DNA of 64,000 bases from contig CM037586.1 of the NCBI GenBank assembly GCA_021018995.1, forward strand, positions 151,942,060-152,006,059. The letters run 5' to 3'. Every line of letters starts with the position of its first letter. The stretch's first letter is position 1. The notes beneath the pieces were generated by a model that was not told where the DNA came from, ran no database searches, and saw only the letters and a list, made by a program, of their open reading frames with translations. The stretch comes from Chloranthus sessilifolius (Eukaryota > Streptophyta > Magnoliopsida > Chloranthales > Chloranthaceae). Both the position numbers and the translations under genes were made by a program. Below are positions 1 through 64,000 of this stretch, in pieces.

Positions 1-671
1 TCTATATATATATATATATATAACATTAGCAAAAACAACTACATCTTTAACCAACACTTCTTACAGCGGATTTAAAGTAGGAGTTGAGGTATTGGTAATG
101 ATGTAGTAAAAGGCGCTTGGGATACTTAAAGCGTAGCAAAAAATGGTTTCATTGGAATTAAAGTATTAACTTTGCTATTGACAAAATTGTATTATACTGT
201 AAATGTATAATAGCACTAGTATTATATGTTGTCCCCTATTTTCGTTCCTTTTTTTTTTCTTAAGTTCTTTTATATAATATATACCAACAAGTCAAGAATC
301 TCAACATTTTCTGCTTGCTGGTTCTTCTTCTAAAAGATGCAACAAACTCTGACTCTCGTTTGTGTCTACATCCATCTAACAATGGGTACAACACAATAGG
401 CTGCCATACTTGGCACTTCTCTATATGCAAATTAAGAGCATTTGCAAGAAAAACTAATGCAAAATGAGAGCAGCTAAGTGTTAGGCTGCTGAGATTGGAT
501 TAATATTATATAAGAAACCAGAAACTAATAACTAGTGAGAATGACAATGTTCGAAAAAATATGGATTCAATTCAAGAAATGGGATATATAACTGCTCTTG
601 CTATATTCTTCTTTCAATTTAGAGGATCATATAGCAGCAGCTAAATTTTTAGCAGCAGTCATATATAACTA

Positions 672-703
<32 letters not shown>

Positions 704-940
704 GCAGCAACTATATTTATGGACATCATTAAGTCCATTAGCAACAAAATTTGGAGCTTTTTCTTTACTATTACTACACAAGCTACTATTTTAAGCCATG
801 GAATCTTAAATGATAGATAGGTGAATAATGGCTTATTTCCAATACAGTGCTTTATAGCTACATTAAGAAAAGACATAAAGGGGTGAATTAGCTCAATTGT
901 GCCAACTTATAGAATAAGTTACAAAAAAAGCCTTCACAGG
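1..940. other. intergenic AT-rich stretch, no gene seen
   Basis: Low-complexity AT-rich DNA with short TA runs at 3-22 and about 672-703. I see no conserved reading frame or RNA gene; short ORFs here are composed of simple repeats. Confidence 0.6.
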
Positions 941-943
941 TCT

Positions 944-1209
944 ACTTGCATTTATGCTTAATGCACAACAGTTACATGCCAATGGATCTGTAAAACTACA
1001 AACTACTGTTATATTTATATATAGCAGCAGCAACAACAACAACATGTTGTAGTTTATATATGATTGATCCTGCATGACTTGCATTTATGCTTAATGCACA
1101 ACAGTTACATGCCAATGGATCTGTAAAACTACAAACTACTGTTATATTTATATATAGCAGCAGCAACAACAACAACATGTTGTAGTTTATATATGATTGA
1201 TCCTGCATG
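944..1209. repeat. perfect 133-bp tandem duplication
   Basis: The 133 bases at 944-1076 appear again, identical by eye, at 1077-1209. Each unit contains an AGCAGCAGCAACAACAACAA stretch. The two units are followed by the start of a third (TTGTAGTTTATAT). The lack of differences points to a recent duplication. Confidence 0.9.
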
Positions 1210-1825
1210 TTGTAGTTTATATTATAAAATATTTTCTTTCTTTGGCAGTTAAGCAGACGACGTTGTGAATTCTTCAACTCCAACCAACAGCATAAGCAAG
1301 TGGGTTGTTGTCGTTGATGGATGAGTTATTCGTCATATAAAATTCGTAATGCTTTAAAACAGGTTGTATTGTGTACTTCATGTTCAAAATTTGGTGCGAG
1401 TGGACTGTGTTGCAGCAGTAGACATATAGTCTACTAATGTAGTTAACTATAAGACCTGCTATAGTAAATATATTCTTATATGAACCCCATGTGGACTGTA
1501 GTAGATAGCAACAATACAATTGGTATTAGCTCTGTCTGTAGTATATATCTTGCTAGCCTACTATAGTCTATAGCTTTATCAGTCCGCTATATAGGGGTGT
1601 GTTATTATTCACCCCCTATTGAAGACTGAATTTATGAGTGCATGCCTTCTAACGAAATCCATACAAACTTCATTGGGGCCTACTATTTGATGAACCCCAC
1701 CAGGAGAAGGACCTAGTGATTTATACCAATATAGTGTTTCAAATTAATGTCGGAACCCGCCCAAACTTCATTGGTGTCTATTGTATGAAACCTCTAATTG
1801 TATATTTTATATATAAGTTTTTAGT

Positions 1826-2895
1826 ATGTCTGGTCGTAAAGGAAAATAAAAGGCCACCGCTGCCTCCTCGAGAAATTTTTCGTGGGATGGGGAGATGGAG
1901 AACGCATTCATTAAAGAGTTTGTCGAACGATATCATCTACAAAGGAAATTGGCTAACGGGTCCTAGGAAAAAAATGTTTGGCCAGAGATGGCTATAAAGT
2001 TAAGGACTTACCATTGCTTCTAGAATAAATTGGAGGAACTCACTAAAGACAAGTGTTACAACCATTTGAGGATTGTAAACAATCATTACAATCAGATGAA
2101 ATGCATCATAGAAACTAGTGGTTTTGAATGGGACCACCATGAGAAGATGATCCTTGCAGAGCCCGATATTTGGGACAATTTCTGCAATCGATCGGTTAGT
2201 TATTCAAAAACCTTACAAATCACGTTAATTTTATATAATAGGAGTTTTATCTTCACTTAATAACTATGCTCCTTATTCATTAATTGACTCTAGGGTTATG
2301 GGTGGGCAACGACCTATCGAGGCCGTAAGGTGCAAGACTATAAAAGTTTGTGCCTTCCATTCGAAAATACCACATATACTGGGCATGAGGAGTTCCACCT
2401 AATTGATCCCCGTGAAGAGAAACAACCCACCGTTCCACTAGGCGGTGATGATAGTGGTGACTCGTATCATCCAGTATTCGAACAACTTGACCCCCCCCCC
2501 ACCAACAGACATTCGGTCATGCGCAATCTCCCTACACAGCGGAGAGTGGTCCAAGCCCGTCCATGAGAACTCGCCCAATCCGGTCCTCTACCTCTGGTTC
2601 TGGGACGAAAAGAAGGAGTTGTGATCTTTCTGATGGTCTACTTGAACAGTTGCAAGGGTTTCAAACATCTCTTATAACTCAACGCCACGCCCCGACCAAC
2701 CAATACAATAGATTTATAAAGATATTGGAGGAAATGAAGGCAAACAACTTTATCGATATGCCTCTGTTTATAAATCTATGTGTTATGGTAGAACAAACCA
2801 ATTCCCAATTGGCAAAAGTAGTCATCACGATGAGCCCGAGCCATCGCCAAGCGTACCTATTTACATTGCTTGGGACGTCGTGGCCACCTCATTAG
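1826..2895 (+). pseudogene. Harbinger accessory SANT/Myb-like DNA-binding protein, broken
   Basis: ATG at 1826 opens MSGRKGK, followed in the same frame by a trihelix/SANT-like domain: FSWDGEMENAFIKEF, then LTKDKCYNHLRIVNNHYN, SGFEWD and EPDIWDNF. The first exon ends at 2194 before a GT donor; the next starts at 2294 after CTCTAG, and the frame is kept across this 99-bp intron. The second exon has a long polar linker and a C-terminal helical part, ending in HRQAYLFTLLG, like the tail of plant Harbinger SANT proteins. In-frame stops occur in exon 1 (first at 1847-1849). The frame shifts near the run of ten C at 2489-2498, a likely slippage site. The family helps the transposase reach the nucleus and bind element ends. 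Confidence 0.75.
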
Positions 2896-2971
2896 GCTTG
2901 TCTATTTGTAACTCTTTCAAATAAACTTCTAATTGTTTGTTACTTACCATTTCCTTAAATTGCTAGGTTTA

Positions 2972-4128
2972 ATGACACATCCCATCACGTTCGATGAAGA
3001 ACTGATCATCATGTTAACAATGGGTTTCATCATCACTGCGACTACCTACTATATGACACTCCGTCCTGAAAGGCGGCGAAGACACAACTCTATCCTCACT
3101 GGACCCTTATATGTGACGGAGACACTTAACGGCCATCCAGACATTACATAAGAACTATTTCGTATGCGTACACCTGCATTTAAGAATTTATGCAATGGAC
3201 TGAGGTCGAAGGGTCTCCTACAAGATACACAAAGGATGATGGTCGAGGAGGCCGTGGCAATTTTCATTTACACAGTAACTCAAAATCAAAAAAATCAGGT
3301 CGTGCAAGATAGATTTCAGCGTTCAGGGTTAACTATTAGCCTCTCCTTTAATAGTGTACTTATCGCTATTTTGGATCTCTACCCCGACTTTATGAAGCAA
3401 GCTACGAGCACCATACCCCCTTAGCTCTTGAACAAGCCTTGGGTGTATCCTTGGTTCAAGGATGCTGTAGGAGCCATCGATAGTACACATGTAGATGTTT
3501 CGATTCCGAAGAGAGACTCGCAACGATATCAAAATCGCAAGCAAGCAACATCACAGAATGTTATGTGTTCCGTGAGCTTTAATATGTTATTCCAATATGT
3601 TCTCCCCGAATGGGAGGGCTCTAGTCCTGACTCAAAAGTTTCTGCAAGTGCGTTGTCAAGGCCCCTCAATAGGCTTCATGTGCCACAAGCCAAATACAAC
3701 CTAACATGCGGGGGTTTCTTGCTCCGTACCATGGGGTAAGATACCATCTTCAAGAGTTTAATAGCTTAAATCCCCCTGTCACTCCCCAAGAGCTTTTCAA
3801 CAAGCGACATGCCTCATTGCGCAATATTGTGGAACGTACTTTTGAGGTACTTAAACAACGGTTTCCAATACTAAAAATCACAATAAGATTCTTTATTAAA
3901 ACTCAAGTGAGGATAGTCACTGCATTTTGTATACTTCATAATTACATAAGGATGTATGATGAAGACGATCCTTTTTTTGTGGAATGGTCCGAGGAACACG
4001 AAGTGGAACCCTTAGATGATTCAGTTGAGGAATCAGACCCCAACGTTCACAGCACTCAAACTGCAATAAATCATGAATGGATGGCCGCATTTAGGGAAAA
4101 TATAGCCAACACAATATGGGCAGCATAA
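2972..4128 (+). pseudogene. PIF/Harbinger DDE transposase, broken
   Basis: The reading frame from ATG 2972 shows the plant Harbinger N-terminal domain: ELFRMRTPAFKNLCNGLRSK, then MMVEEAVAIF and VVQDRFQRSG. The catalytic domain follows: YPWFKDAVGAIDSTHV carries the first Asp, then YVLPEWEGSSPDSKV, and the acidic third residue lies in RHASLRNIVERTFEVLKQRF. The tail CILHNYIRMYDEDDPF matches the family. Two in-frame stops (3149-3151 and 3422-3424) interrupt it. A small deletion after KYNL at about 3702-3706 shifts the frame and removes the segment that normally holds the second catalytic Asp (VDAGY in relatives). The reading resumes as MRGFLAPYHGVRYHLQEF. It could not encode an active enzyme. Confidence 0.85.
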
Positions 4129-4252
4129 TCACGTTGACCTAATAAGCTCTATGCATGTTATATTCTTAACTTAATATAATATTAATATGCTACTTTTGTT
4201 TAATATACTAATAATATATTAACTGAAATTTGAATAGATGTTCTAAGATATA

Positions 4253-5291
4253 ATGGGTAAATATTGCGTTGCTTTCATTGGTAGGAGACTTGGTGTTTAT
4301 CGAATATGGGAGGATTGCTCACGAGAAGTCACCGGGTTCTCAGGGGCCTATCATAGGTCGTTCAAAACATATGAGAAAGTGGTCAATGAGTTTCAAAGGT
4401 TTATAAATACCCCCTCGAATAATCGTACCATCAACGAATGCCACCATATTCGAGGAGACTCTATCGTGATATACCATCCACCCCGTGCTCCCCAACCACC
4501 TGTGATATCACATGACGAACCCCCCACTTCCCCCATGATTCGGACAATCCTCGGGTAGTACGTACAAATCTGGCTGAGAGTGTCTATGTACAATGTCATT
4601 GTAGTTTCATTACACAACTTGCTATTTTGTTTACTATAACTCTTTTGTTTGTATATGTGTTTGAAAGGATGTAATGATACAACCATTCGATGGTGTATGA
4701 TATGTTTGAGGATTAATTAAATAATATTTACTGGAATATTACAAGTACTAATTTTCTAACAACATAATAATAATATTTTAAATTTTTGGCAGCATGTCAG
4801 GAACTCCAGGTTCAGCGAATTTACTCACAGGGTCATCATCATCGCGGCCTGCGCCTCTTGCTAGAAAAATGATCAAAGTAATAGACCTAAATCCTCCTCA
4901 ATAGGGGCCACAACTGCACCACCTCCCCCAACGCCCTCTATTTCCACTTTTGCCTCCTGGGAATTGTCCTCGCGTTCGGGCACCAAAAATTTGAGGCCCT
5001 TTCCAAAACTCACTAGCCCGTCATCCCTTTCTTGCACCACCCTTGCAGCACGTACCGCAGGCAATTCGACCACCGGGGCTTGCAACTAACCCAGTGGTTC
5101 TCAGTTCCGACTCAGAGGTCAATATTTTTGACTACATGATAGAGTCCGAGGATGAGCTGGATCCCGATTAGGAGCCTCCAGTACAACATGTTTACGACGA
5201 TAGTTGGGATTATCATAATGGTTCTCCCAGACAGATGATGACTGCGTCATACTCTTCGGAGGATGAGGATGGCGGCGATGTATCCTCATAA
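4253..5291 (+). pseudogene. third gene in the Harbinger region: RNase H1-N-terminal/viroplasmin-like domain, decayed
   Basis: The ORF from 4253 begins MGKYCVAFIGRRLGVYRIWE and continues with VTGFSGAYHRSFKTYEKVV. That is the small fold shared by the N-terminal hybrid-binding domain of RNase H1 and viroplasmin-like proteins. A GT donor at 4555 and a TTTTTGGCAG acceptor before 4793 join it in frame to a downstream exon starting MSGTPGSANLL. That exon is Pro-rich and then acidic (SSDSE, ESEDELD, SSEDEDG) and ends at 5291. The downstream exon carries several in-frame stops. It lies 125 bp after the transposase on the same strand and has decayed to a similar degree, so it may be an element passenger or accessory gene. 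The function is unknown; the domain call is by eye. Confidence 0.55.
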
Positions 5292-5458
5292 CCATCTTTG
5301 ATGTTATATGTCACTTTTCGTAGGTCCTTTTTAAGTTTATATTTCTTTATTTTGACTTTTCGATTAACCCGAGATTGAATGTATTTGGGTTAGTAAACCT
5401 CATCATTTTTCATTAACGATATCAGCTCGGACACTTTTATGAGTTTCTAATTTGTATT

Positions 5459-5460
<2 letters not shown>

Positions 5461-5515
<55 letters not shown>
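5461..5515. repeat. (AT)n microsatellite
   Basis: About 55 bases of uninterrupted AT dinucleotide repeat. Confidence 0.95.
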
Positions 5516-5516
<1 letters not shown>

Positions 5517-6540
5517 CGTTTTTTGTGTTATAAGAATAGTGTCGAGAAATTATATATATTTTTTTAAATCTGTCTCATAAGTCTAACCTCGCATGGATTG
5601 GTCGTCCAAAATTTTTTAGTCAAATACGAGTACTACAAGTAGTCCGATGATTAACATTCATATGATGGCAGCACAACCATACATTCATCTGATTCTGAGC
5701 TTTTCGGAGAAAAACTTAAGAACGAATGACAAATTAGCTTTTTTGAAAAAAGTCAGGAATCAGGGCAACTTAAGAAAAATTGTAGGAAAAGGCAGGATTC
5801 TGAGTTATCAGGATTTAGAGCTTTTCTGGGAAAAGCCAGGAAACACCTGAACAAGGCCTAAATAACTGAGACTTTTCTCAGTAAAATTGACTTTTTGAAT
5901 ATTTTATGAGACTTTCTTCTGTTTCGGAGTTTTTATTAGGCTGAGAATTTTCCTTGCATTTTTCACTAAAAGCGATAGTTTGTTTTCAAAGGGTTTTTCC
6001 CATGAAAACTCTATTTCTGAATTACCAATAGTATACTCCACCCAAAGAAATGTATTGGATCGATTCTAATGAACAAGCGTTAGGCAACATTAGTTCCAGA
6101 ACTGTCATTCACATAGGTTGGTTTGACATTTAAGCAAGGAATGAATGACATTTAAAACATCATTGCAACCGTATTAAAAGCTTACATTAGAAATTTTATT
6201 TTCAAAATCTGTCCGACAAAAGTCTTTAACACATTACTAATTGAGAATATATAGAATTTGTCTATCATCCGATCAGTATAACCGCTTCAACAAACGGCAT
6301 AAATACGTGCGACTTTAGTGCATGCAAGAAGACATTGCACTTTTTGACATTTTCTTCAAAAAGTGAAAACACAAGAAAAGATCAGAAACGATAGGAAAAT
6401 GAGTTTATAGGCAACTCAAGAATGCTCATAAGGAAAATGAATTTCTACGAATTTGAAGTTTTTATGCAGAACTTGATGAGCTCATTTTCTGGGGTTTTCT
6501 CGGAAAAGCTTTGAAAATACCAAACGAAACTTAAAAGATG
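5516..6540. other. gene-free stretch, possible MITE remnants
   Basis: AT-rich, with no recognisable gene. Repeated GAGCTTTTC/GAAAAGC motifs at about 5696-5840 and 6480-6510 suggest fragments of small inverted-repeat transposons, but I could not define ends. Confidence 0.3.
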
Positions 6541-6720
6541 GTAAAGGCATGTTTGGTTTCAAAGGAAATGAGGGAAAACTCATATGCGGCAAGTAAATTA
6601 CCGAGATTTCTGTTGTTTGGTTGACATGCAAAGGGTCGAAAACTATCTTCGCATTTTCCGTCAAAATCCGAGAACAAATGCCGCGGGTCCCTTGGTTTTT
6701 ATCTTCTGAGCCTTCGGACT
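6541..6720 (-). repeat. dispersed repeat, shared with 53706-53892
   Basis: The reverse complement of this stretch matches 53706-53892 closely across its whole length. Shared blocks include CTCGGATTTTGACGG and GCATATGAGTTTTCCCT. One end carries a GTTTGGTTTCAAAGG motif typical of plant MITE ends. Probably a non-autonomous DNA transposon; superfamily not determined. Confidence 0.6.
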
Positions 6721-6747
6721 CGTCCTTCACTCCAACATGACTAATCT

Positions 6748-7370
6748 TATTAGAGTGTACCTTATTTGATAACTACCACACATCAATTATCTCAACCAAT
6801 TGTAGTTATCTAAACCAATTGTAACCGTTATATTTGTAATTTTATTTATACACTTTCTTATCATATTATTGAAAAATATTGTAAACAATGTAATCGATTG
6901 TAGAAAATTTTCTATTTTATCTTTCTATCTTCTTCTTCTCTCGTTTATCTTTTTCTTATTTTTCTTTTTTATTTTATAATTTTAACATGGTATCAGGATT
7001 GGCTCTGTGTGTTCAAGCCAGTCATGGTCTTGGCATTGCTTCCACTATCATATTTTCTTGAAATTTCTTGATTCATAGACTTTTCATTTGTCTTTCATCT
7101 CCTCTACATAAAATTGATTCATATAATTTTTATTTTTTCTCTTCATCTCTTTTATATTTAGTAAAAGATGTATTCTTATTCACGTGGATATATTTTTCAT
7201 ATTGATTTGCTTAGCGGATATGTATTTTTCACTTTAGTCTTCAATAGCCTTTTATATTCTATGTGGATATCTTTTCCCACATTTTCTTTGGGTAATTTAT
7301 GTGAATGGTCATTTTTGTATATCATTTTTATGATATTGCAGCTATTTTTTTAATTTAGATGATCTTTTGT
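6748..7370 (+). mobile_element. truncated LTR retroelement of the TRIM-like family also at 41.1-42.1 kb
   Basis: An LTR of about 240 bp (6748-6987, from TATTAGAGTGTACC to TTTTAACA) is followed at once by TGGTATCAGG, an initiator-Met tRNA primer-binding site, and about 380 bp of internal sequence. LTR and internal parts match the minus-strand element at 41148-42092. No coding capacity and no second LTR is seen, so this is a partial copy. Confidence 0.65.
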
Positions 7371-7548
7371 GGTATATGACTTTTTTTTGTTAGGATATAT
7401 TATTTTCCTACAATTTCCTGCATACGTATCCAAGCACAAGATTTGGTTAATCCTGCGGTTCCCCAATTAGCAATGTGGTTATCCAAACAACGAAAAACAA
7501 AGGGAAACAAAGGTAGCTGCAATATCATAAACATGATATACAAAAATG
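7310..7548. repeat. inverted copy of a 36-bp segment flanking a repeat end
   Basis: Sequence at about 7310-7345 (TTTTTGTATATCATTTTTAT) recurs inverted at 7513-7548. Between them lies a second partial copy of the repeat that starts at 7549. This looks like a small rearrangement during repeat insertion. Confidence 0.5.
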
Positions 7549-7780
7549 ACTTTTTTTGTTGGGATATATTATTTTCCTACAATTTCCTACATATATATCC
7601 AAACACAAGATTTGGTTAATCCTGCATTTTCCCAGCTAGCAATGTGATTATCCAAACAACGGAAAACAAAGGGAAATAAGGAATCCCATGGTTTCCTACA
7701 ACTTAGGTATCCATAGGAAAATATAAGAATATTATTTTATTTTCCTGCGTTTCCCATGTTTTTATCCAAACAGACCCTAA
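7549..7780 (-). repeat. non-autonomous transposon-like repeat, related to 52848-53080
   Basis: The reverse complement reads GGTCTGTTTGGATAAAAACA and continues for about 230 bp to TATATCCCAACAAAAAAA. The plus-strand stretch at 52848-53080 is the same family. A partial copy lies just upstream at 7381-7500. The GTTTGGATAAAAAC end is common in plant MITEs; the superfamily is uncertain. Confidence 0.6.
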
Positions 7781-8031
7781 AAGAGAGGTTTGAGAAGGTG
7801 AAAAGGCACCCATTTCAAAAGAAAAAATGGAAAAAGTACTCTAAACAAATACTTTTTAGGGCTCATTTTCCAAGCTCCCAAAGTCGGCTATGGTTAACCA
7901 CTTAGTCTCTCATTATACAATATTTTCCGAATCTGTGTTTAGTTCGCGGATGATTATTCATTTAGGAGCTACTAAGGCAAATTGTAAAATCCTAGAACAA
8001 AGGTATGTTATATTTAGGGAATGCTATCAAC

Positions 8032-8344
8032 TGTAGAATTCCATGAGCCGAACTCAACCTCACAAAATCGGCTTGTAACGGGAGGATTGCCCAGATTATA
8101 TATTGGATTGGAGAAATCATCATCATCACCAGGTTTTGGAGTAACTTTTGTAGATGTGGGACTATCATACAACATGCCTCCTCCCGTGTAACGTGTCTCT
8201 CTACATCCCTATAGTACCTACTCTGATACCATGTAAAATCTCATGAGCCTAACTCAACCTCACAAAACTTGCTTGTAAGGTGAGGATTGCCCAGGTTATA
8301 TATAGCCCAAAGGCTTCCAACCCACAGGCGATGTGGGACTATCA
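8032..8344 (-). mobile_element. very short TRIM retroelement (about 313 bp)
   Basis: Two direct terminal repeats of 113-136 bp (8232-8344 and 8032-8167) both run, on the minus strand, from TGATAGTCCCACATC to a terminal TACA or CTACA. Next to the first lies TGGTATCAGAG (minus, 8231-8221), an initiator-Met primer-binding site. Before the second lies a purine-rich ACGGGAGGAGGCATG polypurine tract. Only about 64 bp separates the repeats. It has no coding capacity, as is normal for TRIMs. Repeats differ noticeably, so it is not recent. Confidence 0.7.
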
Positions 8345-8599
8345 TTCACTAACCCCCCAATCATAGTGACCGAGTCTAGGTACGGGAATAACATCTTCGG
8401 AAATGTACAAAAAAATGTAAACTTGGGGAAAATTAATGAATAATATATATTATGACCAAACACAGGTTCTAAATGGGAAAAAAATGATTATTTTAGAAAA
8501 AAAATAAATAAACGGGTTTAAAACACTTGTGCTAAGGAAAAATACACTTTTTGGTCACTATGCCCCACACCAAATACTGAATATCCTTCTCATTAAGTA

Positions 8600-9085
8600 C
8601 AACTGAAAACTATTGACTTCTTTCAATGGGACGATAGAGATTTTTTCGTTCCAACCTTTCAAGCAACTAATCTCAAGATCACACACCACGATAGTGTCTA
8701 GTTATGGGCTTAAGCCCCCTCCCCGATTATGTTCCTGGCATAGGCTCAAATCTCTAGCCAAAATACGTCGTTATATGTAAGGTCCGCATACAACTTATAA
8801 CCCAGGCTCTGGACGTTTCCCTATCCGAAGTGAGACTATTACACACGAGCATATCATCGGACGGTCAGTTTTTTATTCCACGTGACACGCATACTAAAAT
8901 GTGACCCAAAGACTGCGTGGCACACATAATGCTAACAGGTCACTTTTGGATTGTGTACCACATAATTATATTTCCATGATCTCAAAATCAGTAGTGTGAA
9001 AGATTAAAATGAAAAATAATTTTTATCACCCGATTCAAAAAAGTCAATGATTTCAGTTTTACTTAATGGGAGATATTCAGTATTT
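8600..9085. repeat. foldback repeat family, copy 1 (interrupted)
   Basis: Contains the family's recurring words (AATCTCAAGATCA, CACGTGACAC, GTGTACCACATAATTAT, GATCTCAAAATCA), arranged as two inverted halves. A piece of another dispersed repeat (8690-8850, related to 63930-64000) sits in the middle. Other copies lie at 21785-22055, 51520-51830, 51955-52215, 53530-53670 and 55975-56120. Confidence 0.5.
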
Positions 9086-9399
9086 GGTGGGAGTTTAGTA
9101 GCAACCCCTTATATTTATAAGAGAAAAAAATATAAGGAGGTATAACGGTCATTATAAACCAACCTACTGTCGTAGGCTACATCACTCACCATTAAACCAT
9201 TACAACGGCCATTACGAAAATCATGTTCTCTGGAGGTGAAGAAAAAAGAAGGAATATGTTATGAATTCTTTCTTTGAGTGAGATGAGCAACGGGTAAAGG
9301 CAAAGGAGAATCCTCATTCATATATATAAGCCGACATCTATTACGGTAGGCCCCATCTGATAGGATATAGACTCCTGATTTGGTATGAGGTTAAATAGG

Positions 9400-9620
9400 T
9401 CAAATATCGGTCGTTATGTATCAAATATGAATCAGAAAAACCATCAAAATGCCCTTTTTTGTCAAGTTTTTTTTTTTTTAAATATTTTTAAATATTTTAA
9501 AAATAAAAATTGTACCTGAAATATCGGCCAGTTTGTCCCATATGTATCCCATATATTTGATACATATCTGCCTATAAGACCTGCCCGTTATACCGATCCC
9601 GTTATACCGATTTATAGTAG
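9400..9620. repeat. ATCGG/GATACGTATCGG-type dispersed repeat
   Basis: Degenerate copies of words such as ATATCGGCC, ATACATATCTG and TACCGAT. The same vocabulary recurs at 11217-11625, 19005-19180, 22110-22340 and 38035-38240. Nature unknown. Confidence 0.45.
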
Positions 9621-11200
9621 TCTTTAAATCTATGCCCGCACCTTTATTGGGCCCTTCACAACTAGTGGGATGTCAGAGAGTCCATGAGCCTTAATCCAAC
9701 AAAGAGAGTCCATGAGGCTTAATCCATCAACTTTGCACCGCCGGTGAATCTCTCTCCTCAGGTAAGATGTGGTCCCAGTCAAAGTCTGATTCCTCTCCGA
9801 TATGAATTTTTTTTTCAATAACTTGGGCATTCGGGCCTCTTAGTGCACCCGCTTAATTTCATGGGCACATGCCCACCTAAAGTTAACACATACCGAGTCA
9901 GCACGAGATATAAAATCCTAGGGTGGCCTCAGAGGGGGCACAGGGAAAAGTAGCACTATCAGGCTAGATATTGCTTGTTTTAATACTGCTTTATGTCCCT
10001 ATTCACTTAAAATAACTTTCCACAAAAACTATTTAACACTTAGGCCCCGTTTAATAACCCTTTTTCAAAAAGTACTTTTCTGAAGGAAAAATATTGGGCG
10101 AAAAGCATATTTTTATTCAAAAACCTGATCAAGTCTAACTAAAAATGGTGTTGGATGAAGAAGCTACCAAAGGTGAAAGTGCTTCTTTATAACACCTGAA
10201 AGTGCTTTTTGTAAGAGAATGCCAAACAGGGCCTTTAAAATGATCAAAATCTAGAAGCAGCCAAAGCCAACTTCCAACTCTGGACTTTACAGGAATCTAT
10301 TTTAAGGGGAAGCCAGAAGCTAGCCACACTAAACCAGGCTCAAGTGTTTTGTGTTATCCTTGATAACTCTTAAGGGCATATTTGTCTTCGGGACATGCTT
10401 TTTGTTTTTCCATAATTGTCTTTTGGACAACTGGTCAAGTTGTACCTTAATTCTTAGTCACCAAATTCTCAAAACATTTGAAAACATTGCGTGATTTAAG
10501 GTTGTGTATTATTCACAAATTTATGAAAAATTTATGTATTTAGAAAATTTGCGAATTTTTAATATTTCTTATTTTATTTTAGACTTTTTAATCTTTTATT
10601 TTAAATTTCTCTCCAAATTTTCCCCCAGAACTTGCTGAAATTTATCAGATTTTTCAAAATTTCAACCTTGCCGAATTATTGCCTAACTCCTACTTGGTAG
10701 CAATACCCTAATTTAACACTACATATCTCACCGGCCTTAAGTCTTCCATTATTCACCAAATAATATTTAAGAGAGGAGGTCAACATGAGACCCACATCTT
10801 ACTTCTTCAAAAACTATGAACTTACTCTCCAAGTGGTTCTCTCTCATAAAAATACCGCCACTGAAACTTTTTATCATCTGTCTTAAACATTTATATGCCA
10901 TGCTTTCAAGGGCAATGCTAAAAGTTAGTTTACCATGTGTGTTCATTCATCATTAGTAGTAAAGCAGTCTACAGGTATATGTGAATTATGTTATGTACAC
11001 GGATTTTCATGCATATAATGTAGTCACAGAGATGGAGATGTGTGGACTGCATGCCGTGTCCACCCATGATGGGTGGATACCCATTGTAAAGTAACTCTAT
11101 AAAAAAATACAAATAAAACATTAAAAAAAATTAGTGGATTCTTGAAAAGAGTTAGTATTATGTAAAAACATAATCAGCAATATATAATCAGGGAATTAAA
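9620..11200. other. gene-free stretch with one Tourist-like MITE candidate
   Basis: No gene seen. At about 10037-10240 the ends read TTAGGCCCCGTTTAATAAC and GCCAAACAGGGCCTTTAA, imperfect inverted repeats next to TTA/TTTAA. This suggests a PIF/Harbinger-type (Tourist) MITE of about 200 bp. Confidence 0.4.
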
Positions 11201-11216
11201 GATCGATATAAATTGA

Positions 11217-11625
11217 ATTGGCATATCGGTCAGGTTCCAGGCCAATACATATTGGATTTAGCGAATACTTATCAGCCACCAATACTTCATTATTTTAAAA
11301 ATGTTAAAAAAAAAATAGCAAAAGGTACGTTTTTGATATTTTATCCGATTCATATCTGATTCAGCCTGCTTTGTCGATGTGGCACAATTTAATTAGCCGA
11401 TGTCACAAGTTTGATTTGAGGCGCATCGGTCAAGTCCCAGGCCGATACATATTGGATTTAGTGAATACTAATCGGCCAAACTGGCCAATACTTCATTATT
11501 TTAAAAATGTTAAAAACTAAAAAAAAGAGCAAAAAGGACATTTTTAATATTTTGTGTGATTCATATCTGATTCAGCCTACTTTGTCCATGTGGCACCATT
11601 TAATTAGCCGATGTTGTAGGTTTTG
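11217..11625. repeat. two ~205-bp tandem units of the ATCGG repeat
   Basis: 11217-11420 and 11423-11625 share their order of words (CATATCGGTCAGGTTCCAGG / GCATCGGTCAAGTCCCAGG, TTCATTATTTTAAAAATGTT, GATTCATATCTGATTCAGCC, AATTAGCCGATGT). Clear tandem arrangement with moderate divergence. Confidence 0.75.
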
Positions 11626-12104
11626 ATTTGCAACACATATTTAATATTTTTTTTATTTTTAGTCTTGGTAGTTATAGAGTCTTAATTGGTAATTAGAGTT
11701 GGGACTAAGGTTAATTATTTGTCTAATGAAATGGTAGTCTAGAAACTTGTTTGTTTTAATTTTTATCATAAAAATTAGACATTTCTTAGCTTTGAAAACT
11801 TAAAGGTCATGTAATCATCTATATATATCCAAAGAAGTGTAGTAAAAAAAATATTTAAATTATTTATGTTGAGAGCTTGATGCGTACATAGAGTAAATGT
11901 TTCCTCTACTTTAGGTGAGCGATTGCCTCATCTAGGTAAGCGAGTCCCTAGTATTAGCATGAGCGATTCCGCCCAGTGTCAGTAATTCAACCAAGCTTAA
12001 TATTTGTTCTTACTCCATCAATATATGATAAAATCGACCGACATTGACCAATATTTGATCCCATACAAAATTGGGGTTTGACCAAATAGGATGAACTCTA
12101 TACA

Positions 12105-12395
12105 AGATATGATTCATAAAGATTTGACGGTCGGGATCGAAGTCCACATGCAGTGATTACTGATAGAAAAAATGGAAGCAATATCAAATTTGATGGTGCT
12201 CCCTCTGCTCGAATGAACAAAAACAAAAGGCATTTCAAGTTTCCCTCCCAACCTCAGACTCATAGTGGAAGCGCGGGAAGACATAGCTCTAACGTCGCCG
12301 TTAAGTTACGTGAGAGAAATTTTAATGTATAACGCTGGTATGAATTTGTCTAGAATGAGGCAACGACTCATTGCAAACAATGAACTGAGTCTTTT
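12105..12395 (+). repeat. repeat A, copy 1, left part
   Basis: Matches 58548-58848 across its length, sharing GATAGAAAAAATGGAAGCA and CAAAAGGCATTTCAAGTTTC. The match stops near 12395 and resumes at about 13905, so about 1.5 kb is inserted. A ~50-bp segment (TCTAGAATGAGGCAA...) occurs on both sides of the interruption. Confidence 0.75.
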
Positions 12396-13890
12396 TAGTT
12401 ATTGTGATTTTAATTGAGTTTTACTCGCAAATGCACGAATCAGATTGTAGCGATCAAACATAAAGTACGAGATTATTTTCACGAAGATTAGTGTGAAAAT
12501 TAAAAAGAAGAAGAAATTGCCTACAATAACAACTACATATTCAACACAATATTTGACCTAATCTACTGAATTTGAAGAGAGTGATGTGAAATAAAAATTA
12601 AACGATTAAATGAAATTAAAATCAATAGAATAAGGTGAGGTTCGGAATGCTAAACCCTCTCATCCTTAGTTTATCATTTACAATCATACGTCTAATCAGT
12701 CAGAATTCAAATGATGCAAAGCTCATAAACACCTAAAATCAATTGATAATTTATGAAAGATGAAACATTAAATTCACATAATAAAATGAAATTATTGTTC
12801 TTCTAAAACAGTAAAAGAAATGGGACAAAACATTCATAGTAAAAGAAAGACTTCTAATGACAATAAATTAATGTCACAAAAGAAATAAGGCAAAACATCT
12901 ATCGCAAAAGTGAGACTTTTAATGACGATAAATTAATGTCGTAAATAATAACAATAAAGATTTCGATGTAAATTATAGATCACCAATCTGAGATCATGAA
13001 AAGAGCATGACTAAATTCCATATCTCGATATAGCAATCAAATCTTACAGAGATTGGCAAGAACAATTAAGCAATAAAATTAAAAGCATCTCACAAGAAAT
13101 TCTAACCACAGATCTATGATGGAAAATAAAAACATTCGATGAGATTCATTAGATCCCAATCCTCAAGAAAATTCAGCTACTCATGCTTGAAATGAACAAC
13201 ATAATTAAAAAATAAATTGAATTTAATATTAAAATACCGTAAAGATATTTTAACAATTCCAAGATAAGCTTTGATCTAAGTATACTTATTCTTCAAGCTG
13301 CAAAATGAAACTAAGCTAAAATCTAAACCTAGAAAATGGAAGAACAGTGCTTGGAAGGTAAAAGGAAAGCTAGAAGAAAACTAAAAATCCTAAGAAAAAA
13401 TAAAAGCAAAAAAAATCCCCAAAACTAATTCCCGAGTTTGCTTAAATAAATTCCAGGCTTGGAGGTTTGAAATTCAAAATCAATCGATCAATTACTAGAG
13501 TCGATCAATCGATTTTAAATTTCAAATCTGCCGCTTCTTAATCTTGAAATTTGATTGATCGAGACTATAGGTCGATCAATCAAGTATATACATGACAGAG
13601 AGCAAACTTCAGGCTATATTTCACAAATATAGTCTCGATCGATCGGTCGAAACAGGGCTATCGATCGATCGATTTCCACTAATATCTGGGCTTTGTAGTT
13701 CTTTGACTCCAATGTTCCGAAGGTGGTTGTTTTCATACTCTTTTATGCTATCAAATGTTTCCAGCGACCAGATATTTCCAAAAACACTTAAAATCTCGCA
13801 AATCTGTCAATTAGTCTTCATCGGGTGACTAAATGTAGGTCTTAGGGTGTAAAATATGATCATATTTCACACCTCATCATCAACTAAGTT
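12396..13890. other. insertion within repeat A carrying ATCGATCGAT cluster
   Basis: Absent from the second copy of repeat A. It has no ORF of note. At 13480-13672 several GATCGATCGAT-type words occur, as they do inside the two solo LTRs at 34.7-37.3 kb. It may be derived from an LTR retroelement, but I could not define its ends. Confidence 0.4.
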
Positions 13891-13904
13891 TAGTGTACGT
13901 ACGA

Positions 13905-15069
13905 ATTAGTCTAGAATGAGGCAATGGCTTATTACAGACAATGAACCGAGCTTTTTCAGCTAGGCAAATGAGTAGACTTTGAGACACATGTATTTAAAGG
14001 ACATACAAGTACTTATACATGGCCCAATGGATAAGTAAAGAGTCCTTTTTAGGGGCAATGGTTTGTTCCAACTGGCTAGTCAACTTAATCATTAGCATTT
14101 TTTTTTATAATCGAGTCACTTTTTGAAATGTGTGACACTCTTGCAATATTTGACCTCCCTTCATTTCAAGATTTAGGGTGCAAAATATTGTGGTGAAAGA
14201 CAATATTCATCGTTTAATCCAAACCCTCAATGGCCTTCAAATGTCATGTAAATAGTAACTTAAACTAGCTATTATTTGTTTGTTTTTTGAGTTTTTTTTT
14301 TTTTTTTTTGAGAGTTTTGTAGTCACAAGTTAATATTTTTTTATTTTCATTAAAAAAAAAGTTAATATTTTTTATTGTTTTCATCTATTTTTTAAATATC
14401 TAAACATAAAAGAATAATGGAGCATTCCTAAGTTCAATTGATTATTTTATTTATGAAAGGATGAAAGTAGCTTGGTACCATGGACCGGATAACTTATATG
14501 GTCCCACATTAATTTGCAGCCACTTGGCCCCAATCTCATTATCAGATATCATAGATAGCAACGATATGATGTTCATAACTATTTTGTGAAAATAATTAAA
14601 AGAAAAAATATAAAACTGTATAATCAATGACATCACTATAAAAATAAGGTGTTTCAGCGGCACTTGCTGTTAAGGCAATTTTTTGTAGCGGCAAAATCAA
14701 TAGTAGCAATTTTTTATAGCGACAGGACTAATAGCGGCAGTTTTTTGTTAAAAAAGCTGCCACTAATAGTCTTATTTTTTGTAGTGCATCAATCGTGGTG
14801 AGAAATGAACGGTAAAAGTAAGTGTAATTTATCGTTCATTTTACATACAATTGACTATTTTGATCGCATGATTTTACATCGTTGTTTTAATTTATTTTCA
14901 TAAATATAATTGTAATCATCGATCCATTCCCATCTATGGCATCCGATCATGTGATTAGAAGCGACGTGGCTACAAATTAATATGGGAGCAGGTAAGTTAC
15001 CTGGTCCATTGTACCAGGCCACCTTTACCCAAAAGCCATTGACCTCAATAACTTTTTCAAAAATTAACT

Positions 15070-15109
<40 letters not shown>

Positions 15110-15810
15110 TCCACTTTGGTGATTGATCTGAGATGTAATTTCAAATATAAAGTGTGGACTATAAAAATTAATATTAAAATATTTTTTGTAAATTCTTATA
15201 TGAAAAGTGTTTGATGTTAGGTATATCTTGGATCAAAATAGATAATTAAGTAAAACAATGACACGAACAAGTAATTGAGATGTTGCCAAGTGCCATAAGC
15301 TGAACATTGTCACATCCGAGAATTAATGACTCATTCAGTTTGAAGGGTTAATAGGTCGATTACACTTTACCAACTCTATGAATAGCTTATCAATACTTGA
15401 TCCCACTCAATAAATTTCTAATATATAAATCAACATAGATGTCCACCACTATCTATTTATTTATTTTGAATAACTTAGGATAATTACGCTTGGACTAATC
15501 CCTTAGGAATTGCCTTTGTCTCCACTGTGTAACGAGTATTTTACGATTTATACATCCTATGGGGCATCCTGTTTTCGCAGAAGGGAGATGCCAACACTTG
15601 ATCCCATGACTTATTGATAACAAAACAAAGTCCAATGACTATAAGCGTATAAGGAATCATAAGTGTTAACTGGGGAGCTAATATGAAATGTTGTATCTCA
15701 CTTCTTGCCCACTATGTAACAAGTATTTCACGATTTACACATCTTACAAGGCATCTTGTAAACCTCGTTGCATGTGTTATATGTACAAGCTACCCTGCTC
15801 CCTCCTGTGA
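13905..15810 (+). repeat. repeat A, copy 1, right part
   Basis: Matches 58800-60370 nearly throughout at roughly 90% by eye, ending in a shared TGTACAAGCTACCCT. It differs by small indels and by the clean insertion of a 153-bp MITE at 14634-14786. No coding capacity was recognised, so the repeat is probably a transposon remnant of unknown class. Confidence 0.8.
14634..14786. mobile_element. CACTA-type MITE with 3-bp target duplication
   Basis: Begins CACTATAAAAATAAG and ends CTTATTTTTTGTAGTG, so the CACTA...TAGTG termini are inverted repeats. The flanks are CAT at 14631-14633 and CAT at 14787-14789. The related empty site in repeat A copy 2 (near 59390) reads GACATCAATCG with a single CAT, which proves the insertion. 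The interior is made of TAGCGGCA-like words shared with 62404-62565. Confidence 0.85.
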
Positions 15811-15811
15811 C

Positions 15812-16950
15812 GGGGGAACGCAGCGTAGCTACCCGAGCCTTCTACAACAATCACTCATTACTTTGATGCCTATGCGGCACGACATGTGGTGCCAGCGGGG
15901 TACGTGATATGGGGCCCTAAGCGTCTTACGACTTGGTGCATGGGGCACTCGATGTGGTGCAAAGAGGGCATGCGACATCTTGGTGTCGGGACGACACGTC
16001 ATGTGGTGCCAAGAGGGCACATGACATTGGGCCTTGAGGGTCTTACGACGTGGTCGTGCTGCGGTAGTCGCGACACGGTCTCAAGGTAAGATTCGGGAAT
16101 GACACGGCCGCGACATAGCGAGCTGAGCTAGTGATGTGGAGAGTTATGGTGCGAATAGTAAAGTATGTCAAACCAAGGGATTTGAGGTTCTCCTGTCATT
16201 CTAGACGAATTACTGTTTTAACCTTATATAGGAGAAGGAAGTTCGAGAGTTATTTCCCTCCACACGGGGCCTTGCATTGCTAGAGGGGGCGTAAGTGTCT
16301 CCTAGGCTTGAAAGGGTGGGCCTAGAACGTCGACGCAGCGATGCCGTGTGGCATCCAAGGTGAGATTGAAGTATGACTCGTGCTACGCGGCGTGGTGCAT
16401 ATTGTTGGGCAACTTCACGAGGGCTGCATGGGACTCAGTAGAGCATGATAATATAAGGGCTGCGTGGAACTCCGTTAAGCATGACAGCTTGAGGGCTGCG
16501 TGGGACTCTGTTGAGCATGACAGCATGAGGTAGACACACGACTGTAGGCTTGGTTCGGTATGCGAGCAAGACATGACGGCATGGAAAGTTGCATGCCAAT
16601 ACTGTTGTGAAACGAGGTACTAGTGCAACACACGGGGTGAAACTTGAGCAGGCTAAGTATGACACAGTGGTGCAATCGAGCGTTTCATAAGGGGCACAAT
16701 ACATCGAATGATAGGCCGCGAGACAGAGGTAACCACGAGGGGGAGTTTCTGTCCTCTAGGCAGGTGGTATCAGAGCTGATGAAAGAGATTGGTTAGCTTC
16801 ATTGCATGTGGTAGTAAGACACCGCGCAGGTTGATGACGCGTCGAAGGACACCCCCGCAACAGTTGGTATCAGAGATAGGTTGACTTAGCGCATCGAGTG
16901 TTAGGTGCCGCATGGACTGACACTGCTGGAAGAGTGATCCTATGACACTC
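15812..16950 (+). mobile_element. LTR-retroelement fragment inserted in repeat A
   Basis: Missing from repeat A copy 2. GC-richer than its surroundings. It contains TGGTATCAGAGCT at 16765-16777 and TGGTATCAGAGA at 16865-16876, both like initiator-Met primer-binding sites, so sequence upstream is probably LTR-derived. Words around 15880-16085 (CGACATGTGGTGCCAG, CGCGACACGGTC) match, inverted, a segment of the gypsy LTR at 34242-34380. A broken relic of uncertain superfamily. Confidence 0.45.
16416..16530. repeat. 36-bp tandem repeat, three units
   Basis: Three successive units of about 36 bp around AGGGCTGCGTGGGACTC...GAGCATGA. An open frame through them reads a repeated RAAWDSVEHD, but this follows from the DNA repeat and is not evidence of a protein. 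Confidence 0.75.
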
Positions 16951-16954
16951 CGCT

Positions 16955-17065
16955 GGCTTTGGGTTGGGCGATCAGTGCTATCTCCAGTCTCATTGACTCA
17001 TGGATCTGGTGTCTAATCCACTGAAGCCTGGGGAGCAACCGAAGGCTTCCAGGAAGAAGAAGGCA
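16955..17065 (+). repeat. short segment shared with 60415-60525
   Basis: Both contain GATCTGGTGTCTAATCCACT-like sequence followed by GAGCAACC(G/A)AAGGC. It continues repeat A after the insertion in copy 1. Confidence 0.6.
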
Positions 17066-19004
17066 TCCTTAATAGTGAAACATTTTGTTTTCACTTATAT
17101 TTGGGTGGGGGTTGGTGGGGAGGGGGAGAGGGAGGGAGGAGATAAAAATTGAGAGGAAATTTGAGAGAATACAAAATAATATATTTAGATTTTAATAAAA
17201 TACTATTCAATATTTTAAAGGGATAATGGCTTATGAGTTGACATTTAAACACCACACTGGTGGTTAAATGATCTAGCACCATTAAATTTGTAACTTTTAT
17301 CTCAGGTCGTTAGATCCATTAAATATGTAACTTTTATCTCACTCCGTTGAAATGTGATTTATCATTATGTCATGTGACGTATATTTTGATCAATTTAAAT
17401 TGTCAAAGTAGCAATCTATTGTGTAACATATCTTAGCCTAAAAAAGTACACTTATAAGTCAATATGAACCATCAGTTTGATGAACTTCGATTTCAGCCAT
17501 TCAAACTAAAAACAATGGTTGGTATTATAGTCAACTGATCGGATGATTTGGATTGCTCAAAAAGCTTAATTCCTAGAGCCATTTCCTTTTGATGTATGAT
17601 TTATCACTTTGACGATGTGCATTCCCCACATACTCAATCATTAATGGTGTGAGATCATTTAAACACCAAATTGGTGTTGAAATGACACTCAGTAGAATCG
17701 GTCCCATTTTAAGAAGGTCAAAATTAAGAAAATTTTGACCTTCTTAATTATAATTTATTATTATACCATACAACACAATATGTGATCAAAGTAAATTGTC
17801 CATGAGGCAATCTATCATTGAATTTGCCTTAGATTGAATGATTTAAATCTCCTTAAAACACTAATTTTTAATAAGTTACACTTTAATTTATGATTTATCA
17901 CTTTGTCGAGACAGGTCGCCACATCTTCCACCATTGATAATGTAAGATTATTTAAACAACATTTTGATGTTTAAATAACGTAAGGAGTAGCGGTCCATAT
18001 TATATTTTTAGCACTGACAGCCACTGTATCCATCAACCAGAGTCCGAGCAACACGACCGTAGGCCAATTGACATAGTGGATACAGTTGTATTTACCACCT
18101 AAAAAATTTAAAAACATATAGAATATCAGTAGTTAATGAGTTTTTTTGACATTGATGGTTCGGTAAGCACAGATTTCTGTGTATTAACTTTTCTTTTAAG
18201 TGCATTTTTTTTTGTTAGTTAGAAATACAGCAAGCATATCTCAATTTTTTTATCTTATTTTCTCGCGGTATGATATAGTTCGGGTTTGGGTTAGTAACTG
18301 TGGTCATGACATATGGTTTCATCATGTGAGGTAACGTATGGTTCGGGTTTGGGTCACTGATTGTGGACACGACGTCTGGTTTTAAGTACCCGATTCAAAA
18401 TTTTAGTGGCATTAAAGATTTCATAATAAACATTTTTATCTTGTGATTCAAAACGGCCAAATCTCTTTTAAAATAAAGACCACTGTATGAATTTCTAAAA
18501 TTACTTTTTCCTGTTCTTTTCTGTTGATTACTTCTAATTTTAATCATATGATAGAAAAGTTTTCAATTCCACTCCGAGACACCACCATATATCTTTGGAC
18601 CATAATTAATGAATCACACAACATATGATGGCCAACTTTACAAGGGGAATATCACACTCCACTATAAGGTTCTTTATTTCTTCGCTCTCGACGAGTCAAA
18701 TCATTGCATTAATTCTAATTTATTTATTTGATAGTGTATATCTTTGATATTATACACTATCTAACGAGATGGTAATTATTTCTAATCATTTGGCAGATTG
18801 CTTAAATTAAGTGAAAAAATATTAGGCAAGTGGAGAAATTGAAAAAACCTTTGATGACAGAGTACAAGAAGGTCCAAAATCAATGAGCATATAACCCGAT
18901 GAGGGCAATTGATGGAACAAAGCATTAAATAAATTTCTAAATTATGCATCGCAATACTAAATAAGAATATTATCATATAATTTGCTTTTGAGCAAGGTGT
19001 CAAA
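17066..19004. other. gene-free stretch with small repeats
   Basis: No gene seen. It contains recurring words around TTTAAACACCA...GGTG (17245, 17660, 17950) typical of a decayed MITE. A perfect 15-bp hairpin lies at 17711-17745 (AAGAAGGTCAAAATT with its inverse, 5-base loop). About 18268-18385 is a degenerate ~60-bp tandem pair. Confidence 0.4.
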
Positions 19005-19180
19005 ATGGTAACGGATTCGACCATCGGTCCATGAAGGATCGATATGACTCGACTGATACCGATACGTATCAGCCTTTTAACATAAATAAATAAATAAATA
19101 AAAATATAGAGGTATCAGCTAAAACAGATACTGTATTGGCTGATGCCGATACTAATATATATCGGTATTGGCCAATTTTT
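19005..19180. repeat. GATACGTATCGG dispersed repeat
   Basis: Words CGATACGTATCAGCC, GCCGATACTAATATATATCGG and TTTTTGATACCATA are shared with 22110-22340 and 38035-38240. Confidence 0.5.
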
Positions 19181-20014
19181 GATACCATACTTACGATTAA
19201 AACTTATTTTAACATAATGAAATCATATAAAACTCTATGCCGTATGGCATTATTAAAAGAAAAAAAATCACATAAAAGAATCCTATTGGCACCCGTATCA
19301 AAATTAAATAAAAACACAAAAAAAACCTATTGGTACTTTAAGAAGGGCTAGGTGAACTTCAGTAGACTAAAAACTTCTATGTGTTGAAATTTTTATGGAA
19401 ATTAAAATTCTTATTTTGAGTGGCCCACACACACTAGAATTTTATAAAACTCTGGATTGCAGTTGCTTGAAATAATAAAGAGCATTATTGGGAATTGAAG
19501 GAAACTTCAAGGTTTCCTAATTTACATGTGACTCTTATTTCTATTAGAATACCTTGATGGTCGGTATTCTAAGCAGGGCATGACTCTTCATGCTATATAT
19601 ATTAGTGGACGTCCCCCGCTCACTATACACAAGCCTTTTGGCATCTTCTCATAAAGAGAGTGTAGCAAGAGAGGCGGGTAGAGCCACCTTCTTCTTCTTC
19701 CTTATAGGAAAGGCCTCGGGATTAATATATCGGATTAAAGCTAAAGCGACGGTCACAATCTTTGCGATAAGGTACGCATATATATTTTAATTTATATATT
19801 AGATTTATTGTTTTGATTGATCATATGCCTAGATCCTAGGGCAAATATTTTGGGTGGTCGAATCACTAGATCCAACGCTATGGGCACAACAACTGATGAA
19901 AAAAAATAATTAAAAGAATTCTATCAATAAATACACGATTAGAAAGACAAACCTATCACTACAAAACTAGCGATTCTTTTGCTGAAAAAGCTCTCAATAT
20001 TTGGTCAAAACCAA

Positions 20015-20170
20015 TGAGACATTAGCCCAATTGTTAGGCTCCCTGCAATGTGAGAGAGTAGGCCGTGAACTCGATTCTCGTCCTTCACACTGTTTCCCAC
20101 CTTGTCTTTAGAAGGCGTGGGTTAGATTCTGTTAGTTAACTCTCACTACTATAGTTGGTGCTCCTTTATA
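20015..20170 (+). repeat. possible tRNA-derived SINE
   Basis: Contains a run resembling tRNA promoter boxes: TTAGCCCAATTGTTAGG (A-like), then 40 bp on, GTGAACTCGATTCTC (B-like). No target duplication or tail could be fixed, so this is tentative. Confidence 0.25.
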
Positions 20171-20245
20171 TTGCTCTGCAACTGTCACATGTGTATGTGT
20201 GCCTGCTCCTCGATTCTTGAGGCTATCTCGGTCGAATGGCCGTAT

Positions 20246-20250
<5 letters not shown>

Positions 20251-20320
<70 letters not shown>
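20251..20320. repeat. (AT)n microsatellite, left flank of inverted-repeat element
   Basis: About 70 bases of AT dinucleotide repeat directly abutting GGGAGCCGG at 20321. Confidence 0.95.
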
Positions 20321-20322
<2 letters not shown>

Positions 20323-20696
20323 GAGCCGGTTAGGTCCTCCAATGGAGGACAGTGACCGTCCTCCAAGATCCACGTGGAGCTCCACATGGCACCCAAAACA
20401 CTTTGTGGGTGCCACGTGGAGCACAAGTGGCAAGTTTAGATCAATATTAAAAAAAAAATCGAAAAATAAATTTTAAACCCACAAGTCAAAGTTTGACGGT
20501 TTTCATTAGTTCACATTTCACGATTCAAAATATACACGGTGGAGATGAGTTTTTAATTGTTTTTTTTCCAAAGATGATCTAAGCAATGCACCCAAGCTTC
20601 ACGTGACACCCAAAAAGTGTTTTGAGTGCCACATGGAGCTCCACATGGAAGGTTGGAGGATGGTGATCGTCCTCCTATGGAGGACGAAGGCCTTTT

Positions 20697-20698
<2 letters not shown>
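20321..20698. mobile_element. inverted-repeat element seated inside a (TA)n tract
   Basis: The ends are long imperfect inverted repeats of about 90 bp. The left one has TCCTCCAATGGAGGACAGTG, then GTGGAGCTCCACATGGCACC and AAAACACTTT. The right one has AAAGTGTTTTGAGTGCCACA, then GTGGAGC-like words and TCCTCCTATGGAGGACGAAG. (TA)n runs lie on both sides, as in MITE families that target TA microsatellites. No coding capacity. Confidence 0.7.

Positions 20699-20748
<50 letters not shown>
20699..20748. repeat. (TA)n microsatellite, right flank
   Basis: About 50 bases of TA repeat. It is followed by CTAGTAAAAGTGCACGTGCA, a motif I associate with some plant Helitron ends, but nothing further supports that. 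Confidence 0.9.
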
Positions 20749-20749
<1 letters not shown>

Positions 20750-21780
20750 TAGTAAAAGTGCACGTGCATTGTACGTGGACACTATAAAATGAAATATTTT
20801 GATCAAAGATGATTTTAATTATGAGTTAAAATTGACTAATCATATAAAATCATAATTGTATATTATCAGTCAATCAGAAAAAAAAAAAATAACAATTATT
20901 GTTAAATATTAGATTGATTCAAGTATTGTGTAGAACATATTCATTTATAATATCTAAAATTTAAAATTTAATTAAAATTCGTCTTACTCAATGGTACACA
21001 TGTCAGAATATTAGTTTTGAGTGATGAAGACAATAAAATTAATAAAAAATTGGGTTGGTGAAGTAACAAATCCAATCTTATATCCAATTAAATTATCAAA
21101 ATTATTTGGTTTTAGTAGTTTCTTATTTTTTTCTTTATTTTCTCATTTACAGTAAATACTACATTTTTATTTATACATAATAATATCCAGTTATATCTAT
21201 CCTATCATGTTCGATTAATTCGATGATATACTAATTATATATGTTTAATAAAATTTTCTTAATTGTTAATTTCTACTTTAATTTTATAATAACTAATGTA
21301 GCTAAATCAATTGGCTTCAAATTTTTATTCCCTACTTATTTATTAATTATTATTAAAAAGATGAATAGTAATGCCTATCCATACATAGGGGTGTAAGCTT
21401 TGACCTAAAACCCGAACTCGACCAGAAAACCAAGCGAATTGAATTGGTCTAAACAGACCCGAAAATCAATATTGAACCTGCATCGATTTTTTGTAGCAAA
21501 AATCGAGAATTGATTAGGTAGGATGAGAAAATAAAAAACGAAGCTTAAAATAGCAAAATAAGAACAAAAAACTCGAATCGAACCGGAAACAACCGAAAGA
21601 TAACGGCTTCGGTTTAGGAAAAAAAAATTGAATGAATATTGAATCGATTCCATTTCAATGTGAATTTGGCTCCAACTGAACGAAACCGAAAACCAAAATT
21701 TCCATTTTGGTTCATACGTATGGCTAGATGAACAACTATTATTCACAAAGGTGATTGAACCCCATTCAAATCTATGTTTG
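20749..21780. other. gene-free stretch
   Basis: AT-rich. The 21380-21640 part is rich in ACCGAAA/CCCGAAC words of the kind found in plant MITEs and has a 135-codon minus-strand frame that looks repeat-derived. No gene seen. Confidence 0.4.
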
Positions 21781-21784
21781 CTTG

Positions 21785-22055
21785 GAATTAGGTGATAGAG
21801 GTCGTTTTTCACCCCAATCTTTTATAGAATAGATCTTCAGACAATCTTACCCTCTAATAATTAGTTTGTTATTCTGTGTGGCACATATAGACCCTACAAT
21901 CACGTTGAGCGTGATGTGTGCCATGTGACTTTAAATAATATTTTTACGATTTATGCCCCATGAAATAAAAAATGATTGTTTGATGGTATGCCCATGGTCT
22001 CAAGATCAATTAGTGGAAGATTGGGGTGAAAAATAATCTTCATCTTCTTATATAT
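21785..22055. repeat. foldback repeat family, copy 2
   Basis: Inverted halves around CACCCCAATCTTTTATAGAA and TGGAAGATTGGGGTGAAAAA, with internal TGGTATGCCCATGGTCTCAA. Same family as 51520-51830. Confidence 0.65.
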
Positions 22056-22109
22056 ATATATAGTCAAAACTCAAACTATACAAAGCATGATTTTGAATAA
22101 GGTGTCTAA

Positions 22110-22340
22110 ATCAGATTCGGTATTGGGTATCGCCATATCGGTACAACTTGGTCGATATTGATACGTATCGGCCTATTAAAAAAAAAAGGAAATAGAGGTA
22201 TCGGCTGATACCCGATATGGGCCCGCCAATACGGTATCGGTTTTTGAGTTGAGATACCGATACGTATAAGGGCCGTTACGTTTAAGTTTGCTGAGAAACT
22301 GATACGTATCGGTATCGGCCGATTTTTGATACCATAATTT
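22110..22340. repeat. GATACGTATCGG dispersed repeat
   Basis: Multiple copies of GATACGTATCGGCC-like words (22162, 22258, 22300) ending TTTTTGATACCATAATTTT. Just upstream of the promoter-like region at 22435. Confidence 0.55.
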
Positions 22341-22434
22341 TAAATATTATATTTACACTACCTGAAAATGGAGAATAAACAACTCCAATTGATTAACAAC
22401 AACCGAGGTCTACCTCAGCTTTATCCGATACAAC

Positions 22435-22540
22435 GGCCCACTTAAATATCGTTTTTTCATTTAAGCGGGTTTGAACCTTGGAGCTTAGTTTTCATGGGCC
22501 CCCAAATATTAATTTCTAAACGAAACTTGGGCGGGAAGCC
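22435..22540 (+). promoter_or_regulatory. promoter-like region: paired site II motifs and CTT-N7-AAG
   Basis: GGCCCA at 22435-22440 and TGGGCC at 22495-22500 are the site II (TGGGCY) motifs common in promoters of dividing-cell genes, bound by TCP factors. At 22526-22538 CTTGGGCGGGAAG fits CTT-N7-AAG, the published binding pattern of the DNA-damage factor SOG1, and contains a GGCGGGAA E2F-like core. These sit just before a pyrimidine-rich leader. Each motif is short and can occur by chance; the value is in their clustering. Confidence 0.4.
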
Positions 22541-22544
22541 TAAT

Positions 22545-22740
22545 ATATCTTCTTTCTTCTTCTACCCACGAAATAACAGCTCTTTGTCTTCTCTCTCTAT
22601 CTGTCTCAATCTCCCCTCCAGCACGACACACACAGATCGACTCTCTCTGTCTCCATTCTGCGAGGCGGGCGACTGCTGCTCCTCCGGTCGGCGACGCTAC
22701 TGCTCCTCCAGTCCTCCCAACAAAACGACGATACAAAAGG
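22545..22740 (+). other. candidate 5' untranslated first exon (possibly of COM1/GR1)
   Basis: About 195 bases that are CT-rich then GC-rich, with no ATG, ending ACAAAAG before GTACAC, a plausible splice donor. The next bases look like a plant first intron (GGTAGGGTTTGTTTTTTTTG). The nearest plus-strand coding start I can recognise is COM1 at 38320, which is itself preceded by a splice acceptor. If the two join, the leader intron is about 15.6 kb. No coding exon between them was recognised. Confidence 0.35.
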
Positions 22741-24460
22741 TACACTTCTGGTCCTGCTATATATGATTCAAGGGATTCATCGGTAGGGTTTGTTTTTTTT
22801 GTTAGTTAGGGTTTGTGATTTTTTGATGATTAAACCTTTAATTTTTTATCTCAGTAAAATGTGCATTAATGGCCAGTCAGTTTTTTGTTTTCCTTTTATT
22901 TTGAGTTGATTCGAGTGGTTGGATGAAGTTTTTACCTTTTTTCTAATGGAAGCTACTACTTGTACCGTGGTAGAGATTTCTGTTAGCTATCTGATTACAA
23001 ACGAAGAGTATCACCGTAGGGTGCCAAAATACCATGGCCATTTTCTAGAGAAGAAAGCCTTGAAGACTTGAGACTCTTATTCAACCTCCATATGTATCCC
23101 GTGCCTCCTGGCTCCCTTCTTTAATACTTTGTCTCCAAATCTTAGACACATGCATATATAAAAAAATCGGCTAGCTCAAAGAGGATTTAAGAAATCCTTG
23201 GACAAAGCAACTTGATTTTAACGAGAACTCTTTAGCTTCGGGAGCCATTACTTAGAGAAAAGATAAACGTAAAATCTAGGGTTTGGGGGTGATTCGATAG
23301 GAGCCTAGAGTCTTCTGGTCATGAGGTTGATCTTTTTCATGTGTACACGGTATCTTGTTAGTTTTTAACCCACATTGAAGACAGCTTAAAGAATTTGATT
23401 AGGTCAATAACATTTGGTGTAATGAGACTAGTGATTTTTATCTCTTTTGTGATGGTACGCATGGACTAAATGCTCCAAACCTTCCACAAGAGCTTCTTAA
23501 AGAGAGCACCCAAATAACAATTTTGTTATTATCAAAATCCTTTTGGGATGGACCTCAGAAATATCATGTATTTATAAAGACCTAAACCCCATAAATAATC
23601 AAAATTGGAAAACTTAAAACTACAAGAATATCCTATACAACCACAAAATTAATAAATTTGACAATTATCCCATCAAAAGTCAAACCCAAGAAAAGAAAGC
23701 CAAAAAAATTTACTTACAGACTTTGTTTATTACCTATACTTTGTTGGTTGTATTCTATAAGAGAATAGCAGGTGCACTTTGTAGCAAACTAGTAAGAAAC
23801 TTATCAATTAGTAGGAACCAGTGGAAAATTGGGTACACCCACAAATATTATGGTTATTAGACTGCTATATGAGAAACTCGCATTGATGACTGGTAATCAA
23901 TTAGGAATTGAGTCACTGCATTCTTTGGAAGATCCAAGGTGAAAGATATCTAGATTTTGAAGTGTATTCCTGTTGGAGTGCTCGGGGTTATTGCTAGGAG
24001 TAGAATTTATTCAAATGCGCTGTCTTATTAGTAGGGTTGCTTCTAGGCAACCCAGATTTTATTTGGATAATTCATGGGTAACTAGTTCTTAGCTAATCGA
24101 CTTTCCTCCTTCTTAGCAGCTATTCTTTCTTAGCATTGGGTGACTACTGGAGCAAGTGTTATTACGGAAAGCAGCTGATCGATGACATAAGTTTGGGATT
24201 CTTAGGTTTTCTATGTGCAATTATGGCAAGCAGTTGTTCTTTCATGTTCTACAACATAGATTCCTTTAATGTGAAGATTACTTGGATATTGCTTTGTTTG
24301 GGTCTAATTTGTCAGTAATTTTCTCCTAATCAACTTTATTAGCTCCTATGCTTGAATGCATGGGAGCTGCTCACTTATTGTATCTTGCCTTTAGCAATTA
24401 ACTTCAATCAATAGGTAATGGTGTGACTTCACATTGTAGATAACATGTGAAAAATAAGAA
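22741..24460. other. gene-free stretch, intron-like
   Basis: T-rich, moderate complexity, no recognised coding domain and no clear transposon. The 60-codon frame at 24136-24318 has no recognised homology. Confidence 0.4.
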
Positions 24461-24463
24461 CAC

Positions 24464-24595
24464 GCTACAAAAAAACCTTTTATTGGAGACGGCTTTTAGA
24501 AACCGTCTCCAATAACCTTTTATTAGAGACACCATTTTCAAAAGCCGCTTCCAATAATTGCATTCGAGACTGCTTTAGCCGTCTCCCTATATAAT
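24464..24595. mobile_element. CACTA-like MITE fragment
   Basis: Begins CACGCTACAAAAAAACC and then repeats TGGAGACGGC / AACCGTCTCCAATAA words, the usual build of small CACTA derivatives. I found no matching far end, so it is probably truncated. Confidence 0.4.
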
Positions 24596-24808
24596 GGACT
24601 CCGGAGGATGCCCATTGTTTTATCCAATGGATTCCCGTTTAGATACTCCTCGTTGTCCCCATTTTTGTTTCTGTATCATCTCTTGCATATGCTCTCATTC
24701 ATTGCCTCATTAAAACCAACACGGCCCAGATGATCAAGTATTTCACAGTGGAAATTGATACTACAAGTAGGATTTTAAGGCGCTTTGGGCCTTAAAAATT
24801 AATGTACA

Positions 24809-24916
24809 CATAAGTCATAATTGAACATTACAACTGAGGAAGGGATGCTAGAAGACACCACTGATAAGTCATAATTGAACATTATAACTAAGGAAGGGAT
24901 GCTAGTAGACACCACT
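24809..24916. repeat. 54-bp tandem duplication
   Basis: Two units of 54 bp (24809-24862 and 24863-24916), both starting ATAAGTCATAATTGAACATT and ending AGACACCACTG, with a few differences. Confidence 0.9.
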
Positions 24917-24919
24917 GAG

Positions 24920-26999
24920 AAGGTTGGTTAGGGCACACTCGTTTTACTCTAATATGATAATATTATGTCCAATCCTCTCATATTGCAAATATATATTGAG
25001 TTTTTAAAACCTTGATGGTGGACGCTTTGGCAAGGGGAGGGGTAATGTAGACTGCAACCCATGCTTATTAATGAGATAAGAATCCTGTTAATTTGGTCAT
25101 TGACCTATCAGTGACTCAAAATTCTGTGTTAGAACTCAGGGGTCAGCAGCGATAATAACTCCTGCTTCTCTAAATTTTGAGTGAAGATTGCTGCTCACTG
25201 GTTATTTTCTAGTGAAATTTGTGATTAAAAAAGCTGCTAATATGTGTGTTGATATAAACACACCTGATGGCAGAGGTATTTATAGCAGTACCAGAGGTCC
25301 AGCAGCAGATTAGTAGAGAATAGCAGCAGTAATAACACAGAGAAGTAGTCAAATGCTGCATAAACCGAAGGCTTCTATTGGTGGAGATGGATATCCTGTT
25401 CAACAACTGAGAAACAGCAGCAACGTATGAAAACAGTAAATCTTATTCAACATTCTGTCTTCTTTTTGGAATATATGTTTGAGTTTGTGAGGGAGTTAGT
25501 GAGGTGCTTCTTTTAAAGTGAAGTATGGTTTCTGAAAATGGGTGGCCAAGATAATGCTATAAAATTTGGATCATAATTCATCGATGTGAGAGAAAAGGCT
25601 AGTCATATCATCACCACACCTCTTCCATTGGGGACCAAGTTGTGGACAATTTCAACAATGCATTTTACAGTATTGATGAGTTCTTTATTCCCAAAATTAA
25701 ATCCCCTTTCATATTCAGGAAGTGTTGGGTGCCATCTTGCCAACACTATCTAGTAATTTATTAGGCGAGACATGATTGACATGATGTACTTAAAGTTGAT
25801 GGTGGTTTTTCCTTTTAACATTTTGGGTGAGTATGGGCTTATTCTCTTAGTTTTTAACTATTTTATGTTGCAAAAGTTGATTTTATTATTATTATTATTA
25901 TTTCTGATAACGGGGTATCCGCACATCACGGTAGAATGTTGCTGATCTCTAGCCTTGAAGCATGTAAACAATGCTGAAATCCATGGTATTAAGTGATCTT
26001 GGAGACTATCTAGCTTAGAAATATTTCCCATTTTGGTCAAAGGGTAACAAGATCTCTGCTGTTCAAGTTTATTTCCCTGTTCTTTAAGAAGTGTATTTTG
26101 ACAAGCAAGGATGGATTTTTTGTCTTGGTGATGGACCATTTATTAACTAACTGTTTCTCCTTTTATTATTATAATGAACCCTCAGGTGAGGAAGTCCAAC
26201 AGAATTTCCATTCTTGTGGAACGGTGAAGGAAGTGACAAATTTGATAAACAAGTTTAGTCAACCGTAGGGATTTGCTTCCATGGATTTTAGCTGTTCAAA
26301 ATGCTCTCCAGTTAAATGAATCCGAATTGCATGGTCATTAATGGTGTGATAAAATTTTGCAATTAATCTGATCTATAGGATGACAACTTGCTTCACATGG
26401 CGCTAAAACCATAAAAAATGATGCCCTGTTTCACAGTTTAATGGTCTTCCCAGCTGGTATAAATTGAGTAAGACAATAGCCCGTTGGACCCAAGACCCAA
26501 ATGAGTCTTTAATAAGAATGGAATGGACCCAAGGAGCATATTTGAAAAATATAAAATGAGTAAATACCCTTTTGACCTCTGATGAGCCTTACGCTGCTCA
26601 AATGAGAAAGCTGACCAAAGCGATAGGATATCCATCTAAAATATTCCTAGACCATGTGAAGGACGATCACATAGGATACTTACTTGATATACCCCTAGGC
26701 CGTACATAGGATACTCCTAGGATAATTACACTGGAGGCATACTAGAATATCCCTCTAGGATACTTGTTAGGATTAAGGAATATTGATCCATCGATGAGTA
26801 GTCAATCAGTTCACTTAACTCAAATAAATTTGTAGAATTATTAGAAACATGCACCCCGATGCCTTAAATTTCGATTATAAATGATCGAGTTTCTTTTATC
26901 GACGATGATAAACATAAGTCCTTATTGGACTCTAAACTGAGGGAACACTTAGTATAAGTGTGAACCGACGAGATCCTTCCTTAGGATCAAGTTTTGGAA
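24920..26999. other. gene-free stretch
   Basis: No recognised gene or defined mobile element. ORFs at 25209-25406, 25858-26139 and 26438-26635 show no known domain. Confidence 0.4.
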
Positions 27000-27000
27000 T

Positions 27001-27736
27001 TTGAAGACTCGGACTTTGACTTTTGATTTGAACAAACTGCTTGATGGTAGTGCCAGCAGTAACACTTTGGCCAATCTCCTTTTGCCCAAATGGTCAAGCC
27101 TCAGGAAATGCACCACTATTTATGAGCACACAAATCAGGGGAAGTTCACATTGTACTTTTCAGTGATTTGGCACTCAACTGATTAGCACAAGGCTGTTGG
27201 TCTGTGATTGACCCGAGTGCTGCTGCTGGTAAGGCTATCAACGGGCTGGTCCGGGCCAGGTTTTGCGAGGCCTGATTATTTTTACCCTTAAAAATTAAGC
27301 CCGAATCCAACTCGAGTTACTACTAGGGCCCGGCCCGGCCCGGCCTGAGTGACTTGAAAGTATGCAAGCTTGAACTCGACTCGTGATAAACCCGGCCCGG
27401 ATTGTGATCGAGCCAGAACCTGGTCGGGTCAGGCTTTCTCAACAAAATTGTTTAGGCAAATCGGGTTTAGGCTTAATAGGGCTAAAAATTGGTCCGGTGT
27501 ACTATAAAAAATGATATTTCTTAGCAATTTGTGTTAGGGTTTTGTTCAAAAACAAGGAAGATATCATCTTCTTCATTTGAACAGTTTAGATCTTATCTTG
27601 TTTGATCGCCCACATGATGAAGATCTCGTCGATTGCAAATTGCAGTGGTCAATCGATGGTCATTGCACTGTAGCTGCACGGATCAGCTAAGTAGAGCGAC
27701 TGACATCTGCTCTTCCTTGTCGAGGAGAGATTTTTT

Positions 27737-27790
<54 letters not shown>

Positions 27791-28105
27791 ATGGCTTTAG
27801 GGCTGCACATATGGAGGAATCCTAATCTAAAAAGAATATATAGTTACATTTTGGATGTGTTTTTACAAAAATATCCCTGTTATTATCATACCTTTAAAAT
27901 TAGGAGGATAAATATGACCCATTTAGTTATGATTGGTAGACACGAACCCGGTAAGCTACTCGGGCCTTCAAGGCCCGACCCGAATAATATACAGGCTGAA
28001 AACTTGAACCCGAATCCGGCCGGGCTCGGGCTTAGCTTGGCCCATTTCAAGCGCTAACCGCTGACACTCGGTTGGAGTACCTTATGCTAAGTCTTATTTG
28101 CAGTG
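27001..28105. repeat. dispersed repeat split by a GGCCCGG-rich insertion
   Basis: 27050-27235 matches 37760-37965, sharing AATCTCCTTTTG and GTCAAGCCTCAGG. The match continues only at about 28059 (ACACTCGGTTGGAGTACCTT). The ~820 bp in between starts near AAGGCTATCAACGGGCTGG and ends near GGGCTTAGCTTGGCCCATTT. It is rich in GGCCCGGCCCGG, as in common plant hAT-type MITEs, and includes an (AG)n run. Confidence 0.6.
27739..27787. repeat. (AG)n microsatellite
   Basis: About 48 bases of AG repeat within the insertion in the dispersed repeat. Confidence 0.95.
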
Positions 28106-28208
28106 TTACCCGGGTGCCACGTGTCAAGGAGTAGATGGTTGGCATGTCAATTTCTAAAGATTCCAATACGGCGGCACGACCTTAAGGAATTTTTTTTTTG
28201 AATACGTA

Positions 28209-29138
28209 TGACGCAGGACGGTACCCTAAACTACGTGAATGCAATGATTAATTTTGCCGAAATTAAATTAAACAATAGAACTTGCAAAATATAACGAATA
28301 CCTCAGGTTTTCGTAGTATTCTATGGGAGAATCACGCATAATTCAGGCAGGGTTCAGTCCGGACGCTAGATCCGTTAGATTGCAGCGCAGATCGATCCTA
28401 GAGCTAGAACTCTAGGATTTTCCAGATTAGGGCGCTCACAATTCAAGATGGGATCACTGGTTTTCTTTGATTATTTGGTGCAGAAGGTTTAATAACTCAA
28501 TTGGAATTTACAGTTGTTGAATCAGATCGACTCAAGGCTTAGGGGAAAACTAGGTTTTAGAATGTTAAAAGGAATGATGGCTGATTTAGGATTGTAAGGA
28601 TCAACACACAAGCAGAGAAAATGAAAATAAATAGATGGATAAAAGATAGATTTGCAGGCTTCACACCCTTGGCTTCGCACCAAACCCTTCTCGGGAAGAA
28701 GATTCACTCTTCGTAGAGGCTCATCTCAAGCACACACAAGCAAAAGCTCTTTTCATTTAATAATCAATAATCAATCCTCAATAGAGTGTTTACAATGCCT
28801 TTATATAGGCTAAGAAAACCCTAAACGATATAAAACTCGCAATTAAAAGAGTCCTAAAATAATAAAAGACTAAAAAGGTAAAAAAACGAAAAAATAAAAA
28901 TTTTCACATCCTTGTAGCTCGAGCGAGAGGATTTTAACTGCTTCGGCGAGGGCTCGCCGAAACCTTTATTCTCCTTACGGTTTGTATCTGTTTCTCCGCT
29001 GAGGCTATGGTACTCGGACCTCCTCTACATTTCCAGAATTTCCCCTTTCGCCTAGTTTTGATTTCCATTCCGCTTCTTCCGACGTCGATACACGCGAAAG
29101 GTCCATATTTGATGTCTACGATGTCAGCGTCCCCGTCA
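28209..29138 (-). repeat. 3' LTR of the gypsy element
   Basis: 930 bp. Aligns with 33689-34631 over its first ~555 bp and last ~175 bp (plus coordinates) but not in the middle (about 28767-28963), where the two LTRs carry different sequence. The C-terminal part of the integrase/chromodomain reading lies inside this LTR. Confidence 0.9.
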
Positions 29139-32100
29139 ATTCTCCCGGGCCGAAAAGGCTTCATCACCGATGAAGCGGCGTCGTGATAGTGCTCGAGCAT
29201 GTCGGGGTCCAAACGTCGCACTTCGTCTTCAGCTAACCATGAGTTTTCGAAGTTCAGCTTTCCCAACCACTTGACCAAGTACTTTTGAATTCCGCTCCCA
29301 TGGGTGGAGATTGCCAAATCATCTAATATCCCTTCGATCTCATCTCTTCGCTGCTTGCGTGGGGAAGGGAAAGGTAGGGGTTGTAGGGTGGGGCTGGTAT
29401 TCGGGCTCGGGACTGCTTGGAAGGGGTTGTGAGGGGGTGGGGCTTGGGCTAAAGAAGGAACCAGGTCCTCCACATTGAATGTAGAGCTGACCCCTATATC
29501 TAGTGGAAGCTCGAGAACATATGCATTAGGGCCGCTCCTTGCCACAATTCTAAAAGGCCCAGCGCCACAGGCTTGAAGTTTCTTTGCAGCTCCCAATGGG
29601 AATCGCTCAGGCCTAACCCAAACCATGACGTAATCTCCAACCTAGAATTCCTTGAAGCGCCTGTGCGCATCCGCAGAGATTTTGTATTGTTCATTGCTAG
29701 CATTAATTCTTTTTCTAATTTCGGCATGCAATTCATGTATATGCTGTGCAAATGAATCGGCTGACTCGGAAACTCGATGAGATACAGACATAGGAATTAA
29801 ATCAATGGGTGTTTTAGGCCTATGACCAAGGACGACCTCAAAAGGACTCATACCTAGGGATCTATTGACTGCATTGTTATATGCAAACTCGGCTAAAGGC
29901 AAAATAGAATCCCAAGTCCTAGGGTGATCACCAACAAGACAACAGAGAAGATCACCTAAGCTCCTATTGGTGGACTCCGTTTGGCCATCCGTTTGAGGAT
30001 GATAGGCCGACGAAAATTGGAGCATGGTACCCATCATGTGCCATAAAGTTTTCCAGAAGTAACTGGTAAATCTCACATCTTGATCTGACACAATCGTCTG
30101 GGGTAAACCATGTAGACGCACAACCTCCCCGAAAAATAATTTGGCTATGTGAGCCGCATCGGAGGTTTTAAAACAGAGTATGAAGTGTGCCATCTTGGAA
30201 AAACGGTCTACTACCACAAAAATGGAATCGTGCTTTCGTTGAGTCTTTGGAAGCCCAAGCACGAAATCCATAGAGACGTCTTGCCACAGGGTGTGCGGCA
30301 CGGGTAAAGGGGTGTATAAGCCGATATTTTGTTTGATATGCTTCGCAACTTGGCATGTACGACACTGTTTCACGACCCTAGAGACATCCCTCATAAGGCT
30401 AGGCCAATAGAACATATTCTCAACAAGCGCACAGGTTTTATCGTGCCCAAAATGTTTGGCAATCCCTCCGACATGTAACTCCTAGATGAGGAAATCATGC
30501 AATGAAGTACGAGGGATGCACAAACGATTGTCTTTAAACAAATACCTATCCATTAGGGTATACACGGAGTTAATGTTGTTCGAATTTTCAAGGAAAGCAG
30601 TGTATTTTGCCCTGAAATTTGGGCAATCAGGATAATCTTGCCTCAACTGCTCAAATCCGACGACCTCGGTGCTCATAGATTGCAAAGTCGCCACTCGACG
30701 ACTAAGCGTATCAGCAGCCTTGTTCTCTGCACCAGCCTTATGCTTTAAGACAAATGTGAACCCTTGAAGGTACTCGACCCACTTCGCGTGCCTCGGGTTC
30801 AACTTTTTTTGCGAAGCAAAGAAATGTAAGGCTTCGTGGTCAGAAAACAACACAAATTCCTGCAGTCTCAGGTAATGTTTCCAATACCACAGAGATCGGA
30901 CGACTGTATAAAACTCCTTGTCATAGGTGGAATATTTCTGCTTTGCCTCATTGAGCTTCTCACTAAGATCGATCTCTGTGGAAGCTACGGACTTCATGAA
31001 TATTCCGAGGTTCGGGCCACTCTACAATGGCCTTAACCTTCGTCGGGTCTGCAACCATCCCGTCTATCGAGACAATGAATCCCAAGAATGTAACAGAGTG
31101 TTACATGAAGGTGCACTTCTTGAGATTCGCGTATAACCTTTCTCCCCTCAAGGTTTCGCAAACCAACCTTAGGTGGATGATGTGTTGTTCCTTGTCTGGG
31201 CTGTAAATTAGGATATCATCAAAGTATACGACAAGGAACTTGCCAAGGAATGGCCTCAACACTTGGGTCATGAGCTTCATAAATGTGCTCGGGGAATTGC
31301 AAAGTCCAAAAGGCATGACCATCCACTCATAAAGACCGTCTTTGGTCTTGAAGGTGGTTTTCCATTCATCGCCAGGGCGAATACGAACCTGATGGTAGCC
31401 ACTTTTAAGGTCTATCTTTGAAAAGATAGTGGCTCCAACCATCATGTCAAACATGTTATCAAGCCGCGGTATGGGAAACCGACACTTAACAGTGATCTTA
31501 TTGTTTGCTCGGCTATCCACACATGCGCCATGTACCATCTTTCTTAGGCATGAGTAATGTTGGTACAACACACTGGCTCAGACTCTCTTGTATGAACCCC
31601 TTTTGTAGGAGCTCACTGACTTGTCGAGTCAACTCGGTGTGCTCAATCGGATTCAACCTGTAGTGGGGAAGGTTCGGTAATGTCGATTCGGGAACTAAGT
31701 CAATTGCATGCTGAATGTCACGCATGGGAGGGAGCTCGTTAGGTAAGTCTTAGGGGAAGACATCCGCAAATTCACTCAGGATGGGCTCTACCTCCTTGGG
31801 GTACTCACAGACTGACTCAGAAGTACTCTCAACAGTAACAATGACATACACAACACTCTCATCTTTCGATGCTCTCTCAAAATCTGAAGGGTCCACAATA
31901 TTGATGGCTTTGGATTGACCTCCCTTTTTCTCAACTCTGTTGACTGATGGTGCTTTGGGAGCCAATGGGTTAAGAGTGATTTTCTTGCCCTTGTAATTGA
32001 ATGTACAAACGTTAGATCGCCAAAAAATGGTCACGTTCAAATCATAGAGCTATGGCCTCCCTAATATAATGTGACCCACATCCATCGGCACCACATCGCA

Positions 32101-33688
32101 CCATAAAGTGTCAGAGTATGAACCCAACTGTATGGGTACACAACACTTCTGAGATACGGGAATGGATGAGGAGTCAACCCATGCGACTTTGTAAGGTCTC
32201 GAGTGGGCTTCAGGTGTAAGCCCTAAGCGGGTGATGGTATGTTCTGACACCACATTGGTGCAACTTTCGCTATCCACGATAACCCTACAACTCTTTGTCC
32301 CATACGTGGCAAAGGTGTGAAAAATATTCTCCCTTCGCCAATCCTCCTTTTCATCCCGTTGGGGCTGTGCAAAGGCACACCTCACAACTAGAGCACGACC
32401 CATGTCATCAGCTTCCTCGTCACTGGGTGTGGCATTCGGCTCAAAGACCTCTTCCTCATAAACTCCTTCACTTTCTTCTCCTTCTCCATCGATGAAGAGA
32501 TTCCTTTGTGGGTCCCTTGTGGGGCATTGGGCAGTAAAGTGACCAAATCCTTGACATTTATAGCATTTGACATGAGATCCACTCTTCGAGGATTCTCTGG
32601 ATACACCCTTACCTTTGTCAAACCTCACATTGGTAGACGTGGGTTGCGTGGGTTTGGTAGGCAGGTTTTCAGCACTAGATTTCACTTCGCCGGTACGGAA
32701 ATGACCGGGGTGAAAATTAGATCGCCTAGTCACCGTCATCTTCAAATATCGTTTAGGGTCTTGAACGACGGTGTAACATTCGGCGAGAGTCTCAATAAGG
32801 TGGGAGACTAACTCTTTTTGCAAGTCAAGTCTCAATCCGGTACGAAATTTGGATAGAGTGACTTGAGGGTCTTCGGATACCTTGGCTCTCATCATGTACT
32901 CTTCAAATTTGCCAATGTAATCCGATACGGGCATACTACCTTGGCGCAGATTTTGCCATTGGTCAAGGAGACGATGGTAGTATGAAGAAGGAACGTACTT
33001 CTCTGTAAGTCGTTCTTTTATGTCCTCCCAACGGGTAATGAGAGTACAACCCGCATTCGTTTTGATGCGTTCAACGTTGACCCAAAAGAGTGGGGCTTGG
33101 CCTATGAGCTTCATTTTAGCAAGTCTAACACATCTTTCATTGCTCATGCCAAACCACTCGAAGTGCTGGTCCATATCGGATAACAAATCGAGGAAGACCT
33201 GAGGGTCTAGTCTTCAATCGAAAGTCGGGAACTCAACTCGGACATTTTTGAGGAGTCTCCCTTTCGGGTCGTAGTCATCTCCATGATGATCAAACCTATG
33301 GTTCCGGTTCCGATTATATTGGTAGCCATTTCGTTCAAAACGTGGACCATTACGCTCACGGGGTGGCTCAAAATATTCATCACCCTCGTCTAACCGATTA
33401 ACTTGGTCTATCAACCTCTTATTGGATGTTTCGAGAGTCCTTTGGACTGTCTCTAAGGCAGTCATTCGATCATTGATCGATTTTAGATCAGCCCTCATGC
33501 CGTTAAGAGCTTCGGCAATCCCACTCATGTCCATGGTGATACAGTTTTCTAATTGACGGGCTCTAGAATGGAATGCAAGATGAACACTTTGGCCAAAACT
33601 GAAATAATTTGTGATGAAAATAAAGTGCAATGAATGCAATGTCACACAATATGCTCTATCCTAGAACCTAGGGCTCTGATATCAAAAC

Positions 33689-34631
33689 TGACGTAGGATG
33701 GTACGCTAAACTACGTGAATGCAATGATTAATTGTGCCGAAATTAAATTAAACAATAGAACTTGCAAAATATAACGAATACTTCAGGTTTTCGTAGTATT
33801 CCATGGGAGAATCACGCATAATTCAGGCAGGGTTCAGTCCGGGCGCTAGATCCGTTAGATTGCAGCGCAGATCGATCCTAGAGATAGAACTCTAGGTTTT
33901 TCCAGATTAGGGCGCTCACAATTCAAGATGGGATCACTGGTTTTCTTTGATTATTTGGTGCGGAAGGTTTAATAACTCAATTGGGGTCTACAGTTGTTGA
34001 ATCAGATCGATTCAAGGCTTAGGGGAAAACTAGGTTTTAGAATGTTAAAAGGGATGATGGCTGATTTAGGATTGTAAGGATCAACACACAAGCAGAGAAG
34101 ATGAAAATAGATAGATGGATAAAAGATAGATTTGCAGGCTTCACACCCTTGACTTCGCACCAAACCCTTCTTAGGAAGAAGATTCACTCTTCGTAGAGGC
34201 TCATCTCAAGCACACACAAGCAAAAACTCTTTTCATTCAATTCTGCGTCCTACCCCCATGTGACCGTGTCGCGTCCTCGTAGCGCGACCACATCGCCAGG
34301 CCCACTTGGCCCCATGTCGCGTGTCCTCCTGGCACCACATGTCGTGCCATACGCACCATGCTGCAAGCTCGAGTATTGGCCCCGTCACAGAGGGCTCTCG
34401 AGCGAGCTTAAGTGGTCGCTCGAACGAGGGCCCGCTCGAGCAAGAGCTCGCTCGACATTGTTCTCCTCGCGGTTTGTATCCGTTTCTCCTCTGAGGCTAT
34501 GGTACTCGGGCCTCCTCTACATTTCCAGAATTTCCCCTTTCGCCTAGTTTTGATTTCCATTCCGCTTCTTCCGACGTCGGTACACACGAAAAGGTTCATA
34601 TCCGATGTCTACGATGTCGGCGTCCCCGTCA
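33689..34631 (-). repeat. 5' LTR of the gypsy element, mosaic
   Basis: 943 bp with the same ends as the 3' LTR. Its middle (about 34239-34450) differs from the sister LTR. It contains a GC-rich stretch whose inverse resembles 15880-16085 (CGACATGTGGTGCCAG-type words), so it appears to derive from another family member. Confidence 0.9.
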
Positions 34632-34657
34632 ACGTATATAAAAAAAGTGAAGGAAAA

Positions 34658-35705
34658 TGATGGGAACATCAAAATCAAGAGCGTCGAATTTGGGCCACAA
34701 CAGATTCCCCAGCGTCGGAAGAAGCGGAAGGGGAGTTGGAATTACAGAACTGGAAGAAATTAGAGAATTTGGGCATATTGAGATCGATCGATCGATCCCA
34801 AAGAATCGATCGATTGATTGAGGCCTCAGGGCTTTTGGCGAAATTCTTTTCTCAGTCGATCGATTGAGTCTTAATTTTCAATCGATCGAAAGTGAATAGA
34901 GAGTTCACACGATTTATAACTTTATAAATCGATTGATCAATCCTAGAATTGATCGATCGATTTGTCACTGAGTTAGTTCTGCCAAAAGATGGAATTTAAT
35001 TTTTCGGGGCAAACTTATCTTTTTTGGTATTTATTTGTTTTAGGATTTTTTTTTTTTTTGTGGCCTACTATATAAGGTCTTTATAATTTTGTAATAGAGA
35101 TTGATTATTGAATGAAAATTTGAGAGCTTGCTTTGTGCTAACCCTAGAAGACTAGTGAAGAGTTTTCAACCGAAAGAACGAATCTTTCAAACCTTAAGGA
35201 GTGAATCTTCATTTCTCGTGCGACTTGGTGCGAAGCCAACGTACAACCTTGGTGTGAAGCCTCGGAACCCTTGGTGTGAAGCCTTGGATCGTATCGTTCT
35301 ATTCTATCTTTTCTCTCATTATTGTTTGGTAATATCTCCCCTATTTGCTTTGATAAAATCCAAAACCCCAAATCTTTATTAATATATATCTTTGATCCTA
35401 CCCTTTTATTGCCTTAATCCATCGAGCCCCATTTATTCAACCCTAGAGGAGTTAAGAGATGATACCATAATTGTCGCTTGGTGCCTTAAACTAGATCGAA
35501 ACTCGAGTCCTTCATCGGATCTATTTTTCTAGATCGGGAAATTAAATGTATGCAAACACTAAAATGGAATTATTCTAATTGTTTTAATTGAATTCATTAA
35601 ATTGCTTTATGTGTTTAGGTGATTTTAAAGATTTCCATTATTCAATTTAATCTGTGGTTAGTCCCAAATTCGCATCATTTAAGGTTTAGCAGTTGTCCCG
35701 CATCA
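34658..35705 (+). repeat. solo LTR related to the gypsy element
   Basis: Starts TGATGGGAACATC and ends TTGTCCCGCATCA, paralleling TGACGGGGAC...CGTCA of the neighbouring element. An internal AGCGTCGGAAGAAGCGGAAG matches a conserved block of that element's LTR. The flanks GAAAA and GAATA differ at one base, compatible with an old 5-bp target duplication. Contains ATCGATCGAT clusters at 34780-34966. No internal region: a solo LTR. Confidence 0.75.
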
Positions 35706-35842
35706 GAATATCTTTGAGAGTCAATTGAGATATATAATGAAACGACATAGAATGTCATCAACGTAACTAAAAGTAAACTATATTTACAAATCGTTTTCAA
35801 GGACCCAAGCATTTTATTTTACAAGTTACTAAACTTTACACA

Positions 35843-35848
<6 letters not shown>

Positions 35849-35914
<66 letters not shown>
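35849..35914. repeat. (TA)n microsatellite
   Basis: About 66 bases of TA repeat between the two solo LTRs. Confidence 0.95.
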
Positions 35915-35915
<1 letters not shown>

Positions 35916-36069
35916 CGACGGTTCATTTTATCGTGTTCAAACGAGGAGCTTTTTGATAGTATTATGTGGTATATTCATACATGTCTAGATGTATCGTGTT
36001 GTGTTGAGGAGTGGCCAAGTGCCACCAAGTGTCGGCACGACAAAAGTCTCAAAAGTAGAAGTGCCTAGG

Positions 36070-36240
36070 TAACACTGCTTACTCGGCTGTTAGTTTGAGA
36101 TTAATATGAATGTTGCTGTTGGCACTCGGGTCAAGTGACCTTATGCTAAGTCTTATTTGGCTGTCGGTTTGAGACTAATCTAAATGTTGCTGTTGGCTGC
36201 TGGCACTTGGGCCGAGTACCTTATTGTAAGTCTTATTTGT
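36070..36240. repeat. two ~85-bp tandem units
   Basis: CGGCTGTTAGTTTGAGATTA...CTAAGTCTTATTTG is repeated as GGCTGTCGGTTTGAGACTAA...GTAAGTCTTATTTG. It shares GGCACTCG and CTAAGTCTTATTT words with 28060-28105 and 37950-37980. Confidence 0.65.
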
Positions 36241-36301
36241 TTATGAAGTCATGGCATTTTGGAGATATCCAAATGGGATATGTTCATGTTAGAAGGAGGT
36301 G

Positions 36302-37315
36302 TGACGGGGACACCACTTACATGGACATTGGATTCGGACCACATCGTTTCTACTGGCGTTGAAAGAAGAAGCAGAATGGAAGTCAGGGCTAGGGAAAGAT
36401 GAAGAACTGAACAAGAAAGATGAAAACTGAAGGAACTCTGAAATTTTGATCGATCGAATTGAAATATCGATCGATTGAAAATTTTGATCAATCGAATACT
36501 AATTTCGATCGATCGAATGCCGACGATGATATTTTACAATATATGAATTTCGATCAATCGATTTTCAATTTCGATCGATCGAAATCGTGCCAGGTTGTTT
36601 TAGAAGTTTAGTTTCAAACTTTTGTTTTAGGAGTTTATTTGTCTTTTATTTAATATTCGTTTTAGGGTTTTCTTTTATTGTAAGACCTCCTATGAAAGGT
36701 CCTTAAGCTAAACAATGTGATTAGTTGATTGATTATTGAATGAGAGCTTTTTGCTTTGTGAAGAGAGTCTTCTTCCCCATGATGGGTTTGGTGTGAGACC
36801 AAGGGAGTGATTCCCATATATGTTCGTTATGTTGTCATCGATTTGCATTGCTTGATTATATTTGTTATCTCGCGATCTGTGTTTGCTTCCCTAAACCTTA
36901 GCCTAATTGTTGCTTTTCAATCCTGAAACCTAAACCTTTTGAATCCATAAACTACACAAAGCCCACAACCCTTTCCAAAACTATAAACCGATCCGAAAAC
37001 CATAACCTTTTTACAAACCGTAAATCCCTTTCACAACCCAATTTGGAATCTGTGAATCTACATCGGACTGAAGACGAGCGCCTAAGCCTGGAAAAGTTAG
37101 AGTCCTATCTCTAGGCCGATTTCGCCTCAACTCTAAACGTCTTGCGCATCGGACTGGACCCTGTTTGGATCTCGTGTGATATACCCATCAAAATTCTGCA
37201 AACCCTAAAGGTATCAAAGATAATTTTGCGATTAAACTTGAGTTAATTTATTTAATTTCGGCAAAATCTGCATTAAAATCATATTCACGCATTCTAGGGT
37301 TGTTGTCCCGCGTCA
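36302..37315 (+). repeat. solo LTR of a related gypsy family with perfect target duplication
   Basis: Begins TGACGGGGACACC and ends TTGTCCCGCGTCA; 1,014 bp. The flanks are AGGTG at 36297-36301 and AGGTG at 37316-37320, a perfect 5-bp duplication. It shares the GTTGAAAGAAGAAGCAGAAT block with the neighbouring LTRs and has GATCGATCGA clusters at 36449-36586. It has no internal region, so it arose by LTR-LTR recombination. Confidence 0.88.
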
Positions 37316-37740
37316 AGGTGTATGCTGAAAACTCATACAGGGAAAAGATTAATCATTTCAATATTAGGTCGACATGACACTTCCTTAAAATTTTCAACAG
37401 TTTTTACGTAGGTTTCAATATGCGTGTTGAAAACTGATTGGTTGTGACTATGTTGATTAGGATTTGGATTATTGATCATAATTGGCAGATTTGTGGTCAG
37501 GTTGCTCTACATAGTTGACAGTTTTCTATGTTTTTACTGAAATTAGCATAGACCTAGCCGATGAGATTGCTAAATCAGTTGGTTGTTGGGGTGAGGTCTT
37601 GGAAATTACAATATTGATGGTATTCCAATTGCAGCAGCAATCCACAAATATGGTTTTGTCTTATCCATTTTGTATTATTACCAAAAATAATTGACCCATT
37701 TTGTAAAATTAAGACAGGAAATAGCAGAGAAAGAACCGGT

Positions 37741-37985
37741 ATGAGGTACCTGATCCGAATGCCAGCAGTGGCATTCCAGTCAATCTCCTTTTGTCCGAAT
37801 AGTCAAGCCTCAGGAGCTGCACTGCTATTTATGGGCACGTTAATCAGTGAGAGTTCACTTTTGAACTTACACTGATTTGACGCTCAAAATTATCAGCACA
37901 TTTACTAAGATTGTCAGTTTGCGATTGACCTGATTGCCGCCACTGGCACTCGTGTCAGGTACCTTGTACTAAGTCTAACAGATAA
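37741..37985. repeat. dispersed repeat, second copy
   Basis: Same family as 27001-27235: GCCAGCAGTGGCATTCCAGT, GTCAAGCCTCAGGAGCTGC, then TGCGATTGACCTGATTGCC and a CTAAGTC end. Unknown nature. Confidence 0.6.
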
Positions 37986-38034
37986 AAACTCAGGTTGGTG
38001 CTTTTGTGATGTCATAAGCAGGGGTGATCAGCGA

Positions 38035-38240
38035 TTTAAAGTCCGATATATATTGGCATATTGGTTGGGTCCCAGGCGGATATGTATCCAATATATCAGA
38101 TACGTATTGGCCAAACTGGCTGATATTTAAACACCATTTTTTTTGTTTCTAAAATAATAAAAATATAAAAAATTGCAAAAAGGGCACAGATGGACCGTAA
38201 CCGCCAACCGGATACATATCGGCCGATATTTAAAACCATG
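38035..38240. repeat. GATACGTATTGG dispersed repeat
   Basis: Words CAGATACGTATTGGCC, GGATACATATCGGCCGATAT and TTTAAAACCATGG, as in the copies at 11.2, 19.0 and 22.1 kb. It lies about 80 bp upstream of the COM1 start codon. Confidence 0.5.
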
Positions 38241-38319
38241 GTGCTGATAAGTAGATGTATCTCCCATGATAATTCTCTCCTTCATTCTGTTTCATTGACT
38301 ATCTCGTTGCTTCCAGAAA

Positions 38320-40669
38320 ATGGAAGGTGACTTACAGAGCTCTCCATTGTTAGAGTTCTCCATTGATGATGATGACACAAAGTACTTTTCTGGATTAAGC
38401 ACTATACTAGTGGCCACAATTCAGGAAGTAAAGGACAGGATTTCGCAGATAGAGTATCTTTTCTGTAGTCAGCTCTTCCCAAACTTTCATTCAAGGTCTA
38501 AAAGCTTACAGAAAAGGCTCACAGAAATCAGAAAGGCTGCAGAAGATGACTGGAAAAAGAAGGAAATATCTCTTTTACAGCAAATAGAAGAGCTTAATCT
38601 TGAAAAGCAACACGCCCAAGAGCATAACCAGTGCTTGACCGCTTCTCTAGAACAGGAACAGTCAAAGTTATCGACTTATGAACAATTGTTGTACACACAT
38701 GAAACTGAAGAGAAACGGCTACGGGCCAAACTAGAAAATTTGGAGAGTGGAGAGGTTGCTGTGCTCCAAGAAAACCTTTTACGGAAGATGGAAGAAGCGA
38801 CCAACGGAAAGGAATTACAAGAAAAGTTACTGCAACAACTCGCTTTGAAAAACTGCGAGCTGTTGGTAGCGGAGAATAAGAGAAGTGATGCAATTGCTAG
38901 GTGCACAGATGTAACGAATAGCCTGCAGAAAAGGGTTGCAGAAGCCAGAAAAGTTGCAGAAGATGAGTGGAAGAAGGAAATATCTCTTTTACGTCAAATA
39001 GAAGATCTTCGGCTTGAAAAGCAACATTTCGAAAAAGAAAACCAGCGTTTGATTGCTTCCCTAGAACTGGAGAAGTCAAAGTTATTGACAAACGAACAAT
39101 TGTTGAACACCCATGAAGCTGAAAAGAAACTGCTACTGGCTAAACTAGAAAGCCTAGAGAGAGAAGCGGCCAAGGGAAAGGAATTACAACAAAAGCAACA
39201 GCTGTTTCTTACAGAGAATAATAGGAGTGATGCAATTGTTAGTGACACAGATATAGAGAACAGAGTACAGGAAAGGCTTGCGGAAGCCAGAAAAGTTGCA
39301 GAAGATTACTTGAAAAAGGAGAGATCCCTTTTACAACAAATAGAAGAGCTTCGGCTTGAAAATCGACAAGTTCAAGAACAAATCCGGTGTTTGATTGCAT
39401 CTCTAGAGCGGGAGAAGGGAACGTTATTGACTAACAAACAGTTCATAAACACACATGAAACCGAAAAGAAACTGCTCTTGGCCAAATTTGAGAGTCTCGG
39501 AAATGTAGAGGCCGGTGTTCTTCAAAAACAGCTTATGCAGAAGATAGAAGACGTGGCCAAGGGCAAAGAACTACAAGAAAAGTTACTGAAACAGATTCAG
39601 TCGAAAAACCGTGAGGTGTTGCTTGTGGAGAATGATAAAACTGATATGATTGCTAAGTACTCTGATTTAAAGAAGTCCTACAAAAATTTGAAATCTCAAT
39701 ACAACTTTCTCCTCAGCAGGTCCGGTCTTGCATCAGATAATAAAATCTATACCAACAAGATGCTTGAGGAATGGGATTCATCAAGGATCCATCGGAATAT
39801 TGCACAAGGCAAGTTTTTTACTGCTCATAGCCTACAATTTTTTTTTGCTTAATTTGATTCAAAATGGTTAATTCGCCTATGCTTTTGAATTTTTTTGTCG
39901 TACTCATTAGTATGAGGTATGATTTGGCATTCATGTTTTGTATGGTACCATAGATTCTAAAATTGAGGATCCAAACTCCCCCCTGAACACTTCGAAACCA
40001 AGTGAACAGACAAATGAGATCAGCATTCAACCAAAACCAAAAGATGATGGAGGCAACAGATTAATTCAGAGTCCAATCTCCTATTCGAATATCAAGGTTC
40101 CTTCTAGTTCCACTCCCTTCCATGCAAAGAAACCCCCGATTAATGTGAAATCTGAGTCGTTGGTTGGACTAAAGCGATCAATCTCTAATTGGATTGATAC
40201 TCGATCACATCTAGAAGCTGGGGGTGCAGATCCGCACGATGATTTTCTTGATACGCCCATAGAGAATGCCAAGGAAAACTTGAAAAAATCTCCGAAGATA
40301 GCAGTCCAAGATTTTCCAGTTCTAGCTCCAGAAGACATGGAATTCGGCAATTCAGATAGTGAAACACAGGAGATAAATGCTGACCCTGCTGTACAGAAGC
40401 AGCACCTCTCAGTTTCAAGACAAGAGAATAAAGGTTTTAAGTACGTGGAACCAGTAAGGAAGAAGGCTGAGAGGGAGAATCTGAAAGGAGTTGAGTGCAA
40501 GCAGTGCAAAAAATTTTATGACGCCGTTATTCCTGATGGTGGAGACAATTCTAGCCACAATAATATTCGTTGTGAGCATCATGACGGGGTCTCGAGGCAT
40601 CGGTATAGGTATGTTCCTCCTATGACTCCTGAAGGATTTTGGAATATTGGATTTGATTCTGATATGTAA
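38320..40669 (+). CDS. COM1: COM1/GR1 DNA-end-resection protein (SAE2/CtIP homologue)
   Basis: Two coding exons (38320-39808 and 39954-40669) give 734 residues. The start MEGDLQSSPL leads into YFSGLSTILVATIQEVKDRI and EYLFCSQLFPNF, the conserved plant GR1/COM1 N-terminus. Residues 62 to about 450 are a long coiled coil made of three homologous units (62-200, 201-314, 315-450), which makes the protein longer than the roughly 590 residues I recall for Arabidopsis. The C-terminus has the SAE2/CtIP domain: CKQC (678-681), RCEHHDG (Cys703), SRHRYRY (711-713 RHR) and MTPEGFWNIGF. SDPHDDFLDTP-like DPHDDFLDTP and EDMEFGNSDSETQ are also typical. The family activates MRE11-RAD50-NBS1 nuclease, resects double-strand breaks and removes SPO11 in meiosis; GR1 was named for induction by gamma rays. 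The ATG is chosen because it follows a splice-acceptor-like TTCCAG by 3 bases. It looks intact. Confidence 0.92.
39809..39953 (+). other. GC-AG intron of COM1
   Basis: Exon 1 ends ACAAG and the intron begins GCAAGT, the classic strong GC-donor context; it ends ACCATAG. With this donor the intron is phase 1 and Q496 joins to D497 (AQ-DSKIEDPN) without a stop. The nearby GT at 39813 would give the wrong phase and meet TAA at once, so the GC donor is the one that keeps the gene open. Confidence 0.85.
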
Positions 40670-40698
40670 TTCACTTTTTCTTAAAGGATTGGACCTTC

Positions 40699-40704
40699 AA
40701 TAAA
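40699..40704 (+). promoter_or_regulatory. polyadenylation signal-like AATAAA for COM1
   Basis: AATAAA 30 bases after the COM1 stop codon. Position fits a near-upstream element. Confidence 0.5.
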
Positions 40705-41147
40705 TTTAAGTTGTATGCCTGTATTTGTTATTGAGTTGGTGTAGGGTAACCGATCCGTTATTATATATTTTAAATATTATAAACCTAGAATATATTATAA
40801 ATTATAATAGAATGTAATATATTAATATAGAATATTGTTCCCTAATTATATTGACAATATATATAAAAAATTTCCTTCTTTTTCCATTTAATTCTGTCTA
40901 AAATCTAAATATAGGAGCGGGAAATTCAATCAATCGAAGCGGAACGAGCTAGTGCATGCATGCATTACAAAGAGGCCCAAATAAGCATCACAGATCTTAG
41001 GCTTTCCAAAATTGACCGATTCTTTCTTTCTTCTTGCTTCGAAAGAGTACTCTTGAGAGTGAATGGGTCATTGGATCTGTACATGTGGGACTATTTTGGC
41101 GCAACATTGGCTCAAGGACATAGTCAATGACCCGTTCACTCTCAAGA
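40705..41147. other. intergenic, with a 22-bp inverted repeat
   Basis: No gene. CTTGAGAGTGAATGGGTCAT at 41052 onwards (22 bp) recurs inverted at 41125-41146 with one mismatch, flanking about 50 bp, directly beside the left end of the TRIM-like element. Confidence 0.5.
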
Positions 41148-42092
41148 TTAAAAAGTTATAAAATATAGAAGAAAATAAGAAGAAGATGATTGAGAGGAGA
41201 AGAAGATAGAAAGATAGAATAGACAAATTTTCACAATCGATTACATTGTTTACCGTACATTTGGTTGAGATAACTGTGTGGTAGTTATCAAATAAGGCAC
41301 ACTCTAATACTCCCCCTCAAGTTGGAATGTGAACGTTTGAGAACATCCAACTTCGAAGATAAACAGTTACGCATATGTGTAACAACCATAAAGATTCGCA
41401 ATGATATTGCCGAAACTCGATCTTGCTTGTTGGTGGTCACCCCTGTTTATGAAGTCCATCACTGTCTCATCCCGCTCATCTTGGAGTCTATCGGAGCCGG
41501 TGGCCCACTAGATCAGGTCTGTCATGATCTCTCCCAACAACAATTGAAGATGAATCATGTGACAAATCTTTTTAAAGAGCTTTTGAAAATATAAAAAGCC
41601 AAAGAATATGGGAAAAGACATCCACATAGAGTATAGAAGATAAAAAAAAATATGGGAAAAAACATCCACATGGAATACAAAAGGTCATTGAAAACCAAAG
41701 TGGAAAATACTCATCCACTAAGTAAATCAATGTGGAAAATACATCCACGTGAATAAGAAGACATCTCTTATTAAATGTAAAAGAGAATAAGAGAAAAAAA
41801 TGAAAATTACATAAATCAATTTAATGTAGAAGAGATACAAGAAAAATGAAATGTTTATGAATCAGGAAACTTCAAAAAAATATGATAGCGAAAACAATGT
41901 TAGGACCATGACTGGCTTGAACGCTCTGATACCACGTTAAAATTATAAAATATAGAAGAAAATAAGAAGATGAACGAGAGAAGAAGATAGAAAGATAGAA
42001 TAGACAAATTTCCATGATCGATTACATTGTTTTCCGTACATTTGGTTGAGATAACTGATGTGTGATAGTTATCAAATAAGGTATGCTCTAAT
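41148..42092 (-). mobile_element. TRIM-like LTR retroelement, about 945 bp
   Basis: Read on the minus strand: 5' LTR about 42092-41935 starting TATTAGAG, primer-binding site TGGTATCAGAGC at 41934-41923, ~600 bp internal sequence, polypurine tract TTGAGGGGGAG near 41310-41320, then 3' LTR 41309 to about 41148 starting TATTAGAGTGTGCC. LTRs of about 160 bp are alike by eye. No retroviral protein domain was recognised inside, so it would depend on another element. A further LTR fragment of the family lies at 42283-42345 and a partial copy at 6748-7370. Confidence 0.78.
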
Positions 42093-42282
42093 AAAAACAA
42101 CCTTGCCCTCAAGGTTGATCATTGAAGCAATGGAAGATGTCTTGTTGCAATTGATCAAATTGTTGGCATTTGATTCCTTTCTTGAGCAAGTTCGACATTT
42201 TTCGGCATGAGCGTCATTTAGCTTTGGGGTAGTCTCTTCAAACGATCATATCTTGATGGCATCTTGCAAAAATATCGAAATT

Positions 42283-42345
42283 TCTCTGATCGATTGGTTG
42301 AGATAACTGATGTGGTAGTTATCAAATAAGGTACACTCTAATAGA
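42283..42345 (-). repeat. LTR fragment of the TRIM-like family
   Basis: GGTTGAGATAACTGATGTGG through CACTCTAATA matches the start of the LTRs at 41148-42092. Confidence 0.65.
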
Positions 42346-43025
42346 AAGGGTCTTTGACTCTACTTCTTTTGAATGGGTCATTGATTATCGTGGTCCTTTG
42401 GCTCTCTGGGTGTACCAAAAAATTGGATATTTCTGTGCTACATAAATTCTGTTTTATTGAATTATGGAGACTATAATCAACATTTCCTTTACTGCCCAAA
42501 ATTTACTTAGCTATGGCATTTATATCTTTCGTAAGTTTCCCATCTCCCTTTGGCTTTATTCTGGTATCAAGATACAAAATTGTCTTTGATAGAAAGCAAT
42601 TTCTTCGAAGGTTGATAGAAATAATTTCATTCAAAACTGAATCTGACCAGGATATCAGATATCCTGTATCCTGTCGTTGCATAATTTTTTCTAAACTCCA
42701 GCAATTTTCTAGTCTTACAAGAACATGAGATTCATTTCGGTCTTCAATTTGACTAGCCCCTCATTTGAAGACATTTGAAAAATACTTTCCAGTATTAGTA
42801 TTTTAACATAGCATTTAATTATTCTGCATGCCATGATAAGGGGATTCTGGATCTTATCATAGGGTAAGCAGGGGCAGCTAGTGCTGTCAATGGCAATGAT
42901 CCTTTTATCCAGTTCTGAGTTAAACAAGTACTTATATATGTTGAAAAACAAATATGGCCCTCTTATCAAATTATTTTCATTTATAATTGAACAGCCGTCA
43001 GAACTCTTTTTGAATTGAATTCTTT
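42346..43025. other. gene-free stretch between element remnants and the polygalacturonase 3' end
   Basis: No recognised coding sequence; probably 3' flank of the polygalacturonase pseudogene. Confidence 0.4.
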
Positions 43026-43507
43026 CTATTCTAGGTACATGTATGAATGGAAGTCAAGAAAAGATATGTTATTTACAGTGTTGGGCCTGAATGCCAAAGG
43101 GTTGTTCCATTCTTCTAACTTGTTGCCAGCCCATCTCATTTTCACATTAATCATTTCTACTCTTATGTGCTCCATAATGATCCCAGCTGTACTGTGTTTA
43201 ATAAGTCCTTGGCATCCTGGCCTGTAGTTGTCTAAACCGCCTGCAAAATCTGTCCATCTTCTGTAGGTTAAGTCCACATTGATGAATCTCACGTCACTGA
43301 GCATCCCACCTTTTGAACCTGATAGGAAAACACCATTTTCGGAGATTGCTGTTATGTTAACAAAGAGCATATTGGATATGGAGCCTGTTTTCGAATTCCA
43401 ATTCGGTGGGCAGGTGGTCAAGTAAATTGGCTCTGCCCTCCCCCACCAGGGGCCATAGTACTTCATCCTCATATTAATATTCGAGAAGGTGATGCCGTTC
43501 ACGTTTC
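43026..43507 (-). pseudogene. polygalacturonase exon 3 (last)
   Basis: Acceptor CATCCAG before GAAACGTG; joins exon 2 as RDG-GNVNG in phase 1. Open to the stop at 43026-43028 with no internal defect, ending at about the normal family C-terminus. Confidence 0.88.
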
Positions 43508-43702
43508 CTGGATGGATGAACACTAATTAGCACTAGGGAGAATAAAAAAAAAATTCCTAACTGAAAAATAAAGAAAAATGCTGCTAAGCATCGATAAATG
43601 AAAATTCTAAATCCTCGTACCAGTAACTGTTAAGAAAATCAAAATTTGACAACTGCTAATAGGAGTTTACGCTATAGCAACATTTTAGAATGAAAGTTTT
43701 AA

Positions 43703-44022
43703 GGCCGCGTATGGCATAGCTCTCTGCTAGCCCCTGCCATGGAAGAGTTCACCTGCTTTAGCAGGTTCCCATCCTGTTTGCTAACATCCTGCTACCTGCT
43801 TTGGTAGGTACCCCTGTTCAACAGTTCTACCCTCCTCTCTACTCACTCCTTGCAAGAGCAGATTTTATTTGCTCTCGTAGGGAGTTAGTAAAGAATAGGG
43901 CGGTTGTTGCTAGAGCTGGTAAATCCTCATTTGCAGGGAGTTAGAAAAGAGAATGGAAACCAACTAATGCAGGTGAACTCTACTGTGGCAGATGCTAGCA
44001 GAGGGCTATGCCATACGCAGCC
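43703..44022. mobile_element. Tourist-like MITE in polygalacturonase intron 2
   Basis: 320 bp with near-perfect inverted ends of about 28 bp: GGCCGCGTATGGCATAGCTC at the left, inverse of GGGCTATGCCATACGCAGCC at the right. The flanks are TAA at 43700-43702 and TAA at 44023-44025. A 3-bp TAA/TTA duplication fits PIF/Harbinger MITEs. It makes up almost half of the 698-bp intron. Confidence 0.85.
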
Positions 44023-44205
44023 TAAATCCCTAAGCAATAAAAGCACAGGAAAAAGTGTCCAAAACCCTTGAAAATAGAAAGGAGAAACCCATTGGGAATC
44101 CTTACTAATTGGGCTAGTCATCACCAAGAATATCTCTCAAAGGATAGGAAGTAAACATACTGATACAAACTATCTGTAACCAACAAAAGAATAGCAGTGT
44201 GGTAC

Positions 44206-44537
44206 CTCCATCGCGTATTTGCATTCCTAGCCCTCTGTGTGAATTGACAATCATAATGTTGTCGAAAATTAACCCCTTGAAATCGAATGAACTCGCACTT
44301 CCTAACTTGATTGCTGAAGATTTTGTCCGAATCCAACAATCTGCCACCGTTAAGTTTTATAATGGCCCTGTGTAAGTCTTCGGACAGATGGCATCATCTC
44401 CTGTGTCGATGTGGCATCTCATAATAATGGTATTATTTGAATCCTTGATATCAATTCCGTCATTGCTTGGGGTGTTGAAATTGCCATAAATGGAGATGTT
44501 GGGAATCAACGAGTTACTACACCTGACAAGATGCAAA
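44206..44537 (-). pseudogene. polygalacturonase exon 2
   Basis: Acceptor TTGCTGCAG before TTTGCATCTTG; donor GGAG before GTACCA. 332 nt. Carries the catalytic-type NDGID and TGDD motifs and one nonsense codon where relatives have Tyr in GPLYNLT. Confidence 0.88.
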
Positions 44538-44599
44538 CTGCAGCAACAAGATTGAAAGAGAAGCAGATACTGCTCAAATCCCCAAAGAAAGAAACTGCA

Positions 44600-45960
44600 G
44601 ATTGTTGTAAAAATGGAAGAAAATGGGGTGCACACTCTACATGCATTTACTGGTTTGTGAGCTCAATAATAAGCAAAACCACAATTGAAAGCACAATGGA
44701 ATCCAATCATGAAGCACAGATCATAATTCTTTTAAGGGAAGAAAAAACAGAGAACTATAGATTACCTGCATTAGTCTGTGTTAGGAGTCTGCATGATTTC
44801 ATTTACATATTGATGCATATATTTGTGTTTTGGTTTGGTTCTCTTTTCTGATCATAACTAATGTTTGAGTTCATATAAATTTACATAAAGACCTCAAGTT
44901 GAATTGTTACTCTGTCGAAGTTATTTAAAATAAATAAATTATTATTACTATTATTTATTTTTCAAGTTTACTTCATTGCATGGTGCTCTTTGCATCATCA
45001 AAGGTGAGGATTTTTTTACGGACAGGTGTTTATATAATGTTACTCATTGTTTATACTTCATAAACTTAGTGGAGAAATATGACAAGTAAAACCGACCCAA
45101 AATAGATGAAATAAGGCTGTGATGACTGATGATGATAATTGTCGGCTAAAAAGAATACGAGAGCGTCCTATAAAATAAGATTTGAGTCTCTGACTTGCAG
45201 GAGCCCAACTCTAAGAACTCCATTAAAAAGAAGGCTTTGAAAGGTTAAGTAACTGCAACTGTTAAGAATGTAGCCACGCAAGGCCTTGATGTTATTAGAC
45301 AGTCAAGAGAATTAGTATGAAATTGAGTTCCAAACTTCCGATAGAGCCATGAGAAATGTTTTTGTTTTTGTATATATAATGGAAAACTAATTCTTACTCC
45401 CACTATACTAAAAATATGATCAGTTATGTGCAAAATTTGGTTCGAATATACAATAATGAAACTTCTTTAGTTTCATTATATTTATGATCAAATAGTTGAT
45501 TTGAATAATGCCCCTATAGGTCACCACTGATAATGCAAGTTTACTTATAGTAATAAGATTGATTAATTATATATTAAGTTAAGGAATGGATAAGGAGATC
45601 TAAATGATTCTATTTCTTTTATTAACAATCAATCCTCATCATAAGTAAATAATTTAATTTTGACAGCAAAAGAATGCAAATTTTGTAAATGCTAAAATCA
45701 GTTAAAAAGAAGGAAAGAATGAACCTCTTTTTATATTTCACAAATATTTTACTTGTTATTTATTTATTGAAATCAAAACCATGGCGCCTTTAATTAGATT
45801 TTCAAAAGGTGTGGATAAATGGCCGCTGTGACTGTTTGAAGTACCCAAGTAACATTCTGAGCATAACCATTTGTTGGTCGTGGTAGGTTTTTGCATCTAA
45901 GTATATTACCATCTACAACCATTTAAGATAATGAGAGTTTTAGAGATTAAGATGTTGAAA
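44600..45960. other. intron 1 sequence of the polygalacturonase relic, no feature seen
   Basis: AT-rich with no coding domain or clear repeat; the ORF 44531-44851 on the plus strand is partly antisense to exon 2 and otherwise unsupported. Confidence 0.45.
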
Positions 45961-46063
45961 AAATTGTTAGATTAAGATGGAAAAAAATGTTGAAGGATAG
46001 AAGCAAAAATAAAGGAGATGAAAAAAAGGGTAGAACTTAGAGGCACGTTAAGATAAATACTTT

Positions 46064-46727
46064 CTCTAAACGTTATTTGTCTCCTTCCGATTAGAATCGT
46101 GATAGCAAAAGAGGAGAATAACAAACACATTCTCGAGATACAACCAAGTCCAACCCTCTGTAATTCTTTTTTGTGTTTGCACTCACAGAAAGGAATTTTG
46201 AACACTATGTAATATGCCTAAAAAGAAAGAAAGAAATTCTTATTTTCTTGTGTCTTTTTCTTGTATCTTTTTAACGGAGCCGGTTAGAACCATGGTAGCA
46301 AAAGAGGAGAATAGCAAATACATACCCGGGATACAATCAAACCCAACCCTCTGTAATTCTTTTTTGTGTTTGTACTCACAAAAAAGAATTCTGAATACTA
46401 CGTAATATGCCCAAAAAGAAAGAAATTCTTATTTTCTTGTGTCTTTTTCTTGTATGTTTTTAACGGAGATCTTATCTCTATTAAATAGAGAAAATCTCCA
46501 ACTATTGTGTCTTTTCAGATTATGGTGAAAATATTTCAGATTTTTGTCTTTTCACATAACGGCAAAAAAAATAAATCGATTCACTTGTGTCTTTTAAGAT
46601 TTATGGTGACAAGATAAATCCAAATATGAAAAAACATTTCTTTAAAAAATAATTTTTACAAGTTTGCCATCAACGTATAATAAATCAAGAAAGAAAGTTT
46701 TTTGATACTCTTTAAAATATAAAACAA
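46064..46727 (-). repeat. 3' LTR of the copia element with internal tandem duplication
   Basis: Pairs with 50143-50731. About 190 bp is present twice in tandem here (46085-46278 and 46279-46470, each with GCAAAAGAGGAGAATA and CCTCTGTAATTCTTTTTTGT) but once in the other LTR. Confidence 0.8.
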
Positions 46728-46942
46728 TCTCCCACTATTTTAAAAGTTTTAAAAATATACAACAATCTCCCACTATTTTTAAAAGTTTATTTTTTTTAAA
46801 TAATTTATTTGGGCATACGAAAATTTTTAATGTATAAATGAAAGTATTTAAAAGATTTGAACTTTCACTTAGTGTAAGTATATCAAAGTTGATCAAGCTG
46901 CTTAGTCTTGAACTAAAGACCTTATCTAACAAACCAGATATA

Positions 46943-47221
46943 TTACACATTATAATTTATAAAACTTAGTGCTCTTAAAAAGCCAGCACATTTATGGCCA
47001 TGTGCTTTACCCAAGTTTCTTGAGTGCTTTAGGAGAGTCAATTGCTCCATAGGAAGCGGATCGTCTTCCACACTCAAATAGGTGAATCCATCAAGAGTGG
47101 CTCCTGCATAAAACTCCAACTTAAATAAAGCTATAGATTCATTAAGAGAATCAATCTCATCCTCTCTCACAGGATTAACACTAGTTTGGTAGACATAAGG
47201 GAATGAATTATTTTTGAACAT
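46943..47221 (-). other. 92-codon ORF downstream of copia RNase H
   Basis: Open frame between the end of RNase H and the polypurine tract, within the element. I recognise no domain; it may be element 3' sequence or chance. Confidence 0.25.
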
Positions 47222-50142
47222 ATAGTTCGTTCTAGTGCCAACACAGTCACTTGTTCAATTTATTTTTCCCATTGAACCTAAGTGATGGTTCACAAAACTT
47301 AAGTTGGGTTCTTATTGAAGTTGACTTTTATTTTATAGACCTCAACCTCATTCTATTAGATGTCTTATGTAAGTATTCTCTTGCAAGACCCTTTGTAAGA
47401 TGATCGACTAAATTCTCTTTCGATCTTACAGAATCTAAAGTCACTACTGCACCCTTGAGTAGAGTTTTGACATAGTTACATCTCAAACTTATATGTTTAT
47501 TTTTACCATTATACGTCTTATGATTCGTTCGTTTAAGAGTCGCTTCATTATCACAGTATATGGTAATTGCAATGATATGTTTATCCCCTATAGGTACGCC
47601 TACTAATAGGTTTTTAAGTCCATCTGCTTCTTTACATGTTGCAGTAAGTGTAATAAACTCAGCTTTCATAGTGACATAAGTTATGGAAGTTTGCTTTTTA
47701 GATCCCCAAGAAATAACTCTACTTGCCATAGTGAAAATTCAATAAGTCGTAGACTTTGATTCTTCACTATTTGTGTTCCAATTGGCATCACTATATCCTT
47801 CTAGAACAACAGGATAGTTAAGATAATGCAAGACATAATTTATAGTCCCTCTAAGATATTTGAGTACTCGATGTATAACATCCCAATGTTCTTGACCAGA
47901 GTTATTAGTATATCTATTGAGTTTACCCACAACATAGGCAATATCTGGACGAGTACAATGCATTGCATACATTAGATTTTTAATAACTCTTGCATATTCT
48001 AGTTGAGAAACACACATTCCAGTATTCTTTTTCAATTTTAAATTAGGGTCATAAGTGGTAGAAACATGATTACAATCATAGTAATCAAAATTTCTAAGAA
48101 ACTTCTCAATATAATGAGATTGGGTTAAAGATATACCCTTATAATTTCTTATTAATTTGATTCCTAAAATTGTATCAGCTTCTCCCATATCTTTCATCTT
48201 AAAATTTGAAGACAAAAATAATTTGGTCTTAATGATACACTTTATGTCGGTATCAAATATGAGCATATCGTCAACATAAAGACAGATAATAATACCAGAG
48301 GTTTTATTAAATTTATTATATATACATTTATCTGCTTCATTGACCTTATAATCATTTGATAACACCACTTTATCAAATTTATCATGTCATAATTTGGGCG
48401 CTTGTTTCAAACCATAAAATGATCTGACCAACTTGCACACTTTATGCTCTTGACCTTTCATGACAAACCCTTCGGGTTGTTCCATATATATCTTTTCAGT
48501 GAGGTCACCATTCAAAAGTGTTGTTTTTACATCCATTTGATGAATGTTTAAATGATGAACTAAAGCTAATGCCAACAAGAGTCTAATAGTAGATATTCTA
48601 GCAACAGGTGCATAAGTATCAAAATAATCAATTCTTTCTTTTTGTCGAAAGCCTTGAGCCACTAATTTAGCTTTGAACTTATCTATGGATTCATCAACTT
48701 TCAATTTCTTTCTAAATATTCACTTACACCCTATTGGTTTTGAACTAGGGGGTAAGTCGACTAACACCCAAGTGTTATTAGATAAAATTGAGTTCATTTC
48801 ATTATCGATGGCTTCTTTCTCAAAAAATGAATCAAATGATGATAATGCGCTCTTAAGGAATGTAGGGTTGCCCTCAATATTAAAAATACAATATTCCCTC
48901 TTAATATTATTTCTATTTTTCTCTATGAGAAAAACATAAAAGTCAGGTTCAAAAGTGGTATGATGTCTCGCTCGTTTACTCCTTTTAGGTTCTATGAATT
49001 CAAAAGTAGGATTATTACTCACAACAATATTATTATTGGAAGCAATAACATCATTGCTAGAAGCAACAATATCATTGCTAGAAGAACTAGAGATACTCAA
49101 ATCTTGATTTGATTTGTGGCGATTGAGATAAAGTATATTCTCAAAAAATTCAGCATATCTAAATTCAATAATGACATTATTTTCTAAATCCCAAAATCTA
49201 TATGATTTGCTATGTTATGCATAACCAATAAATATGTATTTCACAGTTTTAGCCAATAACTTATGTCTCTTAATGTCGAAAATTCTCACATATGCAAGAC
49301 ACCCAAAAACTTTAAAGTATCCTAAGTGAGGTTTATAATTTAACCAAAGTTCATATGAGATTATATTCTGATTTTTAAAAGGTATTTTATTCAAATATAT
49401 AACAAGATGTAAGTAAAGCTTTACCCACATATTCTTCGGTAAACCAAAATTGAATAACATAACATTTATTATATCTAAAAGAGTACGATTCTTCCTTTCT
49501 GTAACTCCGTTTTGCTGAGGTGTATAAGGGGTGATAACTTGATGGATAGTATCATGAAATTTACAAAACTCATCAAAGTCGTGTGATAAATATTCTCCAC
49601 CCCTATTGCTTCGTAAGATCTTAATTGAAGTCTTCAATTGATTCTCAACCCCTGCTTTATAAATCTTAAATTTGTCAAGTGCTTCATCCTTTGATCTCAA
49701 TAAGTAGATATATGTAAACTTAGAAAAATCATCAATGAAGGTAATGAAATATTTCTTATCCTTACCAGTTTCAGTATTTTTCAAGTCACATATATCGGAA
49801 TGGATGAGGCCTAATATTTCAGAACTCCTTTCCACACTTAGAAAAAGTTTTTGAACAATCTTCACCTGTGTGCAAATTTCACATTTATCCAAGACAGAAG
49901 TATTACATTTAGGAATTAAATCTAAAATTATCATACTCTTTATAAAACTAGAATTTAGATGTCCTAATCTACCATGCCACAAACTAAAAGAATTAACGAT
50001 ATAAGCAGAACTAGAAATTTTATTCACAATGTTAAGAATTACAGAGGAGAAGAACGCATTTATCTTAACGTGCCTATAAGTTCTACAATTTATTTCACTC
50101 CTTTATTTTGCTTCTATCCTTCAATAATTTTTTTCAACAATT

Positions 50143-50731
50143 CTAAACGTCATTTGCCTCCTTTCGGTTAGAACCGCGATAGTAAAAGAGGAGAATAACA
50201 AACACGTTCGTGGGATACAACCAAACCCAGCCCTCTGTAATTCTTTTTTGTATTTGCATTCATAAAAAGGAATTCTGAATATTACGTAATATGCCTAAAA
50301 AGAAAAGAAATAAAATTTTATTTTCTTGTGTCTTTTTCTTATATTTTTTTAATAGAGATATTTTTTCTGTTTATAGAGAAAATCTCTAACTATTGTGTCT
50401 TTTCAGATTACGGTGAAAAGATTTCAGATTTATGTCTTTTCAGAGAGTTGTCTTTTCACACAACGGTAAAAAGATAAATCGATTCACTTGTGTCTTTTAA
50501 GAGAGTTGTGTCTTTTCACATAATCATAAAAATAATCGATTCACTTGTGTCCTTTCATATTTATGGTGAAGAGATGCTAGACTTGTGCCTCTTAAGATTT
50601 TAAGATTTACAGTGAAGAGATAAATCTAAACATGAAAAAATACTTCTTAGAAAATAATTTTTATAAATTTGTCATCAACATATAATAAATCAAGAAAGAA
50701 AGTTTTTTAAAACTCTTTAAAGTATATAACA
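50143..50731 (-). repeat. 5' LTR of the copia element
   Basis: Shares GAGGAGAATAACAAACACGT, CCTCTGTAATTC and the AATAAATCAAGAAAGAAAGT end with 46064-46727. Confidence 0.8.
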
Positions 50732-51519
50732 TAAGAACCCTAAGAGAGATTAAGACAATTCATGAAAATTATAAGAGATTAGGATCTTTTGGCTCTCCAA
50801 AACCCCTTTAACCCTATGAAAGGACAAGAATACCATTGACAATTGTTTCAGAATATGACCAGATTAGAACCCTTTTATCCTGATTGATCGGTCGTACAGA
50901 AAGACCGATCGGCCAGTGATATTAACCGTTCGGTTGACCAGAAAGTAATACATTGGTCGTCAGAAAGACGAGAAACTAAATAATCGATTAGCCAGTGATC
51001 TCGACCAATATTTATTTATTATTATTATTATTTTTTTGAGAAATTTGATATCGGCCAATTGGTTGAACCAAAAAGAAATAAACCTGTGGTTAGGAAGATG
51101 AGAAAAATAAATAATCAAACCGTCATGATTAACAACCGATCAGTCTGGATGAGGAGAATATCAATTGATGGTCTGTCATATTCCAAAACAGCTGTTAAAG
51201 AGTATTATCGTCATTTTATAGGTTTGAAGAAGTTTTGGAGAGAAGGAAGGTCCTAATCTCTTTTAAAATTTTGCTTTTGATTTAATTCCCGGATCCAAAG
51301 GTCTTAATCTCTAATTACTAAAATGATTAATTAATGATTTATAATTATACTCCATTAATCAATTATTTTACATAATTGCCAAGGGTGATAATCAGACAAT
51401 TGGGTAGTAGAACACTCCACTCAAAGAACTGGCAAAAGCATTTTACAATATAAAAAAAAGAGTACCTTTGAATCCACCCACCGAATCTTTGAATTCACCC
51501 ATGTTGAAATGCATTGACT
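50732..51519. other. polygalacturonase intron 1, gene-free
   Basis: AT-rich, with GACCGATCGGCC-type words at 50880-51010. No gene or defined element. Confidence 0.4.
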
Positions 51520-51830
51520 ATGTTGAATTAGATGATGAAGATTGTTTATCTCCCCAATCTTTTACACGATCAATCTTGAGATTATGGGTGTACCATCAAA
51601 CAATTAGTGTTTTATGTCACGTGACATCTCAAAAAAGTGGCCTTAACCTGACGTGAAAGCTCAAAATTGATTATAAGGTCACTTGTTTGAGTGTGTACCA
51701 CATGAAATAAGAAAATGGCCGTCTGATGGTATGCCCATAATCTCAAGATCCATCATGTAAAAGATTGGAACGAAAAATAATTTCCATCTTCTGATTCAAT
51801 GCAGTCAATGTGTTTCAGTATGGATGAACT
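51520..51830. repeat. foldback repeat family, copy 3 (best preserved)
   Basis: About 300 bp forming two inverted halves: CAATCTTGAGATTATGGGTG and GTACCATCAAACAATTAGTG on the left, and on the right CTGATGGTATGCCCATAATC, the inverse arrangement. It looks like a MITE of unassigned superfamily. Confidence 0.7.
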
Positions 51831-51954
51831 CAGATTTAGTCAGTGAATTTAAAGGTACTCTAAAAAAAAATTGAAGGAAGTTATATAGGCTGGTGTTACT
51901 ACAAGCCCACTTTATGTTATAACAATCTCACTTAAAACAAGTGAAAAATCTATT

Positions 51955-52215
51955 GACTTTAAATATGATGGAGATCATTTTGTGTCCTAATCTTTCACAA
52001 TAGATCTTGAGATCATGGATACAGTCAAAATGTTGATTCCACGTGGCACATATCCCCAAAAGTAATGTGAATCATATTTGATGGTACACTATAATCACAC
52101 ACTTTTTGGGTGTGCTACGTGGAATCAATATCTAAGTAATAGTACAATAATCTCAAAATCTATATTGTAGAAGATTGGGATGAAAATGTTTTATTTGATT
52201 TAAACTAGTCAATTG
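51955..52215. repeat. foldback repeat family, copy 4
   Basis: TAGATCTTGAGATCATGG, CACGTGGCACA, then CTACGTGGAATCAATATC and ATCTCAAAATCTATATTGTA; same build as copy 3. Confidence 0.6.
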
Positions 52216-52589
52216 ATTTTTTCTTCGGTTTAGGTGAGGTGGCTGTAAGATAAAGTGGTGTGACAGTAATAGCACCCTATTATCGGATTTGGTTTTTAAT
52301 TGGGTTGGACACATAAACAAGATCTGTTAGGCAAGGTCGGGTCTAGTCAGACATGAAAATGGGCCCGACTCGCGTTGACTTGCTATGTAACAATAATATA
52401 TAAGGCTAAGGTGGATTTAGGGGATTTGAAATGGGTCGGGTCGGTTTGGATCAGGATGGATAGTGCCATGAGGTCAAGTCGGGCAGATACCCTTCCCTCT
52501 TTGGATAGCCAAAAATTTGGCTCCACCCGACTCGCATCGGTGCATGTTAGCAAAACACATGTTGGCTGACTTAAAAAAAACCCCTCAGA

Positions 52590-52847
52590 GTAAGACTATC
52601 AATAGGCCAGGCTCATCCCGAACTTGACTTATCCTAGCTTGGGTTGTATTTGGGCTCAAATAAAATGCCCCAGCCCAAATGCACTTGAGCCTAGTTCGAA
52701 TGCACTTGGGCAGATCCCGACCCAAATTTTGTATCTGGATTGAGTTCGGGCCTAGTTTTTAGGATAAAAAATAATTGGGCTGCTCAAAGCCTAGCCAGAA
52801 CTCGACCCGGCCCAGCCCGACAAAGCCTAATAATTTTAGGGCCTGTT
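52590..52847. repeat. GGGC/GCCCGA-rich dispersed repeat
   Basis: Starts near AAGACTATCAATAGGCCAGG and ends GACCCGGCCCAGCCCGACAA. Related in wording to the insertion at 27236-28058, a plant hAT-type MITE style. Confidence 0.5.
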
Positions 52848-53080
52848 TGGATAAAAACACGGGAAACGTGAAAAATTAAAATAATATTTTTATATTTTTC
52901 CATGGATACCTAAGTTGTAGGAAACTATGGTATTCCTTTGTTTTCCGATGTTTAGATAACAACATTGCTAGTTGGGAAAATACAGGATTAACCAAATCCT
53001 GTGTTTGGATACATAAGCAGGAAATTATTGGAAAATAATTAATATATCCTAACAAAAAAAATAGCCAAATAACTAAAAAA
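52848..53080 (+). repeat. non-autonomous transposon-like repeat, related to 7549-7780
   Basis: GGCCTGTTTGGATAAAAACA to ATATATCCTAACAAAAAAAA; matches the inverse of 7549-7780 nearly throughout. Confidence 0.6.
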
Positions 53081-53529
53081 TTATATATGTATTAAGATTT
53101 TTTTTCTCTTTATACATATAGGTTCTACGTTCAAGTCTTGTTACATGTAATAAATTATTATTATTTTTTAATTAATTATACAAGAGCATATACACTCATA
53201 TATGTGAATATATAGCTCTACAACATAGTAGAGCCCCTTGTGAGAGAAATATCTTCAAAAATAAGTCCAACACTAAAATAGATGGAGGGGAGCTTAAAAA
53301 TAGGCCAAAATTGTGGGATTTAGTTAAACAAAATCAAAGAAAAAATATTTGTTATGAAAACAAATACCATAAGAAAATTTGTTTGAAGATTTTTGATTAT
53401 TTTAGGTGGTCAAGGTAATTTTGTATGGATGAGAATCCACTAATATAAATTAGGACCCCTAAAGCATAGTAACAAATTTTTAGAAAGTTTGGGTGGTCAA
53501 TTGACCACCCAAGTCATAACATGGTTCTG

Positions 53530-53670
53530 TCTTTAATTTTTGGGGATGTGTGCCATATAGAATCAACATCAGACCGTCTGATAGGGGCATCATGATCTTA
53601 AGATCTATCATGAGGAAGATTAAAAAAAAAAAAAAATCTCCATCGTCTTATTCAAATCAGTCAATAGTTT
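53530..53670. repeat. foldback repeat family, copy 5 (partial)
   Basis: CATCAGACCGTCTGATAGG, TCTTAAGATCTATCATGAGG and CAAATCAGTCAATAG; half of the family unit. Confidence 0.5.
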
Positions 53671-53705
53671 TCGTCCGTGAAAAAATTTTGTAGTATTATG
53701 AAAGT

Positions 53706-53892
53706 GTCCGAAGGTTCGGAAGATAGAAAACCGAGGGACCCCCTCGACATTTCTTCTCGGATTTTGACGGGAAATGTGAAGATAATTTTCGACCATTTGG
53801 ATGTCATCTAAACAACGGGAATCTTGATAATTCATTTGCAGCATATGAGTTTTCCCTTATTTTCCCTTGATTCCCTTGAAACCAATCAGGCC
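53706..53892 (+). repeat. dispersed repeat, shared with 6541-6720
   Basis: Matches the inverse of 6541-6720, from CCGAAGGTTCGGAAGATAGA to CTTGAAACCAATCAGGCCC. Confidence 0.6.
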
Positions 53893-54421
53893 CTTAAAGG
53901 AAGAGGTTGGGCTCTGGCTTAAATAAAAAGCCTGAGCCCTGCCGGAATTTCTATCCTACTTAACATAGTGACAAATTTCATTTTCCGCAACATTTCGGTA
54001 GGGGGTCATTTCCGGTCATTTCCGTTCATTTCGGATAAATTTTGAGAAAAATACGAAAAGTTTCAAACAAATATCTAGAGTACAAAAAATTTTAAATATA
54101 AATTATATTTAAACTTCATAAAAATTTTATTTATTATTTAAAAAATGAAAAAAATTAGAAAAGATTTATTAATTTTGATTTAATTTCGTTAATTTCGCAT
54201 AAATTAATGAAATTTCAGCAGGAAAATTATGGGAATTTCGCATAAAGTTTCGCCGGACTCTTATTCAGTAAATTTCGAAATTTTTTTGAAGAATTTAGGA
54301 GAAATTTGTCACTATGCTACTTAATAAACTGATAAGCTTAATCCACCGCGCACATTAGTAATTCGTTCTCTCGAGTTTTACAGGGAAATGGAGAGCAAAA
54401 CAAGGGTGGCTAAGTACGCAC

Positions 54422-55000
54422 CACCAGTAAGCCGGCTCAGTCAAGTTGACTTACCAAACTATAACGTTCCGGAATCAACGAATTCGATAAGTCTCGGCCT
54501 GCACTCGTCTCCGAAACACGCACCCATTTCATTCCAGCTCACCATCACGTTCTTACGATCGTTGATCTGCTCCATGAACTTCAATCCCTGGCCGTCGATC
54601 TCTCCTCTCCCGGTGATCCCGTCGTCGATTGTCGATTGCTTTCTCGGCCAATATCACGTACCATCGCCGGGACTCCGGCGCTCCCCCCCCCCAACAAAAA
54701 ATCTTAGCTCCTTTGACAACCTCCAATGTAACCTCAGATTTCAAGAAAATCGTAGCCGTCAGATAGTCGCCGGGAGGGAATCTGACGCGACTTCCACCCG
54801 CAGCGGAGCAGGCGTCGATTGCTTCCTGGATGTGCTAGGTATCGTAGCGTTTCCCGTTACCTTTGGCCGCAAAATCCGTGATAGAGAAGGTAGTTTTGTA
54901 GAGCGGATTTGAATGGCAAATTGATCGCGGCTGACGTGGCGAGTACTGATTGGGCGGAATGGGATGGCGTGGAGAGGAAGAGGAGGAAGGGAGCTGCCAT
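54422..55000 (-). pseudogene. polygalacturonase exon 1
   Basis: ATG at 55000-54998 opens a hydrophobic leader MAAPFLLFLSTPSH. The donor is TACTGGTG before GTGCGTACTT. Conserved GH28 text is spread over more than one frame: GDYLTATIFLKSEVTLEVV, then RKNVMVSWNEMGACFGDECR. The overlapping plus-strand frame at 54388-54912 is its antisense shadow. Confidence 0.8.
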
Positions 55001-55139
55001 TTTTGGGGGGATTTTTGTTTGGGAAATTTACGGGATCGAAGACCTTATATTTTTACCTTTACCCAAACCGATGAGATTTTTTTAATTTTTTTTTTTATTA
55101 TTTTTTTTTTTATCAACAAACCGATGATATTAAAGCTAA

Positions 55140-55548
55140 GCCTTTCTTACATTTTTATCGTTTTACATAGTTTAAAATTTTAAAAATTGTACTTTTTAAT
55201 ATTTACGCGATATAAATTAACGTCTATGGCGTCTGATTTAAAGGCTACAATATAAAGTTCGATGGTGCAAAAAATTGACACAAAAAAAGGCGACAACACT
55301 TTCTATACAATAAAAAACGATTGTCCTAGACTGTCGTTATCGACTGCAATTTTTTTTTTTTTTTAAAATTTTATTTTCTTAAAGAGGCGATGCTGTCTTT
55401 TTTTCGTGCCAATTTTTGGCATCATTGATCTTTATATTGTGGCATTCAAATCAGACGTTATAAATATTGTTTCACATCGCGTAAATATAAAAAAGTGTAA
55501 TTTTTAAAATGTTAAACTATGTAGAATGATTAAAAATGTAAGAAGGGG
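55140..55548. mobile_element. foldback element with ~135-bp inverted ends
   Basis: The left arm (CCTTTCTTACATTTTTATCG... ATTTACGCGAT...) and right arm (ATCGCGTAAATAT... AATGTAAGAAGGGG) are inverse copies over about 135 bp each. No coding capacity and no clear target duplication. It lies 140 bp upstream of the polygalacturonase ATG. Confidence 0.7.
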
Positions 55549-55706
55549 TATTTAAGACTTTTCCTACTACCTAGAACTGGCTCAGCTTAAAGCTGGTCGA
55601 TTTGAGTAAAAGTGAAAATATAAGGGTCTCTGACGGGAAAGGTGTATCTGATAGGGTCGATCTGATAAATTTCCCTTTTTGTTTAGATGCCTTGAGATGT
55701 TTATCT

Positions 55707-55710
<4 letters not shown>

Positions 55711-55737
<27 letters not shown>
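55711..55737. repeat. (CT)n microsatellite
   Basis: Short CT repeat. Confidence 0.9.
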
Positions 55738-55974
55738 AATTGCCCATGGGGGCTCTATTTTTGTAGATCAATGAGATCACTTAGGTTGCGTGATTTAGTT
55801 GTTGAATTTAGTCAAAGAAGCTAACTTTCACGACATTTTTGGTTTTGAAATTCGTGGAGATTAAGCTTTTGACGACTTGGTGATTAATAGAGGGGTTCAT
55901 AAGCTTAAGAAGCCTCTGAGGAGAGTCAACATATACTATTAAAATTTTGATTACCTTTAAATCCACCTACCAAA

Positions 55975-56120
55975 TCTTTGAGTTCACTCAAGGTGAAACA
56001 CATTGATTCAGACGATGTAAATTGCTCATCTTTCCAATCTATCACACGATTGATCTTGAAATCATAAGCATATCATCAAACAGTCATTTTCTTATTTCAC
56101 GTGGTATACACTCAAAAAAG
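55975..56120. repeat. foldback repeat family, copy 6 (partial)
   Basis: TTTCCAATCTATCACACGAT, TTGATCTTGAAATCATAAGC and CATCAAACAGTCATTTTC; the left half of the family unit. Confidence 0.55.
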
Positions 56121-56149
56121 TGGCCTTAAAATTTTTTGGTAGGATCAAT

Positions 56150-56430
56150 TATAGATGTTGAAATAATTATGATTAGATTATATATATATATTAAAATTTT
56201 TAATTATTTGCTTTAAGGAATATAATTATTTTGTTTCAAGCATACGTGAAACTTTGATATCTTTTATTATATGAATGTTCTATTGCATTAGATTCATTGA
56301 ACAAAAGTGCTAAGAATTATCTTAAGAAGATAAATGAATTTAGATTTGAAAATCTAAATTGTTTGAAGATGATTTCTCTTTAATAAATGAAGTTACAATT
56401 GTAAATTTCGTTGCGTGTGTTGTTTGGACG
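56150..56430 (+). repeat. direct repeat B, copy 1
   Basis: Matches 61464-61757 at roughly 80-85% by eye, sharing AATTATTTGCTTTAAGGAA, TTAGATTTGAAAATCTAAAT and TTGCGTGTGTTGTT. Possibly LTR-related; see 57310. Confidence 0.7.
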
Positions 56431-57309
56431 GTCTCGCAAGAGATGTTAAGAGTATGTTGGTAAACGTACCAACATACATTAAATTCATTATTGAGTATGT
56501 TGCTTGTATTGAAATACGTAGAGAAATGAAGTAATTTAAGAGTATATTGGTAAACGTACTAATAAAGATTAAGTCAAAACTTCTAAATGCTCTATGAAAT
56601 TTGTTTCCTTGTCAAAAAATAAGAAAACAAATGATATGTGGTTTCAGACAGAAATGTCTGAAGAAACACTTTATATATTGATAATTGTAATTGTGAACAA
56701 TTATAGAAAGTATTAGTCTAAAAGAAGAATTAGAATGAGTTTAAAACCATTTACCCAAATAGTTACTTACGATGGAAACTCTACCTGCTATTTTTTTTGT
56801 CAATGTTTATGTTCAAAGGAAAGAATAAGTAGTAAATCCGTGATAGACAAAGGGGCACTACATTGATAAGAATTAAATTCTCATAAACATCCGATGAAGG
56901 ATAGTGTTTTACCTGTAATAGATAAGGGAATGTTGAATATTGTTCTTAATAGATGTTATAACACTGTGTGTTGAGATGTTAAAGTTACAGGGACATCTCT
57001 TATAAGTCTACTTATATAAGTGTGAGGGTGAAGCCGCCTTCAATGAGACTTGACTTTATCTCATAAATGCTTATGAAAATCAGAGTACTAACATAGGGCC
57101 TAAATGTGCTAGCCTATTTATTGAACACTAAATATATGAAATATATGTGTAATAGTTTCGATTTGTCATATAAGATCGTTAGTTCAAGACTTAGTTTCAC
57201 TAAAGACTTTGACAAACTTTGAGTTATTTTCACTAAAGTGAAAGTTTAAGTCTTTAAGACATTTTCATTTATGCACGTATTTCTCGCTTTGCTATAATCT
57301 ATAACTTTT

Positions 57310-57500
57310 AAATAGCGGGGATTGTTGGATATTTAAAAGTTTTTTTAACTTGTATTTTCCAAAGAGATGTATCTTTTCAAAGTTATGTGTCCTTTCAAAA
57401 GAAGTGTCTTTCCAAAGTGATGTGTGTTTTCAAAGGAAGTGTCTTTTCAAAGTAGTGTGTCTTTTCCAAAGGGATGCCTATAGCACATTTTCTTATGAAA
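57310..57500 (+). mobile_element. possible copia-type polypurine tract and LTR start
   Basis: AGCGGGGATTGT followed by TGTTGGATATTTAAAAG resembles a polypurine tract meeting a 3' LTR. After it come several ~22-bp units of TGTGTCTTTTCAAAGGAAG type (57360-57480). No protein domain nearby; a broken fragment at most. Confidence 0.35.
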
Positions 57501-58360
57501 ATAGTGCATTAACACATCACTTGATTTTTTATTGAAGGACTCTAAAATCATTATTTTAATACAACATATTGGAGTCTCCCTTCTTCTTTTGTTATGTCTT
57601 TAAAGGTCATGATCAAAGCATTCTTGCAATATTTAGTGTTCAGATAGCATGAATGGATTCACCAAATCCTTCACAAGAATACACAGTCGGCTCGTTATAT
57701 CTTGGAACCAATATGTCGGTAACTTTTGGTGACCACTTTATCAAAGTGGTGGGGGCAAATATTGGTTTAAAGACATCGACATTTCTCGTGCATCGAACCA
57801 ATTCCCTGGATTATTTCATGTCACATTTCACAATTTTTCAAGCAAGTACCTCATACCAGCTGAAAAATATCACAAAATGCTGATTGATTCAAGTTGAGAA
57901 AACTCAAACTCCTATTCATGAACTAGATTACTCTATTCAAACCCAAGTTTCCTGATTGTGAAGTATATAAAATTATTAATCAATTTATTAATAAACAAAA
58001 CCCTAACCAAACTAGAAATCCATAAGAACACACATTAATCGTCGTCATAAAATTAGAATGATATACTTTAACTCTAAAATGCCAAAGCGAACTCTAGTCA
58101 AAGAATAGGAGCAACGATAAACAGTCGATCAATGTTCTTTGGAGGAATTAGATCACCTCAGAAGCCCTGATTTCCATTATAGTTACAGAGATATTAATTG
58201 TTTATATGCATTTGAGTGAGATTCTTCGTTTTCGATTAAAATCTATAGTATCTCTGTTCGAACTAAGTAAGATAGATAATAGTTGCAGAGACTTGAACAC
58301 TTTGAAAGAAGAAAATCACCTGGTAAACACTAGTTTTAGTGAATCGCCAATATCTACAAT
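57501..58360. other. gene-free stretch
   Basis: No gene or defined element recognised. Confidence 0.4.
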
Positions 58361-58364
58361 CCAG

Positions 58365-58368
<4 letters not shown>

Positions 58369-58426
<58 letters not shown>
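58369..58426. repeat. (GA)n microsatellite
   Basis: About 58 bases of GA repeat; the frame of repeated RE codons through it is an artefact. Confidence 0.95.
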
Positions 58427-58428
<2 letters not shown>

Positions 58429-58547
58429 CACATGTAGAGTACTGAAGATGCAGCGAACAGGAAGAGAGAAGAAAACAGTTTACATACCGTGTATAATAGC
58501 ACCATTAAATGTCGCAGTGCATCCTATCTCTAACCATCAATTGGTGC

Positions 58548-60370
58548 ATATTCAAGAGATGATTCATAGAGATTTTACGGCCGGGATCGAAAGCCACATG
58601 CAGTGTACTGATAGAAAAAATGGAAGCAGTATTAAATTTGATGATGCTCTCTCTACTCGAATGAAGGAAAACAAAAGGCATTTCAAGTTTCCCTCCCAAC
58701 CTCAGAGACTCAGAGTAGATCGCGGGAAGACAGATCTCTAACATCGTCATTAAGTTACGTGAGAGAAATTTCAATGTGTAACGCTGTTACGAATTTGTCT
58801 AGAATGAGGCAACGGCTCATTCCAGACAATGAACCGAGCTTTTTCAGCTAGGCAAATGAGTGGACCTTAGACGCACATGTATTTAAAGAACATGAAAATA
58901 TGTATACATGGCCCAATGGATAAGTAAGCAATGAGTCCTTTAAAGGGCAATGGTTAAGGTCAAATCATTGTCTTGGAAGATTTGACCTCCCTTCATTTCA
59001 AGATTTAGAGTGCAAAATATTGTGGTGGAAGACAAGATTTATCATTTAATCCAAACACTCAAAGGCCATCAAATGTCATGTAAGTACTTACTTAAACTAG
59101 CTATTATTTATTTGTTTTGAGAGTTTTGTATTCATAAATTAATATTTTTTATTATTTTTATCTATTTTTTAAATATCTAAACATTAAAGAATAATGGAGC
59201 ATTCCTAAGTTCAATAGATTATTTTATTTACGAAATGATGAAGGTAGCTTAGAGCCATGCACCGGATAACTTATATGGTCCCACATTAATTTGCAGCCAC
59301 TTGATCATAGATAGCAGCGACATGATGATCATAACTATTTTGTGAAAATAATTAAAATAAAAAATATAAAATTTTATAATTAATGACATCAATCGTGGTG
59401 AGAAATGAACGGTAAAAGTAAGTGTAATTTACTGTTCATTTTACATGCAATTGACTATTTTGATCGCATGATTTTACATCTTTATTTTAATTTATTTTCA
59501 TAAATATAATTGTAATCATCGATTCATTCCCATCTATGGCATCCGATTATGTGATTGGAAGCGATGTGGCTACAAATTAGTGTGAGAGCAGGTAAGTTAC
59601 ATGGTTCACTGTATCAAGCAACCTTTACCCAAAAGCCGTAGCCCTTAATAAAATTTTCAAAAATTAACTTCTATATATATATATATATATACTTTGGTGA
59701 TTGATTGATATTGGTGAGATCTGAGATGTAATCTCAAATATAAAGTGTGGACCATAAAAAATAATATTAAAATATATTTTTTTAAAATCTTATATGAAAT
59801 GTGTTTGATGTTTAGGCACATCTTGGATCAAAATAGATAATTAAATAAAGCAATGACATTCACATATAATTATGATGTTGACAAGTGTCATAAATTGAAC
59901 ATTGCCACATCCGAGAATCAATGACTCATTCAGTTTGAAGGGTTAATGGATCGATTACACTCTACCAACTCTATGAATAGCTTATCAATATTTGATCTCA
60001 CTCAATGAATTTCTAATATATAAATCAACATAGATGTCCACCACCATCTATTTATTTATTTTAGATAACTTAGGATAATTATGCTTGGACTAATCCCTTA
60101 GAGTTGTCCTCGTCCCCACCATGTAACGAGTATTTCACGATTTACACATCCTACGGGGCATCCTATTTTCATAGAAGGGAGATGCCAACACTCGATCCCA
60201 TGACTTGTTGGTAACAAATCAAAGTCCAATGACTATAAGCGTATAAGGAATCACAAGTGTAAACTAGAGAGCTGCCATGAAATGGTTTATCTCACTTCTT
60301 GCCCACCGTGTAACAAGTATTTCACGATTTGCACATCCTACGAGACATCCTGTAAATCTCGTTGTGTGTG
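58548..60370 (+). repeat. repeat A, copy 2
   Basis: Second copy of the 12.1-15.8 kb repeat, in the same orientation and without the ~1.5-kb insertion, the 153-bp MITE and the 1.1-kb LTR fragment found in copy 1. A further short piece (CCAACACTCGATCCCATGAC) recurs at 61786-61820. Confidence 0.82.
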
Positions 60371-60479
60371 TTGTATGTACAAGCTACCCTTCTCCCTCTG
60401 CTGCCTCTGGGCTGTGCAGTCACTGCTATCTCTAGTCTCATTGACCCATGGATCTGGTGTCTGATCCACTGAAGCCTCA

Positions 60480-60840
60480 ATTGAAGCTTAGAGAGCAACC
60501 AAAGGCCTCCTGGAAGAAGGTCCAACAACGGAATCCCCCTCACTCGCCTGGCTGACCGATCGCCTGGATTGTGAGCGCGAGCGACCAAATCACGAAGAGC
60601 CGCCTCGTCCCAAACATAGTCCCTCATACGCTCACGAGGCGTGTGATGATGACCAGCCAACGATCTAGTCGCCTACGACTCCTCCCCAACAAAATGGGTA
60701 ACCACACCTCGGATCCCTCTGGTCCTCTCCAGATCATACTGTAGACGATCTATAGTGATTTGCATCTCCGCCCGCACAATCCTACGAGCACACTCCAGCT
60801 CTACAACCAATTTCCTCTAGCATCCGAGAGTCCATCCAGA
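60480..60840 (-). other. GC-rich coding-like relic, unidentified
   Basis: The minus strand reads MQITIDRLQYDLERTRGIRG, a stop, then HHHTPRERMRDYVWDEAALR and LVARAHNPGDRSARR. Charged, helical composition and higher GC than the surroundings suggest a decayed transposon-encoded or host protein, but I recognise no family. Confidence 0.3.
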
Positions 60841-61460
60841 TTCTTCTTCCTTAACAGATTTTTTGGGATTTCTACAACTACCTGTCGTGTTTAAAAGAAA
60901 GTTGATTGTGTTGTCTCCAAGACATATGCAATTAAACTTGTTAGGATTTGTTTTGATGTTTGAAGAAGGGAATATGGTACTTACTCCAAACATTAGTTTT
61001 ACAAAATTTCTTATTGATTCAAGGATTATAGAGGCATGTCATTCCACTATTATGATACATGGCAATCTTAATAATCAAGATGGTTAGAATCCAATGACGT
61101 GATTTTGAATAAAACAAACATGCCAATGATGGGATGATTGTTAGACTACTTTGATGGATCTAACATATGTATCATGTTGCTAAAAGTAGACATCAATATT
61201 GTTTTCCTATTATTTATGTTGTGGGGGTTGACTCATTAAAGGAGTGACACGAAAACTTGAAAAATCTTTATTGAGATGAGATTTAACATTCATGTGTTTA
61301 AATATAATTATATATGAGTGATTTTAATCAAATGACTTGATTTAGCTCTATGGCCACTGAGTGATCTTGATCGATTGGGCATGACATTAAATCATTAACA
61401 ATGATCAAATGAACATGATTTTTTGACATCATCGAGTTATTACCAAAAGGATTGGTATGA
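60841..61460. other. gene-free stretch
   Basis: No recognised feature. Confidence 0.4.
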
Positions 61461-61463
61461 TTA

Positions 61464-61757
61464 TTTATAGATATTTAAATAATTATGATTAGATTATCAT
61501 ATATATTCTTTAAATTTCGTAATTATTTGCTTTAAGGAACATGATTATTTTGTTTCAAGCATGTTTGAAACTATAATATATTCCATTACATGAATATTCT
61601 ATTGCATTGAGCTCATTGAGAAGTGAATTGAGCAGAAATGCTAAGAATTATCTTAAAAAGATAAGAAATTTAGATTTGAAAATCTAAATTATTTAAAGAT
61701 GATTTTCCTTTAATAAAGGAAGTCACAACTGTAAATCTCATTGCGTGTGTTGTTAGT
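61464..61757 (+). repeat. direct repeat B, copy 2
   Basis: Pairs with 56150-56430 in direct orientation, 5.3 kb apart. Confidence 0.7.
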
Positions 61758-62403
61758 ATTACTATCGGATGGGGCCCAACACTCGATCCCATGACTTGTT
61801 GGTAACAATCCAATGCAGGTAAATTACTAACCAACAGTAGAATCAATAGAACAAACCTTGGTGCAGGGCACGAAATTGAGTGCCTTTGGTCTTCGATCTG
61901 CGGCTATTTCCACCCTAGAGGAGTGCTGCAATGGACGGTGGAGCAAGTGGCCATGGCTTTGTGTAGATAATAATATACTGTGCCCCAAATGGCAAAGAAC
62001 TCATTTGGGGCACAGTACACACTAAGTGGTAATAGTGATTGAAAATGAAGGGGTGTTGCAGGCTGTTCCATGGTCCTAGGCTATGACAGTCTAGGTTGAT
62101 TGGGACAAGCCAATTTCCTAGACCTCTACGCGATAACCTAGGTAACAAGTGACAACCTGTGCGTTGTTGCCTACCTAAAGCCTAGCCAACCGCTTGTGGT
62201 TACTAAGTGACAAAAGATGCCTTGGGATATCTCAAGTGATTTTTTTCCCTTTGTAAAGGAGAAAAAGGAGTATAATGTGTTTTCTGGTAATTCATTACGC
62301 TTAACTCTTTAAAAACAATATTGTGAGAGGGGATATGAAGAATTGTGAAGTTAGAAATAGCTTATCGCTAAGTAAAAACAAGTGGAGAAATAAGACTCAC
62401 AAA

Positions 62404-62565
62404 CACTACAAAAAATAAGTTATTAGCGACATTTTTTTGGAGCAAAAAATTGCCGCTATTAACAAAAAACTATTAAAGACTATTAGCGACAAGGGCATTA
62501 GCGGAAGTTTTTTTATTTATAGCGGCCGTTTTTGGCTGCCGCTAATAGTCTTGTTTTTTGTAGTG
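62404..62565. mobile_element. CACTA-type MITE with 3-bp target duplication
   Basis: CACTACAAAAAATAAG at the left, CTTGTTTTTTGTAGTG at the right, flanked by AAA (62401-62403) and AAA (62566-62568). 162 bp with internal TTAGCGACA / GCCGCTAATAG words. Same family as 14634-14786. Confidence 0.82.
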
Positions 62566-64000
62566 AAAGTCAACTCCAAATAAATGGATAAGACAATGAT
62601 AATGATGGTGATACACTCATTGAACCCTTAAAATTTTCGTAAGGTATAAAATGTATCTACTAATTAACAAAGTCCTTCCAAAAAGCATAACAAAATTCTA
62701 CTACATCAAATTCGAATAGGAGAAATCAATATGGATGACTATATGCATAGTAATATTATTCTATTATATTCATAAAATATTATATTATTATCATCATCAT
62801 CATCATCATCATCATATTATCATCATTGTCCGATTACCTCTATTTGAGGTCTATTTGAGGACTATTTTGTGCGTCCTATTTCTCGGCACATTTCCGTTTA
62901 AAGGCTAAATTATGTCATTCAACAACCCTTATTTGAGGACTATTTTGTGGGCATTCCTTGATTTTCGGTGTTTCTAAGCCTCTTTTGGACTTCCTCTTAT
63001 ATCCTCATTCTTCATTTATCCTTCCTTATTTCGCCATACATCCATATTAATATATGCATTTTAGCTTATTGGGTTCATGCTATTTCTAGCAACTATTGTT
63101 CCACCCATAAAGGTTTGAATTTATCCAACTTCTACTTACAGAGGCTTCACATGATGGAAAGGTGTATTCTCGGGCAAAGAATCTTTTTGATTAGTGTATC
63201 AGGTGTTTTATGGACAATTTTTTTAGATTGTTTCAAATCAGACGATGTGACATGGAAAATGGTAAGCTACAATTATGCTAGATTTGTGTGGTACATATTT
63301 TTTCACAGAATTTTAGAGATGAGGAAGCAAATTTATTATTAGGGATGTTATCATTGTTTGATAATTGTTCGCTAAATAGTGTGAGGGAGGATACCAGGCT
63401 TTAGATGATGGGTGTTTAAGGCAAGGCTAGGATACCAGGCTTTAGATGATGGGTGTTTAAGGCTAAACCCGTGTTTGGTCACTTGTTTAATCATTGTATT
63501 GCTGCCACTACCATGTGGGGATTTTGTTTTCATGTTCTAGGCAAGCTGGTGTTTCACTAATACCTATCCTGATCTGCTCTCTTCATGGGTTAATAATGAA
63601 TTGATGGGTAGTACTCTGAGTGCTTTGGAGTTTGGCACCAATGATTTTTTTTTTGGGGCCTATATGGCTCGAATGTAACAACAGGATATTGAGAAGTGTG
63701 AGAAGGCTGCTACTTATAGTAATGAAGTGTGTTAGTGACTCTATTATTAATTTCGGACGCTACAGATTGCTATGGCTGTGCCTGTATGGGAGATTGCAGA
63801 GCTATGATGGAGCTGCTAAGATAGTACCACGTAGGCATGTCCCAACCGGTCTAGGGGATGATGTGGGGCCGGTTCTTCTATTGTTTTTGGGCTTGTTGTG
63901 TGAAGACCCAGACCCACATGCCACTATATTATTCGGTTCTAGGCTTAGGTCTCCGCCCCGGTTTTGTTTTTGGCATGGGCTTAAGTCCCCACCTAAAATG
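62566..64000. other. gene-free stretch with small repeats
   Basis: (ATC)n run at about 62789-62815; a ~41-bp tandem pair around GATACCAGGCTTTAGATGAT (63388 and 63430). The end (63930-64000, GGCTTAGGTCTCCGCCCCGG...) is related to 8700-8780. No gene recognised. Confidence 0.45.

Follow-up and report, generated by a model that had tools for sequence, protein, structure and literature searches.

The window, that is, the whole 64-kb stretch of DNA that was analysed, contains a gene that is taken, from its sequence, to be plant COM1/GR1, which acts in DNA-break repair and is a member of the CtIP/Sae2/Ctp1 family. A second copy of the gene lies elsewhere in the assembly. The features of the window copy are as follows.

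38320 to 40669, plus strand: COM1/GR1 gene, two exons, 734 aa once joined
38320 to 39808, plus strand: exon 1, an open frame from the ATG at 38320, residues 1-496 and the first base of codon 497
38320 to 38502, plus strand: unrepeated N-terminal segment, residues 1-61
38503 to 38919, plus strand: rod unit 1, residues 62-200, 139 aa
38920 to 39261, plus strand: rod unit 2, residues 201-314, 114 aa, 10 aa fewer than in the second copy
39262 to 39657, plus strand: rod unit 3, residues 315-446, 132 aa
39809 to 39953, plus strand: predicted phase 1 GC-AG intron, read from the sequence, 132 of 145 aligned bases the same in the second copy
39954 to 40669, plus strand: exon 2, encoding the SAE2/CtIP C-terminal domain as well as RHR (residue 711) and TPEGFW (residue 721); the stop codon ends at 40669

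The predicted donor of the window copy is CAAG^GCAAGT at 39808, and ATAG precedes 39954. The GC donor (CAAG^GCAAG) is apparent in both COM1 copies, the acceptors being ATAG (window copy) and AAAG (second copy). The identification as COM1/GR1, first proposed from the letters alone, is borne out by exon 2, which matches the Pfam SAE2 model PF08573 with an E value of 7e-11 (43.6 bits, cut-off 19.8). The C-terminal RHR motif is found at residue 711 of the window copy and at residue 719 of the second. The TP inside TPEGFW at residue 721 of the window copy may be the counterpart of human T847. T847 is the CDK site of human CtIP (PMC8205527), and RHR is a DNA-binding motif of the same protein (PMC6344080). 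The sole CxxC is situated outside the rod, at residue 678 (686 in the second copy). A CxxC zinc hinge was sought in the rod of both copies and none was found, so that a human-type zinc hinge in the rod is rejected.

For exon 1, Pfam returned a single match, below its cut-off. PDB sequence searches gave five weak matches to exon 1 (best E 0.062, none from the CtIP/Sae2/COM1 family), two weak and unrelated matches to residues 13-78, with the CtIP and Ctp1 chains whose tetramer motifs are solved being absent, and no match to exon 2. A whole-genome scan with PF08573 was uninformative, since it gave 0 matches in the gene's own genome and in 0 of 14 controls. When relatives were searched for in a viral contig collection and a genome contig collection, 7 and 40 pattern matches were obtained, respectively, and none was confirmed, as expected for a plant gene.

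Three Homologous Units in the Rod

The sequence-only reading had divided the central coiled coil of exon 1 into three homologous units, and these units are real. In the DNA they appear as direct copies in register: a 300-nt repeat family starts at 38557, 38971, and 39313 (ungapped identity to the first copy of 61% and 73%), and a 63-nt family starts at 38500, 38917, and 39259 (78% each), the copies following one another at 414-417 and 342 bases. The three units are absent from the Tandem Repeats Finder output for the window, which is expected for copies so diverged. Alignment at both DNA and protein level, which the same reading had proposed as a check, reveals similarity at both. The two gene copies together yield 12 inter-unit pairs, with a DNA identity of 73-80% over gap-free codons and an amino-acid identity of 55-67%. 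For the six within-gene pairs, local DNA scores are 225-290 and protein scores 271-363, whereas 200 shuffles of every pair (codons for the DNA) reached at most 33 and 91, respectively. Because the shuffles never came near the observed scores, the likeness of the units goes beyond coiled-coil composition.

The unit boundaries had been placed correctly to within a few residues, unit 3 ending at residue 446 and not, as first proposed, at 450. Unit 2 lacks 15 residues that are found in units 1 and 3, and this is seen in both gene copies. The unit lengths are 139, 114, and 132 aa in the window copy and 139, 124, and 131 aa in the second; none is a multiple of 7.

A Second Copy of the Gene

The genome search covered a 2.17-Gb assembly of 32 contigs. 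Searches with the proteins of exon 1 and exon 2 and with the rod DNA all led to one pair of places (among the best 28, 14, and 2 candidates scored, respectively). One is the gene described above, and the other is a second COM1 copy on the same contig (180973172-180974686), 29 Mb away, with an exon 1 that is 93% identical and free of stops. Its product has 742 aa and the same three units, and the reading frames of both copies are intact. A single-unit copy elsewhere in the genome is rejected, both places found among the best-scored candidates being three-unit genes; a third copy, if very diverged, could escape such scoring. The two copies are 94% identical across 3.9 kb, with 91% in the intron, 94% in the 5' flank, and 96% in the 3' flank, and they belong to a longer shared segment.

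35705 to 45952, no strand assigned: gapped segment common to the second locus near 180.97 Mb, in collinear BLASTN pieces of 88-94% identity, holding COM1

Additional collinear BLASTN pieces reach 55948 at 74-86%. The surroundings of the two copies carry different insertions. Within the gene, the window copy lacks nine residues of the unit 2 tail and one lysine of the unit 2 head, both of which are kept by the second copy.

Surroundings in the Window

Pieces that we read as a Ty3/gypsy-type retroelement occupy 28934-33660 on the minus strand in several open frames, two of which were scanned: one contains gag (PF03732), and the other a Tf2-1-like SH3, with Chromo just below the cut-off. Ty1/copia-type pieces are situated at 47328-50102 on the minus strand, with RVT_2, rve, and gag_pre-integrs in two scanned frames. 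Since they fall within a gap between collinear pieces (45952 to 50732), they were probably inserted here after the copying, or else lost from the other locus. A frame at 3673-4128 on the plus strand matches DDE_Tnp_4 (PF13359, E 1.8e-11), a piece of a plant DNA transposase. Within the segment common to the second locus, a putative pectin-lyase-like or polygalacturonase-like minus-strand frame at 43026-43526 has no Pfam match at E 0.001. An inverted repeat at 37739-37969 precedes the COM1 ATG by about 350 bases; its 47-nt arms are 77% complementary and separated by 137 nt. It appears MITE-like by our own reading, and a similar sequence is readable in the second copy. A perfect tandem duplication of 133 bases is found at 944-1209 (100% match); because its copies are identical, it is either very recent or an assembly effect. 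At 57845-60226, pieces show an 85-88% match, in reverse, to the sequence that lies ahead of the second COM1 copy, and 14173-15632 matches the same stretch at 77-84%. As two regions of the window match one stretch, a dispersed repeat is likelier than an inversion for 57845-60226. Rfam and tRNA scans of the 64-kb window gave 0 hits each.

Relative Age and Constraint

Between units, Ks is 0.41-0.69 over the 12 pairs from both copies (bootstrap limits of single pairs, 0.23-1.09) and Ka/Ks is 0.34-0.48, which indicates that the units have been under constraint since they arose. Between the two gene copies, Ks is 0.063, Ka 0.029, and Ka/Ks 0.46 over the whole gene, and the inter-unit Ks is about 6.5-11 times the Ks between gene copies. 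The earlier suggestion that the duplications are not ancient does not hold against these values, and a recent unit duplication is rejected by the inter-unit Ks. In a tree of the six units, the corresponding units of the two gene copies pair with each other in every case, at an ultrafast-bootstrap support of 100%. Because the units group by position and not by gene copy, the triplication predates the gene duplication, and homogenisation of the units since that duplication is rejected. Silent sites in plants change at about 5-15 substitutions per site per billion years, and at these rates the triplication would date to the order of 15-70 million years ago.

Between the gene copies, Ka/Ks is 0.06 in the N-terminus (residues 1-61, where just 4 changes are silent and 1 is a replacement), 0.69 for residues 62-453, 0.99 in unit 1, and 0.35 in the C-terminal remainder. 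The values for residues 62-453 and for unit 1 suggest that recent constraint is loose or absent there. Relative to the rest of the gene, the rod shows a borderline surplus of amino-acid changes (Fisher p 0.054 with counts rounded to 34/12 and 16/15).

Predicted Shape of the Rod

Proline is absent from residue 55 to residue 502 of the window copy. From a two-sequence input, AlphaFold2 predicts helices at 17-52, 56-177, 188-297, 309-392, 398-468, and 474-495 in exon 1 of the window copy (mean pLDDT 66.9, pTM 0.24), and at 17-52, 56-158, 164-294, 298-301, 319-477, and 482-504 in the second copy (mean pLDDT 68.5, pTM 0.24), the N-terminal helix 17-52 being common to both. With a pTM of 0.24 and two sequences, only the local helix content is usable, and the overall arrangement is meaningless. 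Averaged over 10 residues, pLDDT mostly lies at 66-86 in the unit heads, and for most of the tails at 42-67. The drop in the tails is most consistent at the junction of units 2 and 3 in both models. The two models disagree on where the unit 1 tail is broken (178-187 in the window copy versus 159-163 in the second copy), and pLDDT stays at 74-78 over residues 171-200 of the second copy. Hydrophobic periodicity of 3.5 residues is matched by 65 of 1000 shuffles of the window rod, where it is weak, and by 5 of 1000 for the second copy, where it is clearer; the best local register shifts along the rod. Jointed coiled-coil segments would fit these predictions better than the single stiff, longer rod envisaged earlier, which is doubtful given the low-confidence helix breaks in the unit tails and the departure of every unit length from a multiple of 7. 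If residues 17-468 (452 residues) formed one straight helix, an arm would measure about 67 nm by calculation, which is an upper bound.

Rod Length among Plant Orthologs

Maize COM1, defined by RACE and encoded by two exons with one intron, is reported to have 555 aa (PMC6055016). The window protein, with 734 aa, exceeds it by 179 aa, in agreement with the expectation of a protein longer than its plant ortholog. On the assumption of equal ends (349 aa), the maize rod would comprise about 206 aa versus 385 aa here, a ratio of 1.9. With an excess of 179 aa, the threefold longer rod that had been proposed is therefore unsupported. In a provisional Arabidopsis COM1/GR1 sequence, which serves as a lead only, about 270 aa occupy the rod position (ratio 1.4). 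It is thus more likely that the rod is 1.4-1.9 times longer than that of its orthologs, a range that derives partly from this provisional sequence.

The provisional Arabidopsis protein aligns over its full length, and one head-like stretch in it has 18-21 of 49 residues in common with each of the six unit heads. The match being similar for all six, this stretch does not single out unit 1. Against whole units, the best local scores of the provisional sequence are 80-98, above the maximum of 200 shuffles for five of the six and below it for one, and these matches fall at different places in the rod. A BLASTP self-comparison of the provisional sequence gave no internal repeat; the same run missed both proteins known to bear repeats, so that this negative says little. 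The lengths would fit a segment that was tripled within the rod while other rod parts were lost or replaced. The comparison that bears on lineage specificity consists of one published length (maize) and one provisional sequence (Arabidopsis), and the triplication may be common in a plant group. In titles and abstract openings of the openly licensed literature, no report of repeats in the plant COM1 rod was found, and titles and abstract openings on coiled-coil duplication in general described none there. The CtIP/Sae2/COM1 family is well known, and an internal triplication of the rod is unusual within it.

Possible Origin and Role of the Triplicated Arm

The locus is probably best explained as a COM1/GR1 gene in which a segment of the helical rod was triplicated ancestrally and which was later copied as a whole, leaving a longer and jointed arm. 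In the ancestor, a rod segment of about 130 aa, situated between the N-terminal end and the proline-containing middle, would have been duplicated in tandem twice, in frame. The triplicated gene itself would later have been copied, giving the two copies now 29 Mb apart on one contig. We infer that the gene is expressed and, by analogy with CtIP, that its product most likely still forms a tetramer through its N-terminus and binds DNA through its C-terminus. By the same analogy, the extra units would lengthen the dumbbell's arms and give them joints, the helical unit heads being separated by weaker tails; bridging by such arms, and an effect of their length on function, would follow the same model.

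It is quite possible, if short of likely, that the extra units are a tolerated spacer, whose length drifts by slippage or unequal crossing-over and whose flexibility leaves bridging unchanged. The anatomy is then the same, and the two explanations are not mutually exclusive. The looser recent constraint on the units speaks for a spacer (Ka/Ks between copies of 0.69, compared with 0.06 for the N-terminus and 0.35 for the C-terminal part, with the borderline rod excess at p 0.054), as do the length steps that are not multiples of 7 (139; 114 and 124; 132 and 131) and the end-to-end distance of human CtIP, itself variable in imaging (PMC6344080). However, the inter-unit Ka/Ks of 0.34-0.48, together with three units that are all in frame and long constrained in both copies, speaks for some use of the units since the triplication.

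It is improbable that the working gene is the copy at 180.97 Mb, with the window copy decaying as a duplicate. The loss of 10 residues of unit 2 and the whole-gene Ka/Ks of 0.46 (0.029/0.063) would agree with decay, but the frame of 734 aa is intact, the SAE2 domain, RHR, and TPEGFW are retained, and the N-terminus shows few changes (Ka/Ks 0.06). It is more improbable still that a triplicated rod is the usual state in plants, with the shorter references derived or mis-annotated. The inter-unit Ks of 0.41-0.69 is old enough for wide sharing, but the RACE-defined maize protein has 555 aa (PMC6055016), and the provisional Arabidopsis sequence has no internal repeat by BLASTP, a weak point since that run missed known repeats. 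An assembly artefact or mis-joined repeat, the doubt attached to the sequence-only reading, has a negligible probability and is rejected, since no supporting point was found, the DNA of the units diverges by 20-27%, and a copy 29 Mb away, about 6% diverged and flanked by different insertions, repeats the order of the three units.

The N-terminal arms of CtIP-family proteins are seen as the means by which these proteins hold broken DNA ends, and arm length is not known to set the bridging distance. Returning to the longer, jointed arm, a bolder extension, which is unlikely, holds that a plant lineage rebuilt the end-bridging arm by triplication into a long jointed tether, the number of units being an evolved setting of the bridging distance. 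If this were true and all helices were straight, up to about 130 nm (2 x 67 nm) would separate the DNA-binding ends, over four times the human dumbbell, and the two gene copies would now be diverging in unit 2. A three-unit arm beside shorter-armed relatives would allow length to be varied with native sequence; if arm length proved neutral, the arm would be a tether and not a ruler.

Comparison with Known Systems

Maize ZmCom1 has the two-exon, one-intron layout and the SAE2 C-terminus seen here, whereas its 555 aa contrast with 734 and 742 aa and three homologous rod units, and the one candidate COM1 gene model reported for maize contrasts with two gene copies in this assembly (PMC6055016). 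Plant COM1 is described as associated with the MRN complex and needed for resection (PMC11511760). The likeness to Arabidopsis GR1, in the provisional sequence, is about 33% identity across the full length. Fission yeast Ctp1 and budding yeast Sae2 belong to the same family by the SAE2 domain model, and neither surfaced in PDB sequence searches with the N-terminal part or exon 2. Efficient bridging requires both tetramerisation and DNA binding (PMC11317151). Human CtIP (RBBP8) resembles the present protein in its SAE2-type C-terminus with RHR and in its long helical N-terminal part. Its C89xxC92 zinc hinge is without a CxxC counterpart in the rod here, and the hinge is treated as a feature of human CtIP and not as defining the whole family. 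The human protein assembles through its N-terminus as a dimer of dimers, and some 30 nm separate its globular ends (PMC6344080, PMC8205527), a distance that varies in imaging (PMC6344080). Its strongly predicted helix extends to residue 145 (PMC8205527), whereas the predicted helix reaches, with breaks, to about residues 468-477 in the two proteins described here.
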